Shown one piece after another: positions 1 through 64,000 of a stretch of DNA of 64,000 nucleotides. The stretch spans positions 506,459-570,458 of the forward strand of contig OX638324.1 of the NCBI GenBank assembly GCA_951812825.1. The letters run 5' to 3'. The notes beneath the pieces were generated by a model. It had not been told where the DNA came from and made no database searches. It was given only the letters and a program-made list of their open reading frames with translations. Numbering within the stretch: the first letter of the stretch is position 1; every line of letters starts with the position of its first letter. The position numbers were made by a program, and so were the translations under genes. Source of the stretch: an uncultured Dehalococcoidia bacterium. GTDB lineage: Bacteria > Chloroflexota > Dehalococcoidia > Lucifugimonadales > GCA-2712585.

Positions 1-584
1 GCCACAAGCTGCACCGCCTGCTGGAACACCGTGGTCATGAAGAGCTTCAGCCAGTGTCTTCCCCAACCCGCCGTGTGGGGCAGGATCCACAGTCCCAAGG
101 CCACTGGAGCCAGCACAAGCAGGATGTCTATCAGGGCAAGCCTCAACACCATCTGCACCAGCACGTAAAGGACGAAAAAGCCGTAGACCAGGTAGAGGAG
201 GGCCACCAGCAGGCCCATGCCCACACTTCCCACGTTCACGGTCACCAGGAAGGTGTTGAGGGGAGCCCGCAGCAGGTCTCCAGGCCTCACGTCAAGGAAT
301 ACGGCGATGAAGCCGGACACGGCGTCAGCCACGTCGATGACTAAGGCGCACCACCATAGGGATGAAACCGCGGCCACCATCCCAAGCAGCAGCCTCGGCA
401 CCATCTCCCTCCATCCCGCCTGCTTGATGCCCAGCTGTTCGCCCACTATGAAGGTGAGGCCGATCCAGCCCAGGATCGCCGCTAGGGATCCCCCGGCGAT
501 GACCCAAACCACCGACCAGGCCTGGCGCACCAGTTCGTGTTCGTAGGTGAGGCCGGGGGGAGTGCCGGTGAGGATGTCGCTCAT
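1..584 (-). CDS. TrbL/VirB6-like conjugation membrane protein (C-terminus beyond window)
   Basis: The reading frame is open from an ATG at 584 to the window edge (about 194 residues), so the C-terminus is missing. The translation is a polytopic membrane protein with hydrophobic segments near residues 22-44, 55-75 and 105-160. Its distal part (LRLALIDILLVLAPVALGLW, then a W-rich stretch and FQQAVQL) follows the pattern of TrbL/VirB6 conjugation proteins, which form the inner-membrane channel of type IV secretion systems. It starts 6 bp after the stop of the upstream minus-strand gene, so the two are probably one transcript. The family is assigned from pattern recognition only. Confidence 0.55.
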   Translation of the reverse strand, partial: MSDILTGTPPGLTYEHELVRQAWSVVWVIAGGSLAAILGWIGLTFIVGEQLGIKQAGWREMVPRLLLGMVAAVSSLWWCALVIDVADAVSGFIAVFLDVRPGDLLRAPLNTFLVTVNVGSVGMGLLVALLYLVYGFFVLYVLVQMVLRLALIDILLVLAPVALGLWILPHTAGWGRHWLKLFMTTVFQQAVQLV

Positions 585-590
585 ACCGTC

Positions 591-1205
591 CTACCATCCC
601 CCGCAGTTGTCCGCGTCGACGCCCGAGGCTCGCTCCACCACACCGCAAAGGGAGCCGTGGGTGCCCTCCACCACCCAGGTGGCGAATGCCCTGGCCCAAC
701 GGTCGGGCTCCAGGGCCGCTATCATCCTGTCCCAGATGCTGGTGGGCCGGTAGATGGGAATAATGGCGTGAAAGGCAGTGGTGTGGCCCCCGACCACGTC
801 GGCAACCATCGCCAGCAGGTAGGCCCTGTTCGGGTCCAACTCCTCCTGGCCCGGAATGGCCGGGTACTCCCATGAGTACTCCCAGCCCTCTCCCAGTTGC
901 TTCTCTCCTCCGAGCACCGTGTAGACGGGGGTAATCCAGTCGCCGTTGTCGCCGTCGCGGATGCCGTAGAAGAGGTTGTCGATGGGCCGGTTGTAGATGG
1001 GCCTGGCTATGAACCCGCCTTCCTTCTTCCGCTCCACGAACTCCCGGCCAGCGTTGATGAGAACGATTTCGTCGCCGGGCGGGGCCTGCGCAGCCGCCAT
1101 GCCCATGAGGGGGATGGTCGCCAGAATTGTCAGCAGCAGGACCACCGCCAGAAGAAAAACTCTCCCGCTCCTGAGAAATCTCTCGTTGGTCCGTTGAGAT
1201 GCCAC
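591..1205 (-). CDS. Secreted or membrane-anchored protein of a conjugation module
   Basis: A 204-aa protein with a hydrophobic signal or anchor near residues 17-38 (FLLAVVLLLTILATIPLM), then an AQA-like cleavage site and a soluble domain rich in Trp and Tyr. The GTG at 1205 was chosen because AGGAGG lies 7 nt upstream; a longer form from an ATG at 1238 lacks a ribosome site. It directly precedes the TrbL/VirB6-like gene. I do not recognise the family. Its position suggests an envelope-exposed component of the transfer machinery. Confidence 0.6.
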   Translation of the reverse strand: MASQRTNERFLRSGRVFLLAVVLLLTILATIPLMGMAAAQAPPGDEIVLINAGREFVERKKEGGFIARPIYNRPIDNLFYGIRDGDNGDWITPVYTVLGGEKQLGEGWEYSWEYPAIPGQEELDPNRAYLLAMVADVVGGHTTAFHAIIPIYRPTSIWDRMIAALEPDRWARAFATWVVEGTHGSLCGVVERASGVDADNCGGW

Positions 1206-1306
1206 CTCGTTGCCTCCTCGTGTTTGAATTCGTCGCAATTGACTGCCAAGTAGTCTGAGGAATGGCGGGACGGAATATCATGGTCTCTGAGGGGGTCTCC
1301 AGTAAG

Positions 1307-1325
1307 AGGCCCCCTCACGGGGCCT
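1307..1325 (+). terminator. GC-rich hairpin followed by TTTATATTT
   Basis: AGGCCCC (1307-1313) pairs with GGGGCCT (1319-1325) across a 5-nt loop, and an AT-rich tract follows on the plus strand. No plus-strand gene lies upstream in the window, so it may be an attenuator in a leader rather than an operon terminator. Confidence 0.45.
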
Positions 1326-1465
1326 TTATATTTGGAGGCCCAATGTGGTGTCATACCCGTGTACAGGAATTACGAAAGTTGTAGAAATACAAGTCGGGGG
1401 GTTTTTCAGGCGTGAATTGAGCCGGAAAAGTGCAACTGAGAGGACTTTTTGTAAGTACTTTGTGG

Positions 1466-1580
1466 TAAGGGCCCGTTCCCCCGTTTGGGGGTGAAAATTG
1501 CATAAATGCAAGTGGGAATTCGAGCCAATCGGGAGAGTTTCTGTCGCATGGGAGTAAGCATTGCGGGGAACGGGCCCTTA
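1466..1580. repeat. 16-bp perfect inverted repeat with 83-bp spacer
   Basis: TAAGGGCCCGTTCCCC at 1466-1481 is exactly the reverse complement of 1565-1580. The arms sit in the divergent control region just before the amber-interrupted HTH gene. They could be paired operator sites, a transfer or replication origin element, or ends of a small lost element. Confidence 0.7.
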
Positions 1581-1645
1581 CGCGGGGGTGGTTGTTCACT
1601 ACAGGAGAAGTTCTACAGGACACTGAATCGGAAGGAGGAGGGCGT

Positions 1646-2434
1646 ATGAAGGACAACACGGTGAACGGTGAACACGATGCATTGACGGGAGAGAAGGGAC
1701 GGCAGGAGGAGTCCCTGTCCGGCGACAGCAGCCGGCGAGACGGGCCAAGGCTGCGCCGGGTGCGTCTGAAGACCCTGTTGCGGGAGCTGGTGGACTAGGA
1801 AGGACGGATGGAGGCGGCGGAGATGCTGGGGGTCAACTACCGCACCCTGGTCCGTGCCGAGGAGACGGGGCAGTTCACGGGACGCATGCGGGATGCGTTG
1901 CACCGGCTCATGGAACCGCGGCAAGCTCCGGAGGTGTCCCGACTGGCAGGGCGCGTCACCACCTTGGACTGGCGCGTAAAGAAATTGGAAACGAGGTTGC
2001 GAGAAATGACGTTGGCCAATGCCGTCGTGAAGGCCGATGTCCAACCCACCGTGGAGGGGCATCCGTCATCCGGGAGGGCTACGCCGCAGCGTCGGTGCCA
2101 GGGGCTGGTCGCCGAGGACCCGTCCGCTTTCGACGCCGAGGTCTACGGCGACGCCTGGCCGTTGGTGGAGGAGTGGCGGCGGCTCAGGACGGGCCATCCC
2201 AGCCAGGGCCGCACCCTGTCGTGGCTGACCACGGAGGAACGGCTGCTGACCCTAGAGCTGGCCATGATGGAGCAGCACGGGCTCACCCTGCCACCGGAGA
2301 CCCAACCCCTCCGTGGCTTCGGACGCCGGGACCAGATCGCCTGGCGGCGGGAGGCGCTGCGCGACACGCGTAAAGCCCTCGCGAGGAGAAAGTTGCTGCG
2401 GCGTATTTTTACCCTGGGGCTGTGGCGGGGATAG
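1646..2434 (+). pseudogene. HTH DNA-binding protein interrupted by an in-frame TAG
   Basis: Two reading frames in the same phase, 1646-1798 and 1808-2434, are separated only by TAG at 1796-1798 and three sense codons. Read through, they give about 262 residues. The start at 1646 follows GGAGGAGGG. The sequence around the stop (LLRELVD-stop-EGRMEAAEMLGVNYRTL) forms one helix-turn-helix unit of a type I associate with Chloroflexota element-borne regulators, so the stop splits the DNA-binding domain. The central part (LAGRVTTLDWRVKKLETRLR) is probably a coiled coil and the C-terminus is basic. A restart at ATG 1808 (AAGGA just upstream) could make a 208-aa product. Nonsense mutation, sequencing error and suppression are all possible. 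Confidence 0.6.
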
Positions 2435-3064
2435 ACTCTAGCGCCGGCAGCTGAACTGCATTTGTGGGTGGTCCAACGTTGTCGTATGGCGGTTGCATAG
2501 GAGTAAGTGATGTGGGCCAAAATGCCCCGAAATCGTTGACAAGGCTGAAATTCGGTGCTATCACTGAATTCTGTTTCTGGCTTTTTCCAGCGTTTCCCGC
2601 CGAGAAACCTGGAGGATTTCCGTCCCCCAAATTCGGGACCGGTTGAACAGGATCGAACCTCGCTCTCCCAACAGCCGCCCGAGGGGTTCTCACCGGAGGG
2701 ATTGAGCCTCGCTCTCCCGACGGTGACCCCAGGAGGGACAACCGCACAACCGCTGCGTGAGGCTGGTTGAAGGGTAGAGCCGTGCTCCCCCGAGGCCGTT
2801 TCGAAAGTGGTAGAACCCTAGCCGGAGTGCACGTGATCTCTCCCAGGTAACGTCCTCATCGTTCACCGGGAGCCTGGCGTCACCTTCAAGCAATTCTCCG
2901 CAAGCACTCCTCACCCCTGGCGAAGCTGCGTCTCTTCACACCACTCCACCTTCCTGCCTCTCGCATCCGACCTTGGAGGTGGTGCGTCCCCGGCCACGGC
3001 TCCCCTAATCACACCTTCCGCGCCGCGTTTGCCGGTGCGGGCACCCAATCGAAAGGAGGCGTTC
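2435..3064. other. 630-bp stretch with no recognisable gene
   Basis: No frame here has a ribosome site or family resemblance. CCTCGCTCTCCC occurs twice (2658-2669 and 2707-2718). A plus-strand promoter for the following array is likely but none stands out. Confidence 0.4.
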
Positions 3065-3313
3065 ATGAACGTCACACAACTCAGATCAACGGTATCCCGG
3101 TTCAAGAAGCACCGCGGCGTTGTAGTCCATACCGTCCTGTCACGACGGCGGCTGGCGATGGTAATAGCAGTAGGAGTCCTGATTCTACTGCCCCTGCTTG
3201 CAGGCGACCCAGAGGTCTTCGTACTGAACGCCATCGTCATTGGCCTTGCAGCCCTTGTCATTCGAAAGCTGGTGCTGGCTGGCCGGAAAAAACAGCGTAG
3301 ACACGGACGCTGA
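3065..3313 (+). CDS. Small two-helix membrane protein
   Basis: An 82-aa protein with a basic N-terminus, two adjacent membrane segments (about residues 29-46 and 50-70) and a basic tail ending RKKQRRHGR. AGGAGG lies 5 nt before the ATG. An intrinsic terminator follows at 3355-3390, so it may be a single-gene unit at the head of the array. No family was recognised; small basic membrane proteins are common near entry or maintenance genes of plasmids. Confidence 0.6.
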   Translation: MNVTQLRSTVSRFKKHRGVVVHTVLSRRRLAMVIAVGVLILLPLLAGDPEVFVLNAIVIGLAALVIRKLVLAGRKKQRRHGR

Positions 3314-3354
3314 CGTCCGGTCTTCCCATTCCCAGGCATACAACTTCGACCATC

Positions 3355-3390
3355 AGGGGGCGTCTCTTCCGAGGCGACCCCTCTCTTTTT
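3355..3390 (+). terminator. Intrinsic terminator after the small membrane protein gene
   Basis: Arms 3355-3366 and 3371-3382 form a near-perfect 12-bp stem with a TTCC loop, followed by CTCTTTTT. This is the most classical rho-independent terminator in the window. Confidence 0.75.
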
Positions 3391-3444
3391 GCCCGTCGTG
3401 GGCGCAGATCCCATGAAACAACACAACAACTTAGGAGGTACACG

Positions 3445-4038
3445 ATGAAAACGGCAACTATGGCAATTGGCAATCCAACAACCGGGCCGGCGAGGCCCCG
3501 GCACAGCCTTGAGGAGCTTGTTGATCAGCTCTTCGCAGCGCTGATTTTCCCGGATGACCCGGAACCCGACGCTGTGGTTGATCCCCACCAGGACCCGGCC
3601 CGACAACCCCGGCGCAGCCTGGAGGAACGGGTAGACCGGCTCATGGCGACCCTGACCTTCAGGGTGGAACCTGAACCAATGCCAATCGCAGCATCAACGG
3701 ACTTGGTTCGCGATATCCACCAGGCCCGGCGACACCGCCAGCAGGGCAACCTGGACGGGGCACTTGAGACCCTGGCTGGCGCGGTCCCGACGTCCGCCTC
3801 TCCCAGCCTTACGCGGTGGGCCTTCACCGAGTGGAAGCACTTGGTGAAAAGGAGATTTGGCCAACTGGCCCCCTTGGTCTACAGCCAGACAATGGGGCGT
3901 GCCGCTGCCCTGGTGCCCGCAGGCACTGTCGGGACCCTTGAGGTGGTCGCCGTGCTGGGCATGTCCTGGAGGCCGGGCAAGCTTCTATCCCAGCGCAGCC
4001 TGAGGGGCCTCAGGCCCCTGTCCAGGGGAGGTGCGTAG
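3445..4038 (+). CDS. Unknown 197-aa protein with an N-terminal tandem repeat
   Basis: The ATG follows TTAGGAGG with good spacing. The N-terminal half holds two copies of a roughly 30-residue unit (RPRHSLEELVDQLFAALIF and QPRRSLEERVDRLMATLTF, each followed by an acidic Pro-Glu stretch). The C-terminal half looks globular. The 3' end lies just before the primase start, giving probable translational coupling. No family was recognised. The repeated amphipathic helix could be a binding motif for a replication partner, which is inference from position only. Confidence 0.6.
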   Translation: MKTATMAIGNPTTGPARPRHSLEELVDQLFAALIFPDDPEPDAVVDPHQDPARQPRRSLEERVDRLMATLTFRVEPEPMPIAASTDLVRDIHQARRHRQQGNLDGALETLAGAVPTSASPSLTRWAFTEWKHLVKRRFGQLAPLVYSQTMGRAAALVPAGTVGTLEVVAVLGMSWRPGKLLSQRSLRGLRPLSRGGA

Positions 4039-4039
4039 T

Positions 4040-5092
4040 ATGGCGGCAACTCACGTCAAGGTGGACATTCCCGCGCTGAAGGCGCGACACCCCCTGGGCG
4101 ACGCGGTGGAGGCCGCTGGCGTACGGCTGGGAGGCGTGGGCAGGGTCCGGCAGGGCATCTGCCCATTCCACGAGGAGGCGGAGGGTAGCTTCACGGTGTA
4201 CTCCGACTCCCAGAGGTTCTACTGCTTCGGTTGCGGCGCCGGAGGCGACGTGCTGGACTTCATCCAGCGCACCGAGAATCTTACTCTCCCTGAGGCCCTA
4301 CGAAGGCTTGACGGCGGGACAGACCTTGTACTCCGGCCTGCAAATCATCCAACAACAATGCCGCGCCCCAAGACCGACACGATCCCTCCAAGAGACCCCA
4401 CCCTTCTGACGGCGGCGGCACGTTTCTACGCCCGAAACCTGAAGGGCAGCCCTGAAGCCCAGGCGTACCTTGCGTCCAGGGGTCTTGGCCCTAACGCCAC
4501 AGCCCGCCTTGGCCTTGGCTTTGCCAACGGTCGCGGGCTGCGACAGACTTTGGAGACCCTCGGTTTCCCCGAGCGACGGGTCCGGGACTCCGGGCTGTTC
4601 ACCGAGGGAGGAAGGGAGAGATTTGCAGGGATGATCGTGACTCCCGACCTCTCCCGCGGCCTGGTCCACTGGCTTGCGGGTAGGGCTCTTCAATCCGGCG
4701 CCAAGCCCCGCTTCCAGTCCATTCCTGGCCCCAAACCGGTACTTGGCCTTGGCCGGCTGCCCTTCGGACCGCCCTTGGTGGTGGTTGCAGAGGGCCTCTT
4801 CGACTGGCTCTGCCTGGCTCAATGGGGCCTGCCCGCCGTGGCGGCCCTGGGAACCCATGGCCTTGAACGAGTGGCGTCGGCCCTTCGGGGCTGCCCCAAG
4901 GTATTCCTGGCCTTCGACAATGACGACGCGGGCCGAGAAGCATCGGAACGGCTTGCAGGTCTGCTTGGACATAAAGCCGCCGTGGTCGCTCTACCCAGAG
5001 GCTTGGGTGATCTGGCAGAGCTTGCGACTCACCGTCACGGACGCGCCATCTTCCTTTGCCTGCTGGCAGGGGCCGCCCGCACTCAACGGTAG
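4040..5092 (+). CDS. DnaG-type primase (CHC2 zinc finger + Toprim)
   Basis: A 350-aa protein. The N-terminal CHC2 zinc finger is visible (CPFHEEAEGSF then FYCFGCGAGGDVLDF, about residues 39-75). A Toprim domain follows, with the glutamate in VVVAEGLFDW (about 245) and the metal-binding FDNDDAGRE (about 290). It is shorter than chromosomal DnaG (about 600 aa) and lacks the helicase-interacting C-terminus, as is usual for plasmid and phage primases. It would synthesise RNA primers for replication or conjugal transfer of the element. ATG 4040 was preferred over GTG 4031 because GGGGAGG immediately abuts the GTG. Confidence 0.85.
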   Translation: MAATHVKVDIPALKARHPLGDAVEAAGVRLGGVGRVRQGICPFHEEAEGSFTVYSDSQRFYCFGCGAGGDVLDFIQRTENLTLPEALRRLDGGTDLVLRPANHPTTMPRPKTDTIPPRDPTLLTAAARFYARNLKGSPEAQAYLASRGLGPNATARLGLGFANGRGLRQTLETLGFPERRVRDSGLFTEGGRERFAGMIVTPDLSRGLVHWLAGRALQSGAKPRFQSIPGPKPVLGLGRLPFGPPLVVVAEGLFDWLCLAQWGLPAVAALGTHGLERVASALRGCPKVFLAFDNDDAGREASERLAGLLGHKAAVVALPRGLGDLAELATHRHGRAIFLCLLAGAARTQR

Positions 5093-5273
5093 GGACTTCT
5101 TTCCCCCAATTCAGTCGGGGCTAGCGGCCCGCTTCGCCAACTCTCCCCCTTCATTCATACAGGAATGCCTCAGAGCATTCCGCGACGGGCAATTGCCCGC
5201 CCACGCGTCTCATCTTATGAGACCCGCATTGCTCATCCCATTGAGCAAATACGACTACAGAAGGAGTTCAGCA
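5093..5273. other. Leader between the primase and Rad52-like genes
   Basis: About 180 bp without a convincing gene. Short inverted segments are present (TCTCATCTTATGAGA at 5209-5223 and TTGCTCATCCCATTGAGCAA at 5229-5248), which could fold in a 5' leader of the following gene. Confidence 0.4.
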
Positions 5274-6137
5274 ATGTCCAATCTCAACAGTAACAGCAAC
5301 GGACACCACCTCAACGGCGCTGGCAACGGCCTTGTGCACCTCAATGGCAACGGAAGAAAACCCGGTTCCTCTATCGTCGTCGACAACGACCCAGCAGCGA
5401 TGGCGGAACCGACCCTCCTCTGGGACGGGCTGCCTCCCGCCGTGGCGAAGTCCCTGGCCCAACCCTTGGACCCAGCCTTCATCTCCCAGCGCAGGGGCAG
5501 GGCAGGAATGATCTTCCACTACCTGGAGGGCCACACGGTCATCGACCAGGCCAACCGGATTTTCGGGTTTGGCGGCTGGGGCTACGACCTGGTGGGAGAA
5601 GTAACCCTCAGGCAGTTGGAGGCAGTGGACCCCAGGACCGGGGAGGTGAAGACCTCCTCCGCCTACAGCGCACCGGTGCGGGTCATCGTGGTCGGCGCAC
5701 CCTCCCGCACCGACGTGGGTTTCCACGCTGTGACGGAGGAGACTTCGGACGGTCACGACACAGCCCTGAAGGGCGCCGTCACCGACGGCCTGAAACGGGC
5801 CCTAAGAAGCTTTGGAGTGCAATTTGGCAACGGATTCTACGGAGACCAGGTTGACCATGGAGTCCGATTCCAACCGGAGCAGGTGCAGACCCAGGCCGGA
5901 AGGGATCCGGAAAGGGCAAAGCCCAACCCCCATACGAAAAATTCCCAGGCCGAGATGCTTCGGAACCGGCTACTTGAACTGGGCGCGGCCCAGGGCTTCA
6001 ACGAGCAGCAGGTGCGGGAGGCGGTACAAGCCCGGACCGGCATGGACCTGGAGGCGCTGGAGGCAGCAGAGCTTGCTCCCCTAGTGAAGGCGGCTGCCAA
6101 CAAGCTCAACAGGATGCAGAAGGCAAAGGACGCCTGA
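5274..6137 (+). CDS. Rad52/Rad22-family single-strand annealing protein
   Basis: A 287-aa protein; the ATG follows AAGGAG. After an Asn/Gly-rich leader (residues 1-30), residues about 60-190 carry the Rad52/22 core: a Y-L-E-G-H-x-V-I-D-Q-A-N segment, FGFGGWGYD, then DTALKGAVTDGLKRALRSFG and FGNGFYG. These proteins bind ssDNA and anneal complementary strands. The C-terminal region (200-287) is variable. It fits the surrounding primase, nuclease and SSB genes as part of an element-encoded recombination kit of the kind phages and conjugative elements carry for single-strand annealing. Confidence 0.85.
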   Translation: MSNLNSNSNGHHLNGAGNGLVHLNGNGRKPGSSIVVDNDPAAMAEPTLLWDGLPPAVAKSLAQPLDPAFISQRRGRAGMIFHYLEGHTVIDQANRIFGFGGWGYDLVGEVTLRQLEAVDPRTGEVKTSSAYSAPVRVIVVGAPSRTDVGFHAVTEETSDGHDTALKGAVTDGLKRALRSFGVQFGNGFYGDQVDHGVRFQPEQVQTQAGRDPERAKPNPHTKNSQAEMLRNRLLELGAAQGFNEQQVREAVQARTGMDLEALEAAELAPLVKAAANKLNRMQKAKDA

Positions 6138-6169
6138 CGCAACCACAACCACGGGCAACGGAACTAAAC

Positions 6170-6196
6170 GGGGCGGTCTCCTACGGGGGCCGCCCC
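6170..6196 (+). terminator. 12-bp GC hairpin with 3-nt loop
   Basis: Arms 6170-6181 and 6185-6196 pair fully (with G-U pairs) around TAC. The tract after it is ACTTTGCATTT, weak in T, so it may act as attenuator or RNA-stability element between the Rad52-like and TSCPD genes. Confidence 0.6.
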
Positions 6197-6236
6197 ACTT
6201 TGCATTTGTGCAAGTACACGAAAGGAGACGTGTGTC

Positions 6237-6707
6237 ATGTTCATCACAACCACTCAACGACCCAGGCCCAGAAGTCTGCGCAGCTCAACCACCAGGCTGA
6301 ACACAGAGTTCGGCAAACTCTACGTCACCGTGGCCGTGGACGAGGACGACCGGCCCTACGAGGTCTTCGGAAGGCTCGGCAAGGGAGGAAGCTTCCAGCG
6401 CGGCGTCACAGAGCTCGTCTGCCGCCTTATTTCCCTGCACCTTAGATCAGGCACCCCTCTGCAGGAGATCCTCCGGCAGTGCAGGGGCATCGGCGAGATG
6501 CAGCCCTTCTTCAACGGACTGCCGGGTGGTGACACCGTGCCCGTGCTGGGCGTCGGCGACGGCATCGCCCACATCCTACGGGAGTACCTAGTAGAGGGAG
6601 AACCACTCAGCAGGCGGAAGGACAATTGGCCCCGGCAACGGTTTGAGGAAGATGCGCAGCTTCTCCACTCACACAGACAAATCCATCAAATAGGAGAAAA
6701 ACAATGA
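6237..6707 (+). CDS. Stand-alone TSCPD-domain protein
   Basis: A 156-aa protein; AAGGAG lies upstream of the ATG. Residues about 18-125 match the TSCPD domain found at the C-terminus of B12-dependent ribonucleotide reductases (KLYVTVAVDEDDRPYEVFGR, then GKGGSFQRGVTELVCRLISL and GIAHIL). No reductase catalytic domain lies nearby. Orphan TSCPD proteins occur in phages and plasmids with unclear function; a nucleotide-supply or regulatory link to DNA replication is inference. The stop overlaps the start of the nuclease gene (ATGA), indicating translational coupling. Confidence 0.7.
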   Translation: MFITTTQRPRPRSLRSSTTRLNTEFGKLYVTVAVDEDDRPYEVFGRLGKGGSFQRGVTELVCRLISLHLRSGTPLQEILRQCRGIGEMQPFFNGLPGGDTVPVLGVGDGIAHILREYLVEGEPLSRRKDNWPRQRFEEDAQLLHSHRQIHQIGEKQ

Positions 6708-7843
6708 CCACAGCACCAACCCTGGAAAGAGCAGAGACACTCTCGCGTCCCGCGGCGCGGTTCGTCGACGAGGACCACCCCGTATCGGATACGGGACAGG
6801 CCCTGGAGGTGCGGGCCTCGGCGGCCCTGGGCTGCCGCCGCTCCCTCTGGTACTACGCAACCGGCTACGTGCCCACCAATCCCCCCACTGACGAATCGCT
6901 CATGGCCATGGAGGCGGGCAACGCCCTGGAACCTGTAATGATGCGGGCCATGGACAGGGAGGGTTGGGAGGTGAATCCCGCCGATCCCACGAATCCCAAG
7001 TCGGTCAAGGTCAGGCTGGAACCCGGTCTGCTTGTGACGGGCCATCCCGACGGCACAGTGAGGTTTCCCCTCCCTCAGAGGGAGACCCCCACCGACATCG
7101 CCATCCCCCAGATGTTCCTCTTCGATGAGGAGGAACCGGCCCAAACCACCTACGGGGAAGAGATAGTGGTAGAGGTGAAGACCAGGGGTCCCGAGGCTTT
7201 CAAACGGTGGCGCACCCTGGGCGCCGAGCGTAGCCATCCCCCCGCCGTGGCGCAGGCTGCCGTCTACTCCCTGGGTCTCTTCGGAGAGATGCGGGACGCC
7301 GTCATTGCCTGCATGGACACGGGCGGCAGGACCTGGGATTACGAGGTGATCCCCGCAGAACGGCTGGAACAGGCCCTTCAGAATACCAGCCGGTGGCTGG
7401 AGCCCCTGGTGGAACATCACGCCCTCCACGGGCCGGACCCCGACGCCCTGCCCGATCGGGATTATCGGGCAGGCAGCTGGCAGTGTAGAAGTTGTCCCTT
7501 CCTGGACCTCTGCCTGCCGGGCGAGAACAGCCACGAAGAGGAAGCAGAACCGGAGGAGTCACCGGTGAGCGACGAGGAGGCCCTGGAGGCGGTTGCCGCC
7601 TACACCGAGGCCAAGCAGTCCATGAAAGACCCCGAAAAGATGAAGAAAACCGCCCTGGCAACCCTGAAGAGGTGGATGTCCCGGAAAGGGGACAAAAAAG
7701 TCTCCCTGGGAGGGCGCACCATCAGCCTCGTGCAGTCCCGCCGCTACTCGGTGAACTACAACAGGCTCAACAGCCTGCTGGACCCGGAGACCAGGACCGA
7801 AATCGTCACCGAGCGGGAATCGGAATACGTCCGGGTCTCCTAG
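6704..7843 (+). CDS. Cas4/RecB-like PD-(D/E)XK nuclease
   Basis: A 379-aa protein. The N-terminus has a Cys-Arg-rich helix (LGCRRSLWYYATGY) like the start of Cas4/AddB-type nucleases. GHPDGTV (about 108) supplies the PD aspartate and VVEVKTRG (about 151) the E-x-K, followed by a Gln-containing helix (AVAQAAVYSLGL). A late CRSCPFLDLC motif (about 258-267) resembles part of the 4Fe-4S cluster of this group, with the first Cys probably in the N-terminal helix. The last 100 residues are extra and charged. Likely a DNA exonuclease working with the Rad52-like annealing protein encoded just upstream. Confidence 0.75.
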   Translation: MTTAPTLERAETLSRPAARFVDEDHPVSDTGQALEVRASAALGCRRSLWYYATGYVPTNPPTDESLMAMEAGNALEPVMMRAMDREGWEVNPADPTNPKSVKVRLEPGLLVTGHPDGTVRFPLPQRETPTDIAIPQMFLFDEEEPAQTTYGEEIVVEVKTRGPEAFKRWRTLGAERSHPPAVAQAAVYSLGLFGEMRDAVIACMDTGGRTWDYEVIPAERLEQALQNTSRWLEPLVEHHALHGPDPDALPDRDYRAGSWQCRSCPFLDLCLPGENSHEEEAEPEESPVSDEEALEAVAAYTEAKQSMKDPEKMKKTALATLKRWMSRKGDKKVSLGGRTISLVQSRRYSVNYNRLNSLLDPETRTEIVTERESEYVRVS

Positions 7844-7844
7844 A

Positions 7845-7897
7845 CGCTTCCAGCCATAGGGAAGCGCCCCACGTTCTTCCTTTCCTCTATAGGAAAG
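7845..7897 (+). terminator. Two short hairpins between the nuclease and ssb genes
   Basis: CGCTTCC/GGAAGCG (7845-7866) and CTTTCCT/AGGAAAG with a CTAT loop (7880-7897). Neither is followed by a T-run, so attenuator or processing-site roles are as likely as termination. Confidence 0.4.
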
Positions 7898-7965
7898 AAG
7901 CGACGCAGAAATCTCTTTGGGCGCGGGAATTCCGCGTCACTACCAAAACCAAGGAGGAACAAGAG

Positions 7966-8340
7966 ATGGCAAGAACCATAAACAGAGTGGAACTCCTGGG
8001 AAGGGTCGGCATAGACCCGGAGATGAGCTACACCCCCAACGGCACCGCCATCACCAGGCTCAGGCTGGCTACGGACCGGTACCGGAAGAACGGGGAGGAC
8101 TCCACGGACTGGCACACCGTGGTTGTGTGGGGCAAGCAGGGGGAGGCGGTTAACCGGTACGTATCCAAGGGCCAGCGGGTCTACGTGGCGGGTAGGCTGG
8201 TGCAGAACTCCTGGGATGGGGAGGACGGCAGGCGCCGCTACAGCACCGAGGTCCACGCCTCGGAGGTGGTCTTCCTCGACCATGCCGCAGCCGGTAACGG
8301 GGAGAACGCCACACCCCAGACCGACAACTCCCCCTTCTAG
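7966..8340 (+). CDS. ssb: Single-stranded DNA-binding protein
   Basis: A 124-aa OB-fold SSB: NRVELLGRVGIDPEM at the start, then TDWHTVVVWGKQGEAVNRYV, GQRVYVAGRLVQNSWDGEDG and a final DNSPF that matches the acidic partner-binding tail of bacterial SSBs. AGGAGG precedes the ATG. It protects ssDNA during replication, annealing and transfer. Shorter than chromosomal SSB because the linker is reduced, as in plasmid-encoded versions. Confidence 0.92.
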   Translation: MARTINRVELLGRVGIDPEMSYTPNGTAITRLRLATDRYRKNGEDSTDWHTVVVWGKQGEAVNRYVSKGQRVYVAGRLVQNSWDGEDGRRRYSTEVHASEVVFLDHAAAGNGENATPQTDNSPF

Positions 8341-8368
8341 CCCGTAAACCGAATTCACACCACGTCAT

Positions 8369-8427
8369 CGCCCCACCGTGGGGCGGTGCTGCACGGGGCC
8401 GTCTCCCTTCAACCGGGGACGGCCCCG
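8369..8427 (+). terminator. Tandem GC hairpins between the ssb and radC genes
   Basis: First hairpin CGCCCC/GGGGCG (8369-8385). The second is a 13-bp stem (8394-8406 with 8415-8427) around an 8-nt loop. Neither has a T-run. The second shares the GGGGCCGTCTCC-type arm with the hairpin at 6170. Confidence 0.55.
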
Positions 8428-8462
8428 CTTCACGTCCAACACCATGCCCTCAGGAGAGACCC

Positions 8463-8969
8463 ATGACAACCACCGTCACAGCCCAACACGCCAACACCCT
8501 ATTGGAAGCCCTTCGCAGCAACCTGGACATCCTGGGGGAGCTGGCGGCCCGCTACCAGGTGCCCGTCAGAAGGCAGACCCGCAAGGACCTGCCAACCATC
8601 GCCTCTCCACAAGACGTCCACTCCCTTATGGCCAAGGAGATGTCCTCTCTGGCCCAGGAGCAGCTCCGGGTGCTCCTCCTCGATGCCAGACACCAGGTGG
8701 TGGGACAGCGGGTGATCTACCAAGGCACCGTGAGTTCCTCCCAGGTGAGGATCGCGGAGGTGCTCAGGCCCGCCGTTGCCGAGGGAGTGCCCAACATCAT
8801 CGTGGTGCACAACCATCCTTCCGGCAACCCGGAGCCCAGCCCCAACGACGTGGCCGTCACCAGGAAACTGCAGCAGGCCGCCAGGGTGCTCGACATCGAC
8901 CTGCTCGACCATGTGGTCATCGGCGGCTACAGCTGCGCAAGCCTCAAGGAACAGGGTCTTCTGTACTAG
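8463..8969 (+). CDS. radC: RadC-family JAMM protein
   Basis: A 168-aa RadC/JAB domain without the N-terminal helix-hairpin-helix of full RadC. The metal-binding motif HNHPSGNPEPSPND (about 117-130) is intact, and the end (SLKEQGLLY) is the canonical family C-terminus. Short RadC proteins are very common on plasmids, ICEs and prophages near recombination genes. Their role is unresolved; the domain is a metallo-enzyme fold of the JAMM class. Confidence 0.9.
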   Translation: MTTTVTAQHANTLLEALRSNLDILGELAARYQVPVRRQTRKDLPTIASPQDVHSLMAKEMSSLAQEQLRVLLLDARHQVVGQRVIYQGTVSSSQVRIAEVLRPAVAEGVPNIIVVHNHPSGNPEPSPNDVAVTRKLQQAARVLDIDLLDHVVIGGYSCASLKEQGLLY

Positions 8970-9077
8970 GCACAGGCCCTCGAACACGACCGGTTGGTAT
9001 TCCGCCACCGGCATCCACGCTGGGCAAGAAACGTCCTGTGCACTCAACGCATCTCACTTTCTGAAAGGAAACGCACC

Positions 9078-9731
9078 ATGTTGCATCCCGCAAACACCGA
9101 CCCCAGGGACCCTTCATCGGATACCGGGCAGGTTCTGCACACAATCAGCGCCGGCGGCTTCTCCGCCACCGCCGACGCCTTCGCCAGAGACGAGATCACC
9201 GAGGGACTCTGGTTCCTCTCCATGGTGGGATCCCAGACGGCCCTCAAGGCCATCTGGGCCTCGCTGCTCAAGCAGCCCCCGGACCCGGCCCACCTCATTC
9301 GTGGCTCCGACGGCATGGCTCTGAGCGGCGGATACCAGCGGTGCCATATCCCCTACGACACCATCGGAACCTGGACGACTAAGATCGTCAAGCTGCCGGT
9401 GAGCGGCGGTTATCATGCCCTGGTGTATACGAAGACCGCGGAGTTCGCCTTCGAGCAGGATTCTTTCCTCCTGCTGTCCCAGTCTGAGCAGGAGGCTCCG
9501 GCCCTACATCACCGCTTCCTGGACAGGCGGAGTCCCCTTCCCCTCCACGACTCCTGGGCCCGCTGGCTCTGGCAGCGGGGCATCGCAAACGGTGAAATAG
9601 TTCCACTGCAGTCCGTGGGGGTGAATGCCTACCGGTGCTCCCCCGATTCGGCAAAGCTGAGGGAGGATCTCTCCGTTGCAGTGGCAGAAGGGCGGCTGTC
9701 CCTGCCGGGAGAGGAGGCCTTCCATGGATAG
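9078..9731 (+). CDS. Unknown 217-aa element protein
   Basis: The ATG follows GAAAGGAAACGC. The protein is globular, without membrane segments or a recognised motif, with several aromatic and His residues in the middle (HIPYDTIGTWTTKIVKLPVS, LHHRFLDRRSPLPLHDSW). Its end overlaps the next gene by 8 bp, showing the two are co-translated. A conserved plasmid-accessory role is likely from context; no function is claimed. Confidence 0.6.
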   Translation: MLHPANTDPRDPSSDTGQVLHTISAGGFSATADAFARDEITEGLWFLSMVGSQTALKAIWASLLKQPPDPAHLIRGSDGMALSGGYQRCHIPYDTIGTWTTKIVKLPVSGGYHALVYTKTAEFAFEQDSFLLLSQSEQEAPALHHRFLDRRSPLPLHDSWARWLWQRGIANGEIVPLQSVGVNAYRCSPDSAKLREDLSVAVAEGRLSLPGEEAFHG

Positions 9732-10134
9732 AACCCTGACGGGGAAGAGAACTAGCAACCGGAAGCGCGTCCTCCGCAACCACGGTGCCTGGAGGCGTTT
9801 CTCCCTGGACGGGACCAGATGCCCCTACTGCCCACATGACGGCTCCCTCCACCTGGTCCAATCGGCCCAGCCTCACTTCTACAGGAGGGCCACGCCCGAC
9901 GAGGAACGCAATCCCTCTACGAGACTCTACAGGTACAGGGCACCTAGCGGAGACCGGGTGCTGGTGAGGAGGATGACCGTGGCCCGGAACGCCGAGATAG
10001 TCGCCGCCTACTGCACGGCCTGCGCCGAGGGAATGAGAACCTCCCAGGTGGTCTGCTACCAGCGGAACGTGGCAGTGGGCGAGGTGGTGGGCATGCGAAT
10101 GGACAGCCACAAGAAAATCAAAAGTACCGCCTGA
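9724..10134 (+). CDS. Small zinc-finger-like protein
   Basis: A 136-aa basic protein. CPYC (about 33-36) and CTAC (about 98-101) could coordinate one zinc ion. It begins inside the previous gene, with GAGAGGAGG as ribosome site. The basic N-terminus (KRTSNRKRVLRNH) suggests nucleic-acid binding. Family unknown. Confidence 0.55.
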   Translation: MDRTLTGKRTSNRKRVLRNHGAWRRFSLDGTRCPYCPHDGSLHLVQSAQPHFYRRATPDEERNPSTRLYRYRAPSGDRVLVRRMTVARNAEIVAAYCTACAEGMRTSQVVCYQRNVAVGEVVGMRMDSHKKIKSTA

Positions 10135-10158
10135 AGTCGGTGAGAAGGAGAAGGAACC

Positions 10159-10383
10159 ATGACAGTTGAACAGACGCTGTTCTTCCTCTGCCCGAACTGC
10201 GAGGAGCGGTTCGCGCAGGTGGAGGAGCCCGACAGGGACATACACACCGGTGAGATATACCACTGTGGCAGCTGCGGAATCCAGGTCATTTTTCAGGCGC
10301 TGTCGGTGGAGGACCACGTGCCTCCTCGCAGGACCAGGAGGGACTGCCACTTCTGCATTCCCGAACCTTGCCGGTTCCGATAA
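10159..10383 (+). CDS. Zinc-ribbon microprotein
   Basis: A 74-aa protein with CPNC at 11-14 and CGSC at 36-39, the spacing of a zinc ribbon, plus a CHFC motif near the end. GAAGGAGAAGG lies just before the ATG. It sits between another Cys-pair protein and the DNA methylase gene. Possible nucleic-acid or protein adaptor; function unknown. Confidence 0.55.
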   Translation: MTVEQTLFFLCPNCEERFAQVEEPDRDIHTGEIYHCGSCGIQVIFQALSVEDHVPPRRTRRDCHFCIPEPCRFR

Positions 10384-10425
10384 TACAGGGACGCCATAAC
10401 AAACAGTTTAGAAAGGAGAAAAAGA

Positions 10426-11463
10426 ATGAGACTGGCAGCACAGGCCAAGGGCGGCTACTATCCCACCCCCGACCGGGTGGTGGACATGGTGGCCGACCTG
10501 ATAGATACCCCCATCGGATACCACTACCACAACGGGGACACCCTCCGTATCCTGGACCCTTGCTGCGGGGCGGGAGATGCGGTGGAACGGCTGGCCCTAA
10601 GAATCCAGCAGGCCAACTCCGCCCCCGTGGAGACCTACGGGGTGGAGCTTCACAGCGAACGGGCCGAGGAGGCGGCCCGCCGGCTACACCGCACCCTCTC
10701 AGCCGACCTGTTCCGCACCTCCATTGCCAACGGCTCCTTCGGCGTCCTGTACCTCAACCCTCCCTATGATTTCGACGCCGAGGACAAACGGACGGAACAC
10801 GCCTTCCTTACGCACACCACCAGGTATCTGGCGGAGGAGGGAGTGCTGGTGTTCATCGTACCCAGGCAGAGGCTGGCCGTCTCGGCGCGATACCTCTCAA
10901 CCCACTACCGGCGGATACGCTGCCGGGCCTTCCCCCAGCCGGTGCGGGAGGTCTTCGACCAGGTTTCACTGCTGGCCTATCGGAAGGCAGATCCGTCCCC
11001 AGATCCCTACGCAGAGGCACGGATAAGGCAGTGGGCCGCCGGCGAGCCGGAGCCGCTGCGGTTCCAACGCTACGCGGAATTCACCGCACCCACGATGACC
11101 GCCGGGGACATCCTCTTCGCCACCCGCACGGTGGACCCCGTGGCCGCTGCCACGGAGGCCCGCCGTTCAGGCCTCTGGACCAACACGGAGATAACCGACT
11201 CCCTATGGCCCGCCCGGGTAGACCGCACCAGGCCCCTAATGCCCCTGCGCCGGGGCCACATGGCCATGTTGGTGGCAGCAGGGTTCCTGGACAACCTCTG
11301 CCTGGAATCGGAAGGAAGCCGCATCCTGGTCAAGGGCAGGACCTCCAAGACTATGGAGATGGTGGAGGACTCCCCCGAAAGAGAGGTGCATAGGGAGAAG
11401 TTGAGCACCACCGTTGTGTCCCTGGACCTGGCCAGCGGTCACATCACCGACATCGAGGCTTAG
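10426..11463 (+). CDS. DUF6094-like N6-adenine DNA methyltransferase
   Basis: A 345-aa class I SAM-dependent methylase. YYPTPDRVVDMVADLI starts the domain, LDPCCGAGDAVERLA (about 44-58) is the SAM-binding motif I, and VLYLNPPYDFD (about 107-117) holds the NPPY catalytic motif of N6-adenine (or N4-cytosine) methylases. The layout matches the DUF6094 proteins of plasmids, often found close to a SNF2-like helicase as here. No restriction enzyme is adjacent, so an anti-restriction or replication-timing role for the element is more likely than a classical R-M pair. Confidence 0.8.
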   Translation: MRLAAQAKGGYYPTPDRVVDMVADLIDTPIGYHYHNGDTLRILDPCCGAGDAVERLALRIQQANSAPVETYGVELHSERAEEAARRLHRTLSADLFRTSIANGSFGVLYLNPPYDFDAEDKRTEHAFLTHTTRYLAEEGVLVFIVPRQRLAVSARYLSTHYRRIRCRAFPQPVREVFDQVSLLAYRKADPSPDPYAEARIRQWAAGEPEPLRFQRYAEFTAPTMTAGDILFATRTVDPVAAATEARRSGLWTNTEITDSLWPARVDRTRPLMPLRRGHMAMLVAAGFLDNLCLESEGSRILVKGRTSKTMEMVEDSPEREVHREKLSTTVVSLDLASGHITDIEA

Positions 11464-11501
11464 GTCAAGGGACCGAAGAAGCGGGATCCACACAAGAACA
11501 A

Positions 11502-11547
11502 CGAAGGCCCCGCCGTCCCAATTGGCAGGGAACCGACGGGGCCTTCG
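11502..11547 (+). terminator. Terminator-like hairpin after the methylase gene
   Basis: CGAAGGCCCCG (11502-11512) pairs with CGGGGCCTTCG (11537-11547) around a 24-nt loop. The downstream tract is CTTCTACT. Confidence 0.6.
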
Positions 11548-11623
11548 CTTCTACTACAAACACTTGTACAGACACCCATACGCAACCCAAATTCAACCTC
11601 AGAGAAGGGAAAGGAAAACGCCA

Positions 11624-11935
11624 ATGATTCTGGAAAACTGTCACAAGTGCAAGCTTCCCATAATGCCCGGCGAACCCGCCTGGCAGGAGGCCTCCGTAGA
11701 TGTGATAGGCGGGCGGGTGGTCGCGTCTCCCGCCCGCCTATCACACGGCAGGGCAGGGTGCGAGGCGGCCATGGAGAGGGAGACACCTAACCCGAGCCAA
11801 AGGCACAGTCAGCCACGACGGCTCCCTGTAGACGAGCCGCATCTCACGAGGCCCCGTTGGTCAAACCAAAGACCGGCGGGGTCTCGCCACGTTCGCAAAG
11901 AACCCAACACTCGTTTAAGGGAGAAAAAGAAATGA
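11624..11935 (+). CDS. Putative small zinc-binding protein; extent uncertain
   Basis: ATG 11624 follows an AGAAGGGAAAGG-like site. The first 45 residues (NCHKCKLPIMPGEPAWQEA ... LSHGRAGC) read like a short treble-clef or zinc-ribbon unit with C-x2-C and H-x4-C. The second half is rich in Arg, Pro and Ser and could be untranslated leader of the next gene. No stop occurs until TGA at 11933-11935, which overlaps the helicase ATG. A 17-bp perfect palindrome lies within the coding sequence. The gene itself is probable, its length less so. Confidence 0.4.
   Translation: MILENCHKCKLPIMPGEPAWQEASVDVIGGRVVASPARLSHGRAGCEAAMERETPNPSQRHSQPRRLPVDEPHLTRPRWSNQRPAGSRHVRKEPNTRLREKKK
11701..11745 (+). repeat. 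17-bp perfect inverted repeat inside a small gene
   Basis: 11701-11717 is the exact reverse complement of 11729-11745, with an 11-nt loop. The GGCGGGCGGG-containing stem is the longest perfect hairpin in the element and would be very stable in RNA. Confidence 0.85.
11847..11886 (+). terminator. Hairpin upstream of the SNF2-like gene
   Basis: CGAGGCCCCG (11847-11856) pairs with CGGGGTCTCG (11877-11886). An inner GGTC/GACC stem adds to it after a 2x2 internal loop. It lies 46 nt before the helicase ATG, so an attenuator role is plausible. Confidence 0.5.
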
Positions 11936-14268
11936 ATCTCGGAGAGTTCATAGACACCTACAAGGACGCCATCGCCCAGCGGGTGGTGGAGTCCTACCCT
12001 CCCCTCTACAGACCCTCGGACCAAGAGGGGAGCATCCCCCACCTGCTCCGCACTCCCCTGGGAGCCCAGGAGGACGCCATCAGGGGCGCCGCCCTCTCCC
12101 TGCAGTCCCAGAGAGGAACCACCGTGGTGGGGGAGATGGGGACCGGCAAGACCTTCATTGGAGCCGCAGCGGCCCACATGGCGAGGTTCAAGAGAATCCT
12201 GGTGCTCTGCCCACCTCACCTGACCAGGAAGTGGAAGCGGGAGGTGGAGGAGACGGTACCCCTGGCAAGGGCCGCCATCGTCACCTCCATCACCGACCTG
12301 GAGAACCTCAGGTGCTCAGTGGGAGCAGGTCCACTCTTCGCCGTCATGTCCAGGGAGAGGGCAAAGCTCTCCTACCGATGGAAGCCGGCGGTGGAGTACC
12401 GGTGGGCCACCTCCAGGGGCAGGCTGGTGCGCGACGAGGAGACGGGGGAATCCTTTCGGGTGCCCTGCTGTCCCACGTGCACCGCCCAGGTCCTGGACAA
12501 GGACGGGGTGCCTCTCACCTACCACCAGCTGAACCGGAAGAAACGGGTCTGTTCCCTCTGCAACTGCCCCCTCTGGCAGGCCGACGGTTCCAGCCTGCGC
12601 CGCTATCCCCTGGCCGATTATGTGAAGCACAGGATGAAGAACTTCTTCGACCTGCTGATCACCGACGAGGTGCACGAGTACAAGGGGAGAGGCTCCGCCC
12701 AGGGCATCGCCGCCGGCATCCTCGCCGACGCCTGCGGCCGGTCCCTCAGTCTGAGTGGGACCCTCATGGGCGGCTATGCCAGCACTCTATTCCACCTGCT
12801 CTACCGGTTCTCGCCGGGGATCAGGTCGGAGTTCTGTCGCTCAGAGGAGCACCGGTGGATAAAGCGGTACGGCTTCGAGGAGTACACCATGGGGAAGCCC
12901 GACGACGAGGCCCTTGAGGACGGACGCAACAGCAGGAGACGCAAGTACCGGAAGGTGGTCAGGGAAAGGCCGGGCCTGGTGCCCTCGGCCCTCTTCCACA
13001 TCATCGGCAACACCGTCTTTCTCAGGCTCTCTGACGTGGCCTCGGGACTTCCTCCCTACGAGGAGCAGGTCATGCTCTCCGGCATGGACACGACGGAGGA
13101 CTCTACCGGGTACTCCCAGCGCAGCGCCTATGACACCGTGTTCGAGGAGCTGAGGCGGAAGCTCGTCGACGCCCTCAGCAAAGGCTCCAAAAGGCTCCTG
13201 TCAACTTACCTACAGACGCTGTTTGCATATCCCGACGGCTGCACCAGGGGAGAAACGGTCTTCGATCCGGAGAGCGGCGAACCCATAGTCCAGCTGCCGC
13301 CCCTGTCCGAGGAAAGGATGTACCCGAAGGAGAAGTCCCTGGTGGACCTGATAGCCAAGGAGCGGCTGGAGGGTCGCCGGGTGCTTGTCTACGTGACCCA
13401 CACGGGCACCCGGGACATCACGGGCAGGATGAAGGAGATCCTCACCCGGCACGGCTTCCGCACATCAGTCATGAAGGCCGACAAGGTGGCCCCGGACAAG
13501 CGGGAGAAATGGGTGGCCGACAGGGTGAAGGAGGGCATAGACGTGCTCATCTGCCACCCACGCCTGGTGCAGACGGGCCTGGACCTGATCGACTTCCCCA
13601 CCATCGTCTGGGGAGAGGTGGACTACAGCGTGTACGTCATGCGGCAGGCGTCCCGACGCTCCTGGCGTATCGGGCAGACTCGCCCGGTGAAGGTGGTTTA
13701 CATGTCCTACCGGAACACCCTGCAGGCCGACGCTCTGAAGCTGGTGGCCAAGAAGCTGCAGAGCTCTCTCGCCGTTGAGGGGGAACTGCCCGAGGACGGC
13801 CTGGCCGCCTACGGCGACGAGGGAGACGACCTGATGATGGCCCTGGCCCGCAAGATCGTCAGCGGCGAGGAGGCCGAAACAGAAACCGTGCGGGATGCCT
13901 TCGCGGGTGCCAGGGAGGCCGAGGCAGCCGCCGAGGAGTACCTGGTGGACGACGGCTGGAAACCGGTGGTTGTAGAGCCGGAGACCGTCGATGTCAACGG
14001 TAACGGCAATGGGATCCATGACCCCTTCCGCATCGGGCCTACGGTGGAGCTTGTCCTCGACAACGGCCACGTCCCCGCCCCGGCGAACGGCAACCACAAG
14101 GGGGCCGAGGCGCCGCAGCAGTCGCTGTTCTCCTGGGCCGAGTTCATGGCCGAGGAGCCGGTCAAGCCCAAGCGCAGCCGGCGAAAGCCCCAGCCCGCAA
14201 CCATCTCCATGTTCGAGTGGGCGATGGAGTTGGAACGGGAGAAGGAGACGGTCGGCGCGGGACGCTAG
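11932..14268 (+). CDS. SNF2/superfamily-2 helicase with zinc-finger insert
   Basis: A 778-aa ATPase; GGGAGA lies before the ATG. GEMGTGKTFIGA (about 67-78) is Walker A. LLITDEVHEYKG (about 240) is motif II, with DEVH rather than the usual DEAH. LSLSGTLMGG is motif III, and MRQASRRSWRIGQTRPVKV (about 565) is a clear SNF2-type motif VI. Between motifs Ia and II are two Cys pairs (CCPTC and CSLCNC) forming a probable zinc finger. The C-terminal 170 residues are acidic, Asn/Gly-rich and probably disordered. Related proteins sit near DUF6094 methylases on plasmids. Likely a DNA translocase remodelling protein-DNA complexes. Confidence 0.85.
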   Translation: MNLGEFIDTYKDAIAQRVVESYPPLYRPSDQEGSIPHLLRTPLGAQEDAIRGAALSLQSQRGTTVVGEMGTGKTFIGAAAAHMARFKRILVLCPPHLTRKWKREVEETVPLARAAIVTSITDLENLRCSVGAGPLFAVMSRERAKLSYRWKPAVEYRWATSRGRLVRDEETGESFRVPCCPTCTAQVLDKDGVPLTYHQLNRKKRVCSLCNCPLWQADGSSLRRYPLADYVKHRMKNFFDLLITDEVHEYKGRGSAQGIAAGILADACGRSLSLSGTLMGGYASTLFHLLYRFSPGIRSEFCRSEEHRWIKRYGFEEYTMGKPDDEALEDGRNSRRRKYRKVVRERPGLVPSALFHIIGNTVFLRLSDVASGLPPYEEQVMLSGMDTTEDSTGYSQRSAYDTVFEELRRKLVDALSKGSKRLLSTYLQTLFAYPDGCTRGETVFDPESGEPIVQLPPLSEERMYPKEKSLVDLIAKERLEGRRVLVYVTHTGTRDITGRMKEILTRHGFRTSVMKADKVAPDKREKWVADRVKEGIDVLICHPRLVQTGLDLIDFPTIVWGEVDYSVYVMRQASRRSWRIGQTRPVKVVYMSYRNTLQADALKLVAKKLQSSLAVEGELPEDGLAAYGDEGDDLMMALARKIVSGEEAETETVRDAFAGAREAEAAAEEYLVDDGWKPVVVEPETVDVNGNGNGIHDPFRIGPTVELVLDNGHVPAPANGNHKGAEAPQQSLFSWAEFMAEEPVKPKRSRRKPQPATISMFEWAMELEREKETVGAGR

Positions 14269-14283
14269 ACCGCAGTTCACGGA

Positions 14284-14311
14284 GAGGCTGTCGCCAACGA
14301 GCGACGGCCTC
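14284..14311 (+). terminator. 11-bp hairpin between the helicase and PRTRC C genes
   Basis: GAGGCTGTCGC (14284-14294) pairs with GCGACGGCCTC (14301-14311), one G-U pair, 6-nt loop, no T-run. Confidence 0.5.
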
Positions 14312-14363
14312 CCGCGCATGGCAACGGAGGCAAGACAGCAACACACATATAAGGAGGAGAAAG

Positions 14364-14570
14364 ATGGCAAGGATCTTCGTCTACGACGACCGCGAGTTCC
14401 CGGACCCCGACCCCGAGATGAGTGTCGACCAGGTGAAGGCGACGCTCAGTGACTTCTACGGGGAGATCGCCAACGCCTCGGTCAAGGAGACTAGGCGCGG
14501 TTTCGACACGGTCTACGAGTTCCAGCGCCGGGTGGGCACCAAGGGCGCCTTCACCCACACCCGCAACTAG
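14364..14570 (+). CDS. PRTRC system protein C (ubiquitin-like fold)
   Basis: A 68-aa protein after a perfect AAGGAGG site. IFVYDDREFPDPDPEMSVDQ and the following helix and strand (VKATLSDFYGEIANA, YEFQRRVGTKG) match PRTRC protein C, a beta-grasp ubiquitin-like family. It ends THTRN with no terminal Gly-Gly, so covalent conjugation is not evident. It heads a run containing B, A and ThiF, the signature of the ParB-related, ThiF-related cassette known mostly from large proteobacterial plasmids. Confidence 0.75.
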   Translation: MARIFVYDDREFPDPDPEMSVDQVKATLSDFYGEIANASVKETRRGFDTVYEFQRRVGTKGAFTHTRN

Positions 14571-14581
14571 GAGGGCATCTC

Positions 14582-14812
14582 ATGGACAACCGAACCCTGT
14601 CAGGTTTGCTGGCGATGACCCCTCCGGCGAACCTCAAAATAATCGAGCTCACGGCGGAGCTCACACGGCCAGACGGCGGACTCGACCTGGACGCCGCGGC
14701 CGCGCGGCAGAAGGACGTGGAAATGGCCTGCGCCCAGGCGCAGGACTACGCCACGGCCACAAGACGGCTGAGGGAGGCGCTGCGGTGGCGACTGCGGCCC
14801 CAGCGCTACTGA
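14582..14812 (+). CDS. Small helical protein in the PRTRC run
   Basis: A 76-aa helical protein starting 11 bp after PRTRC C, with AGGAGGG upstream. The central part (LDLDAAAARQKDVEMACAQA) and the basic end are predicted helices. Its 3' end overlaps the next gene by 28 bp. Family unknown; the tight packing argues that it is real. Confidence 0.5.
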   Translation: MDNRTLSGLLAMTPPANLKIIELTAELTRPDGGLDLDAAAARQKDVEMACAQAQDYATATRRLREALRWRLRPQRY

Positions 14813-15624
14813 GCGGTCTCTCTGAAAAACTCCTGCGGCGTCCGCCGTCGCTGCGGGAACTGGTAACCATTGTCGGCTACGCCGACGACTACGCATGGTT
14901 CACGGCGCTGGTAGGTCGCCTCTTCCCCGAGGAGGCGGAGGCGGCGCTCTCGGCTCCCGACGTGCGCACCAGGGTGGAGCGCTTCGCCAATCTCTTCGGT
15001 GAAAAGCACTTCCCCCTCTACCTGCCTTTGATCGACTTCTGGATGGAGGCCGATGAGGAGCCGCCCTGGACCTGGCTCAGGAGGGGCATCCCCTTCGACC
15101 TGATGGGCTTCGGATACGACGGTCTCCACGAGATGTGGGACGGCTACCGGGACGGCATATCGGCCCTGATCCTGCTGGCCAGACCCCCGGACCCCTTCTA
15201 CGGGGAGTCCGACGAGATACGGGTGGCCTGGCTGGAGTCGGCCGCCGCGCGCATCCCCCAACAGACCCTTCAGAGGATCCCCCAAGGAGGCATACCCACC
15301 GAGGAGCTGACCGAGGCGTTGACGGACACCCGGTTCGAGGGGGCTGCAAAGGCCGCCTCATGGGCCTTCGCCGAGACCGGCAACTTCTTCCTCGACCACT
15401 GCTTCGAGGAAGGCTCCTACGACGGATTTATCGACCCGTGGGAGGAGGAGATCATCGCCGAGGGCAGGGAGGAGTGGCAGAAGGCCAGCGCCCTGATGAA
15501 CGAGGTGTGCAGGCTGGCAGAGTGGCTGGAGGAGGACCTCCCAGGCCGCTTCGCCGAGATGCTGGACTTCGTCCTGCCCAGGCTGCCCCAACAACAAGAA
15601 GACAAGGAGGAAAACAACCAATGA
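14785..15624 (+). CDS. Unknown 279-aa acidic helical protein in the PRTRC run
   Basis: The start is GTG 14785, chosen because AGGGAGG lies 7 nt upstream and the frame before it is a shadow of the neighbouring genes. The protein is acidic and rich in Trp, Glu and Leu (DFWMEADEEPPWTWLRRGIP, WAFAETGNFFLDHCFEEGSY), apparently all-helical. Its stop overlaps the PRTRC B start (ATGA). I know of no such gene in the standard PRTRC set, so it may be a lineage-specific partner. No function assigned. Confidence 0.6.
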   Translation: MATAAPALLSGLSEKLLRRPPSLRELVTIVGYADDYAWFTALVGRLFPEEAEAALSAPDVRTRVERFANLFGEKHFPLYLPLIDFWMEADEEPPWTWLRRGIPFDLMGFGYDGLHEMWDGYRDGISALILLARPPDPFYGESDEIRVAWLESAAARIPQQTLQRIPQGGIPTEELTEALTDTRFEGAAKAASWAFAETGNFFLDHCFEEGSYDGFIDPWEEEIIAEGREEWQKASALMNEVCRLAEWLEEDLPGRFAEMLDFVLPRLPQQQEDKEENNQ

Positions 15625-16331
15625 TCAAAGAACCCAATAGGACCCAGTGGTTCCTGCCGGGGGCGACCGACGTGCCCAGCGACTCGCTGGAGGTGCAGCT
15701 GGAGGTGTACGGGGAGACCATTCTCCTGCGGGGCTTCGATGGCGATACCAACTGGGTCAGGACCATCTCCGCTGACGAGATCGCCAACCTGTTCACCCAG
15801 CACCTGGGCTTCTCCTCGGGGCTGCTGCCCCGGGACGCCCTCTGGTGGAACCAGGGGGAGACCGGGCAAGTGGTTGCCCTGTGGCGACCGCCCCAAATCT
15901 GGCCCGTGGCTCTGCAACGGGAGGCGTTCAAGCCTCCCGCCCGGCTCCGGCTTCCCATGCCCGGGCTGGTCTTCGCCTGCTCGCCGGGCCGCGCCCCCTG
16001 GGTCTACGCTGTCCTGGACAGGCCAACGCACCCCGGCGAGCAGTTCTACCGGATGCCCGCCTTCAACGTCTTTGGTGACGGGCGGGTCTGTCCCGGCAGC
16101 CACCGGTTCCCCGAGGAGGTGGACCGGATACCGGAGTCCTTCTTCCGGTCTTTCTTCTCCCTCACCGGAGATTCGCAGAACCGCTCGAAGAAGCACCCCG
16201 ACAACCTGCTAACGCTATGGGAGGAAATAGATGGAAAAGACGAATACCCGGTTGAGGACCTTGTTCCGCAATGTACGGTGGCCCACGCCGTGGCGGTCTC
16301 CCAGGGGAGACGGGGCTATCCCTATCCCTAG
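15621..16331 (+). CDS. PRTRC system protein B (E2-like)
   Basis: A 236-aa protein matching PRTRC protein B: WWNQGETGQVVALWRPPQIW (about 75-94) is the recognisable block. Comparative genomics places this family in the prokaryotic E2-like group. Here PAFNVFGDGRVCPGS (146-160) resembles the E2 active-site loop, with Cys157 as candidate catalytic residue. Its last 101 bp overlap the start of protein A. It is expected to act with the ThiF-like E1 encoded downstream; biochemical function in PRTRC elements has not been shown to my knowledge. Confidence 0.75.
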   Translation: MIKEPNRTQWFLPGATDVPSDSLEVQLEVYGETILLRGFDGDTNWVRTISADEIANLFTQHLGFSSGLLPRDALWWNQGETGQVVALWRPPQIWPVALQREAFKPPARLRLPMPGLVFACSPGRAPWVYAVLDRPTHPGEQFYRMPAFNVFGDGRVCPGSHRFPEEVDRIPESFFRSFFSLTGDSQNRSKKHPDNLLTLWEEIDGKDEYPVEDLVPQCTVAHAVAVSQGRRGYPYP

Positions 16332-16962
16332 ACATACGCGGGGTCCCGTAGGCTACCTGATAAATCGAGACGGCGGGACGGAGGGCACCCAGGGCATCGG
16401 CTTCGACTACGTGCTCGGAGCGGGCGGCCTCTACGTCCAGTCAAGGAGCGCCCACCTGACAGCGCGAGTGCTCGTCGCCCCCTGCGCGGTGCGGGGGTTG
16501 GCATCCGTCACCGAGAAGGTGGAGCTTGTCCACGGCCCCATCCCGGCATGGATCTTCGAGCTGGGGCTGGGCTGGTTTAAGGACAATCCGGAGACCGAGC
16601 GGTTCTTCGCCGTGCAGTGGGACGGTCGCTCCTACCGGCCCGTGGTACCCCCACAGCTGGGGACGGCCACGTCCCTGGCCTACCTGCCACCCGCGGGAGT
16701 GGTTGCAGAGTTCCATTCCCATGGAAGCTCCCGCGCCTTCTTCTCGGGCACCGACGACCGGGACGAGCAGGGTTTTCGCATATACGGCGTCGCAGGAAGC
16801 TTCAACGCCGACCGGCCCGAGTTGAGTCTTCGGGTCGGCGTCTACGGCCACTTCGCACCGGTGCAGTGGTCGCAGGTCTTCGACGGCCTGCCTCTGGACG
16901 TGAGGATGGTGGGCAAAGGCCTAGAGCCAACGCAATACAACAATCCATCTGCAAGGAGGTGA
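16231..16962 (+). CDS. PRTRC system protein A (JAMM-domain protein)
   Basis: A 243-aa protein. The C-terminal half is a JAB/JAMM domain: EFHSHGSSRAFFSGTDDRD (about 169-187) gives the upstream Glu, the His-x-His and the Ser-x2-Asp of the zinc site. GGGAGG six nt before ATG 16231 supports this start, although it overlaps protein B by 101 bp and the first 30 residues look atypical, so a shorter form is possible. In the ubiquitin-like scheme it would be the deconjugating or processing peptidase. It lies 6 bp before the ThiF gene. Confidence 0.75.
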   Translation: MEKTNTRLRTLFRNVRWPTPWRSPRGDGAIPIPRHTRGPVGYLINRDGGTEGTQGIGFDYVLGAGGLYVQSRSAHLTARVLVAPCAVRGLASVTEKVELVHGPIPAWIFELGLGWFKDNPETERFFAVQWDGRSYRPVVPPQLGTATSLAYLPPAGVVAEFHSHGSSRAFFSGTDDRDEQGFRIYGVAGSFNADRPELSLRVGVYGHFAPVQWSQVFDGLPLDVRMVGKGLEPTQYNNPSARR

Positions 16963-16968
16963 CTGAAA

Positions 16969-17787
16969 ATGCCGTACTATCTGGACAACGCGTTCCTGAT
17001 CGACAACCCCTGGATCACCGTGGTCGGCTGCGGCGGCACCGGCGGCTTCATCGCCGAAGGCCTCTGCCGCCTCTTCCAGGGCCGGGACGCCACCATCGTC
17101 CTGGTGGACCACGACCGGGTGGAGCCCCACAACCTGCTCCGCCAGAATTTCTACAGGGACGATGTTGGGAAGTTCAAGAGCCAGGTCCTGGCCGACCGGC
17201 TGGCGCGGGCCTACAACAGGCCCGTGGGCTACTCGGCGTACCCCTTCCGGGAGTACGACCCCCATCCCCACGGGCACGGCTACCCCGGCCTGCCCAACTA
17301 CGGCGACAGTCTCATCATCGGCTGCGCCGACAACGCCGCCGCGCGGAGGGCCATGGCCGAGTGCCTGCCGGGTGATCCGCGAAGGTGGCTCATCGACGCG
17401 GGCAACGACACCAACTGGGGACAGGTGCTGGTGGGAAACGTGTCCAACCCGGTGAACCTGAAAGAACCGCCATTCACGGGGGAGACCTGCCACCTGGCCC
17501 CGGCGCCCACGCTCCAGCGGCCCGACCTGCTGACGGCCGTGTCGACCAGGCCGCCGGACGTGGACTGCGCGGCGGCCCTCGACCTCACCGACCAGGACCC
17601 GACCATCAACCAGATGATGGCGTCCCTCGTGCTCCAGGTTGTACGCCGAATGGTGGCGGGAACCTGCCCCTTCATGGCCCTCTACCTAGACATGGACCTG
17701 GGCACGGTCACCCCCACCTACGTCACGCCGGAGGCGGTTGAGCGGTTGTGGGAGATGACTACGACCCGGAAGTCCGGGCGTAGCTGA
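16969..17787 (+). CDS. PRTRC system ThiF-family (E1-like) protein
   Basis: A 272-aa E1-like adenylyltransferase. ITVVGCGGTGGFIAEGL (about 16-32) is the nucleotide-binding glycine loop, VLVDHDRVEPHNLLRQNFY supplies the conserved Asp and Arg residues, and VGKFKSQVLA the conserved Lys. A Cys in GETCHLAPAP (about 174) is a possible thioester site but is unproven. The family is expected to adenylate the C-terminus of a ubiquitin-like protein. The ATG is preceded by AAGGAGG. Confidence 0.82.
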   Translation: MPYYLDNAFLIDNPWITVVGCGGTGGFIAEGLCRLFQGRDATIVLVDHDRVEPHNLLRQNFYRDDVGKFKSQVLADRLARAYNRPVGYSAYPFREYDPHPHGHGYPGLPNYGDSLIIGCADNAAARRAMAECLPGDPRRWLIDAGNDTNWGQVLVGNVSNPVNLKEPPFTGETCHLAPAPTLQRPDLLTAVSTRPPDVDCAAALDLTDQDPTINQMMASLVLQVVRRMVAGTCPFMALYLDMDLGTVTPTYVTPEAVERLWEMTTTRKSGRS

Positions 17788-17793
17788 CGCACC

Positions 17794-17817
17794 GTCGGGG
17801 GCGCTATCGCCCCTGAC
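17794..17817 (+). terminator. 10-bp hairpin after the thiF-like gene
   Basis: GTCGGGGGCG (17794-17803) pairs with CGCCCCTGAC (17808-17817) around CTAT, one G-U pair, no T-run. Confidence 0.5.
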
Positions 17818-17862
17818 AGCGCACATGAATCCATCCAGATGTGAAAGGACAAAGGAGAAACC

Positions 17863-18258
17863 ATGTCTGACGTAAACGGAACCACCACGACCACCACGAT
17901 GTGGCAGGACAATCACAGCGGGCTCTGCAGGCACAAGCTGATGACGAAGGAGCTCGGGGAGACGATCCCCGCTCTCTACGCCAACGAGAACGTCAAGAAC
18001 ACCGACGACGTGATGGCCCACGCCAAGCTGTTCTGCCCCTACAACGGATGGCGCTGGTACGTCACCGAGTGGGACCCCAAGACCGGAACGTGCTTCGGTC
18101 TGGTCGAGGGGTTCGAGACGGAATTGGGGTACTTCGACCTGACCGAGTTAGCGGAGGTGACGGTGTTGGGCGGCGTCCCCGCCATCGAGCGCGACCTCTA
18201 CTGGAAGCCCATGACCCTCGGCGAGATCAGGAGCGAGTCGTCAGGGGTGACGGCCTAG
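17863..18258 (+). CDS. DUF2958-family protein
   Basis: A 131-aa protein; AAAGGAG lies before the ATG. Residues about 25-125 match DUF2958: LMTKELGETIPALYANEN, AKLFCPYNGWRWYVTEWDP, FGLVEGFETELGYFDLTELA and IERDLYWKPMTLGEI. This family is common on conjugative plasmids and ICEs and often accompanies PRTRC or helicase genes. Its activity is unknown. The first 15 residues are a Thr-rich extension. Confidence 0.8.
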   Translation: MSDVNGTTTTTTMWQDNHSGLCRHKLMTKELGETIPALYANENVKNTDDVMAHAKLFCPYNGWRWYVTEWDPKTGTCFGLVEGFETELGYFDLTELAEVTVLGGVPAIERDLYWKPMTLGEIRSESSGVTA

Positions 18259-18312
18259 CGGCCCGGTGCACGTGAACGCAGCCGGAGCATGAACGAAGGA
18301 AAGGAGAAGACC

Positions 18313-18828
18313 ATGCCAGACGAGAACGGAACGGAAACCACCCGCACAGACGCCGAGAACGCCGAGGAGAGCATCTTCGGCGAGGCGGAGAACGACACGG
18401 AGGCCACGGTCGTCGAGGAGCAGGACGTCGGCGAGAAGGTCGCCGATGAGGAGACCGCACCGGACGCCCAGGACTCCGATAACGCCGGGGAACCTGCCGA
18501 CGCCGAGGCGGTGGACGACGAAGCGGAGGAGATGAAGGTCGTCATCTCCATCAAGGGAGGCAGGGCCGTCATCGGCGTGCAGCAGCCCTCGTCGGACCCG
18601 CACATCGAGACCTTCGACGACACAGACCTGCCGGAGCTGGCGCAGGAGGTCACGGCGGTGATCGAGAGGGCCAAGGCCAGGTGGGAGGAGTCGCCCAAAC
18701 ATCCGGCCTACGAGCGGCCCGCTCCCCCGCCCCGGCGTCGCAACCGGCGTCAGCAGGGGGCGGCGCAGAACGCGACGGCGGAGACGCAGGAGGCAGAGAC
18801 GCAGCAGCAGACGCTGAGGCTGTTCTAG
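18313..18828 (+). CDS. Acidic low-complexity protein ending the PRTRC run
   Basis: A 171-aa protein with a strongly acidic Glu/Asp/Ala-rich N-terminus (residues 1-75), a compact middle (MKVVISIKGGRAVIGVQQPS then ELAQEVTAVIERAKARW) and a basic-to-Gln-rich tail. AAGGAGAAGACC lies before ATG 18313. It could occupy the place of PRTRC protein E or F but I cannot match it. The charge pattern suggests a protein- or DNA-binding accessory factor. Confidence 0.5.
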   Translation: MPDENGTETTRTDAENAEESIFGEAENDTEATVVEEQDVGEKVADEETAPDAQDSDNAGEPADAEAVDDEAEEMKVVISIKGGRAVIGVQQPSSDPHIETFDDTDLPELAQEVTAVIERAKARWEESPKHPAYERPAPPPRRRNRRQQGAAQNATAETQEAETQQQTLRLF

Positions 18829-18852
18829 GCCGGGCCGCCGGAGCGCAACTCA

Positions 18853-18889
18853 CGGGGGTAGGACATCACGATTGGGTGTCCTACCCCCG
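18853..18889 (+). terminator. 13-bp perfect hairpin ending the plus-strand array
   Basis: CGGGGGTAGGACA (18853-18865) pairs exactly with TGTCCTACCCCCG (18877-18889). It is the likely transcription end of the array although the T-run is poor. It also separates the array from convergent minus-strand genes. Confidence 0.65.
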
Positions 18890-18892
18890 CAC

Positions 18893-19003
18893 ACGTCCAT
18901 GTATGCGCCTTTTTCGCGTTCCAGGCGGTTCCCGCGCGTCGCCTCAGCCGGTGAACGGGGGCGGACAGGGCATGTCCATGTATGGGCGCCTTTTGCGTTT
19001 CAG
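18893..19003. repeat. Imperfect direct repeat around the end of the HTH gene
   Basis: CATGTATGCGCCTTTTTCG with its following bases (about 18898-18924) recurs as CATGTATGGGCGCCTTTTG with its following bases (about 18977-19003). The second copy contains the stop of the minus-strand HTH gene. Such a pair at a module border could be a recombination or attachment remnant. Confidence 0.5.
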
Positions 19004-19398
19004 CGCCGGGCCACTGACGCCTCGTCGACACGCTTCCTGATCCCCGAGCTGCCGCGTCGGGGCGGCGCGTTGGGCCTCGGAAACCTCTGCGCCCTGCGGA
19101 CGACTCTCCTGGCCGATCCTGCCGCACCGGACCGCGTTGCGCACCGGGGTACCCAGTCCGTGAAGACGTGCCCCAGGTCCAGCGAGTCCGCCAGGTCGAG
19201 CAATGCCGTCAGATACCGCTGGTTGGGCCGCACGCCCTCGCTCCTCCATCGCCGTATCGTCAGGGGGTAGGTCTCGATGCGGCGAGCGATCTCCGCCCAC
19301 GTCAACCTCGACTCCTTCATGAACCGCTTCAATCGCCCCGGAAAGTCGTCGGGGAAGACGTAGACCCTTCTGCTGTGGTCTGTCCGCTGTCGCGGCAT
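19000..19398 (-). CDS. Helix-turn-helix regulator
   Basis: A 132-aa protein from ATG 19398. Residues about 12-65 (VYVFPDDFPGRLKRFMKESR, then TWAEIARRIETYPLTIRRWR) form an XRE-like helix-turn-helix, followed by a leucine-rich dimer segment (YLTALLDLADSLDLGHVF). The basic C-terminus is low in complexity. I associate this type with regulators repeated many times in Chloroflexota genomes. The ribosome site is weak (GAAGG), so the start is uncertain. Confidence 0.65.
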   Translation of the reverse strand: MPRQRTDHSRRVYVFPDDFPGRLKRFMKESRLTWAEIARRIETYPLTIRRWRSEGVRPNQRYLTALLDLADSLDLGHVFTDWVPRCATRSGAAGSARRVVRRAQRFPRPNAPPRRGSSGIRKRVDEASVARR

Positions 19399-19468
19399 GG
19401 GGAGGACCTTCCAGCTTTTCTTACGTCCGAGGAGTCTTGAGCCGCGCGACGACATGCTGCTGCTGGCG

Positions 19469-20557
19469 CTACCGGTCGTACCCGTCCAGGTGCCAGCCGG
19501 AGCCGGAGACATATCCGTCGTAGCCGGCCACCCAGACGCGCAGCGACGCCGACTCTACCCAGTCGCCGTCCTCGGTGGCCTCGAATGTCGCCGTGCCGAA
19601 CAGGTCCTGGGTATCCCTGCCAATCATCGAAGGGACCGAGTGGGCCGCTATCTTCCCGCTCGGGTTCGCTATGAAGGCGAACCAGTGCCCGTCCACCGTC
19701 TCGGCGGCGTTGTAGTAGGCGACGGCCGCTTCCAGGCCCGCCAGGGCGCTTCCTGGACTGGCGAAGTACGCCACCGTCGCCGCGAGGCCTCCCTCCCGGA
19801 ATCGGTCTACCGCTACGGATACGAGTTGCCTCGTGAACTCGTCGGCGTCGATGTACCAGCCCGACCCAAACAGCAACCCGTCGTGTTTCACCACCCACGC
19901 ATTCTTGAGTTCCAGAGCTCCAAAGTCTGAACCTATGCTCCCGCTCTCCGGATTCTGGAACACGTAGGACACCCACTTGCCCTCCCCTGTGGCTGAGAGC
20001 ATCTCTGACCCGAACTCGTAGCCGTTGGCGTCGGTGCCCACCCAGCCCTTGAGGTCTAGGCCCAGGCGTTCTGGGTCCGGGTGTCCGATGACCAGGTCGT
20101 TCTCGTCGATGATGAAGACGTACCACTGGCCGTCGACGCTCTGGGGACGGTTGTAGTGGGCGAGGGTGGCGTCGAGTCCTTCGGCCTCGTACCGTGTGAT
20201 TGCGTTGTCCACGAAGTGCTGGGTGTACTCGGCGAGAGCTGACTTGGACGGGATGGAGGCCAACACACCGCGGGCGATTTGTTCTGCCTCGGCGCGGGGC
20301 AGGACGGGTTGGGAAATGGCTGGCATAGCAGCTTTGACTATCTCCTCGACCTCGCTCTTTGTGAGACCCGAATGAGGTTGAGGGGGCGCAGGAGCTTTGG
20401 CCATCTCCGCACGGACTATCTCCTCGACCTCGGCTCGGGACATCCGTGCTTCTCCCTCTCCGCAGGCAATTAGGAGAAGAATTACCGGTACGGTTAGTGC
20501 CACTAGGGACAGTGGCGTTAGTATTCGGTCATTCAACAGCCTTACTAACTGTCGCAT
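19469..20557 (-). CDS. Lipoprotein with two Cache-like sensor repeats
   Basis: A 362-aa lipoprotein: membrane segment then lipobox LIAC with Cys32. A coiled region with two similar units (SRAEVEEIVRAEMAKAP, TKSEVEEIVKAAMP) follows. Two tandem Cache-type domains follow (about 110-230 and 235-362), each with a YN...VDG-W-FI pattern and ending in a GSGW block. Cache domains bind small extracellular ligands, usually as sensors, but no kinase or chemotaxis domain is attached, so this would be a surface-anchored binding protein. Transcribed 9 bp after the Ig-like gene. Confidence 0.75.
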   Translation of the reverse strand: MRQLVRLLNDRILTPLSLVALTVPVILLLIACGEGEARMSRAEVEEIVRAEMAKAPAPPQPHSGLTKSEVEEIVKAAMPAISQPVLPRAEAEQIARGVLASIPSKSALAEYTQHFVDNAITRYEAEGLDATLAHYNRPQSVDGQWYVFIIDENDLVIGHPDPERLGLDLKGWVGTDANGYEFGSEMLSATGEGKWVSYVFQNPESGSIGSDFGALELKNAWVVKHDGLLFGSGWYIDADEFTRQLVSVAVDRFREGGLAATVAYFASPGSALAGLEAAVAYYNAAETVDGHWFAFIANPSGKIAAHSVPSMIGRDTQDLFGTATFEATEDGDWVESASLRVWVAGYDGYVSGSGWHLDGYDR

Positions 20558-20566
20558 TGCAGTGTC

Positions 20567-22252
20567 CTACAACCCACCCATCACCACCGCCGCCGTTCCC
20601 ACGCTAGACAACGACTCATCGTTGCCCGCGTCGTCGGTGAAGGTGACTCTCACCTTGATGACCTTGCCATTGTCGGATGCTTGGAGCGTGTAGGTGGAAC
20701 TCGTCGCCCCATCGATTGCGGTGTCGTCGGCCAACCATTGATTGCTATAGGAAACCCTGATCAGGCCATCGGCGTCGGAAATGTCGGATGTGATGGCCGT
20801 AAGGGTCTGGCCCACTTGAGCAGTTCCGCTGATGGTTGGGGCGCCGGTTGCGGGACTGTTGGTATGCTGAGTCTGCTGCTCTGCCGCTGTCACTTCCCCC
20901 ACTTTGTGGTTCGGGTCGGAGGCTGCGGCGTCGTGGCTTACAACGGCGTCCAATGGCAGTTGTGCGGGGCTCAAGGTTGCTGATATGGGATTGTTTCCGG
21001 CGGCGTCAAGAATCAAGCCCCCGTCTAGGTACAGTTTGTTGGCCCCAATCGAAATCCCGTCTTCGTCGGAGTCGCCAGCCTGCACGTTGTAGGCAAAGAC
21101 CACGGCGGCCCCTTGGTGGCTCTGATAGTCGGCCGTTTTAGCCTCGGCGCCTATGTTCAGCTCGAGGCGAGGTCTGTGGGTGCGCGTACTGCCACTGCGC
21201 CCGACAGCGGGAACAGTTACGTTCTCGCTGAAGGTGACAGTGATTTCGATCTTGTCGCCGGCGGAGTACGTGTCGTCCTCTCCGGGGTCTGAGGTGATTG
21301 CTATGGATGAAACGGTGGGCACAACCGCGTCGATTAGGATCTGGGAGTTAGCGGCCAATGCACTGTGGGTCAGGATCGCGTCGTTACCAGCTTCATCCTT
21401 GATGAACCCGCCGTTCAAGCTTATCGAATCAGCATTGATGGCCACCCCGTTGGTGTCCAGGTCACCCACCTGTACCACGCAGGTGAATAGCTCGCCCAAA
21501 TTCGTGCTATCCCACTCGGCAGCCTTCTCTTTGCCGTCGAAATTCAGCATCAGTTGAGGAGGCCCGGTGACACTGGCGTAGGCGGTGTCGCCGTTCAGAG
21601 CCTTCACTTCAACCCAAATTGATTCACCAGCTGTGTGGAAGCCATCTGCTCCCCAGGTAGTGTTCATGAGTCTGAGTGATATCCTCGGCCTGATGCCGTC
21701 AACCTGGTGGTTCGTCTGAGCAGCCAGAGCGTCATGGGTCAGGTCGGCGTCGTTGCCTGCGCCGTCCCTGATGCTGCCGCCGTTTAGCTTGAGCTTGTTG
21801 GCTTCTATAGCAACACCGTCCATGTCCGAGTCCCCTTCCGCCACCGTGTAGCTGAAGACAACTGCGCTATCCTCGGTTCTCAGGTACTCAGCGGCCTTGG
21901 GAGCGCCTCCGAGGTTCAGGTCCAACTTCGGAGTGCCGCTGAAGGTGACATCCTCATTGAAGGTCACCCTTACCTCGATGGCGTCTCCAATGCCGTAGAT
22001 GCCGGACGGTCGAACATTCCACGTAAACCCTCTTGCCCTGTAAGGAACATGCTCGCGTACGTCGTCGTCAGGGTCGCTGGTAAGGGCAATAGCCGAGATG
22101 GTCGGGGCTGTCATGTCGTTCTGGGCGGCAACGGGGGATGAGCGCCCAAGCCCTAGTAGCGCTACCACAATCAGGAGAGCCCCAACCCAGAGGAAGGGAG
22201 CGAATCGAAGCAGGGGCGACTCAATCTTGACGTTGGCTTGGTTGCGGCACAT
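20567..22252 (-). CDS. Secreted Ig-like/SwmB-type repeat protein
   Basis: A 561-aa exported protein; AAGGAGG precedes the ATG. A signal anchor (about 19-42) ends in VAAQ. Three repeats of roughly 120 residues (TISAIALTSDP..., the divergent second, TVSSIAITSDP...) each contain an EVRVTF/EITVTF strand, an L-x-L-N-x-G motif and an acidic GDSDxDGVAI calcium-like loop. A final domain (APTISGTAQVGQTLTAITSD) is another beta-sandwich module common in cell-surface adhesins. Likely a cell-envelope or matrix protein with calcium-stabilised repeats. No anchoring motif is seen at the C-terminus. Confidence 0.75.
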   Translation of the reverse strand: MCRNQANVKIESPLLRFAPFLWVGALLIVVALLGLGRSSPVAAQNDMTAPTISAIALTSDPDDDVREHVPYRARGFTWNVRPSGIYGIGDAIEVRVTFNEDVTFSGTPKLDLNLGGAPKAAEYLRTEDSAVVFSYTVAEGDSDMDGVAIEANKLKLNGGSIRDGAGNDADLTHDALAAQTNHQVDGIRPRISLRLMNTTWGADGFHTAGESIWVEVKALNGDTAYASVTGPPQLMLNFDGKEKAAEWDSTNLGELFTCVVQVGDLDTNGVAINADSISLNGGFIKDEAGNDAILTHSALAANSQILIDAVVPTVSSIAITSDPGEDDTYSAGDKIEITVTFSENVTVPAVGRSGSTRTHRPRLELNIGAEAKTADYQSHQGAAVVFAYNVQAGDSDEDGISIGANKLYLDGGLILDAAGNNPISATLSPAQLPLDAVVSHDAAASDPNHKVGEVTAAEQQTQHTNSPATGAPTISGTAQVGQTLTAITSDISDADGLIRVSYSNQWLADDTAIDGATSSTYTLQASDNGKVIKVRVTFTDDAGNDESLSSVGTAAVVMGGL

Positions 22253-22769
22253 TTAGAGCCTCCTTGTTATGAAAGCGCTGTCTAAGCATGAGGACGCTGC
22301 CGCTGCGTATAACCCCTCAGCGGCAGGGAGAGGCGGCGGCAAGCACCGATGCCACGCGACAAGCGCCAAGGCCACGGTGACCCGAGGTTTGCGTGGGGGT
22401 GTATGGGCTGCGGCGGCTCACGCCGTCAGCCACGGTGGCAGACTTAGGACTTAGAGGGTTACGCGGGCGTGAAAATCGGGGGGGGGGGGGGGACTAATGC
22501 GCTGTCATCGGCGCACAGGGCATGGGGCAATTCAAGCGCCGGTGTCGAGGCGTTTGCTTGTTCAGGTTTTCTCTGTACGTGAGCCAAGTTGAAACTTCCC
22601 TTTTTCGTTTTCGGGCACTGTCCGTCGCTATTTTACCACCGCAGGTATGACGAAGCCGTGACAATACAGAGCAATTCGCATGACATCTTGGACGATTCGC
22701 AGAATGCGGCATAATTACCCCTGTGGAGGCATATTCACTCCCCAATCGACAGGCCATTGAGGTGACGAG
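22253..22769. other. Divergent intergenic region with a 15-G tract
   Basis: The region lies between the Ig-like gene (leftward) and the kinase-regulator gene (rightward). Apart from the poly-G run no motif stands out. It must hold promoters for both genes. Confidence 0.5.
22478..22492. repeat. Homopolymer of 15 G
   Basis: An uninterrupted run of 15 G follows GAAAATC in the divergent promoter region, about 280 bp before the kinase-regulator start. Confidence 0.9.
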
Positions 22770-25148
22770 TTGGACCGACCGGACGAGCTACACCGACGCA
22801 TACAGGAGTTGGAAGAGCGCCTCTCACGCCTGAGCGGGGCCAGCCTCCGCATCAACGAGAGCCTCGACTTCGACACGGTGTTGCAGGAGGTGGTGGACGG
22901 CGCCCGAGCGCTGACCGCCTCACGCTACGGGGCGATTACCGTTCTCGGCGAAGCCGGGCAGACACCCGACTTCATCGTCTCCGGTCTCACCGGGGAGGAG
23001 CACCAAGGTCTGTGGGACATGCCGGAGGGACGGGGATTCTTAGAGTATCTCAGCGGGCTGGAGGAGCCCCTGCGGGTCTCGGACATCGACAGCCACCTGG
23101 GAGGACTGGATATGCCCGGGTTCCTACCCTCGGTGCCCGTGAAGTCTCTACTGGTCGCCCCCATCCGCCATCAGGGGGTCGGGGTCGGCACGATCTATCT
23201 GGCCCATGACACGGGCGACCGGGAGTTCACGCGGGAGGACGAGGAGACGCTGGTGCTGTTCGCCTCCTAGGCGGCGATGGCCATCGCCAACGCCCGCAGG
23301 CACCGCGAGGAACGGCGGGCCAGGGCCGACCTGGAGACGCTGATCGACACCTCGCCGGTGGGCGTCGCGGTCTTCGACGCCGGGACGGGAGCGCCCGTGT
23401 CCTTCAACCGGGAGGCGTGGAGGATCGTGGACAGCCTGCGGAATCCCGGCCAGTCGCCGGAGGAGCTGCTGGAAATAATGACCTGCAGGCGCGCCGATGG
23501 ACGGGAAGTCTCCCTGCGGGAGTTCCCGATGGCCGAGCTCATGCGCACGGGGGAAACGGTGCGGGCCGAGGAGATCGTCATGGGCGTCCCCGATGGACGT
23601 TCCGTCACCGTCCTGCTCAACGCCACCCCCACCCACTCCGAGGAGAGCGCGGTCGAGTCGGTGGTCGTCACCATGCAGGACATGGCCGACGTGCAGGAGC
23701 TGGAGCGGCTGCGGGCCGAGTTCCTAGCGATGGTGAGCCATGAGCTGAGGACTCCCCTGACCTCCATCACGGGCTCCGCATCCACGGTGCTGGACTCAGC
23801 GAAGGATCTGGACCCCGCCGTGGTGCGCCAGTTCTTCCGCATCATCAAGGATCAGGCCGAGCACATGCACGATCTGGTCTCCGACCTGCTGGACGTGGCC
23901 CGCATCGAGACGGGCACGCTGCCGGTCGGTCCCGAACCCGCGGAGGTGGCCGTGCTGGTGGACCGGGCGAGGAGCGGGTTCACCAACTCAGGGGGCAAGA
24001 ACAACCTCGCCATAGACGTTGAGCCGGACCTTCCACTGGTCATGGCGGACCGGCGGCGCATCGTGCAGGTGCTCGGCAACCTGCTGTCCAACGCGGCCCG
24101 GCACTCCCCGGAATCGTCCGTCATTCGAGTGAGAGCGGTGCGGGACGGCGTTCATGTCGCGGTCTCGGTGGCCGACCAGGGGCGTGGCATCCCCGCCGAG
24201 AGCCTGCTCGACCTGTTCAGCAAGTTCTCCGGGGCGCAGTCCGAGGAGCAGGGCGGGGACACCGGCCTGGGCCTCGCCATCTGCAAGGGCATCGTGGAGG
24301 CGCACGGGGGCCGCATCTGGGCCGAGAGCGACGGGCCGGGCACGGGGGCGTGCTTCACCTTCACCCTTCCCACCGTCGAGGACTCCGGGGGCGGCACGGA
24401 CGGCAGACTCCCCGCGACATCGTCGCCTGTCCAGAAGGAGGAGAGGCTGCGCATCCTGGCGGTGGACGACGACCCCAACGACCTCCGCTACGTCCGCGAC
24501 ACCCTCGCCAAGTCGGGCTACGATCCGGTGGTGACCGGCGACCCGCAGGAGGCGCTCCGCCTCGTGGCGGACGAGAGGCCGGAGCTTGTGCTGCTGGACC
24601 TGATGCTTCCGGGTACGGACGGCATCGAGCTGATGAAGGACATCCTCGACGTGGCGGACGTGCCGGTCATCTTCCTGTCCGCCTACGGGCGCGAGGAGCT
24701 CGTCGCCAGGGCCTTCGGCACGGGGGCCGCCGATTACGTGGTCAAACCCTTCTCGCCGACGGAGCTTGCGGCAAGGATCAGGGCGTCCCTGCGAAAGCGG
24801 GCGGTCGCTGAGCCGTCGGAGCCGTACGTGCTGGGCGACCTGACCATCGACTACGCCGGGCGTGGGGTGACCCTGGCCGGCCAGCCTGTACACCTCACGC
24901 CGACCGAATACCGGGTGCTGGCCGAGATATCGGCCAACGTAGGGCGGCTGGTGACCTACGAGCGCCTGCTGGACCGGGTATGGGAGAAAAGAGAGAGCGA
25001 CGGCGACGTGCGGCCCATTCGCACCATCGTCCGCAGACTCCGCCGCAAGCTGGGCGACGACGCCGACAACCCCACCTACATCTTCACCGAGCCCCGCGTC
25101 GGCTACCGAATGCCGGAGGGGGAGACGGGGGAACAGGACTACGCATGA
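22770..25148 (+). pseudogene. GAF-PAS histidine kinase fused to OmpR-type regulator, with in-frame TAG
   Basis: One reading frame of about 792 codons is split by TAG at 23268-23270. Start TTG 22770 has GAGGTG upstream. Order: GAF domain (1-167); stop where GAF ends FASxAAMAIANA, a place usually held by Gln (CAG to TAG is one change); PAS-like (185-290); HisKA with FLAMVSHELRTPLTS; HATPase with DQGRGIPAES and GDTGLGLAICKGIVE; receiver domain with VDDDP and the phospho-acceptor LLDLMLPG; and a winged-helix DNA-binding domain (LTPTEYRVLAEI ... RPIRTIVRRLRRKLG). Kinase, receiver and DNA-binding output on one chain is a layout I know from Chloroflexota. Everything after the stop is intact, so readthrough or a recent mutation is possible. 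The stop overlaps the next gene's ATG. Confidence 0.75.
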
Positions 25149-26008
25149 GCGAGATCAACGAAGGGTACACAAAAGAAATGACGGTCCTTTCGGCATACTT
25201 TGAACGGGTCCAGCGTCGGCTGCAAGCTGAAGGGGACGCGGCGAGGTCCTTCCAGCACGGGCTGAACCGGGGCCAAATCCGAGAAGCCTTCGTTCGAGAA
25301 TTTCTGGTACAGAACATTTCGGACTTTTGGAGAATCGGAACGGGCGAGATAATCCACAGTGATTCGTCGCCCGACGAACGCAGGCATCAGATCGACGTCG
25401 TTGTACACAATAGGAAGTATCCCAGACTATCCTTAGCGACAGGTATTGACTTATTCTTTATTGAAACGGTGTCGAGTTTCATAGAGATCAAGTCGTCTCT
25501 GACAAAGAGTGCAATGAGGGAAGCTGCTGCCGTTTCTAAGGAGATCAAGAGAAACGCCCATTTTGCTCCCCAACGACTGAATCCCACCGATCTGGTGCGA
25601 ACACCAAGGCCATACTCCTTCGTCTTTGGCTATGATGGGCCGAAACGAATGGACACAGTTCTCAAATGGCTGAAGGACATCTCAAAAGAAGATGATTATG
25701 GAGTGGAGGCTCTCAGCGAAACGGAGCCGGACAAACGGTTCTTTTTCGATCACCACTTTATTGATGGTGCCTTTTTGCTGGGGCGTGGTTACGTGACTCT
25801 GGACGCCCTCCCATTTGAGAGCTTTGTCGGCCAGGCGATTGAGATGGGACTATCGGCTTCGCCAAAAGCTGTGTGGATTTGGAACAGAGAAAACGAGTTG
25901 CTCATGTTGTGGGCTCTGATAAACCAAATTAATGCTTGCTTGCTTTGGGGCGAAGCTGACCTGAACAGCTATATTGGAACCTTGGGCAATTTCATCGGTG
26001 AACTGTAG
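25145..26008 (+). CDS. DUF6602-like predicted nuclease
   Basis: A 287-aa protein whose ATG overlaps the preceding stop. Residues about 40-125 hold a restriction-nuclease-like pattern: IREAFVREFLVQNI, GTGEIIHSD, then HQIDVVVHN (about 79-87) and FIEIKSSL (about 112-119), giving D...E-x-K. This matches DUF6602, a family seen in accessory and defence loci. The codon use is AT-richer than the kinase gene before it, suggesting separate acquisition. A CD-NTase-like gene follows after 45 bp, so this is a candidate effector. Activation mode is unknown: no SAVED or other nucleotide-binding domain is visible. Confidence 0.6.
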   Translation: MSEINEGYTKEMTVLSAYFERVQRRLQAEGDAARSFQHGLNRGQIREAFVREFLVQNISDFWRIGTGEIIHSDSSPDERRHQIDVVVHNRKYPRLSLATGIDLFFIETVSSFIEIKSSLTKSAMREAAAVSKEIKRNAHFAPQRLNPTDLVRTPRPYSFVFGYDGPKRMDTVLKWLKDISKEDDYGVEALSETEPDKRFFFDHHFIDGAFLLGRGYVTLDALPFESFVGQAIEMGLSASPKAVWIWNRENELLMLWALINQINACLLWGEADLNSYIGTLGNFIGEL

Positions 26009-26053
26009 CCTGATGCTTGATGAAGATGAGAGAAGAAACGTCGACGTAGAGAA

Positions 26054-26899
26054 ATGTCCATACCTGAATCTACACTAGCTAAATGGAGCCATCACGGGGC
26101 CGGGACGGCCTTCAAGCAGGCCCACGTACCCATCCGAGAGGCCATGGACGCCTACGAGGACCTCTCGGAGTTCAAATACAAGGTCTTCCTCCAGGGCTCG
26201 TACAAGAACGACACGAACCTCGGCGGGGACAGCGACGTCGACGTGGTCGTCCGGTTGTCCTCGAAGCTAAAGCCCAGCGTTGCCGCCCTTACCGGGGAAC
26301 GGTTGCAGAAGAACGGTTCTCATAGGTTCGTGCTCCAACAATGGCAATCGTTTCGGGAACACGCGCTGAAGGCGATGAGGGCTAGGTTCGGTAATGCTGC
26401 CAAGAGCGGCCGCAAGACTCTGAAGATGCCGAAGGGCAAGATTCCGGCGGACGCCGACCTCGTGGTCACGGTGAGCCACCGGGAGGGAATCGCGTTCTAC
26501 CTCCCCGGCGAGCAACGCTGGGTCGTGAGCTTCCCAGAGCAGCACCATGCCCGGGGGTTGAAGAAGGAAAAGGCTACTAGCAACCGGTTCAAGAGGACTA
26601 TCCGCATGTTCAAAGCGGCCCGGAACAGGCTGGTCGACAAGGGAGAGTTGAAGAAGGAGGACGCTCCCTCCTACTTCATCGAGTGCCTACTCTACAACGT
26701 CCCCGACAGTTTGTTTGCGTCGAAGCTGGCGCCGACGTACACGGGCATCCTCAACTGGTTGAAGAAGGCGCAGTTCAAGGATTACGTCAGTCAGAACGGG
26801 CGGGTGCCCTTGTTCGGGCCAGGCCGGGAACAGTGGTCGGTTAAAAGGGCGCGGGCATTCGTCAGGGCATTGCAGGAGTTGTGGGAAGCGGGGGGTTGA
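26054..26899 (+). CDS. CD-NTase-like nucleotidyltransferase
   Basis: A 281-aa protein. FLQGSYKNDTNLGGDSDVDV (about 45-64) contains the G-S motif and the Asp-x-Asp metal pair of the polymerase-beta superfamily; ADADLVVTV (about 133-141) supplies the third carboxylate. The layout matches the CD-NTase/OAS-like enzymes of CBASS immunity, which make cyclic oligonucleotide second messengers. A helical C-terminal domain follows. Its partner is most likely the DUF6602-like nuclease. The product nucleotide cannot be told from sequence, and a non-signalling nucleotidyltransferase remains possible. Confidence 0.72.
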   Translation: MSIPESTLAKWSHHGAGTAFKQAHVPIREAMDAYEDLSEFKYKVFLQGSYKNDTNLGGDSDVDVVVRLSSKLKPSVAALTGERLQKNGSHRFVLQQWQSFREHALKAMRARFGNAAKSGRKTLKMPKGKIPADADLVVTVSHREGIAFYLPGEQRWVVSFPEQHHARGLKKEKATSNRFKRTIRMFKAARNRLVDKGELKKEDAPSYFIECLLYNVPDSLFASKLAPTYTGILNWLKKAQFKDYVSQNGRVPLFGPGREQWSVKRARAFVRALQELWEAGG

Positions 26900-26981
26900 A
26901 TGTAGATGGCGAACCACAGATTAAGCTTCGGTTTTCCAAGCCCATGGGTCACTATGTGGTGAAGTTTGCTAGGGTGGACCA

Positions 26982-28778
26982 CTAACAGGTGGACGTGTGG
27001 TTGCCATCCTGCCGCGAACCTTCGTGGGCCGAAACCGGGTGGTACCTAATCCGGTATTCGCCAATCCGCATCTCGTAAGGCTCTAGAGTTACGGGCGTCT
27101 TCAGGGTAGGCGACTGCTCTTGGAGGGTCTTATGTAGCCACGTGATCGGATCGGAACCCACTGCAGATTCTTTGAACAGCCGAAGCACCTGAGGCCACAT
27201 GCCCCAAGCTGCTCGGGAGTCTCGGGAAGCCCCGCCGGAGAAGTGCGAAAAGTGCCGGCCAATGACGAACAAATGGATGATCTTGACGTCATCAGCTGGA
27301 ATTGTACCCTGGCCAAGCGGATGGTCAAGGGCGTGAGGGTGTTCAAGCAGAAACGTATTCACTGTAGAAATCCATCTATTAGTCTCGCTGAGAAAGTTCA
27401 TCATCTTTGAGTTTCGCTTTCTCATGGACGTGCCAAAGGTGTCTTGCCATTTCAACTGGAACAAACCTAGGGTTCCGTTCGCTCTGTCGAAAACGGCAGC
27501 ATCGATATCTGTCGCAATGTCGCCATCTCTCTTCAGTACCAGAGGTTTGGGAATCTTGGCAAACTTCTCGGTTGGGAACAGATCGTACAGCTCACTCCGA
27601 AAGCTATCTTCTCGCTCATCGACGGCGCGGTCCCAATCTTTGCGGTATCGCCTGTAGAGTTCGGCAAGCATGAAGTCAAATGGACTGCTCAGCGCCCCTG
27701 CGATTGAGAAGATCACGGAACTGGAGTTGATTTGGAGGAACGGAGCTATGTCGACGGCGGGATCAGATGTCTGGGCATGTACGCTGTCCGGCGTCGACTT
27801 CAGTGTGTTCAGCACCTGCTGAGCTTCAGTTTCGGTAATGAATAGGGCATCTGATAGGTAGCTCAGAAGTTTGGATTCACCAGTGGTCACGGTGAGTGTG
27901 TTGCGTACATCGAGATGTGGGTGTTTCAAGAGTAGAAGATTGGTGTATGTGAGGTGCTTGAGCACCCAGGCTATCGCCTCAACTACGGCTTCGCGGTACA
28001 GGGCAAATGGCAAACCTCCGAAGGTAGCTTCCGGGGCGAAGGCGTCCTGCCCAGACTCATAACGTGCGCGTGCCCACAGGAGTCCCTGACCTCGAAAGAA
28101 GTGGTCGATCTCGGGGTTCGTATCGTACTGAATATAGTGCTCATGCCAGGGCGATACTAAGGGTGACATCAACGCCTTTATGGTCGGCGCGATGACCTTG
28201 CTGTGTTCTCGTATTTGCTGATCCATCTCGGCGGTCAAGTCCCCGACAATGCGGAACTCATTGGCTTCGACGGCCTCAACACCTACCTCGCCGAGACTGA
28301 CCGTAGCATGTATGGCTCTTGGGCTTGGCATGGAGAGCTCCACCAAGCCATAGCGGTGAAGGTTCAGGAGCATATGGCACATGCCGAGTCTCCCACAGCC
28401 TGCGATTACGGAATCGGCCCATTGCTGATGGGCCTGCGTCGACCTCGTCAAGGAGGGACCTGGTGCGATGCTGGACCGGTCCGTAAAGAGTGAGATGGCT
28501 TTGCTCTGACCATACCTGAAGAGGTCCCATCTCTCACTCTGAATCTCTTCCTCTCGGTCTCTCTCGTCAAGTCCCAGGACATAAATGAAATAGTGGTCAA
28601 TTGCCCGAACCAATTCCAGAAGTCCCCATCGCCTCTCACCGGGCAGGCTAGCGAGAATGCGCTCCTCCTCTCTGCGCATGATGTCCGTCAGGATGTCTGA
28701 GGGCTTCGGATCCGTCACTCTCTCTCCTATGGGCGCGCGCTGGTCCACCGAGCGTGAAGTGTGCTTCACTCTTCCCAA
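26982..28778 (-). CDS. 598-aa defence-operon protein with possible nuclease core
   Basis: The last gene of the minus-strand defence operon, 20 bp after the HNH gene. No family is recognised for most of its length. Residues about 465-500 (DIATDIDAAVFD, then LGLFQLKWQD) give a D-x-D ... Q-x-K pattern like the active site of PD-(D/E)XK enzymes. The N-terminal 250 residues look helical. The start is uncertain: TTG 28778 is used, but GTG near 28715 after GGAGAG is also reasonable. Predicted role: a DNA-cutting or target-recognition subunit of the system; this is inference. Confidence 0.5.
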   Translation of the reverse strand: MGRVKHTSRSVDQRAPIGERVTDPKPSDILTDIMRREEERILASLPGERRWGLLELVRAIDHYFIYVLGLDERDREEEIQSERWDLFRYGQSKAISLFTDRSSIAPGPSLTRSTQAHQQWADSVIAGCGRLGMCHMLLNLHRYGLVELSMPSPRAIHATVSLGEVGVEAVEANEFRIVGDLTAEMDQQIREHSKVIAPTIKALMSPLVSPWHEHYIQYDTNPEIDHFFRGQGLLWARARYESGQDAFAPEATFGGLPFALYREAVVEAIAWVLKHLTYTNLLLLKHPHLDVRNTLTVTTGESKLLSYLSDALFITETEAQQVLNTLKSTPDSVHAQTSDPAVDIAPFLQINSSSVIFSIAGALSSPFDFMLAELYRRYRKDWDRAVDEREDSFRSELYDLFPTEKFAKIPKPLVLKRDGDIATDIDAAVFDRANGTLGLFQLKWQDTFGTSMRKRNSKMMNFLSETNRWISTVNTFLLEHPHALDHPLGQGTIPADDVKIIHLFVIGRHFSHFSGGASRDSRAAWGMWPQVLRLFKESAVGSDPITWLHKTLQEQSPTLKTPVTLEPYEMRIGEYRIRYHPVSAHEGSRQDGNHTSTC

Positions 28779-28798
28779 ATCACCTCAGCCGCTAGGTA

Positions 28799-29476
28799 TT
28801 ATCGGAATACCATTCGAACCCTGGGAACATCATCAACAGCGTAGCGATAGACTCCGCCTTGAACCTCGATCCAACCTCCGTGGCCAACCTCGCCAGTTTC
28901 GAGTAGGCGTAGCATCAATCTGCTGCCAACCTCTGGCCAGCCAACTAATCCCGTTGGATGTTCAAACTGACTCAGTTGCTGTGGGGAGAGCAGCTCACGA
29001 GGCAGAATGTTGATATGAGTCGGAGGCAACTCAACGGTTTGCCCGGGCTCAAACAGCAGGTGTCCACGTGCGTTTTTAACAATTACCGGTTCAATTCGTT
29101 CGAGCTCTGGAATCCATGTGACCACGGTATCCCCACTGGGGGTGGCTTCCACTCGGCGGGCAGCGTCTATTCGTCTGCGCAATCGTGGTTTGCGAGCCAG
29201 AGTTCGAGAAGCCGTTGGAAACAACAGCGGGTCTGGTTCGGTCGATCCGGAGATCACTGATGCGAGAAACGCAGCGAAATACTCCTCGTCCTTCGAGAAT
29301 CCAGAGTTGCATTCCTGGCACATTCCCACTTGCATCAGATTCTCCGGATAGGGGGCATTCAGAAGTGCCTTGCTTGGAATGTGATCCCGACTGTACCGTC
29401 CGCTGTGATGCGTCTCAGCGCACGGAATGCAGTCCATACTGGTGAGCTGATCACTAAAGTGATAGATCTGTTTCAT
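28799..29476 (-). CDS. HNH endonuclease-like protein
   Basis: A 225-aa protein. Residues 16-75 form an HNH/treble-clef unit: CIPC (17-20), SRDHIPSKAL with the catalytic His, then CQECNSGFSKDEEYFAAF with the second Cys pair and Asn. The C-terminal 130 residues are of unknown function. It lies 64 bp after the AIPR gene in the same orientation. In defence operons HNH proteins usually supply DNA cleavage. The ribosome site is weak. Confidence 0.7.
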   Translation of the reverse strand: MKQIYHFSDQLTSMDCIPCAETHHSGRYSRDHIPSKALLNAPYPENLMQVGMCQECNSGFSKDEEYFAAFLASVISGSTEPDPLLFPTASRTLARKPRLRRRIDAARRVEATPSGDTVVTWIPELERIEPVIVKNARGHLLFEPGQTVELPPTHINILPRELLSPQQLSQFEHPTGLVGWPEVGSRLMLRLLETGEVGHGGWIEVQGGVYRYAVDDVPRVRMVFR

Positions 29477-29540
29477 GGCGGTCTCAGCCTTCTCGCCCCA
29501 ATGGGCGTTCGGTGTCGTCGTTGGTGACTACGTTGGGCAA

Positions 29541-31613
29541 TCAGATCACTTCCGTCCCCAGCTGACACCCCTCCTCATGGAGGCGCTGGAGGATTTCAAT
29601 CGTTCGGACGCTTTGCTTTTCGGACGGGACCTTGTCCGGGATTGAGATCGCTACGTCCAATATCCCCTGGTCGGTCGCCGAAAGGAGCCCCTTGGACATT
29701 CCCCATGCCTTGACGTCATTCCAGAGGGCGGATCCAGCTTGGACCACGACCATCTGAGCCTCTATGCCGTTCAACATCCGTTGGTCCTTGACAGCAGCCC
29801 TCTTCTCCTCCCCCTTCTCGAATGAACTGACGAGTTCGGTGTCCAGGGCATCGGGCCATGAAACTTGAAGACCCATCACCCGATGCCAACAGGCCTGCTG
29901 CTTTGCCCATTCGGTCACATTTCGCATGCCATCCGGCGGATTGACTATCACGTCATGGACCGCCTTGGCACCGACCACCAGCGCGTCCCGGAGTCCGGGC
30001 GATATGTTCTGTGCTCGCCAGACCCTTTCGAAGTTGATAGAGCCGCCGCGCTGCGCCACATCATGGGCCAGCTTCGAGATGGCGTAGGCCACTACGTTTG
30101 CACGATAGCCCCCCTGATACCAAGGCTGCTCGGAAACAAGGCGCTCGACCGACCTGAACACAATTGCCTTTGCGACCGCCTCCCGGTAGTACATCTCATT
30201 GAAGTCGTTGGGGTGCCTGTTCCACTCTCCCCCGACGAACGAGGCGAAGTCGGCGAAGTTTTTCTGAGCACCCTTGCTCACGACATCCGGTTTGTCACGC
30301 CACACATTCAGGAATTTGGCGAGGTCTGTCTTGGTGAACATCTGCGGCTTCGGGTATTCGAGATCGAATTTCCTTCGTTCCGCCCGGGACAGGCGGCCCC
30401 TGGCATCCTGATACTGGCCACGTGCCCGCTCGTAGAACCACTTCGACTGACGGAATGTCCCATCCTTCGAGGGAGCGAAGAGCCTCCTTGAGAATCCTTC
30501 AATCCTGATATGGAACGGGTGATTCGAGAAGAAGTCAGCCGCACTGACGCGGTTCTGCGTGTTGGCGTACTCCGAAATCTTGGGGACAACCTCCGTTGCT
30601 CTATCGGAATTCACGATGGAGAGCTTCATCTGGACGAAGACCTTATCCAGATCCACCTCCTCGTTTCTCAGCGCCGCATGAATGGACGCAGTGGTCTGAC
30701 CGCCATTGACGATCTGGAAGTTGCGCATACCGGTCAGGAGCAGGCCGTTGGGAGACTCGTCTGTTTCGATGCTCTCCGCGGTGGCGGTGATGCCATTGTT
30801 GTAAGCGAAGAACATCTCTGGATTGTTCGTGATGGTATTCCTCAGACCTCGATTGACGTTGCCGCGTGCTTGGAGGAACACGCGGACGTTCTGCTCCAAG
30901 AGACGGGGGCCCCACCTGTCATAGATCATCGCCAGTTGGCGGCCGGGAAAGACGGCTAGGTACGACTCATAGTCGGCCTCCTGCATGTGTGCGGGCAGCA
31001 CCGGCAGCGGCGCACCGAACTCATTCAGCTCTACCATGTAGTCCTCACGCTCATGCCCTGACGTGGCGAAGCGGTGGAGGCGTCCCAGATCCCACACGCT
31101 GTAGGTGATGGGAATTCCTCGAAGTTCGCCCCCCTCCCTGCCATCCACCCTGGAGCTGAGTACCCTGTTGGTGACCAAGAACAGCCTCACCCTGGATATC
31201 GAGGACCACCGACTGGCGATGAGGTCGGCCAGGCCGAATACTGGGGCGGACTCCTCCAAACTGTTCCGATATGCCTCATCCAGCGACCGGTCGAGAAAGT
31301 TGAACAGCCGCTTGAAGGTCGCGTTCAGATTGGTTGCCGTGAGCGTTTCTACATCAAGTGACTGGTTGAAGTCGGTGATGATCAGGCTGAGTACGGCGTC
31401 GGAGTTGACCGGATCACCACCATAGCCGTCAACCCGAATGCCCCGGGGGGAGACGTAGTGAACCCGGTCCGCGGTCTCAATCTCGCCGGCGTCGGTAAGC
31501 GATTCCGAGAGCACGTCGAAGAAGGCGTCCTCCGCAAACCTGCCCTCGGCATCGGCGCGGCTGTGGATCTCCTGAAAGAGCTCCTCATGGTACTCAGCAA
31601 TGTCGATCGCCAT
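29541..31613 (-). CDS. AIPR-family abortive phage resistance protein
   Basis: A 690-aa protein. The AIPR core is clear around residues 240-360: NPEMFFAYNNGITATAESIE, FQIVNGGQTTASIHAALRNE and VFVQMKLSIVN. The family (abortive infection phage resistance) is a regular member of loci with Z1 helicases, MORC-like ATPases and PD-(D/E)XK proteins; its biochemical activity is not firmly established. The start lies 6 bp after the stop of the DUF4420 gene. Confidence 0.85.
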   Translation of the reverse strand: MAIDIAEYHEELFQEIHSRADAEGRFAEDAFFDVLSESLTDAGEIETADRVHYVSPRGIRVDGYGGDPVNSDAVLSLIITDFNQSLDVETLTATNLNATFKRLFNFLDRSLDEAYRNSLEESAPVFGLADLIASRWSSISRVRLFLVTNRVLSSRVDGREGGELRGIPITYSVWDLGRLHRFATSGHEREDYMVELNEFGAPLPVLPAHMQEADYESYLAVFPGRQLAMIYDRWGPRLLEQNVRVFLQARGNVNRGLRNTITNNPEMFFAYNNGITATAESIETDESPNGLLLTGMRNFQIVNGGQTTASIHAALRNEEVDLDKVFVQMKLSIVNSDRATEVVPKISEYANTQNRVSAADFFSNHPFHIRIEGFSRRLFAPSKDGTFRQSKWFYERARGQYQDARGRLSRAERRKFDLEYPKPQMFTKTDLAKFLNVWRDKPDVVSKGAQKNFADFASFVGGEWNRHPNDFNEMYYREAVAKAIVFRSVERLVSEQPWYQGGYRANVVAYAISKLAHDVAQRGGSINFERVWRAQNISPGLRDALVVGAKAVHDVIVNPPDGMRNVTEWAKQQACWHRVMGLQVSWPDALDTELVSSFEKGEEKRAAVKDQRMLNGIEAQMVVVQAGSALWNDVKAWGMSKGLLSATDQGILDVAISIPDKVPSEKQSVRTIEILQRLHEEGCQLGTEVI

Positions 31614-31619
31614 CCGAAC

Positions 31620-32609
31620 CTACCGTCCTGTCAGGGCTTCGTCCAAGGCATTGACCGAGGTCGAGAAGGGCTCACAGTCAGACAGAGAGACCGAGTAACG
31701 GACGTTAGAGACACCCGAACGGACCTCGCCTGAGGTAATGCGAGGGAATTCACCGGACACCCGGTAGATGCGGGTGGCCCCCTCCAACCAGAGGTGACCG
31801 GAGTAGTCGTCCTCCATCCTGTAGCCCGCCGCAGAGAGCCGCGTTTCGAGAATTCCAGTTGACCCGAGATCGACTGAGTGGAGATGTCCTCTAATCCGCT
31901 CGGCCACGTCGTGGAGGGTCACGCCTTGATTGCCTTCCATCGGAGCCTCATCCAGCTCCACCACATGCAGAAACAGCGAGTCGACTCCGCTCTCGTCCAG
32001 CTGGCTCTCCGACGTGATGGAGACTGATGGCGTTGCACCCCCGCGACGCGTCTTGGCCTCAATGGCGACTCGCGCAATCTCAAAGTCCTTGGGGGCGCCC
32101 AATGGACCTCGCCATGCCGTCACCGCGGATGCGGCATCCATGCGGGGCAGCAGCAGTCGCTCCAGAACGAATAATTCTCCGATGAGACCCTTCTGTTCCT
32201 CTGGGGATAGGAGGGTGCCTCGACCACCTCTCAACAGGTGGTGCCATCTCCATGTCCTCGACAGCGCGGCGGACACCGCCGCGGCTTCGGATTCCACCTG
32301 CGTGGCGGCGGAGATGATGTCCTGGCACAGGGTCTGAAAGATGTCACGCTGATTCGAGTCCAGTAGTTTGAAGGCGAGGAACTGCGTGCCTGAATCATCG
32401 GGCGGCGATAGGGTCACTTCAATGTCGCGCAGTTTGGGCAATTGAGCGGTCGGCGCCGAATCGGTGGCATGGCGCAGCGTTAGGAGAACCCCTCCGTCCA
32501 CGCCCCGGGCCCAGTAGAAATTCCAAGGCAGACTAGCGTCCACGCGACGAGCCGCGACCGAGTCGGCGATGCTGGGTGGATCAATCTCCTCCCAAGGATC
32601 CCTACCCAT
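31620..32609 (-). CDS. DUF4420 PD-(D/E)XK motif protein
   Basis: A 329-aa protein starting at ATG 32609, which overlaps the Z1 stop by 8 bp and has GGAGGG upstream; a longer frame upstream is a shadow of the Z1 gene. Residues about 150-185 carry the nuclease motif: GELFVLERLLL, then PKDFEIARVAIEAKTRRG (Asp and E-x-K). This is the DUF4420 family of predicted restriction endonucleases found next to Z1 helicases. Probably the main cutting subunit of the system. Confidence 0.8.
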   Translation of the reverse strand: MGRDPWEEIDPPSIADSVAARRVDASLPWNFYWARGVDGGVLLTLRHATDSAPTAQLPKLRDIEVTLSPPDDSGTQFLAFKLLDSNQRDIFQTLCQDIISAATQVESEAAAVSAALSRTWRWHHLLRGGRGTLLSPEEQKGLIGELFVLERLLLPRMDAASAVTAWRGPLGAPKDFEIARVAIEAKTRRGGATPSVSITSESQLDESGVDSLFLHVVELDEAPMEGNQGVTLHDVAERIRGHLHSVDLGSTGILETRLSAAGYRMEDDYSGHLWLEGATRIYRVSGEFPRITSGEVRSGVSNVRYSVSLSDCEPFSTSVNALDEALTGR

Positions 32610-35322
32610 CATCACCCTCCATCTCGTCCTCGTCGACATCATCGCCGAAGTTCTCCCGAAGCCACGTGGTGTTGACCACATACTCCACGCGGCGCTCCTC
32701 CCTATCCGTGCCCGGAAAGCTGATGCCCCATGCAGCCACCGGCTGATCTGGAGGTACATCCAGTCCATTGGACTGAACGTCAATCAGATGAATCATCAGG
32801 AGGGGCCTGGTTCGCTCTCTTCTGTATGCCCAGTCCGGGTACTGGACCTTACTGCCCTCTACCGATCTGCCATTCCTTTCCAACTCCTTCCGGTATGCCT
32901 CCTCCGCTGATGCCCGCTGCTCAGCGGTGAGGCCCGTTCTCTCTATCCCTCTGGTCGAGACCCGCTGTCGGTTGCTGACCAGGAGTGTCCTCGCATCGCT
33001 CCTCTTCCCGGATGTCCTTCGCTGACAGTTGATTACCCTTCCGAGCGAGTCGTCCCTAGTGTTGCCCTCACGCTCTCCCACAGCCGCAAAGAGGACGTCC
33101 CATTCCGAAAGCTCGTCGTCCTGACGTTCTTCAATGTATCGTCTGACAGGTCCCCCATCGGTTTTCAATGAGCCGGGGTGGTTTCGAAATTCCGTGAGGA
33201 AGTCCAGGATTGGAGCCACCGGAACGCCCCGGAGCAGGAAGCCAAACTCCACGCTCTCAGCAGCCTCTATGGGAAACCCACTCTGCCCTAGTCGACGGGC
33301 GAGCCTACGAGCAGCGTTCCGGTTGGTCTCCAGGCTCCCGTCGTCTCTGCGAAGCGCGTGCGTCTCGATCAGGCTGGATGCGAGACCGATGCTCACCACT
33401 ATGGGAGACCCGGATCCCATCTTGTTTCGCGCTGTGACGATGAGGGAATCGGGATGACTCCTGACCTTCAGACCAAACTCCTCGGGCGTCGCGTTGGATG
33501 CCTCCATGCTCCTGAGCTCACTCCGCAGCTCCTCTATGGAATCCGCAATGTGCTCGTACCACCCCTGAGCTGCATCCGGCATCCATATCCGGCACAGGTC
33601 CTGATATTCCGGCCGGTATCCGAACCATCGCCCCATCTGCATCAACGTGTCGTACATCATGGAGTTGCGGAGGAAATAGCTGACCATGAGTCCCTCGAGC
33701 GTCAGCCCACGTGACAGTGAGAAGCCACCGACCGCTATGACATTGAGACCGTCCTGCCGATTTCCGGTGTAGTCCAAAGTGCCAGGAGACTGGCTGTTCA
33801 CCTCGACCGCCCTGATGGGAGAGGCGGCCTCAAGTAGGCGACTCTGCACTTGGGCCCAATCGAATTCCGTGTCGTGGAACTCGCGTTCCCAGACCTCGTA
33901 AAGTGCTCCGATCTCCGGGTCGAGAAGCGCTGTCTCAGGGGGCAATGCTCCGTTCACCCTGATCGAGCGCTGTATGCCATCCAGCAGTCCGTGAATCTCA
34001 TTTCGCAGCTGGCGCTGCACGTTCATGAAGCGCGACGCGTTCACCAGCATTGAGCAATGCTGTCCCTCGTGTCCCCTGGCGAGTCGAATTGCTCGGCCCA
34101 AGATGAAGGTCCTCACGGCGTCCGCAAGAGATGGGGGAATGGAGGAGAGTACGATGCCGATTTCATGTCTGATGGGAAGGTGGTCCTCGTTGTCCTCGAT
34201 GTTGCGGATGTACTGCTCACCCTCCTCAAGGAAGACGGTGGTGGCTCCGAAGTAGTTCGATGGGGGATCAAGACTCACGATGAAGCTGCGGGGGAAGAGG
34301 TCCTCACCGCGCATCTGATCGTCGGTTTCGGGGTCGATGAAGATGTTGGCGAAGGGTGTGGCTGTGTATCCCACATAGCAACTTCTGTCAAACATGCGGA
34401 GGAGGTCACGAATCTGCCCATTGATTCTTGAGACCTCGCCCGCACCATGTCTGATGTTGATGGAGGCGTTGTCAGCCTCGTCGTCGATGAGCAGCATCGG
34501 TTCCTCAATGCTCTCACCGCCTCCCCGAGCACTGTGCTCCCTTAGCCACTCAAGCAGATTCTTCAGGGTGCTGCTGTTCTTCTTGATCACGAACACCGCG
34601 GGCTCAGTTAGGTTCTGGAGCGGTATCCCGACACCTGTAGCCGTCGTCTTATTGAAGTCCCGTATGGTGTTGGTGAATGTGACAGGGCGCCTCGTGTGGT
34701 CAAACCGACCAACGCCCACGTACATGTCGTCCTGCCTGCTCAGCAGCCGAGCACTGTCCCTACCGACGAATCCCTCGTCGATTCGGCGCTGCGTCTGGCT
34801 GCGCAGATTGTTGTGGACGCCCGCTATGACCACAATCAGCTTGTACCCCGCATCCGCGGCCTTGCAGATGAGACCCGTGTAGTTGGCCGTCTTGCCCGAC
34901 TGCACATGCCCGACAACCATCCCCCTTCTATCCCAGGGCCCATCTCTGAGAGGGTCCTGCATCAGACCGAGCACGCGATCGGTGACGTCATCCAATGTGG
35001 TTATCGAGGCGGTGGGGAGGCCCTCCTGAATCAGGTGTTGCCGATAGCGACTCCAGTAGTACGGGTCTATCCGTGACCTGGCGGCGTCCAACCAAGGCGT
35101 GTGGTCGCGTTCGATCAGAATGGAGCCGAGGGGTTGGATAATGCTGACACGCTCTTCGAGACGCTTAGCGAGGCTCTCCGCGTCATCGTCGGTGACACTT
35201 CCAAACATGGGCAACTGGCGGAGATTCCCGATCAGCTCGCGGACGTTCTCGGCGGTGGGCCCCTGCTGATTTGCGAGAGCGGCGGACACCATGCTCTCGA
35301 GATCCGATAACCGGTCATTCAT
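32602..35322 (-). CDS. Z1-domain helicase
   Basis: A 906-aa protein. GHVQSGKTANYTG (138-150) is Walker A, LLIDDEADNASIN (about 283) Walker B, YVGYTATPFANIF motif III-like, and FSLSRGLTLEGL with MQMGRWFGYR (about 570-605) the late helicase motifs. This order defines the Z1 superfamily, whose members couple ATP hydrolysis to DNA translocation in predicted restriction systems. Its start overlaps the ATPase end by 8 bp and its end overlaps the nuclease start, indicating co-translation and a stoichiometric complex. Confidence 0.9.
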   Translation of the reverse strand: MNDRLSDLESMVSAALANQQGPTAENVRELIGNLRQLPMFGSVTDDDAESLAKRLEERVSIIQPLGSILIERDHTPWLDAARSRIDPYYWSRYRQHLIQEGLPTASITTLDDVTDRVLGLMQDPLRDGPWDRRGMVVGHVQSGKTANYTGLICKAADAGYKLIVVIAGVHNNLRSQTQRRIDEGFVGRDSARLLSRQDDMYVGVGRFDHTRRPVTFTNTIRDFNKTTATGVGIPLQNLTEPAVFVIKKNSSTLKNLLEWLREHSARGGGESIEEPMLLIDDEADNASINIRHGAGEVSRINGQIRDLLRMFDRSCYVGYTATPFANIFIDPETDDQMRGEDLFPRSFIVSLDPPSNYFGATTVFLEEGEQYIRNIEDNEDHLPIRHEIGIVLSSIPPSLADAVRTFILGRAIRLARGHEGQHCSMLVNASRFMNVQRQLRNEIHGLLDGIQRSIRVNGALPPETALLDPEIGALYEVWEREFHDTEFDWAQVQSRLLEAASPIRAVEVNSQSPGTLDYTGNRQDGLNVIAVGGFSLSRGLTLEGLMVSYFLRNSMMYDTLMQMGRWFGYRPEYQDLCRIWMPDAAQGWYEHIADSIEELRSELRSMEASNATPEEFGLKVRSHPDSLIVTARNKMGSGSPIVVSIGLASSLIETHALRRDDGSLETNRNAARRLARRLGQSGFPIEAAESVEFGFLLRGVPVAPILDFLTEFRNHPGSLKTDGGPVRRYIEERQDDELSEWDVLFAAVGEREGNTRDDSLGRVINCQRRTSGKRSDARTLLVSNRQRVSTRGIERTGLTAEQRASAEEAYRKELERNGRSVEGSKVQYPDWAYRRERTRPLLMIHLIDVQSNGLDVPPDQPVAAWGISFPGTDREERRVEYVVNTTWLRENFGDDVDEDEMEGDDG

Positions 35323-36796
35323 GTTGCCACTTCCCGTTAAGGTCTTCTCTCAGAATCTGCTCCGTGCGCCCCCAATTCGAGCGGAAGGGCTCCGCAACTC
35401 TCATCATGGTGAGCACGTCCTCCACCGACTTCACCGTCCTGCTGAGATGAGCGAACGTCGTAACCGCCGCATAGCGCAGCGCCTGTTCCGAGGTGCCATC
35501 GCCGACCACAGAGGCGGAGTCACCGCCGAGGTCTGCGAACAGTGCATCCATGGGTAACGACGCCCCCGCGACCTCGATAACTCTGAGGAGGTCGCCCCGT
35601 GTTTCAGGGGGCAACCTGGACAGCAGATCGAGGACCATTGGATGCTCATCGTTGATTCGATAGGAGATCTGATTCTTGTTCTGAATCCTGCTCCAAACCG
35701 GAATTCGATTCTCCTCGATGAGCTTGCGTCCCCTATTTCTATACACCCTCTTTGACGCTGCTCCGAGCGGCTCGATGATTCGACGAAGGCGGTCTCGAAC
35801 CGGGGGTGGCAACTGCGCAGATGCCTTCTTCACGTCAATCCTCCAGGCTCCATCAAGGGAGTTCGGCATATCTATGCGGACGCGCGCCAGCTTTGTGAGC
35901 TCGGCTTGGCGTGCCAGGCCAAACCAGGTGCCATGAATGATCAACCGCTGCTCCCTGTAGACGTAGAAGCCCTGGTTTCTTAGATAGCCCTCCGGTCCTG
36001 CGTAGCGTTCCCATTGCGCCGGCGTGACCTTGCCGTGATGCGGAAGGGTGAACGCCTGCACCAGAATGTCCTCATTCTCGACCCTGATCAGCTCTTCGGG
36101 ACCCGCGATCGTCGCCGGATGTCTGGAGTGAAATGGGTCAAAGGGTTCAAGAGGCCGATTATTCATCTCAATGCTGACCCTGCGGCGTCCGGGTTCACCG
36201 GAGAGGAATCGATGGAATACCAACTCCAGGTGGGACCGAGCCTCATCCAACCGACGCACGAAGTCGGGCACATTCCATGCCGAATCTCCGCCGTCCGTCC
36301 CGAGACCTAGTTGCTCCCAGACCACGAGTGTCCCGCTCGAACCGATATATTCTGTCCAAGGGATGGATGTTAGGTCGTCAAGGATCTGGACTTGCCACCT
36401 GCCCGATTCGGCGATGTGATCCAGATTCCAACGAGCACAGGTGGTCGTCCCATTGGTACGGCTCACCACCGTGAGCACTCGACATTGGGAGAATGAAGCT
36501 GTCTTCAGGCCGAGACCAAACCTGCCAAGGTCGGATTTCGCCCTCTCCTCAAGGGGACTTCGGCTTCCGAGGCGCATCGCCTCCAGAAGTTCTTCCTCGG
36601 TCAGCCCCACCCCGTCATCCAGAATGCCGACCTTGGGCTCAGTCGTTTCCAGACTAGCAATTATCTGAATTGTCTCCGCCTGTGCCGCTATGCAGTTGTC
36701 TACCAGATCGGCAAGGGCCGTGCTAAGTGAATATCCGATTGCACGAATGCTCTCAATGAGCGGGGAGGGCTTGGGAGGTATCTCAATGATGCGCAC
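35315..36796 (-). CDS. MORC/MutL-like GHKL ATPase
   Basis: A 493-aa protein starting GTG 36796, directly after the stop of the methyltransferase gene. The Bergerat fold is clear: ALADLVDNCIAA (N-box, Asn34), ILDDGVGL (about 58-65) and GRFGLGLKTASFS (91-103). The rest resembles the S5-like transducer domain of MutL/MORC proteins. Prokaryotic MORC-like ATPases have been described in restriction loci with Z1 helicases. They are thought to form ATP-dependent clamps on DNA, controlling cleavage. Confidence 0.85.
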   Translation of the reverse strand: MRIIEIPPKPSPLIESIRAIGYSLSTALADLVDNCIAAQAETIQIIASLETTEPKVGILDDGVGLTEEELLEAMRLGSRSPLEERAKSDLGRFGLGLKTASFSQCRVLTVVSRTNGTTTCARWNLDHIAESGRWQVQILDDLTSIPWTEYIGSSGTLVVWEQLGLGTDGGDSAWNVPDFVRRLDEARSHLELVFHRFLSGEPGRRRVSIEMNNRPLEPFDPFHSRHPATIAGPEELIRVENEDILVQAFTLPHHGKVTPAQWERYAGPEGYLRNQGFYVYREQRLIIHGTWFGLARQAELTKLARVRIDMPNSLDGAWRIDVKKASAQLPPPVRDRLRRIIEPLGAASKRVYRNRGRKLIEENRIPVWSRIQNKNQISYRINDEHPMVLDLLSRLPPETRGDLLRVIEVAGASLPMDALFADLGGDSASVVGDGTSEQALRYAAVTTFAHLSRTVKSVEDVLTMMRVAEPFRSNWGRTEQILREDLNGKWQHE

Positions 36797-38716
36797 CTAA
36801 CTCACCCCTATTCCCGTGGCGCAGGAGGGTCGAACGGGGCACGCATCGCACTTGGGAGCGCGGGCCGTGCAGACCAACGCGCCCAGATCAAGCAGGGCCT
36901 GGTTCCATCCGATGTCCGTTCCGCCGGGTCCGGCCAACTCGTGCAGGGCAAGTCTGAGCCGCCAATTCGGTAGGTCGGAATCTCCCAGCAGACGCCGAGA
37001 AATTCTCACAGTGTTTGTGTCCATCAGGACACTGGGGCGACCGAACGCGAAGCATAGAACGGCGGAGGCTATGTAGTCTCCAACCCCTGGTATGGCAGTG
37101 AGCTCCTGCCAGTTGTCGGGGACCTCTCCGGCGAGCTGGTCAATCACAAATTCCGCCGCAGATACAAGGTTGGCGGAGCGCCAGTGAAGGCCGAGTGAGG
37201 CCAGCCGCGGTGCCAGCTTCTTGGAGTTGCTCAGAAATAAAGCTGGTGTTTCACCCAGGCTGAGAAGTTCGTCCGCAATCCGGGCCACCTGCTCAGCTTT
37301 CGTGCGGTGCAGGCACATTTCCAGCAGGAGAACCTGCCATGGGTTCAGATCCGGGCGCCTCCACGGGAAGGAGCGTTTGTTGTTCCCGAACCACCTGGCC
37401 AATTGGCCTCGGAAGTTGTCCGTGCTCTGGGGGTGGCTGCCATTGGTTGCAGCAGCAGCGGCCCCATCCTCAATTGCACCCCTTACGGAGGAGGCAATCG
37501 CCGCGGCGAGCAGAGGTGGTACGGCGTTGCCTATCTGCTGGTACCTGTTGGATGGGTGACCGGCGAACCGGAACCTATCTGGAAATGTCTGAATTCTGGC
37601 CGCCTCCCGTATTGAGAGAGTGCGGTCCTCCCTCGGGTGGATGTACCAGTAGCCGTCCTTGGCGATATGGGCGGTGATGGTCCTCGACAGATCTTCGAAT
37701 GACAATCTCACATACTTGTCGCTGAAGATGTCGGACCGGTACCTCCTCAGGTGTTCCGGCACGTCCATGTACGTGTCTCCAGGGTCCATCAACTTGTAGA
37801 TTTCCGCATCATCCGGCCGGACCGACCGTGTCACATGATCTCGAATTAGCAGGGCTTCCGACCCTCTCAGGCCCTTCCTGAGCAACCTCGCAAGAACTGA
37901 CCTCGGGGGTCCCTCATAGACCTGCGTTTCATCTCGAACGTCCGCCTGTGCCACGGGAAGGTCCCGAATGGCCTGTCCAACAGTGGGTCGGCTGCCAATG
38001 GGCTTGGGCCACTCGAATCTGCCATTCCCTGCAATCCCAATCACAAATAACCGGGACCTGTGCTGCGGAACACGGTACCGCCACGCCTCCAGCACCTCCA
38101 CATGCACACCGTACCCCCGACTCTCCAATTCGTTCACCAATGCAATCAACGGCGCGCCGCCCTGTGCTTGGGCAAAGTTCGGAACGTTTTCGAAGAGCAT
38201 TGCTCGCGGGTTCAATCGGTCAACGATGGCGAAGAAACTACGCCAGAGGTCAGCCCTTGCGTCTTGAGGGCGCCGGTCCCCCATCCTCACCAAGTTGCCG
38301 ATCTTCGACATGCCCGCGGTGGAGAAGGGCTGGCATGGAGGACCACCTGCAAGGAGATCTACATCCTCTATTCCCCAATCGTCCAACTGGCGAATGAAGA
38401 CACTGGGGTCGGAAAGGTCGCCCGTCCACGTGAGACCCTCGATGTTTGCCGCGTGCGTCTGCGTAGCAACGTGATCAGAATCCGCAGCCGCCACCACTGA
38501 GAACCCGCCGTCCTCAAGCCCCAAGCTCAACCCGCCGGCACCGCAGAACAGGTCTATCGCCCAAGGGCGTGGCCTGCTTTCCAACCAAGCATGAACACGG
38601 TCTCTGTCGCTCGGATCAGGGGAATCGCTGTGAGGATCGAGTTGAATCCTCGGCCCCCGCCGGTGGGTAACTCGGTACCGTGAAGTGGATTTGGTCCCTT
38701 CGATGCTATCGTTCAT
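36797..38716 (-). CDS. C5-cytosine methyltransferase fused to MIG-like T/G mismatch glycosylase
   Basis: A 639-aa two-domain protein. Residues 50-420 are a complete C5 methyltransferase: DLFCGAGGLSLG (motif I), GGPPCQPFS with catalytic Cys128, ENV (176-178), QHRSR (218-222) and IGNAVPP (395-401). Residues 435-635 are an HhH-GPD glycosylase: FPWRRP, LLEMCLHRTKAEQV, IPGVGDYIASAV (542-553) with the hairpin, Asp566 in LMDTNTVR, and a 4Fe-4S loop Cys616-x6-Cys623-x2-Cys626-x5-Cys632. The residue after GVGD is Tyr548; that position is Lys in Nth, Ser in MutY and Tyr in the thymine glycosylase MIG. So the domain should remove T from T/G mismatches formed by 5mC deamination. Confidence 0.88.
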   Translation of the reverse strand: MNDSIEGTKSTSRYRVTHRRGPRIQLDPHSDSPDPSDRDRVHAWLESRPRPWAIDLFCGAGGLSLGLEDGGFSVVAAADSDHVATQTHAANIEGLTWTGDLSDPSVFIRQLDDWGIEDVDLLAGGPPCQPFSTAGMSKIGNLVRMGDRRPQDARADLWRSFFAIVDRLNPRAMLFENVPNFAQAQGGAPLIALVNELESRGYGVHVEVLEAWRYRVPQHRSRLFVIGIAGNGRFEWPKPIGSRPTVGQAIRDLPVAQADVRDETQVYEGPPRSVLARLLRKGLRGSEALLIRDHVTRSVRPDDAEIYKLMDPGDTYMDVPEHLRRYRSDIFSDKYVRLSFEDLSRTITAHIAKDGYWYIHPREDRTLSIREAARIQTFPDRFRFAGHPSNRYQQIGNAVPPLLAAAIASSVRGAIEDGAAAAATNGSHPQSTDNFRGQLARWFGNNKRSFPWRRPDLNPWQVLLLEMCLHRTKAEQVARIADELLSLGETPALFLSNSKKLAPRLASLGLHWRSANLVSAAEFVIDQLAGEVPDNWQELTAIPGVGDYIASAVLCFAFGRPSVLMDTNTVRISRRLLGDSDLPNWRLRLALHELAGPGGTDIGWNQALLDLGALVCTARAPKCDACPVRPSCATGIGVS

Positions 38717-38847
38717 TGTCTATTCAGCATGAGGTGCGCTGCGCATTTTGCTGTGCTTCGGCGCAGTAGATCGGACACTCAGGGTGCTGAGCATCCTAAC
38801 GGCGGCGCCTTTCCATGAGCTACTCGCTTGCTCCGTCAAGTCCGCAC

Positions 38848-39045
38848 TCACAACAGCTTCTTCACCCTTCCGCGGCTCCCGTCGTAGGTGTTGGCGAAGA
38901 CCCGCAGCCGATCCCGCTCCATGATCCACTTGTTGCCGAACTTGGTAGCGGTGAGCTTGCCCTCCCGGATCAGGCGCTTCACCGTCTCGGGGTGAACGTC
39001 CAGAATCTTGGAGGCCTCGATGACGTCGATGTAATTCTCAAACAT
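38848..39045 (-). CDS. Excisionase-like (HTH_17) DNA-binding protein
   Basis: A 65-aa winged-helix protein: IDVIEASKILDVHPETVKRL, then a wing (TATKFGNKWIMERDRLRVFA). This is the excisionase/MerR-like HTH_17 fold. It is transcribed away from the HEPN-like gene and toward the defence operon, 130 bp upstream of the methyltransferase start. It could regulate the operon, autoregulate with the HEPN-like gene, or be a leftover excision factor of the island. Confidence 0.75.
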   Translation of the reverse strand: MFENYIDVIEASKILDVHPETVKRLIREGKLTATKFGNKWIMERDRLRVFANTYDGSRGRVKKLL

Positions 39046-39150
39046 GGGTCAGGCCTGCTATGATTGTTGTACTACCACAGTATCATACCACAAGGTAAGG
39101 AGAGGAGAAGCTCGGCCTCAACTCCCATCTTGGAGGGCGGACGGATTGAC
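39046..39150. promoter_or_regulatory. Divergent promoter and operator region
   Basis: TACCACA occurs twice in close direct repeat (around 39073-39092), and TATGAT/ATCATA form inverted half-sites across about 17 bp. These could be binding sites for the small HTH protein encoded next to them. Confidence 0.4.
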
Positions 39151-40449
39151 ATGACGATTGAACGCCTGACGGAAAGCATTGGGCGAGCTGTCCACCAAGC
39201 GGAGTTTACGAACTTCTTTAAGCAACGCTTTGAATCGTCCGTGATGCACGAGTTGTATGCCCGGAAGAGGAGTAGCGAGTATAGCGTGCCCGACACGGAC
39301 GCTATAGGCGTTCCCGAGAGTACGCTGACCAACATTGTCTCTGAACTGGCCCCTATGGTTGCCCGCTACACTTCTCGGGAGACCGGTGCAATAGGCAACG
39401 GCCTCTACACAATGCTGGGGTCCCTAGCCTCGCCGCGTCTACCTTCTATAAAGGACTACGCAAAGGTGCTGGTTCTCGCTGCTGCGAGAGTGGGTCCGGT
39501 ACGAGCCGCGGGTCTGTTCACTGGGTGGGCGGAAGGCCAACCCATTAAGGTCTGGCTGTGCGCCTTGCTCAAGGGGGCGAGAACCGAAGGTGAGCTGAGA
39601 CCCATAGACGGACTTTGTCTGGATACATTGTCGAGTAACGGTGAAGAGTTTCCCAGGTCCCTCTACGTCCAGATCGACGTGAGCGACATTCGGTACGAGC
39701 AATACGCCCAGAGAGCGATCTTGTCTCTCGAACATGAAAGAGGACCGGTGCTGTACCACCCGGATGATGACCCCCCGGGGTTCCCAGACTTTCCGCCGAG
39801 CCCCGAGGTTCGCAACCCAGAACTATCTTTGGTGTCATTGGATGGCCTGTGTCGAGCAATGTCGGTAGAGATCAATGGCTACATGGACTGGTTCAGACAG
39901 TGGTGGGACTACGGAGACGTTGACGCCTTCTTCCTCAACCCGGGACACTCGCATTCACGAAGAGACGCAAGCGACTCGTCTCCAATCTTGGTCACTGAGG
40001 AGCACTTGGAGCGGTCTCTGGAGCTACATGGATTGCTCGATGGGTTCACCTCGTTGGACCTCGGCATTGCAAGATGGCGCAGGTCGAAACGGGCGACCAC
40101 AGTAGAAGATCGACTGGTCGAACTGAGAATCGCGTTGGAGTCTGTTCTGCTTCCTGACGACAGGGGAGTCGTAGGAGAAAAGAGGCATCGTCTGGCGACA
40201 AGAGGAGCGTGGTTACTTGGGGAGACGCTGGAGCAGCGCAAATCGTACTTTCGGAGCCTCCGGGACGCCTACGACTTTGCGTCAAGCGTCCTGCACGCTG
40301 GGAGGCTCAAGAAGAAAGGCGAGAAGGCGCGAGATAAGGTCATCGCTGAAGCTCAGGACATTTGCCGGGCCGCGATTCTGCGGATGGCCGAAGACAAGAC
40401 CATACCAGATTGGACGGACATCGTCTTGGGTAAGGGATTTCATCGCTAG
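39151..40449 (+). CDS. Apea/HEPN-like domain protein
   Basis: A 432-aa protein. The C-terminal 120 residues resemble the Apea-like HEPN domain (RLVELRIALESVLLPDDRG ... ETLEQRKSYFRSLRDAYDFA ... SSVLHAG). HEPN RNases use an R-x4-6-H motif; here the usual Arg of Y-x2-R-S is Ala (YDFASSVLH), so catalysis may be lost or use another Arg. The N-terminal 300 residues are unassigned. The ATG at 39151 is favoured, with GGAGGG upstream at longer spacing. Likely a defence or stress-linked protein. Confidence 0.5.
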   Translation: MTIERLTESIGRAVHQAEFTNFFKQRFESSVMHELYARKRSSEYSVPDTDAIGVPESTLTNIVSELAPMVARYTSRETGAIGNGLYTMLGSLASPRLPSIKDYAKVLVLAAARVGPVRAAGLFTGWAEGQPIKVWLCALLKGARTEGELRPIDGLCLDTLSSNGEEFPRSLYVQIDVSDIRYEQYAQRAILSLEHERGPVLYHPDDDPPGFPDFPPSPEVRNPELSLVSLDGLCRAMSVEINGYMDWFRQWWDYGDVDAFFLNPGHSHSRRDASDSSPILVTEEHLERSLELHGLLDGFTSLDLGIARWRRSKRATTVEDRLVELRIALESVLLPDDRGVVGEKRHRLATRGAWLLGETLEQRKSYFRSLRDAYDFASSVLHAGRLKKKGEKARDKVIAEAQDICRAAILRMAEDKTIPDWTDIVLGKGFHR

Positions 40450-41607
40450 CCCGGAGGATCTGCGAAGTAGGATGCGAGTAACCGACCGGTTCATCGCAGC
40501 AGCACACGACCTGAAGTAGCCTTCCGAGGATCGTGAGCCCCTAGCCACATCTCAAAGATGGTGCCATCTTTCGTCCACTCAGGCCCGCCTGACTGGACTC
40601 GAACTCGTCAGAAGATAGTCGACATAGAAAGACGGCTTTTGTTTGAATATGCTAAAATTACAGTAAATAATATTGAAACTAACGGCCAGCCACGCCCTCC
40701 TATTATCCTTTGACTACTCCCCACTGCTCTAAGCCACCCGCACCAAAGACTCTCTTGCCCTCCATTCAGGTTCCAACTCTTGTCGGTGTAACACATCAGG
40801 TGGCACATCTATAGAGGGTAGATAAGCATATGGGAGGCAGCCCGAATAGAATCAAACAACCATTATTCCAAACAGATCCTTTTGAAGCTACCTTTGTGGT
40901 ACCGAATGTGGTACTTAAACCCAAATTACACTGATTTTATAGCTGAGTAAGAATCCAGGGTCGGCTGGGAGATTGGGAAAAAAGCACTTGATGTTGTCTG
41001 AGATTGTGCCCTATGCATCCCTCACGAATGAGAAGGTTGTTGGTATAGTAGATTTCATTCTCTTTTGGTCATCTGGATTCTGAGGTGGGATATTCCAGCA
41101 CTCTTAGAATTGTGTTTGGGGTCCACCTAAAGTTTTGTCATTCGCAATCACTGTAAACGTGCATGGTCGCTACTCATGAACCTGAGCTTAATGAATTTCT
41201 CCAAACCGTCACTATCAGCCCGAAATGTAGTGGAATTGTTTCCAGAACCGGGTGGCAGAAAGGTTAACAGATCCATTTGCAATTCGAAGATGGTTCCACC
41301 TATAGTCCACTTCGGCCCATATTTTGCGGTTAGAGTTAACTAAGGGCAGAACGCGGAGACCGACTGACCGTCGCCTATAGCGGTTCTACGAAATTACCGA
41401 CACGTTCTCACCTCCCATTCCTTCTCGACATTTCCTGCTACCCTTGGTCTAGGAGCAGGACTCCTACTTAGCCACCTGTCAGATTTACCGGGTTCACATC
41501 AAACATCTCTTGGCGAGGCAACAGTAAGGGAATAGAATGGTTGACATCAATCATCAGACGGTGTCGAAGTATAAGTCGAAAGAGTGGAGGTGCTCAGTGT
41601 AGAACTT
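40450..41607. other. AT-richer intergenic stretch without genes
   Basis: No credible gene in about 1.15 kb. A 35-nt segment at 40553-40587 recurs at 41285-41319 with 27 identities. The stretch looks like decayed accessory DNA between the defence island and the IS cluster. Confidence 0.5.
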
Positions 41608-43104
41608 CAGCGATAATGGGACAGTTGGAGGAGGAGAAAAGTCGATAGAATAAGGTTTGGGGAAGCTCCGTTGGATGGGTTAGATTACTCATACGGAGGA
41701 GCGGATATGTCCCAGAGAGGAACGACCAAGGGCCAGGTGGCGGAGGAGCGCACAAAGGAGACCAGGTCCTTTGTCAGACGGGTAAAGACAATAACCCGGC
41801 GGAAGTACACGGCAGAGGAGAAGATCCGGATAGTATTGGAGGGGTTCAGAAGGGAGGTGACGGTGAATGAGTCGTGTCGCAGGGAGGGAATCAAGCCCCA
41901 TTCCTACTACGCATGGACAAAGGAGTTCAAGGAGGCAGGGAAGGAGAGGCTGTCCCGGGACAGTGTGAGGGATGCGACGCAGCGAGAGGTGGAGGTATTG
42001 AAGCAGTTGGTTGGTGAGCTGTACCTTGAGGCCCAGCGGTTAAAAAAACAGCGATTCCCAACTTGAACGCCGCCGGTACCAGAGGATGAGCGCTGTAGAG
42101 AAGATGTTAGTTATCGACAAGGTGGCCTCGTCTGAACTACCGAAGCGGCAGGTGCTTAGCCAGTTGGGAGTGCCGAGGAGCACCTACTACCGGTGGCTGA
42201 AACGAATGGATGACGAGGGCTTGGAGGACCAGGTGGGAGGAGGAAGACCTCCGTGGAACAGACTCACACCGGAGGAAGTGGACCGTGTGCTTGAGGCAGC
42301 TCGGAATATGCCGGAGTTGAGTTATCGCCAGTTGGCGGTGTGGATTACCGACTACGGGGGTTTCTCCGTATCGGAGTCCACGGTGTACCGCATTCTTCTA
42401 AGAGAAGGTCTGGTGAAGAGAGCTGAGGTGAAGCTAGTCGCGGGAAAGGAATATCATCGCAAGACCACAGCCCCTCACCGGATGTGGGCCACTGATGCCT
42501 CATACTTCAGGGTATCGGGCTGGGGCTTCTACTACATGGTCACCGTCATGGATGACTACTCTCGATTCATCCTCGCCCACAGACTTCAGAGAGACATAAC
42601 CTCCCACTCTCTCATAGGGGTGGTACAGGATGCCGTGGATAGAACGGACATGGACCAGGTCCCAGTCACTGACGGGACCCGCCTGCTCAGCGATAACGGG
42701 CCGGGCTACGTATCCAGGGCCTTCAGGGACTATCTTCACATGGTGGGCATAAAACACATCTTCGCCAGTCCCTTCCACCCCCAGACCAATGGGAAGTTGG
42801 AGCGTTACCATCAGACCCTGAAGAAGGACGTGAACCAGTTTCCCTACGATATGCCCTCGGATTTGGAGACAGCCATCGTCGCCTTCGTCAGCTACTACAA
42901 CCATCGGCGCTACCACAAAGCCTTGGGCAACGTCACACCGTCGGATGTACTCAGAGGCCGGCGAAACACAATCCTACGACGCCGAAAGGAGATTCACTCG
43001 GAAACTATCCAACGGAGGAGGAGATACAACCAGTCTCTGAGGGAGTTGACCGAGCCTCGAATTCACATTCGATTTCTCGGCTTCCATCTGTCCCACTTTT
43101 GCTG
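41608..43104 (+). mobile_element. IS3-like insertion sequence
   Basis: Two overlapping-phase transposase genes lie between candidate terminal inverted repeats: 41608-41624 and the reverse complement of 43088-43104 share 14 of 17 bases with a GGGACAG core. The second gene runs a little past the right repeat, so the boundary is approximate. Confidence 0.6.
41707..42066 (+). CDS. IS3-family transposase OrfA
   Basis: A 119-aa HTH protein (KYTAEEKIRIVLEGFRREVT, NESCRREGIKPHSYYAWTKE) with a C-terminal leucine-zipper-like part (REVEVLKQLVGELYLEAQRL). A run of seven A at about 42042-42048 is a likely slippery site. However, OrfB lies in the +1 phase relative to OrfA, not the -1 phase normal for IS3 frameshifting, so either OrfB has its own start or an indel has occurred. 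Confidence 0.75.
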   Translation: MSQRGTTKGQVAEERTKETRSFVRRVKTITRRKYTAEEKIRIVLEGFRREVTVNESCRREGIKPHSYYAWTKEFKEAGKERLSRDSVRDATQREVEVLKQLVGELYLEAQRLKKQRFPT

Positions 43105-43147
43105 GTTGCCAACACGCCCAGATACATCAACACAGTCACTGCGATAA
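42086..43147 (+). CDS. IS3-family transposase OrfB (DDE)
   Basis: A 353-aa integrase-fold transposase. HRMWATDASYFRV (first Asp), RLLSDNGPGYVS (second Asp) and HPQTNGKLERYHQTLKKDV (Glu) form the DDE triad. The N-terminus has an HTH (SQLGVPRSTYYRWLKRM). Catalytic residues are intact; the end may be altered because it passes the right terminal repeat. Confidence 0.85.
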   Translation: MSAVEKMLVIDKVASSELPKRQVLSQLGVPRSTYYRWLKRMDDEGLEDQVGGGRPPWNRLTPEEVDRVLEAARNMPELSYRQLAVWITDYGGFSVSESTVYRILLREGLVKRAEVKLVAGKEYHRKTTAPHRMWATDASYFRVSGWGFYYMVTVMDDYSRFILAHRLQRDITSHSLIGVVQDAVDRTDMDQVPVTDGTRLLSDNGPGYVSRAFRDYLHMVGIKHIFASPFHPQTNGKLERYHQTLKKDVNQFPYDMPSDLETAIVAFVSYYNHRRYHKALGNVTPSDVLRGRRNTILRRRKEIHSETIQRRRRYNQSLRELTEPRIHIRFLGFHLSHFCWLPTRPDTSTQSLR

Positions 43148-43243
43148 TAGATGCCGGGCCGCCCACGTCCGACTCCATTCAGTACTGGCTCCAGCAATGC
43201 CTTAGGCACGGCAAGCAGTGACCTGATAGGAGCATGGCCCTAG

Positions 43244-44080
43244 GAGGGTGTCTAAAAAGCGTTGAAGGGTGCCAATCGTTGTAGAATGAGGCCAGTCATG
43301 GCGGCGTAGCCCCACGCTTCCGTAGTCTGGCGCAATTCCTCATAGTCCTTGCTCAGCCGGCGAAACCGGACCAACCAGGCAGAGGTGGGTTCTACAACCC
43401 AACGGCGTGGAAGCATCTCAAAGGTGTGTTGATGGGATTAGACGCCGAACCAGTTCCAAGTCCCCTTCACATATGTTTCGCGCCCACTCCACCAGCTTGC
43501 CTGCGTAGGGCCCATCAGCCCATATCCGCTTCAACCGGGGAAACCAGCCTACCAAACCCATCAGCACCAACTTAGCCCCGCCTCGATCCTGAATATTGGC
43601 CGGATGCACCACCACTATCAACAGCAATCCTGTGGTGCCTACTACTATGTGTCGCTTTCTTCCACTCACCTTCTTACCAGCATCATAGCCACGAGGCCCC
43701 CTTTTTCCGTGGTCTTCACCAATTGGCTGTCTATGATGGCCCCGCTGGAACTGGCAGCTCGTCCCTCAGCCGTGCGCAACCGGTCACGCAGCCCTTCATG
43801 TATCCGCTCCAGGGTCCCATCTCGACGCCATGTGCGAAAGTAGTGGAATTTGATGCGCCACGGGGGGCAGGTCGTGAGGGAGCATCCGCCATGCGCACCC
43901 GGTGCGCAGCACATATCGAATGGCGTTCACCACCTCCCAGCGATAGTACTTGATAGGCCTGCCTGCTCTTTTGGGAGGAGGCAGCAACGGTTCCAGCAGT
44001 TCCCATTCTTTGTCCCTCAGTCGCTCAGGTCGCTTGGATATCTCTCTCTGCTCATGGAACACCGCTTTAGGCACTCCCAT
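43244..44080 (-). pseudogene. IS5 (IS427-like) transposase remnant with two frameshifts
   Basis: Read leftward from ATG 44080, three frames make one transposase: KEWELLEPLLPPPKRAGRPI ... LRTGCAWRMLPHDLPP; then FHYFRTWRRDGTLERIHEGL ... AIIDSQLVKTTEKGG (Asp of the DDE triad); then GRKRHIVVGTTGLLLIVVVH and LKRIWADGPYAGKL (second Asp). Breaks occur near 43860 and 43670. GAGGGTGTCTAAAAAGCG at 43244 looks like the element end. The opposite end seems lost where the IS21 element begins. Confidence 0.75.
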
Positions 44081-44233
44081 GCCTGCACTCCAACTACTAC
44101 TAGGCACAGTTTGAGAAGGGCGGAGAGAAAATGTACCAAGGGGGCGGCTTGATCGTCTGATTGTGGCGGTCGAAAACTGTACCACCTCCCACCTTCCGAT
44201 AGAGTCGAAGCAGACTCGAAGGAGGGTGACAGG

Positions 44234-45730
44234 ATGTATGTGGTGGATCTGTATTTTCGTGTGCGGAAGGCTTGTCTGGTGGAAGGGATGAGCATGAGGG
44301 AAGCATCCCGGATGTTTGGAATTCACAGGGACACTGTGCGGAAGATGCTCTCCAACCCAACGCCACCCGGATACCGAAGGCAGCGCCCTGCCCGGCGTCC
44401 CAAGCTTGAGCTCTTCACCGGCATCATAGACCGGGTCCTTGAAGAGGACCTGAGCCTTCCCAGGAAGCAGCGTCACACGGTCAAGCGCATCTTCGAGCGG
44501 CTGAGAGAAGAACACGGCTTCGATGGCGGCTACACCATAGTCAAGGACTATGTGCGCAAGAGCAGGAGGCAGGGGCGAGAGATGTTCGTTCCCCTGGCCC
44601 ATCCTACCGGACACGCGCAGTGCGACTTCGGACAGGCGTGGGCAGTCATAGGGGGCGAGAGGCGCAGGGCCCACTACTTTGTGATGTCCCTTCCGCACAG
44701 TGACGGAATCTTCGTGAAGGCGTATCCGGCGGAGACTACGGAGGCGTTCTGTGATGGCCACGTATCCGCGTTCGCCTACCTGGGCGGGGTTCCGCAGAGC
44801 ATCCTGTACGACAACACGAAGCTGGCGGTGGCCAGGATACGGGGAGATGGACGCCGCAAGAGAACGAGGGTGTTCACGGAGCTTCAGTCCCACTACCTGT
44901 TCAGCGACAGGTTCGGCCGACCCGGCAAGGCCACAGACAAGGGGAATGTGGAGGGGATGGTGGGATACGTGAGGCGCAACTTCCTGGTGCCTGTGCCGAA
45001 GTTCGACAGCTTCAACGCGCTCAATGCCTACCTGGAGTCAAGATGTTTTGGCAGGAAGGAGGCGAAGCTGAGGGGGCACAGGGAGAGCATAGGAGAGCGA
45101 ATGGAGCGAGACCTCGGCGCATTACTGCCCTTGCCCTCGGTTCCCTACGACCCGTGCGACAGGCACGCCACCCGGGTGAGTTCCCTGTCCCTGGTCCGAT
45201 ACCGGGCCGACTACTCGGTGCCGGTGGCCTACGGACACAGGGACGTGCTGGTCAGGGGCTATGTGGAGGAGGTGGTGATCAGTTGCGGTTCTGAGGTGAT
45301 AGCCCGCCACAGGCGGTCCTACGAACGGGGGAACTTCGTCTTCGATCCCATCCACTATCTGCCACTTCTGGAGAAGAAGATAGCAGCCCTGGACCAGGCG
45401 GCGCCCCTGGCCGGGTGGAAGCTACCGGGAGAGTTCGACACCCTTCGCAGGCTGCTTGAGTACCGCATGGGCAGACGTGGAAAGAGGGAGTTCGTTCAGG
45501 TGTTGAGGTTGTTGGAGACCTTCTCACGGGAGGATGTGCATATGGCCGTGCGCGATGCCGTCAGGATGGGAGCGGCCGGCTTCGACGCTGTCAAGCATCT
45601 TGTGCTGTGCAACATCGAGGAACGGCCACCCAGGCTGGACCTCGACCTGTATCCCCACCTGCCCAGGGTGTGTGTGAGCACCACGTCGGCGGGAGACTAT
45701 ATGAAGCTGCTGAATGGGAGGACATCGTGA
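44234..45730 (+). CDS. istA: IS21-family transposase IstA
   Basis: A 498-aa transposase. N-terminal HTH (SMREASRMFGIHRDTVRKML). The DDE core has GHAQCDFGQAWAV (Asp), SILYDNTKLAVARI (Asp) and GNVEGMVGYVRRN (Glu). A C-terminal beta-barrel follows. The stop overlaps the GTG of the istB gene, the usual IS21 arrangement. Apparently intact. Confidence 0.9.
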   Translation: MYVVDLYFRVRKACLVEGMSMREASRMFGIHRDTVRKMLSNPTPPGYRRQRPARRPKLELFTGIIDRVLEEDLSLPRKQRHTVKRIFERLREEHGFDGGYTIVKDYVRKSRRQGREMFVPLAHPTGHAQCDFGQAWAVIGGERRRAHYFVMSLPHSDGIFVKAYPAETTEAFCDGHVSAFAYLGGVPQSILYDNTKLAVARIRGDGRRKRTRVFTELQSHYLFSDRFGRPGKATDKGNVEGMVGYVRRNFLVPVPKFDSFNALNAYLESRCFGRKEAKLRGHRESIGERMERDLGALLPLPSVPYDPCDRHATRVSSLSLVRYRADYSVPVAYGHRDVLVRGYVEEVVISCGSEVIARHRRSYERGNFVFDPIHYLPLLEKKIAALDQAAPLAGWKLPGEFDTLRRLLEYRMGRRGKREFVQVLRLLETFSREDVHMAVRDAVRMGAAGFDAVKHLVLCNIEERPPRLDLDLYPHLPRVCVSTTSAGDYMKLLNGRTS

Positions 45731-46515
45731 CTGACAGATCAACGCTGCTGCTGCAACACAACCTGAAGGAGTTGAAGCTGCCGACCTTCCTGAGGGAGTT
45801 CGGCAAGGTTGCGGCCCAGTGCGCCGCCGAAGGGGTGGACCATCCCGACTACCTGCTGAGGCTGTCTGAGCTTGAGCTCATAGACCGTCATCACCGCATG
45901 GTGGGGCGCAGGATCAAGGCCGCCCGCTTTCCGTCTATAAAGAGCCTGGACTCCTTCGACTTCAAGGCCATGCCGTCGGTGAACAGCCGGCTTGTGGCTC
46001 AACTCGCCCGCTGCGAGTACATAGAACGCCGCGAGAACGTCATCGCCATAGGCAACAGCGGTACCGGCAAGACCCACATAGCCCTGGGACTGGGACTCGC
46101 CGCCTGTCAGAGGGGACTCTCCGTCGGCTTCACCACGGCTGCCAGTCTGGTGAATGAGCTTGTGGAAGCCAGGGACGAGAAGCGCCTGCTGAACCTGCAG
46201 AAGAAGCTGTTCCGGCTGAAGCTGCTCATCGTAGACGAGCTCGGCTTCGTGCCCTTGTCTCAAACGGGAGCGGAACTGCTCTTTGAGATCTTCAGCCAGC
46301 GATATGAATGAGGCTCCATACTCGTCACAACCAACCTGCCCTTCGACGAGTGGACCGAGATGTTCGGCTCCGAAAGGCTCACCGGAGCCCTGCTGGACCG
46401 GCTCACTCACCACGTGCACATCCTGGAGATGAACGGCGAGAGCTACCGCCTCAAACAGAGCAGTCTAGACGCTGTGGCGGCGACTCCAGACCTACACTCG
46501 TCCCCCAGCCAATAG
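45727..46515 (+). pseudogene. istB: IS21-family helper ATPase IstB with internal TGA
   Basis: An AAA+ helper: IAIGNSGTGKTHIALGLGL is Walker A, LLIVDELGFVPLSQ Walker B. TGA at 46309-46311 interrupts FSQRYE-stop-GSILVTTNLPFDEW, where a codon for Arg is expected (CGA to TGA). The frame then continues in phase to TAG at 46515, ending HILEMNGESYRLKQS. The truncated product lacks sensor residues, so the element is probably immobile now. Confidence 0.85.
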
Positions 46516-46623
46516 CCGCTGCAGAGGACATTTTCGCTTGACATTTAATTGATGACATTTTTGCTGACCAATAGCGCCCAAGTGGTACACTTTTACTCCG
46601 CCCCGCTTGTTGTTGCCCAGCAT

Positions 46624-48246
46624 AAGTGTCAGTAGTTAACTGTTCAGCAAGAATGTCACATCATGGAGAATGTGACGTTGAATCAAAAGGAACAAGGGAG
46701 ACTACAGGTACTCAACAGCTTGCTGGCGAAGCATATGACGATAGAGCAGGCATCTACGCTGATGGGGGTGAGCATACGTCAAGCCTGGCGCATTCTGGCG
46801 GCTTACAAGGAGGAGGGAGCAGCCGCCCTGGCTCACGGTCATCGAGGTCGGAGGGCGCCCAACGCGATATCGGAGGATGCGAAGGCTGTTGTGCTTTACC
46901 TGGCACAGACACGGTACGTGGGAACCAATCACACGCACATGAGCGAGTTGTTGAGAGAACACGAAGGCATAGACATTCCTCGCAGCACGCTGCGGAGACT
47001 TTTGGTGAGCGTCGGTGAGAACAGCCCGCGCGGGAGACGTCCACCCAAGCATCGAAGTCGACGTCAGAGAATGCCTCGTGAGGGTATGCTCATTCAGATA
47101 GACGGGAGCTACCATAGATGGCTTGGGGAAGATGGTCCACAGTTCACATTACTGCTGGCGGTGGATGATGCTACGGGCATCGTGGCTAGCGCCCTATTCT
47201 GTGGGCTGGAGAAGACCCGCAGCTACTTCCAGCTGCTTGAGGCCTTGATAAGGCGTTGCGGGTTGCCCCTCGCCCTTTATACGGACCGGCATGCCGTCTT
47301 CAAGTACACGCCATCCTCAGATAGTGCCGCCGCTCCTACTCAGTTCAGTCGAGCTATGGACGAGCTAGGGATACAGCTGATATTCGCTCGGTCGCCACAG
47401 GCTAAGGGACGAGTGGAACGCACAGCGGGAACACTCCAGGATAGGCTGGTTACGGAGCTTCGGCTTGCGGGGGCGATCACCATCGATGATGCAAATCGCG
47501 TGCTAGAGGACTTTCTTCCACGCTTCAACAGCCGCTTCAAGGTGCCTTCCCAGGAGTCTGAAGCCGTCTACCGCCCAGTGGACGATGGAATCCGCTTGGA
47601 GAAGGTGCTGTGCTTCAAGTATCGCCGCAGAGTTGCCAGGGACAACACTGTCAGATATCGCCGCCGTACTCTGCAACTGCTGCCCGGTACGGACAGGACG
47701 AGCTACGCCGGTACAGTCGTAGATGTACTTGAGAGATTGGACGGACACCTGGAAGTGCAGCACCAAGGGTGGGACATCCCCTCTCAAGAGGCTCCGCCAC
47801 ATCCGAGTGTCCTTCGCGGCCTCGCCGGGAGAACCGCACACACAGTTGCCCCTTACCTGTCCTCTAAAGTCAACGGCAACGGTCTGGGTGGAAGATCGGT
47901 GACCAGGCTAGCGACGCCGGACCAGGTTCACCATATCGGAAAGCTCATTGCTGTCGCCGGTCCCAATGGCACCAGAAGAGTTCGCAAATCTGTAGGCCCA
48001 CCACGAAGAGATCCCACGCCACTGCAGACGGCCAGGTGGAAGGCGGTGCAAAAGGCTAAGCGAAAGGGCCTGTCTATTCGAGGAATAGCCCGGGAACTGG
48101 GCATTCATAGGGACACCGCGAAGAAGTACATGAACGCCAGGAGCCCGCCCATAACCGGCCATCAACCCAGATTCAAGAATTCGTGACCTGTTATGATCAG
48201 AGACGAAGTCGGTGACATTTATGCTGGTCACTTTCACTGACATTTA
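46624..48246 (+). mobile_element. rve-type IS with imperfect terminal repeats
   Basis: Left end TGTCAGTAGTTAAC...AATGTCAC (from 46627) and right end (reverse complement TGTCAGTGAAAGTG...AATGTCAC from 48242) share both flanks of a roughly 35-nt repeat. The single gene between them is intact. It interrupts the right terminal region of the IS21 element. Confidence 0.65.
46663..48186 (+). CDS. ISNCY-like rve transposase
   Basis: A 507-aa protein. N-terminal HTH (TIEQASTLMGVSIRQAWRIL), integrase core with MLIQIDGSYHRW (Asp), LALYTDRHAVFKY (Asp) and KGRVERTAGTLQDR (Glu), then a beta-rich region. The last 80 residues form a second HTH (LQTARWKAVQKAKRKGLSIR, GIARELGIHRDTAKKYM). A related C-terminal HTH survives alone at 51226-51444. 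Confidence 0.85.
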   Translation: MENVTLNQKEQGRLQVLNSLLAKHMTIEQASTLMGVSIRQAWRILAAYKEEGAAALAHGHRGRRAPNAISEDAKAVVLYLAQTRYVGTNHTHMSELLREHEGIDIPRSTLRRLLVSVGENSPRGRRPPKHRSRRQRMPREGMLIQIDGSYHRWLGEDGPQFTLLLAVDDATGIVASALFCGLEKTRSYFQLLEALIRRCGLPLALYTDRHAVFKYTPSSDSAAAPTQFSRAMDELGIQLIFARSPQAKGRVERTAGTLQDRLVTELRLAGAITIDDANRVLEDFLPRFNSRFKVPSQESEAVYRPVDDGIRLEKVLCFKYRRRVARDNTVRYRRRTLQLLPGTDRTSYAGTVVDVLERLDGHLEVQHQGWDIPSQEAPPHPSVLRGLAGRTAHTVAPYLSSKVNGNGLGGRSVTRLATPDQVHHIGKLIAVAGPNGTRRVRKSVGPPRRDPTPLQTARWKAVQKAKRKGLSIRGIARELGIHRDTAKKYMNARSPPITGHQPRFKNS

Positions 48247-48378
48247 TCCTGAGCGGCGACACCCCGCTGGTACGTCTTTGCTCCGCCCTTGACACGCAGT
48301 TTTTGGACACTTTCTAAGTCCCATCGCAGTAGTGTCCACTCGCTCAGCTGGAAGGCTACGACCGAGGAGGTAGTTGAG

Positions 48379-49455
48379 ATGACGACAATTGTTGATGGAC
48401 GAGGCGGTGACGTGAATCAGGTAGTTATCGGTGTGGACACTCACCAGGAGAAACATGTGGACGTGGGTATTGATCGTCTGGATGCGCGCCTCGGCGAGCT
48501 TCACGCGGCTGCAACCACCCATGGGTATGAGAAGCTGGAACGGTGGTTATGGGAGTTGAGAGAGATCCATGCATTCGGAATTGAGGGAACGGCTTCCGAT
48601 GGCGCCGGTGTCACTCGCCATATGACGGGTAGAGGCTATAGTGTCATCAAGATGAACCGGCACGACCGATCTACGCGCTAAAGGAAAGGCAAGAGCGATC
48701 CCACCAACGCCGAGATTGCAGCTAGAGCTATGCCGGCGGGAGTGGCGACGGCCACACCCAAGTCGGGAGAGGGTGAGGTCGAGATGATCCGTATGCTGAA
48801 GTCCACTAAGGACTCAGCCGTCAAGTCTCGCATCCAGGCCCTGCATCAAATGAGGGTTCTCATCATCACTGCATCCTCTAGGCTCAGGGAATCGCTCCAT
48901 GTTCTCACCTCACGCGTACTGATCAACCGGTGCAAGAGTTTCCGTCCTAGTCGACTGAAGAGTCTCATGGCTGCGGCGAAACTTGCTCTCCGCTCCCTTG
49001 CCCGTCGATATTTTAGTCTGGATCAGGAGATACAGAACCTGCTGGCCAACTTGGAGCACCTCACACCTGCTGTAGCACCTGCTCTTGTAAACAGCTATTG
49101 CATAGAACCGTACACGGCGACGACGCTCCTGGTGGCCGCGGGAAGCAACCCTGAACGCCTACACTCCGAGGCCGCCTTTGCCTCTCTATGCGGTGTCAAC
49201 CCCATTCCTGCTTCTTCAGGCAAGACCAACCGGCATCGGCTCAATCGTGGCGGCCACCATCAGGCCAACGCCGCCCTCTATAGGATCGTTATCGCCAGAC
49301 TTCGTCATTATCCTCGAACTCAGGCCTACATGCGCCGTCGTACTACCGAGGGTATGAGTAGGACGGAGATAATCCATTGCCTCAAACGATACGTTGCTCG
49401 CGAGGTCTACTCCGCCCACAAGACTTGGGCTCAAACGGCCCAAAAGACTACTTGA
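48379..49455 (+). pseudogene. IS110-family transposase with internal TAA
   Basis: A DEDD transposase: VVIGVDTHQEKHVDVGID (first Asp), FGIEGTASDGAGVTRHMTGR (Glu), then TAA at 48679-48681 in the motif RHDRSTR-stop-RKGKSDPTNAEIAARA where Arg is expected. The same frame continues to 49455 with the transposase_20 domain (YTATTLLVAAGSNPERLHSE, FASLCGVNPIPASSGKTNRH). One nonsense codon is the only visible defect. Confidence 0.85.
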
Positions 49456-49565
49456 CTTCAATAGGAGCATCACTTGTACTGATTGCCAATAGTCGCATTT
49501 CCGCTAGCGGCCTATACTGGTAGTTCATTGACAGTGTCGATCATCCTACCACTCAACACCCACTC

Positions 49566-51146
49566 CTATGGAGTTTTGGCTCCATCACCCGAGTCCATTT
49601 TTCTTTGAACTTCGGAAGTCTTCAAACATGATAATGCAATGACGGCGACCATGAGGCCAAGGCCAACCCAAAACGCAATCTGAATCCCTGCGGTAAATGC
49701 TTCCTTTACCTCCGGTACCACAGGAACGGCAACAATTTCTGACGGAGCATACCCTTTGGATATTATGATGCCTGATACAATGGCTGTGGCAAGAGCGAGC
49801 CCCAAGGAGTTACCCATATTTCTGTTCAAATTGGTAAATGCCGATGCTACGCCGTATTTGGATGTGTGTACAGTACCCAGTAGAGAGTTGAGATTTGAGG
49901 CATGAAATATTCCTATACCTGCCCCGAGAAGAATCAGTCCAGGCAACACATCAGAATAGTTAGAGTGTAGGGCGAGTCTCCCGAGTAGAAATAGACCTAT
50001 TGCTGATATCATGGCTCCCACTATCTTTGGAATCCTAGTGCCATACTTATCAGAAATGCGACCTCCTATTGGTGCCATTACACCCAGGGAAGCTGCATTA
50101 GCCATCATGATGAGGCCAGTCCGCCCCGGAGACAAATTCAGTACCTGTTGAAGGTAAAAAGGTAGAAGTATCCAGACAGGGGCAGCGGCAACAAATGCAA
50201 ATAGTGCGGAGAGAGAGCCAAATGCAAAGATCCTACTCTTAAAAAGGCTTAGGTCCAATAGAGGATGGGCAGTATTTGCTTGATGTCTGATAAAAAGAAC
50301 TAGTAGTATCGCTGAGACAATCAATCCGCTCATTACTGGGACACCAGTCCAGCTGTATTTATGAACGTAGGAAAGGCTTATTAATGCAGCAAGTAAAGTT
50401 CCGCCAGACAGAACCAATCCCAGCCAGTCGAATTCCATCAATGCCCGCCCTCTCGCGGGTCTTGCATTTGACAGATTGTGCCTGATGATAAGAGAGACTG
50501 CAGTCATCCCCAAAAGAACGAGAGGAATATTCACAAAGAACACAGATCGCCATCCGAGAGACTCTACCAGAATTCCCCCAAAGACAGGACCTATGATATT
50601 CCCTGCTATAGTCACAGTCATGTAGAGCCCTATAGCCCTTCCACGCTCATTTGCTTCGAAGGTGGACGTAATTATCGCCATGCCTAGCGCCAAGAGAATG
50701 GCAGACCCTGCAGCAGCAATGATCCTGAAAGCAATCAGCATCCAAAGTTCATGTGACAATCCTGCGAGCAAACAGCCGAGTCCGAATACAATATAGCCTA
50801 GGATATATGCCCCCTTACGACTATACGAATCTCCGACCTTGCCCGCCGGCAATAGGAAACTGCTGACAGCTACTGCATAACCTAGGGGAATCCATTGGAT
50901 TGAAGCTAAATCACTATGAAACTCTTCTGCAATTCTTGGCAAGGCTATAGCAATGCTATCAAAATCCGCCGAAGCCATGAACGTGCCAATTCCCACAGCC
51001 AGAAAAATTAGCCATTTGCGCCTAGCCGATTTACTGATCAATCCTATTCGTCTCTTATGTGCTGCAACATTTCTTAGATCGCTCCAATTAGAGCAAATGC
51101 AGATTATTACTATAAGCATATGCTCGTCAATGATGTTGATACCCAA
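49566..51146 (-). CDS. DHA2-type MFS drug/metabolite exporter
   Basis: Up to 526 aa, about 14 membrane segments. Typical DHA2 motifs: SIQWIPLGYAVAVSSFLLPA, AGKVGDSYSRKGAYILG (motif A), AIGLYMTVTIAGNIIGPVFG (motif C) and LGWRSVFFVNIPLVL. The first 40 residues are unusual for the family; TTG 51041 (MISKSARRKW...) may be the true start. Codon use is AT-rich compared with the window. Proton-driven export of a small molecule is expected; its nearness to chorismate-using genes suggests export of their product, which is inference. Confidence 0.82.
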   Translation of the reverse strand: MGINIIDEHMLIVIICICSNWSDLRNVAAHKRRIGLISKSARRKWLIFLAVGIGTFMASADFDSIAIALPRIAEEFHSDLASIQWIPLGYAVAVSSFLLPAGKVGDSYSRKGAYILGYIVFGLGCLLAGLSHELWMLIAFRIIAAAGSAILLALGMAIITSTFEANERGRAIGLYMTVTIAGNIIGPVFGGILVESLGWRSVFFVNIPLVLLGMTAVSLIIRHNLSNARPARGRALMEFDWLGLVLSGGTLLAALISLSYVHKYSWTGVPVMSGLIVSAILLVLFIRHQANTAHPLLDLSLFKSRIFAFGSLSALFAFVAAAPVWILLPFYLQQVLNLSPGRTGLIMMANAASLGVMAPIGGRISDKYGTRIPKIVGAMISAIGLFLLGRLALHSNYSDVLPGLILLGAGIGIFHASNLNSLLGTVHTSKYGVASAFTNLNRNMGNSLGLALATAIVSGIIISKGYAPSEIVAVPVVPEVKEAFTAGIQIAFWVGLGLMVAVIALSCLKTSEVQRKMDSGDGAKTP

Positions 51147-51225
51147 ACCGAGCGGCTGTAGTCTAAATCTGTTGCTGCTCAGCGATTATGTCCCCTTAAG
51201 TGAAAAGCGAAAATGTCACTCGGTT

Positions 51226-51444
51226 AACCTGCGTCGATCAATGATTCAGTCAGGGCCTCGGCTTTGTCACGCTCTTTGGCGCTGAAGCGTTTGGTGGGAG
51301 ACTCTCTGCTAGGGCGTATTTTCTGGCGGCAACCCGTGACAATCCCAGCTTGCAGGCGATAGTGCGCAGGGAGAGTCCCTGCTGCTTGGCCTTCCGCACC
51401 GCCTCCCAACGTGCCTGCTGAACTTGAGTAGGGTTCCTGTACAA
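51226..51444 (-). pseudogene. Remnant of an rve-type transposase C-terminus
   Basis: QVQQARWEAVRKAKQQGLSL and RTIACKLGLSRVAARKYALA parallel the C-terminal HTH of the transposase at 46663-48186. Nothing of the catalytic core remains upstream. Confidence 0.6.
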
Positions 51445-51638
51445 CGGAGTGACGAACTAGGAACACTCTGAACAGCGTGATGCAGGTTGCATATAATAGT
51501 CCGTGGGGGTTGTAAGAGACTTAGGAGCCTCACATGGGGTTCTTCCGGTGTACACAGGAAAGCGTTGGAGGCCCCAAGTCACCTCAGCCGGGGCGTGGTA
51601 GTGACCCCGCCTCTTAGGTTGTGCGCAGGTAGGCCCTC

Positions 51639-51935
51639 TCAAGCCACCAGGTGACGATCCGCCGTTATGAGGTTGGTCAGCCTCAACAGCAACGCCAGCC
51701 GTTGGGTGTTCTTGGTCAATCCCCGGTATTGAATCTTGGCGAACCCGAAACCTCGCTTCACCCACAGGAATGGATGCTCCGCCTTGGCCCATATGGACGC
51801 CTTCCGTCTTTCCTCCACCGTTTCCTCACTCCCAGGCTCCAATTGTCGTCGCCTTCCAGGCCTCATGGCCACTCGCCACTCCACGTACAACCCCCTATTC
51901 TCATCCCCTGAATGGCGTCAAGTATTCTTGCCGGT
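51639..51935 (-). pseudogene. C-terminal part of an IS5-family transposase (copy 1)
   Basis: LYVEWRVAMRPGRRR and AEHPFLWVKRGFGFAKIQYR, GLTKNTQRLALLLRLTNLI are the conserved end of IS5 transposases, with the Glu region. It is the missing tail of the gene part at 54025-54706. An identical stretch, inverted, lies at 61387-61684. Confidence 0.75.
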
Positions 51936-51945
51936 TGTGCGACAA

Positions 51946-52371
51946 TCATTTTTGCCGGTTTGAGTTATTCTCCATTTTGAGGTTCGGGTCCTGATTGGTT
52001 CTATAGCTGGGCACATCGAACTCGAGGATCACGGAGTGGTGGACGATCCTGTCTATGGCGGCCGCGGTGGCCATAGGATTGGCGAACACCTTCTCCCACT
52101 GGCTGAACACGAGGTTCGACGTAATCCCCAACGATCTTCGTTCGTAGCGCTCTGCAATCAGGGTAAAGAGCACCTCGGACTCCTCGGCTCCCTGAGGCAT
52201 ATAGCCCAGGTCGTCGATGATGAGCAGGTCGAAGTTGTCCAGCTTCCTGAGTATCCGTGGCAACTCCAAGTCCCGCTTGGCTGCGAGCATGTCCTGTACC
52301 AGGCGGTAGGCTGGGATAAAGAACACAGAGCGCCCCGACTCCACCAACCGGTGCGCGTTGCCTCAAGATAA
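51946..52371 (-). pseudogene. IstB-like ATPase remnant
   Basis: The C-terminal half of an IstB helper: LDNFDLLIIDDLGYMPQGAE (Walker B), ERYERRSLGITSNLVFSQWE and MATAAAIDRIVHHSVILEFD. Walker A is missing because the sequence upstream is replaced by the rve-type element. The frame itself is open. Confidence 0.75.
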
Positions 52372-52391
52372 ACGTTACCGAATCGGAGCTA

Positions 52392-53958
52392 TTGCCTCAC
52401 GGAAGATGTTACCATAATCAGGGAGGTATTCAGATGGAGGGAGACATTAGGACAGCGGGACTCTGTGCCATGCGCAACCGCTACAGGGAGGCATCGAAGA
52501 AGGACAAGGGAAGGAAGCTCGACGAGTTCGTGGCGCTGACGGGCTGCCACAGAAAGCACGCCGTCAGGATGTTAGGACAGTGCTAGCAGGTAACAGGTCG
52601 GATCGTTCACAGGGGCCAACGCATTTACGACGAGTCTGTCAGACAGGCGCTGGTAGTGGTATGGGAGGCTTCAGACCGGATATGCGGCAAGAGACTCAAG
52701 GCCGCTTTGCCATGCATGGTGGAGACTTTGGAGAGACATGGACATCTCGACCTAGATGCCGACGTGCGTGGGCGGTTGTTCTCGGCAAGCGCGGCCACCA
52801 TAGACCGGCTACTGCGACCTGTGAGAGAGAGAAAGCCGGAAGCCCTAGAAGGCTCAAGAGGCAGAAGAGGCTGGGAAGCCGGGTTCCTGTACGCACATTC
52901 ATGGACTGGAAGGAGCCAGAGATAGGCTACCTTGAGATAGACCTGGTGGCGCACTGTGGAGGCACGGTTACGGGATCGTTCATCAACAGCTTAGTGGCGA
53001 CCGACGTGTGCTCAGAAGGACGGAGGCGATGCCGCTTCTGGCACGGGAGCAGGCCCTGGTGGTGGAGGGACTCGAAGCCATATCCCGAGTCTTTCCGGTT
53101 CCAATCCGTGGAATCGATTCGGACAACGACAGTGTGTTCATCAACGAGACACTGGTGGGCTACTGCGCCGACCGAGGTATCGAGTTCACGCGGTCCCGTG
53201 CTTACCGCAAGAACGACCAGGTATGGATAGAGCAGAAGAACGGATCGGTGCTACGCCGCTTCGTCGGACATGCGCGCTACTTCCGGCCCTGCGGCTGGCC
53301 AGACGATGGCCCACCTCTATGGCGCGATGCGGTTGTATGTAAACCACTCCCAGCCCTCATTCAAGCTGCTGGAGCGCAGCCCCGATGGCGGGGGCGTGAA
53401 GAAAAGATACAGCAAGCCTGCCACACCTTGCGACCGTCTGCTTGAACGCGATGATGTAAGTGAGGAGACGAAACATTGGTTGAGGTCGAGTCGGGTGAGA
53501 CTGGACCCGGTATCCCTGCTGTACAAGATTCGGGAGGCTCAATCAGCGCTTGCGGCGATTAACGCTTCGGACTCGCCGGTTTTACCGAGCAATGAGAGTC
53601 TGGAACGCTTCCTCGCCAGTCTGCCTGAGCTGTGGAGGCGGGGCGAAGTGCGTCCTACTCACGGTTGCAAGGCCAGGGTCCCGCACACATGGCGTTCAAG
53701 GCCAGACCCCTTCGAAGGAGTATGGTGTGAGATCCTGCGTTGGCACAGAAGCAGCCGGACGTTACCGCAACGGACCTTCTCGATCGTCTCATGATCCGCT
53801 ACCCAGAGCGTTACAGTAGGCGTCAACTGAGGACACTTCAGCGAAGAATTCGTCAGTGGCGGGGTGTGGTGGCCAAACAGCTGGTGTATGCTTCAGCAGA
53901 ACGGAGGGGAATGGAAGAGGCTGATCGAGGGTACATCAGCCCCGTGGGCGTCAATTAG
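52392..53958 (+). pseudogene. Degenerate rve-family transposase (copy 1)
   Basis: Pieces in different frames rebuild one transposase: RNRYREASKKDKGRKLDEFV, AVRMLGQC followed by TAG at 52584-52586, then EASDRICGKRLKAALPCMVE, EIGYLEIDLVAHCGGTVTGS (Asp), GIDSDNDSVFINETLVGYCA (Asp), NDQVWIEQKNGSVLRRFVGH (Glu) and LRTLQRRIRQWRGVVAKQL. At least three frameshifts. GGTAACA...TGAGGCAA-type repeats flank it (about 52370-52412 and 53975-53996). A divergent inverted copy lies at 59733-61260. Confidence 0.75.
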
Positions 53959-54024
53959 AAGCCGCTGAGCTTTCGGTAACATTTCCTGGTGAGCAACAGG
54001 CCGGCAAGAATGATTGTCGCTGAT

Positions 54025-54706
54025 CATCCCTCGTGGCCATTTCCTGATATTCCGCATCTCCCCACACTCGCTTCTCTCCTCCGTCTAGCAGCCGGTGCGT
54101 CTCCGTCACGTCATGCACGTTGGCGAATGTCGTACTCATGCTATGCACCACTCCTGTCTCTGAGTCCACCCCGATGTGCACTTTCATACCGAAGCGCCAC
54201 TCGTTCCCCTTCTTCGTTTGACGCATCTGTGGGTCTCGCTTGCCTGCGCCATTCTTCGTCGACGACGGCGCCTCTATGATGCTGGATCCCACTATGGTGC
54301 CCTCCCGCAGCCCCTGGGTTGCCAGGTGGCGGTTGATCTCCTCCATCAGTCCCTCTCCCAACCGGCGCTCTTCCAGCAGATGTCGAAAGTTCAGTATCGT
54401 TGCCTCGTCCGGCAACGGTCCTGAGAGCCTCAGTCCCACGAACCTTCTCACCGACTCCGCCTCGTAGAGCAGGTCCTCCATACCGGGGTCGCTCAGATTG
54501 TAGAACAGGTGCACACAGTGTATCCGCAGCATCGACGACAGCTCGTAGGGCCGACGGCCCCGGCTCACTTTCCTATAGTAGGGCCGAATCCGCTCTTCCA
54601 GCAGACCCCATGGGATCAAGCCATCCATACGCTCTTGGAATATCTCCCGACGGGCTTTACGCTCCTTGCTCTCGTACTCCAGATCTCCGAATGTCGGCTG
54701 GTGCAT
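54025..54706 (-). pseudogene. N-terminal part of an IS5-family transposase
   Basis: FGDLEYESKERKARREIFQE, RGRRPYELSSMLRIHCVHLF, LPDEATILNFRHLLEERRLG (first Asp), GTIVGSSIIEAPSSTKNGAG and KKGNEWRFGMKVHIGVDSET match IS5 transposases; the usual Asp of IVDATII is Ser here. It breaks at WGDAEYQEMATRDDQ where the secondary insertion begins. Confidence 0.75.
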
Positions 54707-54789
54707 CGTGACTTCACCTCAAACATCTCTGCATTCTGCTTGCCATTCTACAATAGCCTTCGACAACCGGAGTTTGTTCAGAGTGTTCC

Positions 54790-55117
54790 TAGTTCCTTGA
54801 CACCATGCGGCGCCGGTTTCCCTTCCTGATCAGAGCCATACGGGTGGACGGAGACTCCGACTTCCGGGCTGCTTTCGAGATCGTATGCTAGCAGTTCGGT
54901 ATCAGGCTCTTTGTACTGCCGCATTGCTCCCAGAATTTCAACGGCCACGCGGAGCGGGTACAGTGCACTCTCTCCGAGGAGTTCTACGCAATGTATGACG
55001 GCGATCTGGACATCCCAACCCTCAACTGGGCCCTGCTGCATTGGGAGCGCGTCTACAACACTTTCCGACCCCACCACACACTGGATGGACGCACTCCGCC
55101 CCGAGTATCTTAACTAG
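54790..55117 (+). pseudogene. Integrase C-terminal remnant (copy 1 of an inverted pair)
   Basis: FPFLIRAIRVDGDSDFRAAF, then a TAG, then NFNGHAERVQCTLSEEFYAM, LNWALLHWERVYNTFRPHHT and LDGRTPPEYL are the end of an IS481/IS3-type integrase. The same DNA occurs inverted at 63207-63534. Confidence 0.7.
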
Positions 55118-55375
55118 TGCCGTCCAACTTTGATCCCAACGCCATTGCCTTATATGTGCTGAACGAGTACAAGGAGTTGACAGGCACACATGTTAGCTTT
55201 AGAATCCGCTGTCGTTGGCTTCAAAGACTTGTCCGCTGCCATCACTTCAAGTCATCCTAGAGTTCTAGTTGGCTCAAAATGGCCTCGTTCAAGAAACAAG
55301 TTCCAGTGTGTGAGGATTGCGTTAGTGGGATCTTACTGTGCCAGCAAATAATTTTGAAGGAATGCGAGATTAAGA
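55118..55375. other. Leader region of the dioxygenase gene
   Basis: About 260 bp without a gene. The promoter of the dioxygenase gene should be here. CGTCCAACTTTGATCCCAACGCCATTGCCTTATATGTGCTGAACGAG (55129 onward; mirrored near 63160-63208) extends the inverted repeat beyond the integrase remnant. Confidence 0.4.
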
Positions 55376-56269
55376 ATGAAGTTATCTGTTGAAGAGAAAG
55401 AACTGTTGCCTTCTGAAGAGGATGTCGTTTTTTATCGAAGTCACGGCTGGTATATTTCAAAAAAGATATTCTCCGATGAAGAAATTGACGAGGCATTGTC
55501 AGCAACGGAGCGATACTATGCCGGTGAAAAAGACTGGGAAATTCCGGTTAGAATTAAAGAGTTTCTTGATTGGAACCCAGGGAAGGGAAATATCCTAAGA
55601 CTGAATGACTATATTGTCTTGCAAAATCTTGAGATACAAAAGCTCGCATTTCGCCCGATACTAAGTGCAATTGCATCCAAGCTTTCTGGCAGTGACCAGA
55701 TTAGGCTATTCAATAGTTCACTGATCAGTAAACCTCCTCAAATCACAGGAGATCATGTTAAGGTTGGTTGGCACAACGACCGTACTTATTGGAGAACCTG
55801 CACATCTGATAAGATGCTAACCGCATGGATTCCCCTTCACGATTGCGATGAGAAAATGGGAACAATCACCATGATTGATGGTAGCAATCTCTGGCCAAGT
55901 AACAACATTATAGCTCAGCTTCGACATGATAAATCTTTTGTAAGTTCGGACGTGCCCGAAATTGAAAAAAGGCTTGCAAAAAGCGGTATGCCTGTCCGTT
56001 TTGTTCCAATGAATATGAAAAAGGGACAAGTAAGCTTCCATCATTGTCTTACTTTTCATGGAAGTGGCCTCAATTTGAGCGCAGACCATCGTAGAGCAGT
56101 TGCCGTGCATCTCCAGGATCGTGATAACCGATATCGGGCATCCATTGGTGAAGATGGCAAAAAATATATCTACAATAATGATCTATTGTGCCGAAAGCTC
56201 GCTGATGGTGCTCCCGACTACTCGGATCCATACATTACTCCGATTCTTTGGGAGGGCAAGGTCGACTAA
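55376..56269 (+). CDS. PhyH-family Fe(II)/2-oxoglutarate dioxygenase
   Basis: A 297-aa protein of the phytanoyl-CoA dioxygenase superfamily. VGWHNDRTYWR (about 127-137) gives His-x-Asp and VSFHHCLTFHGSGLN (about 219-233) the distal His of the iron site; NLSADHRRAVAVHLQ supplies the Arg for 2-oxoglutarate. Such enzymes hydroxylate or otherwise oxidise small molecules, often in natural product pathways. AT-rich, flanked by IS remnants, with TrpE-TrpG fusion about 190 bp downstream on the same strand. The ribosome site is weak. Confidence 0.8.
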   Translation: MKLSVEEKELLPSEEDVVFYRSHGWYISKKIFSDEEIDEALSATERYYAGEKDWEIPVRIKEFLDWNPGKGNILRLNDYIVLQNLEIQKLAFRPILSAIASKLSGSDQIRLFNSSLISKPPQITGDHVKVGWHNDRTYWRTCTSDKMLTAWIPLHDCDEKMGTITMIDGSNLWPSNNIIAQLRHDKSFVSSDVPEIEKRLAKSGMPVRFVPMNMKKGQVSFHHCLTFHGSGLNLSADHRRAVAVHLQDRDNRYRASIGEDGKKYIYNNDLLCRKLADGAPDYSDPYITPILWEGKVD

Positions 56270-56459
56270 GCTATCAAATACTGTGTATCTGTGTATGGGG
56301 TCTACAACTTGCCACAGTTAAGATTTTGGCGACAGAGAGGAATAGTTCCGGAGACCTTGGCGAAGATGTCCCTAGCGGGGGACCGATGAACTGCATGACT
56401 AACATTGCAGCTTGTTCCTAGATTAGGATAAGTCAAGCGATTTGGCAGATGAAACAGTT

Positions 56460-58712
56460 ATGCGAGGTAGATACGTGAGCATTGTGGGATTTGACTCTAG
56501 TCCATCGTGTTACCATACAAAAGGGGGAATCAGTGTCCATCGTCATACTAGCGAGATTCCGAAACAAGCTGCTTTGGAGTCTATTATTGATAAACTCGAT
56601 TCGCATTTAGGAGTTCTGTTATCTTCGACTTTTGAATATCCCGGGCGATACAGGCCGTGGTGTATCGGTTTCGTTGATCCCCCTCTTCAAATCGTTTCTA
56701 ACGATAGGAATTTTCAAATTATTGCCCTAAACGATAGAGGCAAAGTGATATTGGCTGCAATAGAGTCTAGAATCCGGTGTGCCGATTACATTGCGGATCT
56801 GGCAACGGCAGAAAGCAATATAGAGGGCACCATTAAATGTCCTCCCCGGTGGTTTCCAGAGGAATATCGCAGTAAACAAAATACCATCTTCTCATTGCTG
56901 CGGGACATAGTTGATCTTTTCTCTAGTGCTAACGATTCTCAATTGGGTCTGTATGGGGCATTCGGTTACGATCTTGCGTATCAATTCGACTCGATTCCAT
57001 ACATGATTCCCAGGCCCGCATCTAAAAGAGACTTGGTTCTTTTCCTGCCTGACCGTCTGCTGGTTGCCAATCACTATGAAAAAGTGGCCCAAGAACATCG
57101 CTACGAATTTCAGTTTGGACGTTGTTCGACCGTCGGTGTTCCAAGAGTAGGGCATGCAAGCGATTACCGGGGATCTACTAGCGTCGAAGTCAGTAGAGAT
57201 CATCAGCCCGGGCAATTCGCAAATCTTGTTCGTACTGCAAAAGTATGGTTCAAGCGTGGCGACCTATTTGAAGTAGTACCTGGTCAAGCCTTTTTGGAGC
57301 CGTGTCAGTCTAGACCATCGAAAATTTTTCGACGCCTGACGGGTATCAATCCAGCACCGTATGGAACTTTTATGAATCTAGGTGAAGATGAATATTTGGT
57401 AGGCGCGTCGCCAGAGATGTATGTACGTGTAGATGGCAAGCGCGTCGAATCTTGTCCTATCTCCGGTACCATTTCACGAGGGAAAGACGCACTTGATGAC
57501 TCAGAGAAAATATTGGAGCTACTAAATTCGGAGAAAGACAACTGCGAACTCACAATGTGCACAGACGTTGATCGCAATGACAAGTCAAGGGTTTGCAAAG
57601 AGGGCACTGTTCGAGTAATCGGACGGCGGCAAATCGAAATGTACTCCAAGGTAATACATACCGTCGACCATGTTGAGGGGTATTTACGTGAAGGATTTGA
57701 CGCCTTCGACGCTTTCTTGACACATACCTGGGCAGTCACCGTAACTGGCGCTCCTAAACTGGCCGCCATGAGGTTCATAGAAGAACATGAACGATCATAC
57801 AGACACTGGTATGGAGGCGCAATAGGATTCATCGGATTTAACGGGAACCTAAACACGGGCTTAACTCTCAGGACTATGAGAATCAAGGACGGTGTTGCAG
57901 AAGTCAGGGCCGGGAGTACTCTACTGGTAGACTCGGACCCAGACAAAGAAGAAACTGAGACTGAATTAAAAGCTGAAGCACTTATCGACTCCATTAGGGG
58001 ATCCTGTAGTAGTGCTTCTGGGACTGACAATTCAGAGGCCTCATTGCAGTATGTTGGTAAAGGAAAACGCGTCCTTCTGATAGATCACGAAGACTCATTT
58101 GTAAATACTCTTGCTAATTATGTCCGGCAGACTGGAGCGGAAGTATTAACCGTGCGTGTTGGGTTCTCTCAAAAACAACTAAGAGAGATAATACACGAAT
58201 ATAATCCATCTCTCGTATTGCTATCGCCTGGCCCCGGAACTCCCATGGATTACAACATTTCAGACACGATTGGTATCGTGCTCAAGGAGGGACTGGCAAT
58301 GTTTGGAGTTTGCTTGGGGTTGCAAGCGATAGTTGAGTATTTTGGAGGCGAGCTAGGTACATTATCGTACCCTAAGCACGGCAAATTCTCTGAAGTGCGG
58401 GTGAAGAGCGGCAGGCTTTTCAAAGGTATACCTAGATCTTTCACTGCCGGACGCTATCACTCTCTCTATGCTGTAAGAGATAGTATTCCAAGCGTGCTAT
58501 CCATAACAGCTGAATCTGATGATGGTATAATCATGGCGGTCGAACACAAGCAGTTGCCCGTATCTGGTGTCCAATTCCACCCTGAATCAATAATGACCCT
58601 AAGAAACGATGTAGGTCCTCGCTTAATTCGGAACCTAATTCAGTCGCTCACTTCGACGCAAGGGGTCCAATCGGGGGCCAACTGTAGACCACCAGAAATA
58701 ATGAGACTGTGA
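56460..58712 (+). CDS. trpE(G): Fused anthranilate synthase TrpE-TrpG
   Basis: About 750 aa. The N-terminal 510 residues are a chorismate-binding domain: GLYGAFGYDLAYQFDSIP, FEVVPGQAFLEPC, NPAPYGTFMNLGEDEYLVGA, SPEMYVRV, CPISGTISRG, LTMCTDVDRNDKSRVCKEGT and HTWAVTVTGAPKLAAMRFIE. From about residue 535 comes a class I glutamine amidotransferase with FGVCLGLQAIVEYFGG (nucleophile Cys) and VQFHPESIM (His-Glu). The layout matches the rhizobial-type TrpE(G) fusion, which converts chorismate and glutamine to anthranilate. ATG 56460 is used; TTG 56442 is an alternative. No other trp gene is near, so dedicated secondary metabolism is more likely than tryptophan synthesis. Confidence 0.88.
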   Translation: MRGRYVSIVGFDSSPSCYHTKGGISVHRHTSEIPKQAALESIIDKLDSHLGVLLSSTFEYPGRYRPWCIGFVDPPLQIVSNDRNFQIIALNDRGKVILAAIESRIRCADYIADLATAESNIEGTIKCPPRWFPEEYRSKQNTIFSLLRDIVDLFSSANDSQLGLYGAFGYDLAYQFDSIPYMIPRPASKRDLVLFLPDRLLVANHYEKVAQEHRYEFQFGRCSTVGVPRVGHASDYRGSTSVEVSRDHQPGQFANLVRTAKVWFKRGDLFEVVPGQAFLEPCQSRPSKIFRRLTGINPAPYGTFMNLGEDEYLVGASPEMYVRVDGKRVESCPISGTISRGKDALDDSEKILELLNSEKDNCELTMCTDVDRNDKSRVCKEGTVRVIGRRQIEMYSKVIHTVDHVEGYLREGFDAFDAFLTHTWAVTVTGAPKLAAMRFIEEHERSYRHWYGGAIGFIGFNGNLNTGLTLRTMRIKDGVAEVRAGSTLLVDSDPDKEETETELKAEALIDSIRGSCSSASGTDNSEASLQYVGKGKRVLLIDHEDSFVNTLANYVRQTGAEVLTVRVGFSQKQLREIIHEYNPSLVLLSPGPGTPMDYNISDTIGIVLKEGLAMFGVCLGLQAIVEYFGGELGTLSYPKHGKFSEVRVKSGRLFKGIPRSFTAGRYHSLYAVRDSIPSVLSITAESDDGIIMAVEHKQLPVSGVQFHPESIMTLRNDVGPRLIRNLIQSLTSTQGVQSGANCRPPEIMRL

Positions 58713-58803
58713 TGATATATCTGTGAGATGGGCTTTTTCTTTTGCAGTGCGATGATAGATATCGGACCATCTCGGCCTAGCTGTCAAGCGACCGTATTGG
58801 ATT

Positions 58804-59650
<847 letters not shown>

Positions 59651-59732
59651 TTCTTGCCGGCCTGTTGCCTCATCGAGAATTGTTACCGAAGAATTTTCAG
59701 CTTTGATTTACGCCCTCAGGTCCGATGACACT

Positions 59733-61260
59733 CTAGTCAGCCTCTACCATTACACTCTGTTCTGCTGAAGCATACACCAACTGTCTGGCCACCACCCGTC
59801 GCCACTGACGGACTCTGCGCTGTAGGGTCCGCAGTTGACGCCTGCTATACCGGGCTGGGTAGCGGCGCATCAACCGTTCAAGAAGAGCCGAAGCCGTAAT
59901 GTCTGGATGCTTCTGAAGCCATTTCAGGATTTCACACCACACTCCCTCAAAGGGATCTGGACGCGATCGCCAGGTGCGTGGAGCACTGCGACCGTCTCTT
60001 GATGTGTGAGTAGGACGCACTTCCCCCTCTCGCCACAGCTCAGGCAGCCTGGAAAGGAAGTGTTCCTGACTCTCGCTGCTTGGCACACTCGCCGAATCAT
60101 CGGCGTTGAAAGCGGAAAGCGCCGATTGAGCCTCACGTATCGTATGCAGCAGAGATATCGGATCCAGTCTCGCCCGACTGCTCTCCAGTCCGCGCTTTAC
60201 CTCTTCGCTCACGTCATCTCTCTCCAGCAAGCGGTCGCACGGCGTGGCTGGTTTCCTGTACCGCTTCTTTACGCTGCTTCCATCCCTAGTCCGCTCCAGC
60301 AGCTGGAACGAAGGCTGAAAGTGGTTCACATACAGACGCATCGCTCCATAGAGGTGAGCCAGTATCTGACCGGCCATGGGACCCGAATATCTCTCGTGTC
60401 CCACAAAGCGGCGGATCACCGATCCGTTCTTCTGCTCAATCCAAGCCTGGTCGTTCTTGCGGTAAGCCCGTGAACGTGTGAACTCGATACCCCGGTCGGC
60501 GCAGTACTCAAACAGGGTCTCGTTGATGAATACGCTGTCGTTGTCCAAGTCTATTCCGCGGACTGAAACAGGGAAACCGCGGGAGATGGCTTCAAGCCCT
60601 TCTACCACCAGGGACTGCTCGCGCGCCAACAGCGGAATCGCCTTCGTCCATCCAGAGCACACGTCGGTCACCACCAGGGAATTGATAAACGATCCGGTGA
60701 CCGAACCGCCGCAGTGCGCCACCAAGTCTATCTCAAGGTATCTGGGCTCGGTATCCTTCCAGTCCATGAAGGTGCGAACGGGAACCCGGCTTCCCGGCTT
60801 CCCAGCTTCCTCTTGCTTCTTCGCTTCCTGCGACTTCCGGCCTTCTCCCTCACAGGTCTCAGCAGACGGTCTATCGTGGCCGCGCTTGCTGTGAGAAGAC
60901 GCTCGCGTACGTCAGGGGAGAGAGCGAGATGTCCGTGCCTCTCCAGCGAGTCCACCATGCTTGGCAGAGCCGCCTTGAGCCTCTTGCCGCATATCCTGTC
61001 CGACGCCTCCCACACCACGATCAACGCTTGTCTTACGGCCTCGTCGTAGATGCGTTGGCCTTTGGGAGCGGTCCGCGCTCTTATCTGATCACACTGACCG
61101 AGTAGCCTGACGGCGTGCTTCCTGTGACAGCCAGCAATTGCCACAAACTCATCGAGCATCCGCTCTTGTCCTTCTTGGACGCCTCTCTGTACCGCCTGTT
61201 AATAGCGCCAAGCACCTCTGTCCTCGTCACTGCGCTGATGTCTGCGACCATGTCATGCCT
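59733..61260 (-). pseudogene. Degenerate rve-family transposase (copy 2, inverted)
   Basis: A second, less decayed copy of the element at 52392-53958, in opposite orientation: NRRYREASKKDKSG, frameshift, LDEFVAIAGCHRKHAVRLLG, EASDRICGKRLKAALPSMVD, frameshift, RYLEIDLVAHCGGSVTGSFI, VRGIDLDNDSVFINETLFEY, NDQAWIEQKNGSVIRRFVGH and LRTLQRRVRQWRRVVARQLV. The catalytic frame 60767-59733 is open. Three GGTAACA...GAGGCAA repeats lie just outside at 61272-61371. Confidence 0.8.
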
Positions 61261-61271
61261 CCTAGTTTTGG

Positions 61272-61371
61272 GTAACACTTATTGTGCGGCAATGGCCTGG
61301 TTTGGGTAACATCTTCCGTGAGGCAATAGCTCGACTTCGGTAACAACAACCTTGAGGCAACGCGCCGGCAA
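61272..61371. repeat. Triple terminal-repeat motif of the rve-type IS
   Basis: GGTAACA followed after 7-8 nt by TGxGGCAA occurs three times in tandem, at about 61272, 61308 and 61338. Two matching inverted copies flank copy 1 of the element on its left. Confidence 0.6.
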
Positions 61372-61386
61372 AAATGATTGTCGCAC

Positions 61387-61862
61387 AACCGGCAAGAATA
61401 CTTGACGCCATTCAGGGGATGAGAATAGGGGGTTGTACGTGGAGTGGCGAGTGGCCATGAGGCCTGGAAGGCGACGACAATTGGAGCCTGGGAGTGAGGA
61501 AACGGTGGAGGAAAGACGGAAGGCGTCCATATGGGCCAAGGCGGAGCATCCATTCCTGTGGGTGAAGCGAGGTTTCGGGTTCGCCAAGATTCAATACCGG
61601 GGATTGACCAAGAACACCCAACGGCTGGCGTTGCTGTTGAGGCTGACCAACCTCATAACGGCGGATCGTCACCTGGTGGCTTGAGAGGGCCTACCTGCGC
61701 ACAACCTAAGAGGCGGGGTCACTACCACGCCCCGGCTGAGGTGACTTGGGGCCTCCAACGCTTTCCTGTGTACACCGGAAGAACCCCATGTGAGGCTCCT
61801 AAGTCTCTTACAACCCCCACGGACTATTATATGCAACCTGCATCACGCTGTTCAGAGTGTTC
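61387..61862 (+). pseudogene. C-terminal part of an IS5-family transposase (copy 2, inverted)
   Basis: Identical in translation to the fragment at 51639-51935 but on the plus strand, running into the terminal repeat CGCTGTTCAGAGTGTTC at 61846-61862. This end abuts the stop codon of the chorismatase gene. Confidence 0.8.
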
Positions 61863-61863
61863 C

Positions 61864-63009
61864 TTAAGTCTGAAAGACCGCCGCTCCCTCTATTTCTACT
61901 AAGTGGTCGTCACGCACCAAATCAGCCTGAACATAGGCCACAGGGATGTTAGCCGGAATACTTTTTTCGCATTGCCTTCTTACAGAAGGATAATCGGATT
62001 CACACTTTAGGTAAACTACGCAATACAACAGTCTACCCAGACCACCACTCTCAATCAGGATGCCATTGTTTGCAAGGTTTTGTTTCCCCAATAGTACGTC
62101 AATTAATTCTAGTGTTTGGGAAGTTTGCCTCGAAGCTGAGTCGCTGCTACTAGTACTAGAACCAATAACACTGCCGGTACCCGATATAAGGGCAATTGCA
62201 TTCTTTGGGCCAGACAATACCACAGCTCTCGAGAACAGCGGTGGAATTGCGCTCCTGGTCTTCGGATAGTGAGACGGATTTGTTTGCATGGGATTATCCA
62301 AGGCAAATACGTTCCAACTATTTCTTGTTTTGCATGCTATTCCGCTGATGGAGGGGGAGTCCTCTTGAGTTCCTACGCCTGTATTAGCAGGAAGGAACGC
62401 ATTGCTACATCTACCCGAGAGCAAACCTGTCTCTCGAAAAAATTGCGTCCTCGAAATATTGAAATCCAGAAAGAAGTCTGAAGTGTCCGAGAGTCTTGGT
62501 ATGTCTCCGTAATACGTCCATGTCTTTACAATATCAAAGACACTGGATTCTATGCTTTCCAGCTTCTCTTGAAGTTGGTGAAAGCAGCTAGCAAATTGCT
62601 CTTGATACAATCCTAAGGGGAACTCTGGGTAGATAGAACCTACAAACTTGAGTGTGATGTCACGATGCAACAAAATGGAGATGCCATTCGCTGGATATCT
62701 CACTTCTACGTTGGGACCGCTGGCCAACCATACTAGCAACAAAGCAGAATTCTTGCCTAATGGTCGTTGCAATAGTACTTCTGTAGCAGGTAAGCGTCCT
62801 TCAAAGAGCCTAGCTAGTTCGGAGACAATCTGTAGCCTTGGCGGTTTTGCGGCCAAGAAGAATGTCAACTTAAGTATAGAGTCCATCCTTAGATTCAGCA
62901 CTTTTTGCATTTCGGTGAGCATCTGAAGAAGTCCGGTTAAGTCATCTTTGGTACCTTCCAGAAGAATAAATCTAAAATGTGGGCCCTCATAATCCCCATA
63001 CTCACTCAA
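61864..63009 (-). CDS. FkbO/Hyg5-like chorismatase
   Basis: A 381-aa protein. Residues 155-310 match chorismatases: VFDIVKTWTYYGDIPRL, FLDFNISRTQFF, FLPANTGVGTQ (205-215), ALDNPMQTNPSHYPKTRSAI, PPLFSRAV and ISGTGSVIGSS (275-285), with RidA-like half-domains before and after. The family hydrolyses or rearranges chorismate to a dihydroxycyclohexadiene carboxylate or to hydroxybenzoates plus pyruvate; the subtype cannot be fixed by eye. The start is TTG 63009 with GGGGGG upstream. The stop TAA lies in the junction with an IS5 end. AT-rich like the dioxygenase and TrpE-TrpG genes. Confidence 0.72.
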   Translation of the reverse strand: MSEYGDYEGPHFRFILLEGTKDDLTGLLQMLTEMQKVLNLRMDSILKLTFFLAAKPPRLQIVSELARLFEGRLPATEVLLQRPLGKNSALLLVWLASGPNVEVRYPANGISILLHRDITLKFVGSIYPEFPLGLYQEQFASCFHQLQEKLESIESSVFDIVKTWTYYGDIPRLSDTSDFFLDFNISRTQFFRETGLLSGRCSNAFLPANTGVGTQEDSPSISGIACKTRNSWNVFALDNPMQTNPSHYPKTRSAIPPLFSRAVVLSGPKNAIALISGTGSVIGSSTSSSDSASRQTSQTLELIDVLLGKQNLANNGILIESGGLGRLLYCVVYLKCESDYPSVRRQCEKSIPANIPVAYVQADLVRDDHLVEIEGAAVFQT

Positions 63010-63206
63010 TGTAATTGCCCCCCACTTTGTGTTAGTTGCAACCTAATGAAACACTGTGGATTTGGTGGATTTGACAAAATCAAGTCGAAACGAAATCAGT
63101 GTGCCGTGACTCTTCCACACGGTACCAGCATCGGCTCCTTTTCTCAACTCCTTGTACTCGTTCAGCACATATAAGGCAATGGCGTTGGGATCAAAGTTGG
63201 ACGGCA

Positions 63207-63534
63207 CTAGTTAAGATACTCGGGGCGGAGTGCGTCCATCCAGTGTGTGGTGGGGTCGGAAAGTGTTGTAGACGCGCTCCCAATGCAGCAGGGCCCAGTT
63301 GAGGGTTGGGATGTCCAGATCGCCGTCATACATTGCGTAGAACTCCTCGGAGAGAGTGCACTGTACCCGCTCCGCGTGGCCGTTGAAATTCTGGGAGCAA
63401 TGCGGCAGTACAAAGAGCCTGATACCGAACTGCTAGCATACGATCTCGAAAGCAGCCCGGAAGTCGGAGTCTCCGTCCACCCGTATGGCTCTGATCAGGA
63501 AGGGAAACCGGCGCCGCATGGTGTCAAGGAACTA
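63207..63534 (-). pseudogene. Integrase C-terminal remnant (copy 2 of an inverted pair)
   Basis: The same integrase tail as at 54790-55117, inverted and translating identically over its middle. Just beyond it, CTAGGAACACTCTGAACA (from 63534) repeats the IS5-type end seen at 51457 and 54788. Confidence 0.75.
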
Positions 63535-63652
63535 GGAACACTCTGAACAACGTGATTCAGGGTGAGGTGGACCTGGAAAATCGGACAGGTAGCTAAGTGA
63601 GAGTCCTGCTCCTGGACTAGAGGTAGAAGAAGCTGTCGAGAAGGAGTGGGAG

Positions 63653-63937
63653 ATGAGAAAAGGAAGAAGGAAACAGAGCGCAGCCTTCAAGGCGAAGGTG
63701 GTCCTGGAGGCGGTGAGAGGGGATGAGACGGTGGCGGAGTTGGCGGCCCGGTACGAAGTGCACCCGGGGCAGATACAGGCATGGAAGCAGGCGCTGAAGG
63801 AAGGAGCGGCCGGGGTATTCAGCAACGGGCGGGACAGGAAGGCCAAGAGGGAGGAGGCGCTGATAGCGCGGCTGTATCAGGAGATAGGGCAGTTGAAGGT
63901 AGAGCGGGATTTCTTGGCGGAGAGGTCCGGTCCATGA
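63653..63937 (+). CDS. IS3-family transposase OrfA
   Basis: A 94-aa HTH protein: KQSAAFKAKVVLEAVRGDET, VAELAARYEVHPGQIQAWKQ, then a coiled part ending QEIGQLKVERDFLAERSGP. This is a standard IS3 OrfA. Its stop overlaps the OrfB start (ATGA). Confidence 0.88.
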   Translation: MRKGRRKQSAAFKAKVVLEAVRGDETVAELAARYEVHPGQIQAWKQALKEGAAGVFSNGRDRKAKREEALIARLYQEIGQLKVERDFLAERSGP

Positions 63938-64000
63938 GTAGGGAGCGACGGCGGAAGATGGTGGACCGGGAACATCACACACTATCCATAGTGCGGCAGT
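63934..64000 (+). CDS. IS3-family transposase OrfB, start only
   Basis: ATG 63934 begins RRRKMVDREHHTLSIVRQ, the usual OrfB N-terminus; the gene runs out of the window. Confidence 0.7.
   Translation, partial: MSRERRRKMVDREHHTLSIVRQ

What the first reader, a model, noticed from the sequence alone, without database searches (positions are those of the whole stretch)
36797..38716. C5-cytosine methyltransferase fused to a MIG-type T/G mismatch glycosylase
Seen: one open frame joins a complete C5 methyltransferase to an HhH-GPD domain with a 4Fe-4S loop, Asp566 and Tyr548 in the hairpin. Known: 5mC deaminates to T; the archaeal glycosylase MIG, encoded beside a C5 methyltransferase, repairs T/G, and Tyr instead of Lys or Ser at this position marks MIG. 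Inference: this protein methylates and also repairs the damage its own product causes, a one-chain counterpart of the Dcm/Vsr pairing, here inside a restriction locus.
Basis: partly seen in the sequence, partly recalled or inferred. Interest (0 to 1): 0.82.

Follow-up and report, generated by a model that had tools for sequence, protein, structure and literature searches.

The report
Cytosine methyltransferase carrying its repair enzyme
A bacterial antiviral-defence gene makes one protein that both puts methyl marks on cytosine and appears able to start repair of the T:G mismatches those marks decay into; related proteins in other bacteria keep the repair domain but have lost its catalytic residues.

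Summary
Real, but on the minus strand. Window 38716-36797 encodes one 639-aa protein: a complete C5-cytosine methyltransferase (MTase, residues 54-410), a short linker and an HhH-GPD glycosylase with a 4Fe-4S loop (435-633). Six further Chloroflexota copies show the same fusion, so it is not a frameshift. The gene heads a defence operon of MZA/paraMORC type (GHKL ATPase, Z1, DUF4420, AIPR); sister fusions sit in DISARM and in GHKL/response-regulator loci. Phylogeny, DNA-wedge residues (Arg471, Leu510), Ala474 and the missing C-terminal domain place the glycosylase with MIG-like enzymes, outside MutY. One pocket residue, Gln606, is MutY-like in all seven fused copies, so T/G specificity is likely but unproven. 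Vsr is absent from all 29 loci with an intact MIG-like domain and present in 5 of 13 loci where the fused domain is dead (uncorrected for ancestry; not significant within the fused clade). The unexpected result: fused relatives outside Chloroflexota (Actinomycetota, a cyanobacterial plasmid, two IMG/VR contigs) have lost the catalytic Asp and Tyr, while 12 of 13 keep all four Fe-S cysteines.

The parts
36797..38716 (-). Fused gene, 639 aa: C5-cytosine methyltransferase + MIG-like HhH-GPD glycosylase (P0001)
   Evidence: Single open frame; same architecture in six other Chloroflexota genomes
37487..38557 (-). C5 methyltransferase domain, residues 54-410, all catalytic motifs present
   Evidence: PF00145 E 1.1e-56; Cys128, ENV, QxRxR residues conserved
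37415..37486 (-). Linker, residues 411-434, variable between relatives
   Evidence: Alignment A4; no ATG/GTG start in it
36818..37414 (-). HhH-GPD glycosylase domain, residues 435-633, no MutY C-terminal domain
   Evidence: TIGR01084 E 8.6e-34; 1KEA E 5.2e-29; model pLDDT 94.3, top Foldseek match 1KEA
37019..37132 (-). Helix-hairpin-helix and catalytic loop, residues 529-566, with Tyr548 and Asp566
   Evidence: PF00633 at residues 529-556; residue table
36821..36871 (-). 4Fe-4S loop C-x6-C-x2-C-x5-C, residues 616-632
   Evidence: PF10576 E 0.0024; four Cys invariant in the active fused copies compared
35315..36796 (-). GHKL/MutL-type (paraMORC) ATPase, MzaB-like; starts directly after the fusion's stop codon
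   Evidence: PF13589 E 4.1e-33; MzaB PADLOC E 3e-74; gap 0 nt
32602..35322 (-). Z1-domain helicase/ATPase, MzaC-like
   Evidence: PF10593 E 9e-80; MzaC E 3.5e-151
31620..32783 (-). DUF4420 PD-(D/E)XK nuclease, MzaD-like (the listed TTG start overlaps the previous gene by 182 nt and is probably too early)
   Evidence: PF14390 E 3.7e-68; MzaD
29541..31613 (-). AIPR protein, MzaE-like
   Evidence: PF10592 E 5.9e-101; MzaE
26982..29476 (-). Two further co-directional genes: weak HNH_5 protein (28799-29476) and a 598-aa protein without a family (26982-28778); possible end of the operon
   Evidence: gaps 64 and 20 nt; a 47%-identical HNH-like gene follows AIPR in L023 too
38848..39045 (-). 65-aa HTH_17 protein upstream of the fusion, possible regulator
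   Evidence: PF12728 E 1.6e-9

Best explanation
The gene encodes the self-marking methyltransferase of a paraMORC/MZA-like defence system. Its N-terminal domain methylates cytosine at C5 in the host's recognition sites so that the GHKL-Z1-DUF4420-AIPR machinery spares host DNA. The tethered MIG-like HhH-GPD domain is a monofunctional glycosylase (no catalytic Lys) that most likely excises T, and probably U, opposite G, the mismatch left when 5-methylcytosine deaminates. It leaves an abasic site for ordinary base-excision repair, so one chain does the work that Dcm plus Vsr, or a MTase plus separate MIG, do elsewhere. Shown: fusion, intact catalytic residues in both domains, MIG-like phylogeny, operon, and absence of Vsr in the genome. 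Inferred: activity, T/G preference, action at the protein's own sites, and protection of the host by its methylation.
For: Intact active sites in all active fused copies under purifying selection (one usable pair: dN/dS 0.15 for the glycosylase and 0.08 for the MTase between window and L023). The MIG-like side excludes MutY (99/99; 100/100). 17/20 MIG-like domains are fused to or near a C5 MTase against 0/43 MutY (Fisher 1e-12, uncorrected for ancestry). MutY wedge residues Gln48 and Tyr88 are Arg471 and Leu510, Val45 is Ala474, and there is no C-terminal domain. No Vsr in the own genome. Among 36 C5 MTases of the order, 18 have Vsr nearby, 4 a MIG-like domain, none both. Vsr in 0/29 loci with an intact MIG-like domain against 5/13 with a dead one (Fisher p 0.0015, uncorrected). 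L207, the sister MTase in an MZA-like locus, is not fused but has a separate MIG-like gene of the same lineage.
Against: Gln606 equals MutY Gln182, not Mig Leu187, in all seven fused copies. The genome has no MutY, so an A/G role is conceivable. 13/13 fused homologues found outside Chloroflexota have a dead domain, 8 of them without a Vsr in the locus, so compensation is not strict. Restricted to the fused clade, the Vsr contrast is not significant (5/13 vs 0/8, p 0.11), and a tree-corrected test had too few independent pairs. The MIG and MutY folds are structurally tied. No biochemical data.
Confidence: 0.62

Rival explanations
1. The domain is a MutY-type adenine glycosylase (A opposite G or 8-oxoG) that happens to be fused to a MTase and stands in for the missing MutY of this genome.
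For: NCBIfam's best label is MutY; Gln606 is MutY-like; the genome has no other MutY.
Against: Falls outside the MutY clade; lacks the C-terminal 8-oxoG-reading domain and both wedge residues that MutY inserts into DNA; same-order genomes that do have MutY carry it as a separate 300-aa gene without a MTase.
Confidence: 0.13
2. The HhH-GPD/4Fe-4S domain is mainly a non-catalytic module (DNA reader, target-site or partner-binding platform) of this MTase family; catalysis is a retained or secondary trait of the Chloroflexota branch.
For: 13 fused homologues elsewhere lost Asp, Tyr and usually the hairpin, while 12/13 keep all four Cys and 13/13 the Arg after the catalytic Asp in the alignments, in the same three kinds of defence locus as the intact copies.
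Against: All active-site residues are invariant in the Chloroflexota copies at 53-78% domain identity; the separate MIG-like gene beside the sister MTase L207 suggests that the activity itself is selected in this lineage.
Confidence: 0.17
3. The domain attacks foreign DNA: a base-excision restriction or anti-modified-base activity in the defence system.
For: Base-excision restriction exists (PMC10273834); the locus is a defence operon.
Against: It shares a chain with the enzyme that marks self DNA; its closest relatives are mismatch glycosylases beside many different R-M types; the locus already carries a PD-(D/E)XK nuclease; the model is an HhH-GPD fold like MutY and Mig.
Confidence: 0.06

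Closest known systems
Mig.Mth, T/G mismatch glycosylase of Methanothermobacter plasmid pFV1 (1KEA)
   Same: Same HhH-GPD 4Fe-4S fold without C-terminal domain; Glu, Tyr, Asp, Asn; Arg and Leu wedge positions; Ala50/Ala474; encoded in an R-M locus with a C5 MTase
   Different: Separate gene in pFV1; Leu187 is Gln606 here; about 30% identity; activity of the window protein unknown
Dcm/Vsr and C5 MTase-Vsr pairs of R-M systems
   Same: A C5 MTase with a dedicated enzyme for deaminated 5mC; Vsr is the usual partner in the same order (18 of 36 MTases) and in paraMORC loci (PMC2292703, PMC8011034)
   Different: Vsr is a nicking endonuclease of a different fold; here a glycosylase domain on the same chain takes its place
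MZA system (MzaABCDE) and paraMORC restriction-modification operons
   Same: GHKL ATPase, Z1 protein, DUF4420 nuclease and AIPR protein in this order; C5 methylases, Vsr-family genes and AIPR are reported in such loci (PMC2292703)
   Different: No MzaA homologue in the locus; all four proteins score below NCBIfam cut-offs; the MTase carries a glycosylase
DISARM and Druantia C5 methyltransferases (DrmMII, DruM)
   Same: Fused copies L027, L014 and L103 serve DISARM operons; separate C5 MTase + MIG-like pairs lie in DISARM (L105-L107) and Druantia (L013/L058, L069)
   Different: No glycosylase partner is mentioned in the recent YprA-helicase survey searched here
MutY adenine glycosylase
   Same: Fold, catalytic Glu/Asp/Tyr/Asn, 4Fe-4S loop, Gln606
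   Different: Outside the MutY clade; no C-terminal domain; wedge residues and Val45 replaced

Membership tests
MIG-like mismatch glycosylases | Groups with Mig and outside MutY in a tree of the domain | tested here: met
   MutY side 43 rows 99/99, 10 rows 100/100; fused domains monophyletic; exact sister among MIG-like enzymes unresolved
MIG-like mismatch glycosylases | No MutY-type C-terminal domain | tested here: met
   4 residues after the domain; MutY homologues 30-189
MIG-like mismatch glycosylases | Catalytic Asp, Tyr, Glu and 4Fe-4S Cys | tested here: met
   All present, but shared with MutY, so not discriminating
MIG-like mismatch glycosylases | Mig pocket residue Ala50 | tested here: met
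   Ala474; 23/27 MIG-like, 1/43 MutY
Mig.Mth itself (narrow sense) | Mig pocket residue Leu187 (seen in 10/27 of the MIG-like group, so a Mig.Mth trait rather than a group trait) | tested here: not met
   Gln606 in all seven fused copies
MIG-like mismatch glycosylases | T/G or U/G excision | not testable with these tools
   Needs an assay
MutY | Position inside the MutY clade | tested here: not met
MutY | Wedge residues Gln48 and Tyr88 (Gs numbering) | tested here: not met
   Arg471, Leu510; MutY set 43/43 Gln and 42/42 Tyr
MutY | C-terminal 8-oxoG recognition domain | tested here: not met
   Protein ends just after the 4Fe-4S loop
C5-cytosine DNA methyltransferase | Full PF00145 with PCQ Cys, ENV, QxRxR and GNxV motifs | tested here: met
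   E 1.1e-56; residues checked
MZA defence system | MzaB-MzaE homologues in order | tested here: met
   PADLOC E 5e-22 to 3.5e-151, all below NCBIfam curated cut-offs
MZA defence system | MzaA in the locus | tested here: not met
   The model hits only a gene 1.7 Mb away and rings in 10 of 14 control genomes; hence 'MZA-like'
paraMORC R-M operons (Iyer 2008) | GHKL ATPase + helicase + restriction-fold nuclease + DNA methylase | tested here: met
   description in PMC2292703
Dcm/Vsr pairing | Vsr endonuclease beside the MTase | tested here: not met
   No Vsr in window or genome; works like it, is not one

The most novel reading that the evidence does not exclude
The C-terminal 4Fe-4S HhH-GPD domain is a general reader or scaffold module of a C5 MTase family shared by MZA-like, DISARM and paraMORC-kinase defence systems. 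It arose by fusion of a MIG-type repair glycosylase, still works as an enzyme in Chloroflexota, and elsewhere has been converted into a catalytically dead Fe-S module in defence, with repair sometimes handed to Vsr.
Probability: 0.4. Interest if true: 0.75.

Novelty: new variant of a known kind. Interest (0 to 1): 0.67.

Why it matters
5-methylcytosine is mutagenic, and how cells with C5 restriction-modification systems pay that cost is usually answered with Vsr or, in a few archaea, MIG. Here the repair enzyme is welded to the methylating enzyme and travels with it between at least three kinds of multigene defence system, and MIG-like partners prove more widespread than the archaeal example suggests. 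The living/dead pair of the same fusion is a natural experiment: it lets one ask whether tethered repair is needed, whether Vsr substitutes, and what a dead glycosylase with conserved Fe-S cysteines does in phage defence.

Tried and rejected
Tyr548 as a MIG marker: rejected. Fold comparison to separate MIG from MutY: not possible, Z 24.0 against 25.7 with rmsd about 2.2, though Foldseek ranks 1KEA first. Full-length AlphaFold model with five sequences: poor (pLDDT 44), so nothing is said about domain arrangement. Frameshift/artefact: rejected by six further fused copies. Viral-contig scan with the glycosylase alone found nothing; no phage record covers 80% of the fusion. Mantel test of MTase/glycosylase co-inheritance: strong over all pairs (r 0.83) but gone with one row per cluster (r 0.14, p 0.22), so only recent co-inheritance is claimed. 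Tree-corrected Vsr test: too few independent pairs. dN/dS saturated for most pairs. Paper searches for a described C5 MTase-HhH-GPD fusion found none in the open library; absence there is weak evidence. The genome-contig scan used two short peptide patterns, so fusions elsewhere are undersampled.

Full report
Observation. PF00145 covers residues 54-410 (E 1.1e-56). Residues 435-633 match TIGR01084 (E 8.6e-34), and the best solved structure is 1KEA, the thymine glycosylase Mig, narrowly ahead of MutY (5.2e-29 against 2.5e-27). A model of the domain from 45 sequences has pLDDT 94.3. Foldseek puts 1KEA first, but VIA-align cannot separate Mig from MutY. GC by codon position does not change across the junction, and there is no in-frame ATG or GTG between residues 405 and 466.

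Not an artefact. A scan of 84,980 species genomes plus searches among relatives found the same fusion in L023, L024, L026, L027 (also held as L015), L103 (639-644 aa) and, lacking the first part of the MTase, L014. All are Chloroflexota. Domain identities to the window are 70-85% for the MTase and 57-78% for the glycosylase (five full-length copies).

Neighbourhood. Directly downstream and co-directional lie a GHKL/MutL-type ATPase (gap 0), a Z1 protein, a DUF4420 PD-(D/E)XK nuclease and an AIPR protein, matching MzaB-E of the MZA system in PADLOC and NCBIfam, below NCBIfam cut-offs. MzaA is not in the locus. This fits the paraMORC restriction-modification operons of Iyer et al. 2008, who report C5 methylases, Vsr-family genes and AIPR in such loci (PMC2292703). 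L023 has the same operon at 80-91% identity. The other fused copies serve different systems: L027, L014 and L103 DISARM (drmA, drmB); L024 and L026 a double-GHKL ATPase with a response-regulator protein, like the elements of PMC8011034. The fused enzyme therefore occurs in at least three kinds of defence locus.

MIG-like or MutY? In a 65-row tree the fused domains are monophyletic (100/100) and lie on the side of Mig and other short glycosylases; 43 MutY rows, E. coli MutY included, form the other side (99/99). A second tree repeats this (100/100). The residue test is sharper. MutY inserts Gln48 and Tyr88 into DNA (PMC12871665): these are Gln in 43/43 and Tyr in 42/42 MutY rows, but Arg471 and Leu510 here. 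E. coli Val45 is Ala474 here, as in Mig. MutY proteins have 30-189 further residues after the domain; the window protein has 4.

A caution on specificity. All seven fused copies have Gln606 at the position of E. coli MutY Gln182 and Mig Leu187. Changing Ala50 and Leu187 of Mig to Val and Gln moved it from T/G to A/G, while the reverse single changes in MutY gave T/G binding without excision (PMC2714593). The fused domains thus have one residue of each type. T/G is the likelier substrate; sequence alone does not settle it.

What the family keeps company with. 17 of 20 MIG-like domains are fused to or near a C5 MTase, 0 of 43 MutY domains are (Fisher 1e-12, not corrected for ancestry). The pairs span pFV1, Caldicellulosiruptor, haloarchaea, Thermus, Druantia loci, DISARM and an MZA-like locus (L104-L107). 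The usual partner of C5 MTases is Vsr. Among 36 C5 MTases in 60 relatives, 18 have Vsr nearby, 4 have a MIG-like domain, none has both (chance of no overlap 0.05). The window's genome has one C5 MTase, no Vsr and no MutY.

The unexpected part. Fused homologues of 36-41% identity exist outside Chloroflexota: five of 396 Actinomycetota genomes, further ones in a second sample, a Synechococcus plasmid and two IMG/VR contigs. All 13 examined have lost the catalytic Asp and Tyr and usually the hairpin, yet 12 keep all four Fe-S cysteines (L212 appears broken by a frameshift) and all keep the MTase Cys and the Arg after the catalytic Asp. They sit in the same three kinds of locus. In the MTase tree, built with nine of them, these and the active fusions form one clade (100/99) whose sister is a set of DISARM MTases with separate, intact MIG-like genes. 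The simplest history is gene pair, then fusion, then loss of catalysis in some branches; two separate fusions cannot be excluded. L207, sister to the active fusions and in an MZA-like locus, has a separate glycosylase of the same lineage upstream.

Vsr as an independent witness. With a Vsr profile built here, 0 of 29 loci with an intact MIG-like domain have Vsr, against 5 of 13 loci with the dead domain (Fisher 0.0015, 0.0018 after removing near-duplicates). PF03852 confirms the four that lie in whole genomes. This fits the view that intact domain and Vsr do the same job. Limits: 8 dead-domain loci have no Vsr within the stretch examined; within the fused clade alone p is 0.11; a tree-aware test had too few independent pairs; and these Vsr proteins keep Asp51 and His69 but have Asp and Cys at His64 and His71.

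Conclusion. The window encodes a MTase with a tethered, apparently intact MIG-like glycosylase, most likely for T/G (or U/G) mismatches at its own sites, as the marking enzyme of an MZA-like defence operon. The idea of pairing a C5 MTase with dedicated repair is known; welding both into one chain, its occurrence in several defence systems, and its catalytically dead sister form were not found described in the open papers searched. Activity and specificity remain to be measured.

Noticed in passing
L192-L197, L110, L111, L190, L210-L213: Fused C5 MTases whose C-terminal HhH-GPD domain has lost Asp/Tyr and mostly the hairpin but (12 of 13) keeps four Fe-S cysteines; a dead glycosylase retained in defence loci.
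   Followed up: partly
L207 6715-8974: MTase sister to the active fusions but unfused, with a MIG-like glycosylase gene of the same lineage directly upstream, in an MZA-like locus 58-69% identical to the window's.
   Followed up: partly
G012:C84 2159-3310 and G045:C1 1984186-1985850: C5 MTase and Vsr matches appear to share one open frame (487 and 593 aa), a possible Vsr counterpart of the fusion.
   Followed up: no
window 24980-26899: DUF6602 protein followed by an oligonucleotide-cyclase/anti-phage nucleotidyltransferase homologue (NF053871, below cut-off): a second defence module beside the operon.
   Followed up: no
window 26982-29476: Weak HNH_5 protein and a 598-aa protein without any family, co-directional after AIPR; L023 also has an HNH-like gene there.
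   Followed up: no
window 41671-45730: Transposase-type genes (rve integrase cores, Mu-type C-terminal domain) flank the defence operon on its upstream side, suggesting a mobile region.
   Followed up: no
L014 6601-8658: Fused copy lacking about the first 270 residues of the MTase, with an HNH-type gene on the opposite strand in its place, in a DISARM locus: a damaged copy with an intact glycosylase part.
   Followed up: no
L202, L204, L205, L206, L111: Vsr-family proteins beside dead-domain fusions have Asp and Cys where E. coli Vsr has His64 and His71 (VDGCFWHGC), a variant active site.
   Followed up: partly
G000:C1 2290958-2291665: The PADLOC MzaA model matches a gene far from the locus and rings in 10 of 14 control genomes, so it is not specific for MZA loci.
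   Followed up: no
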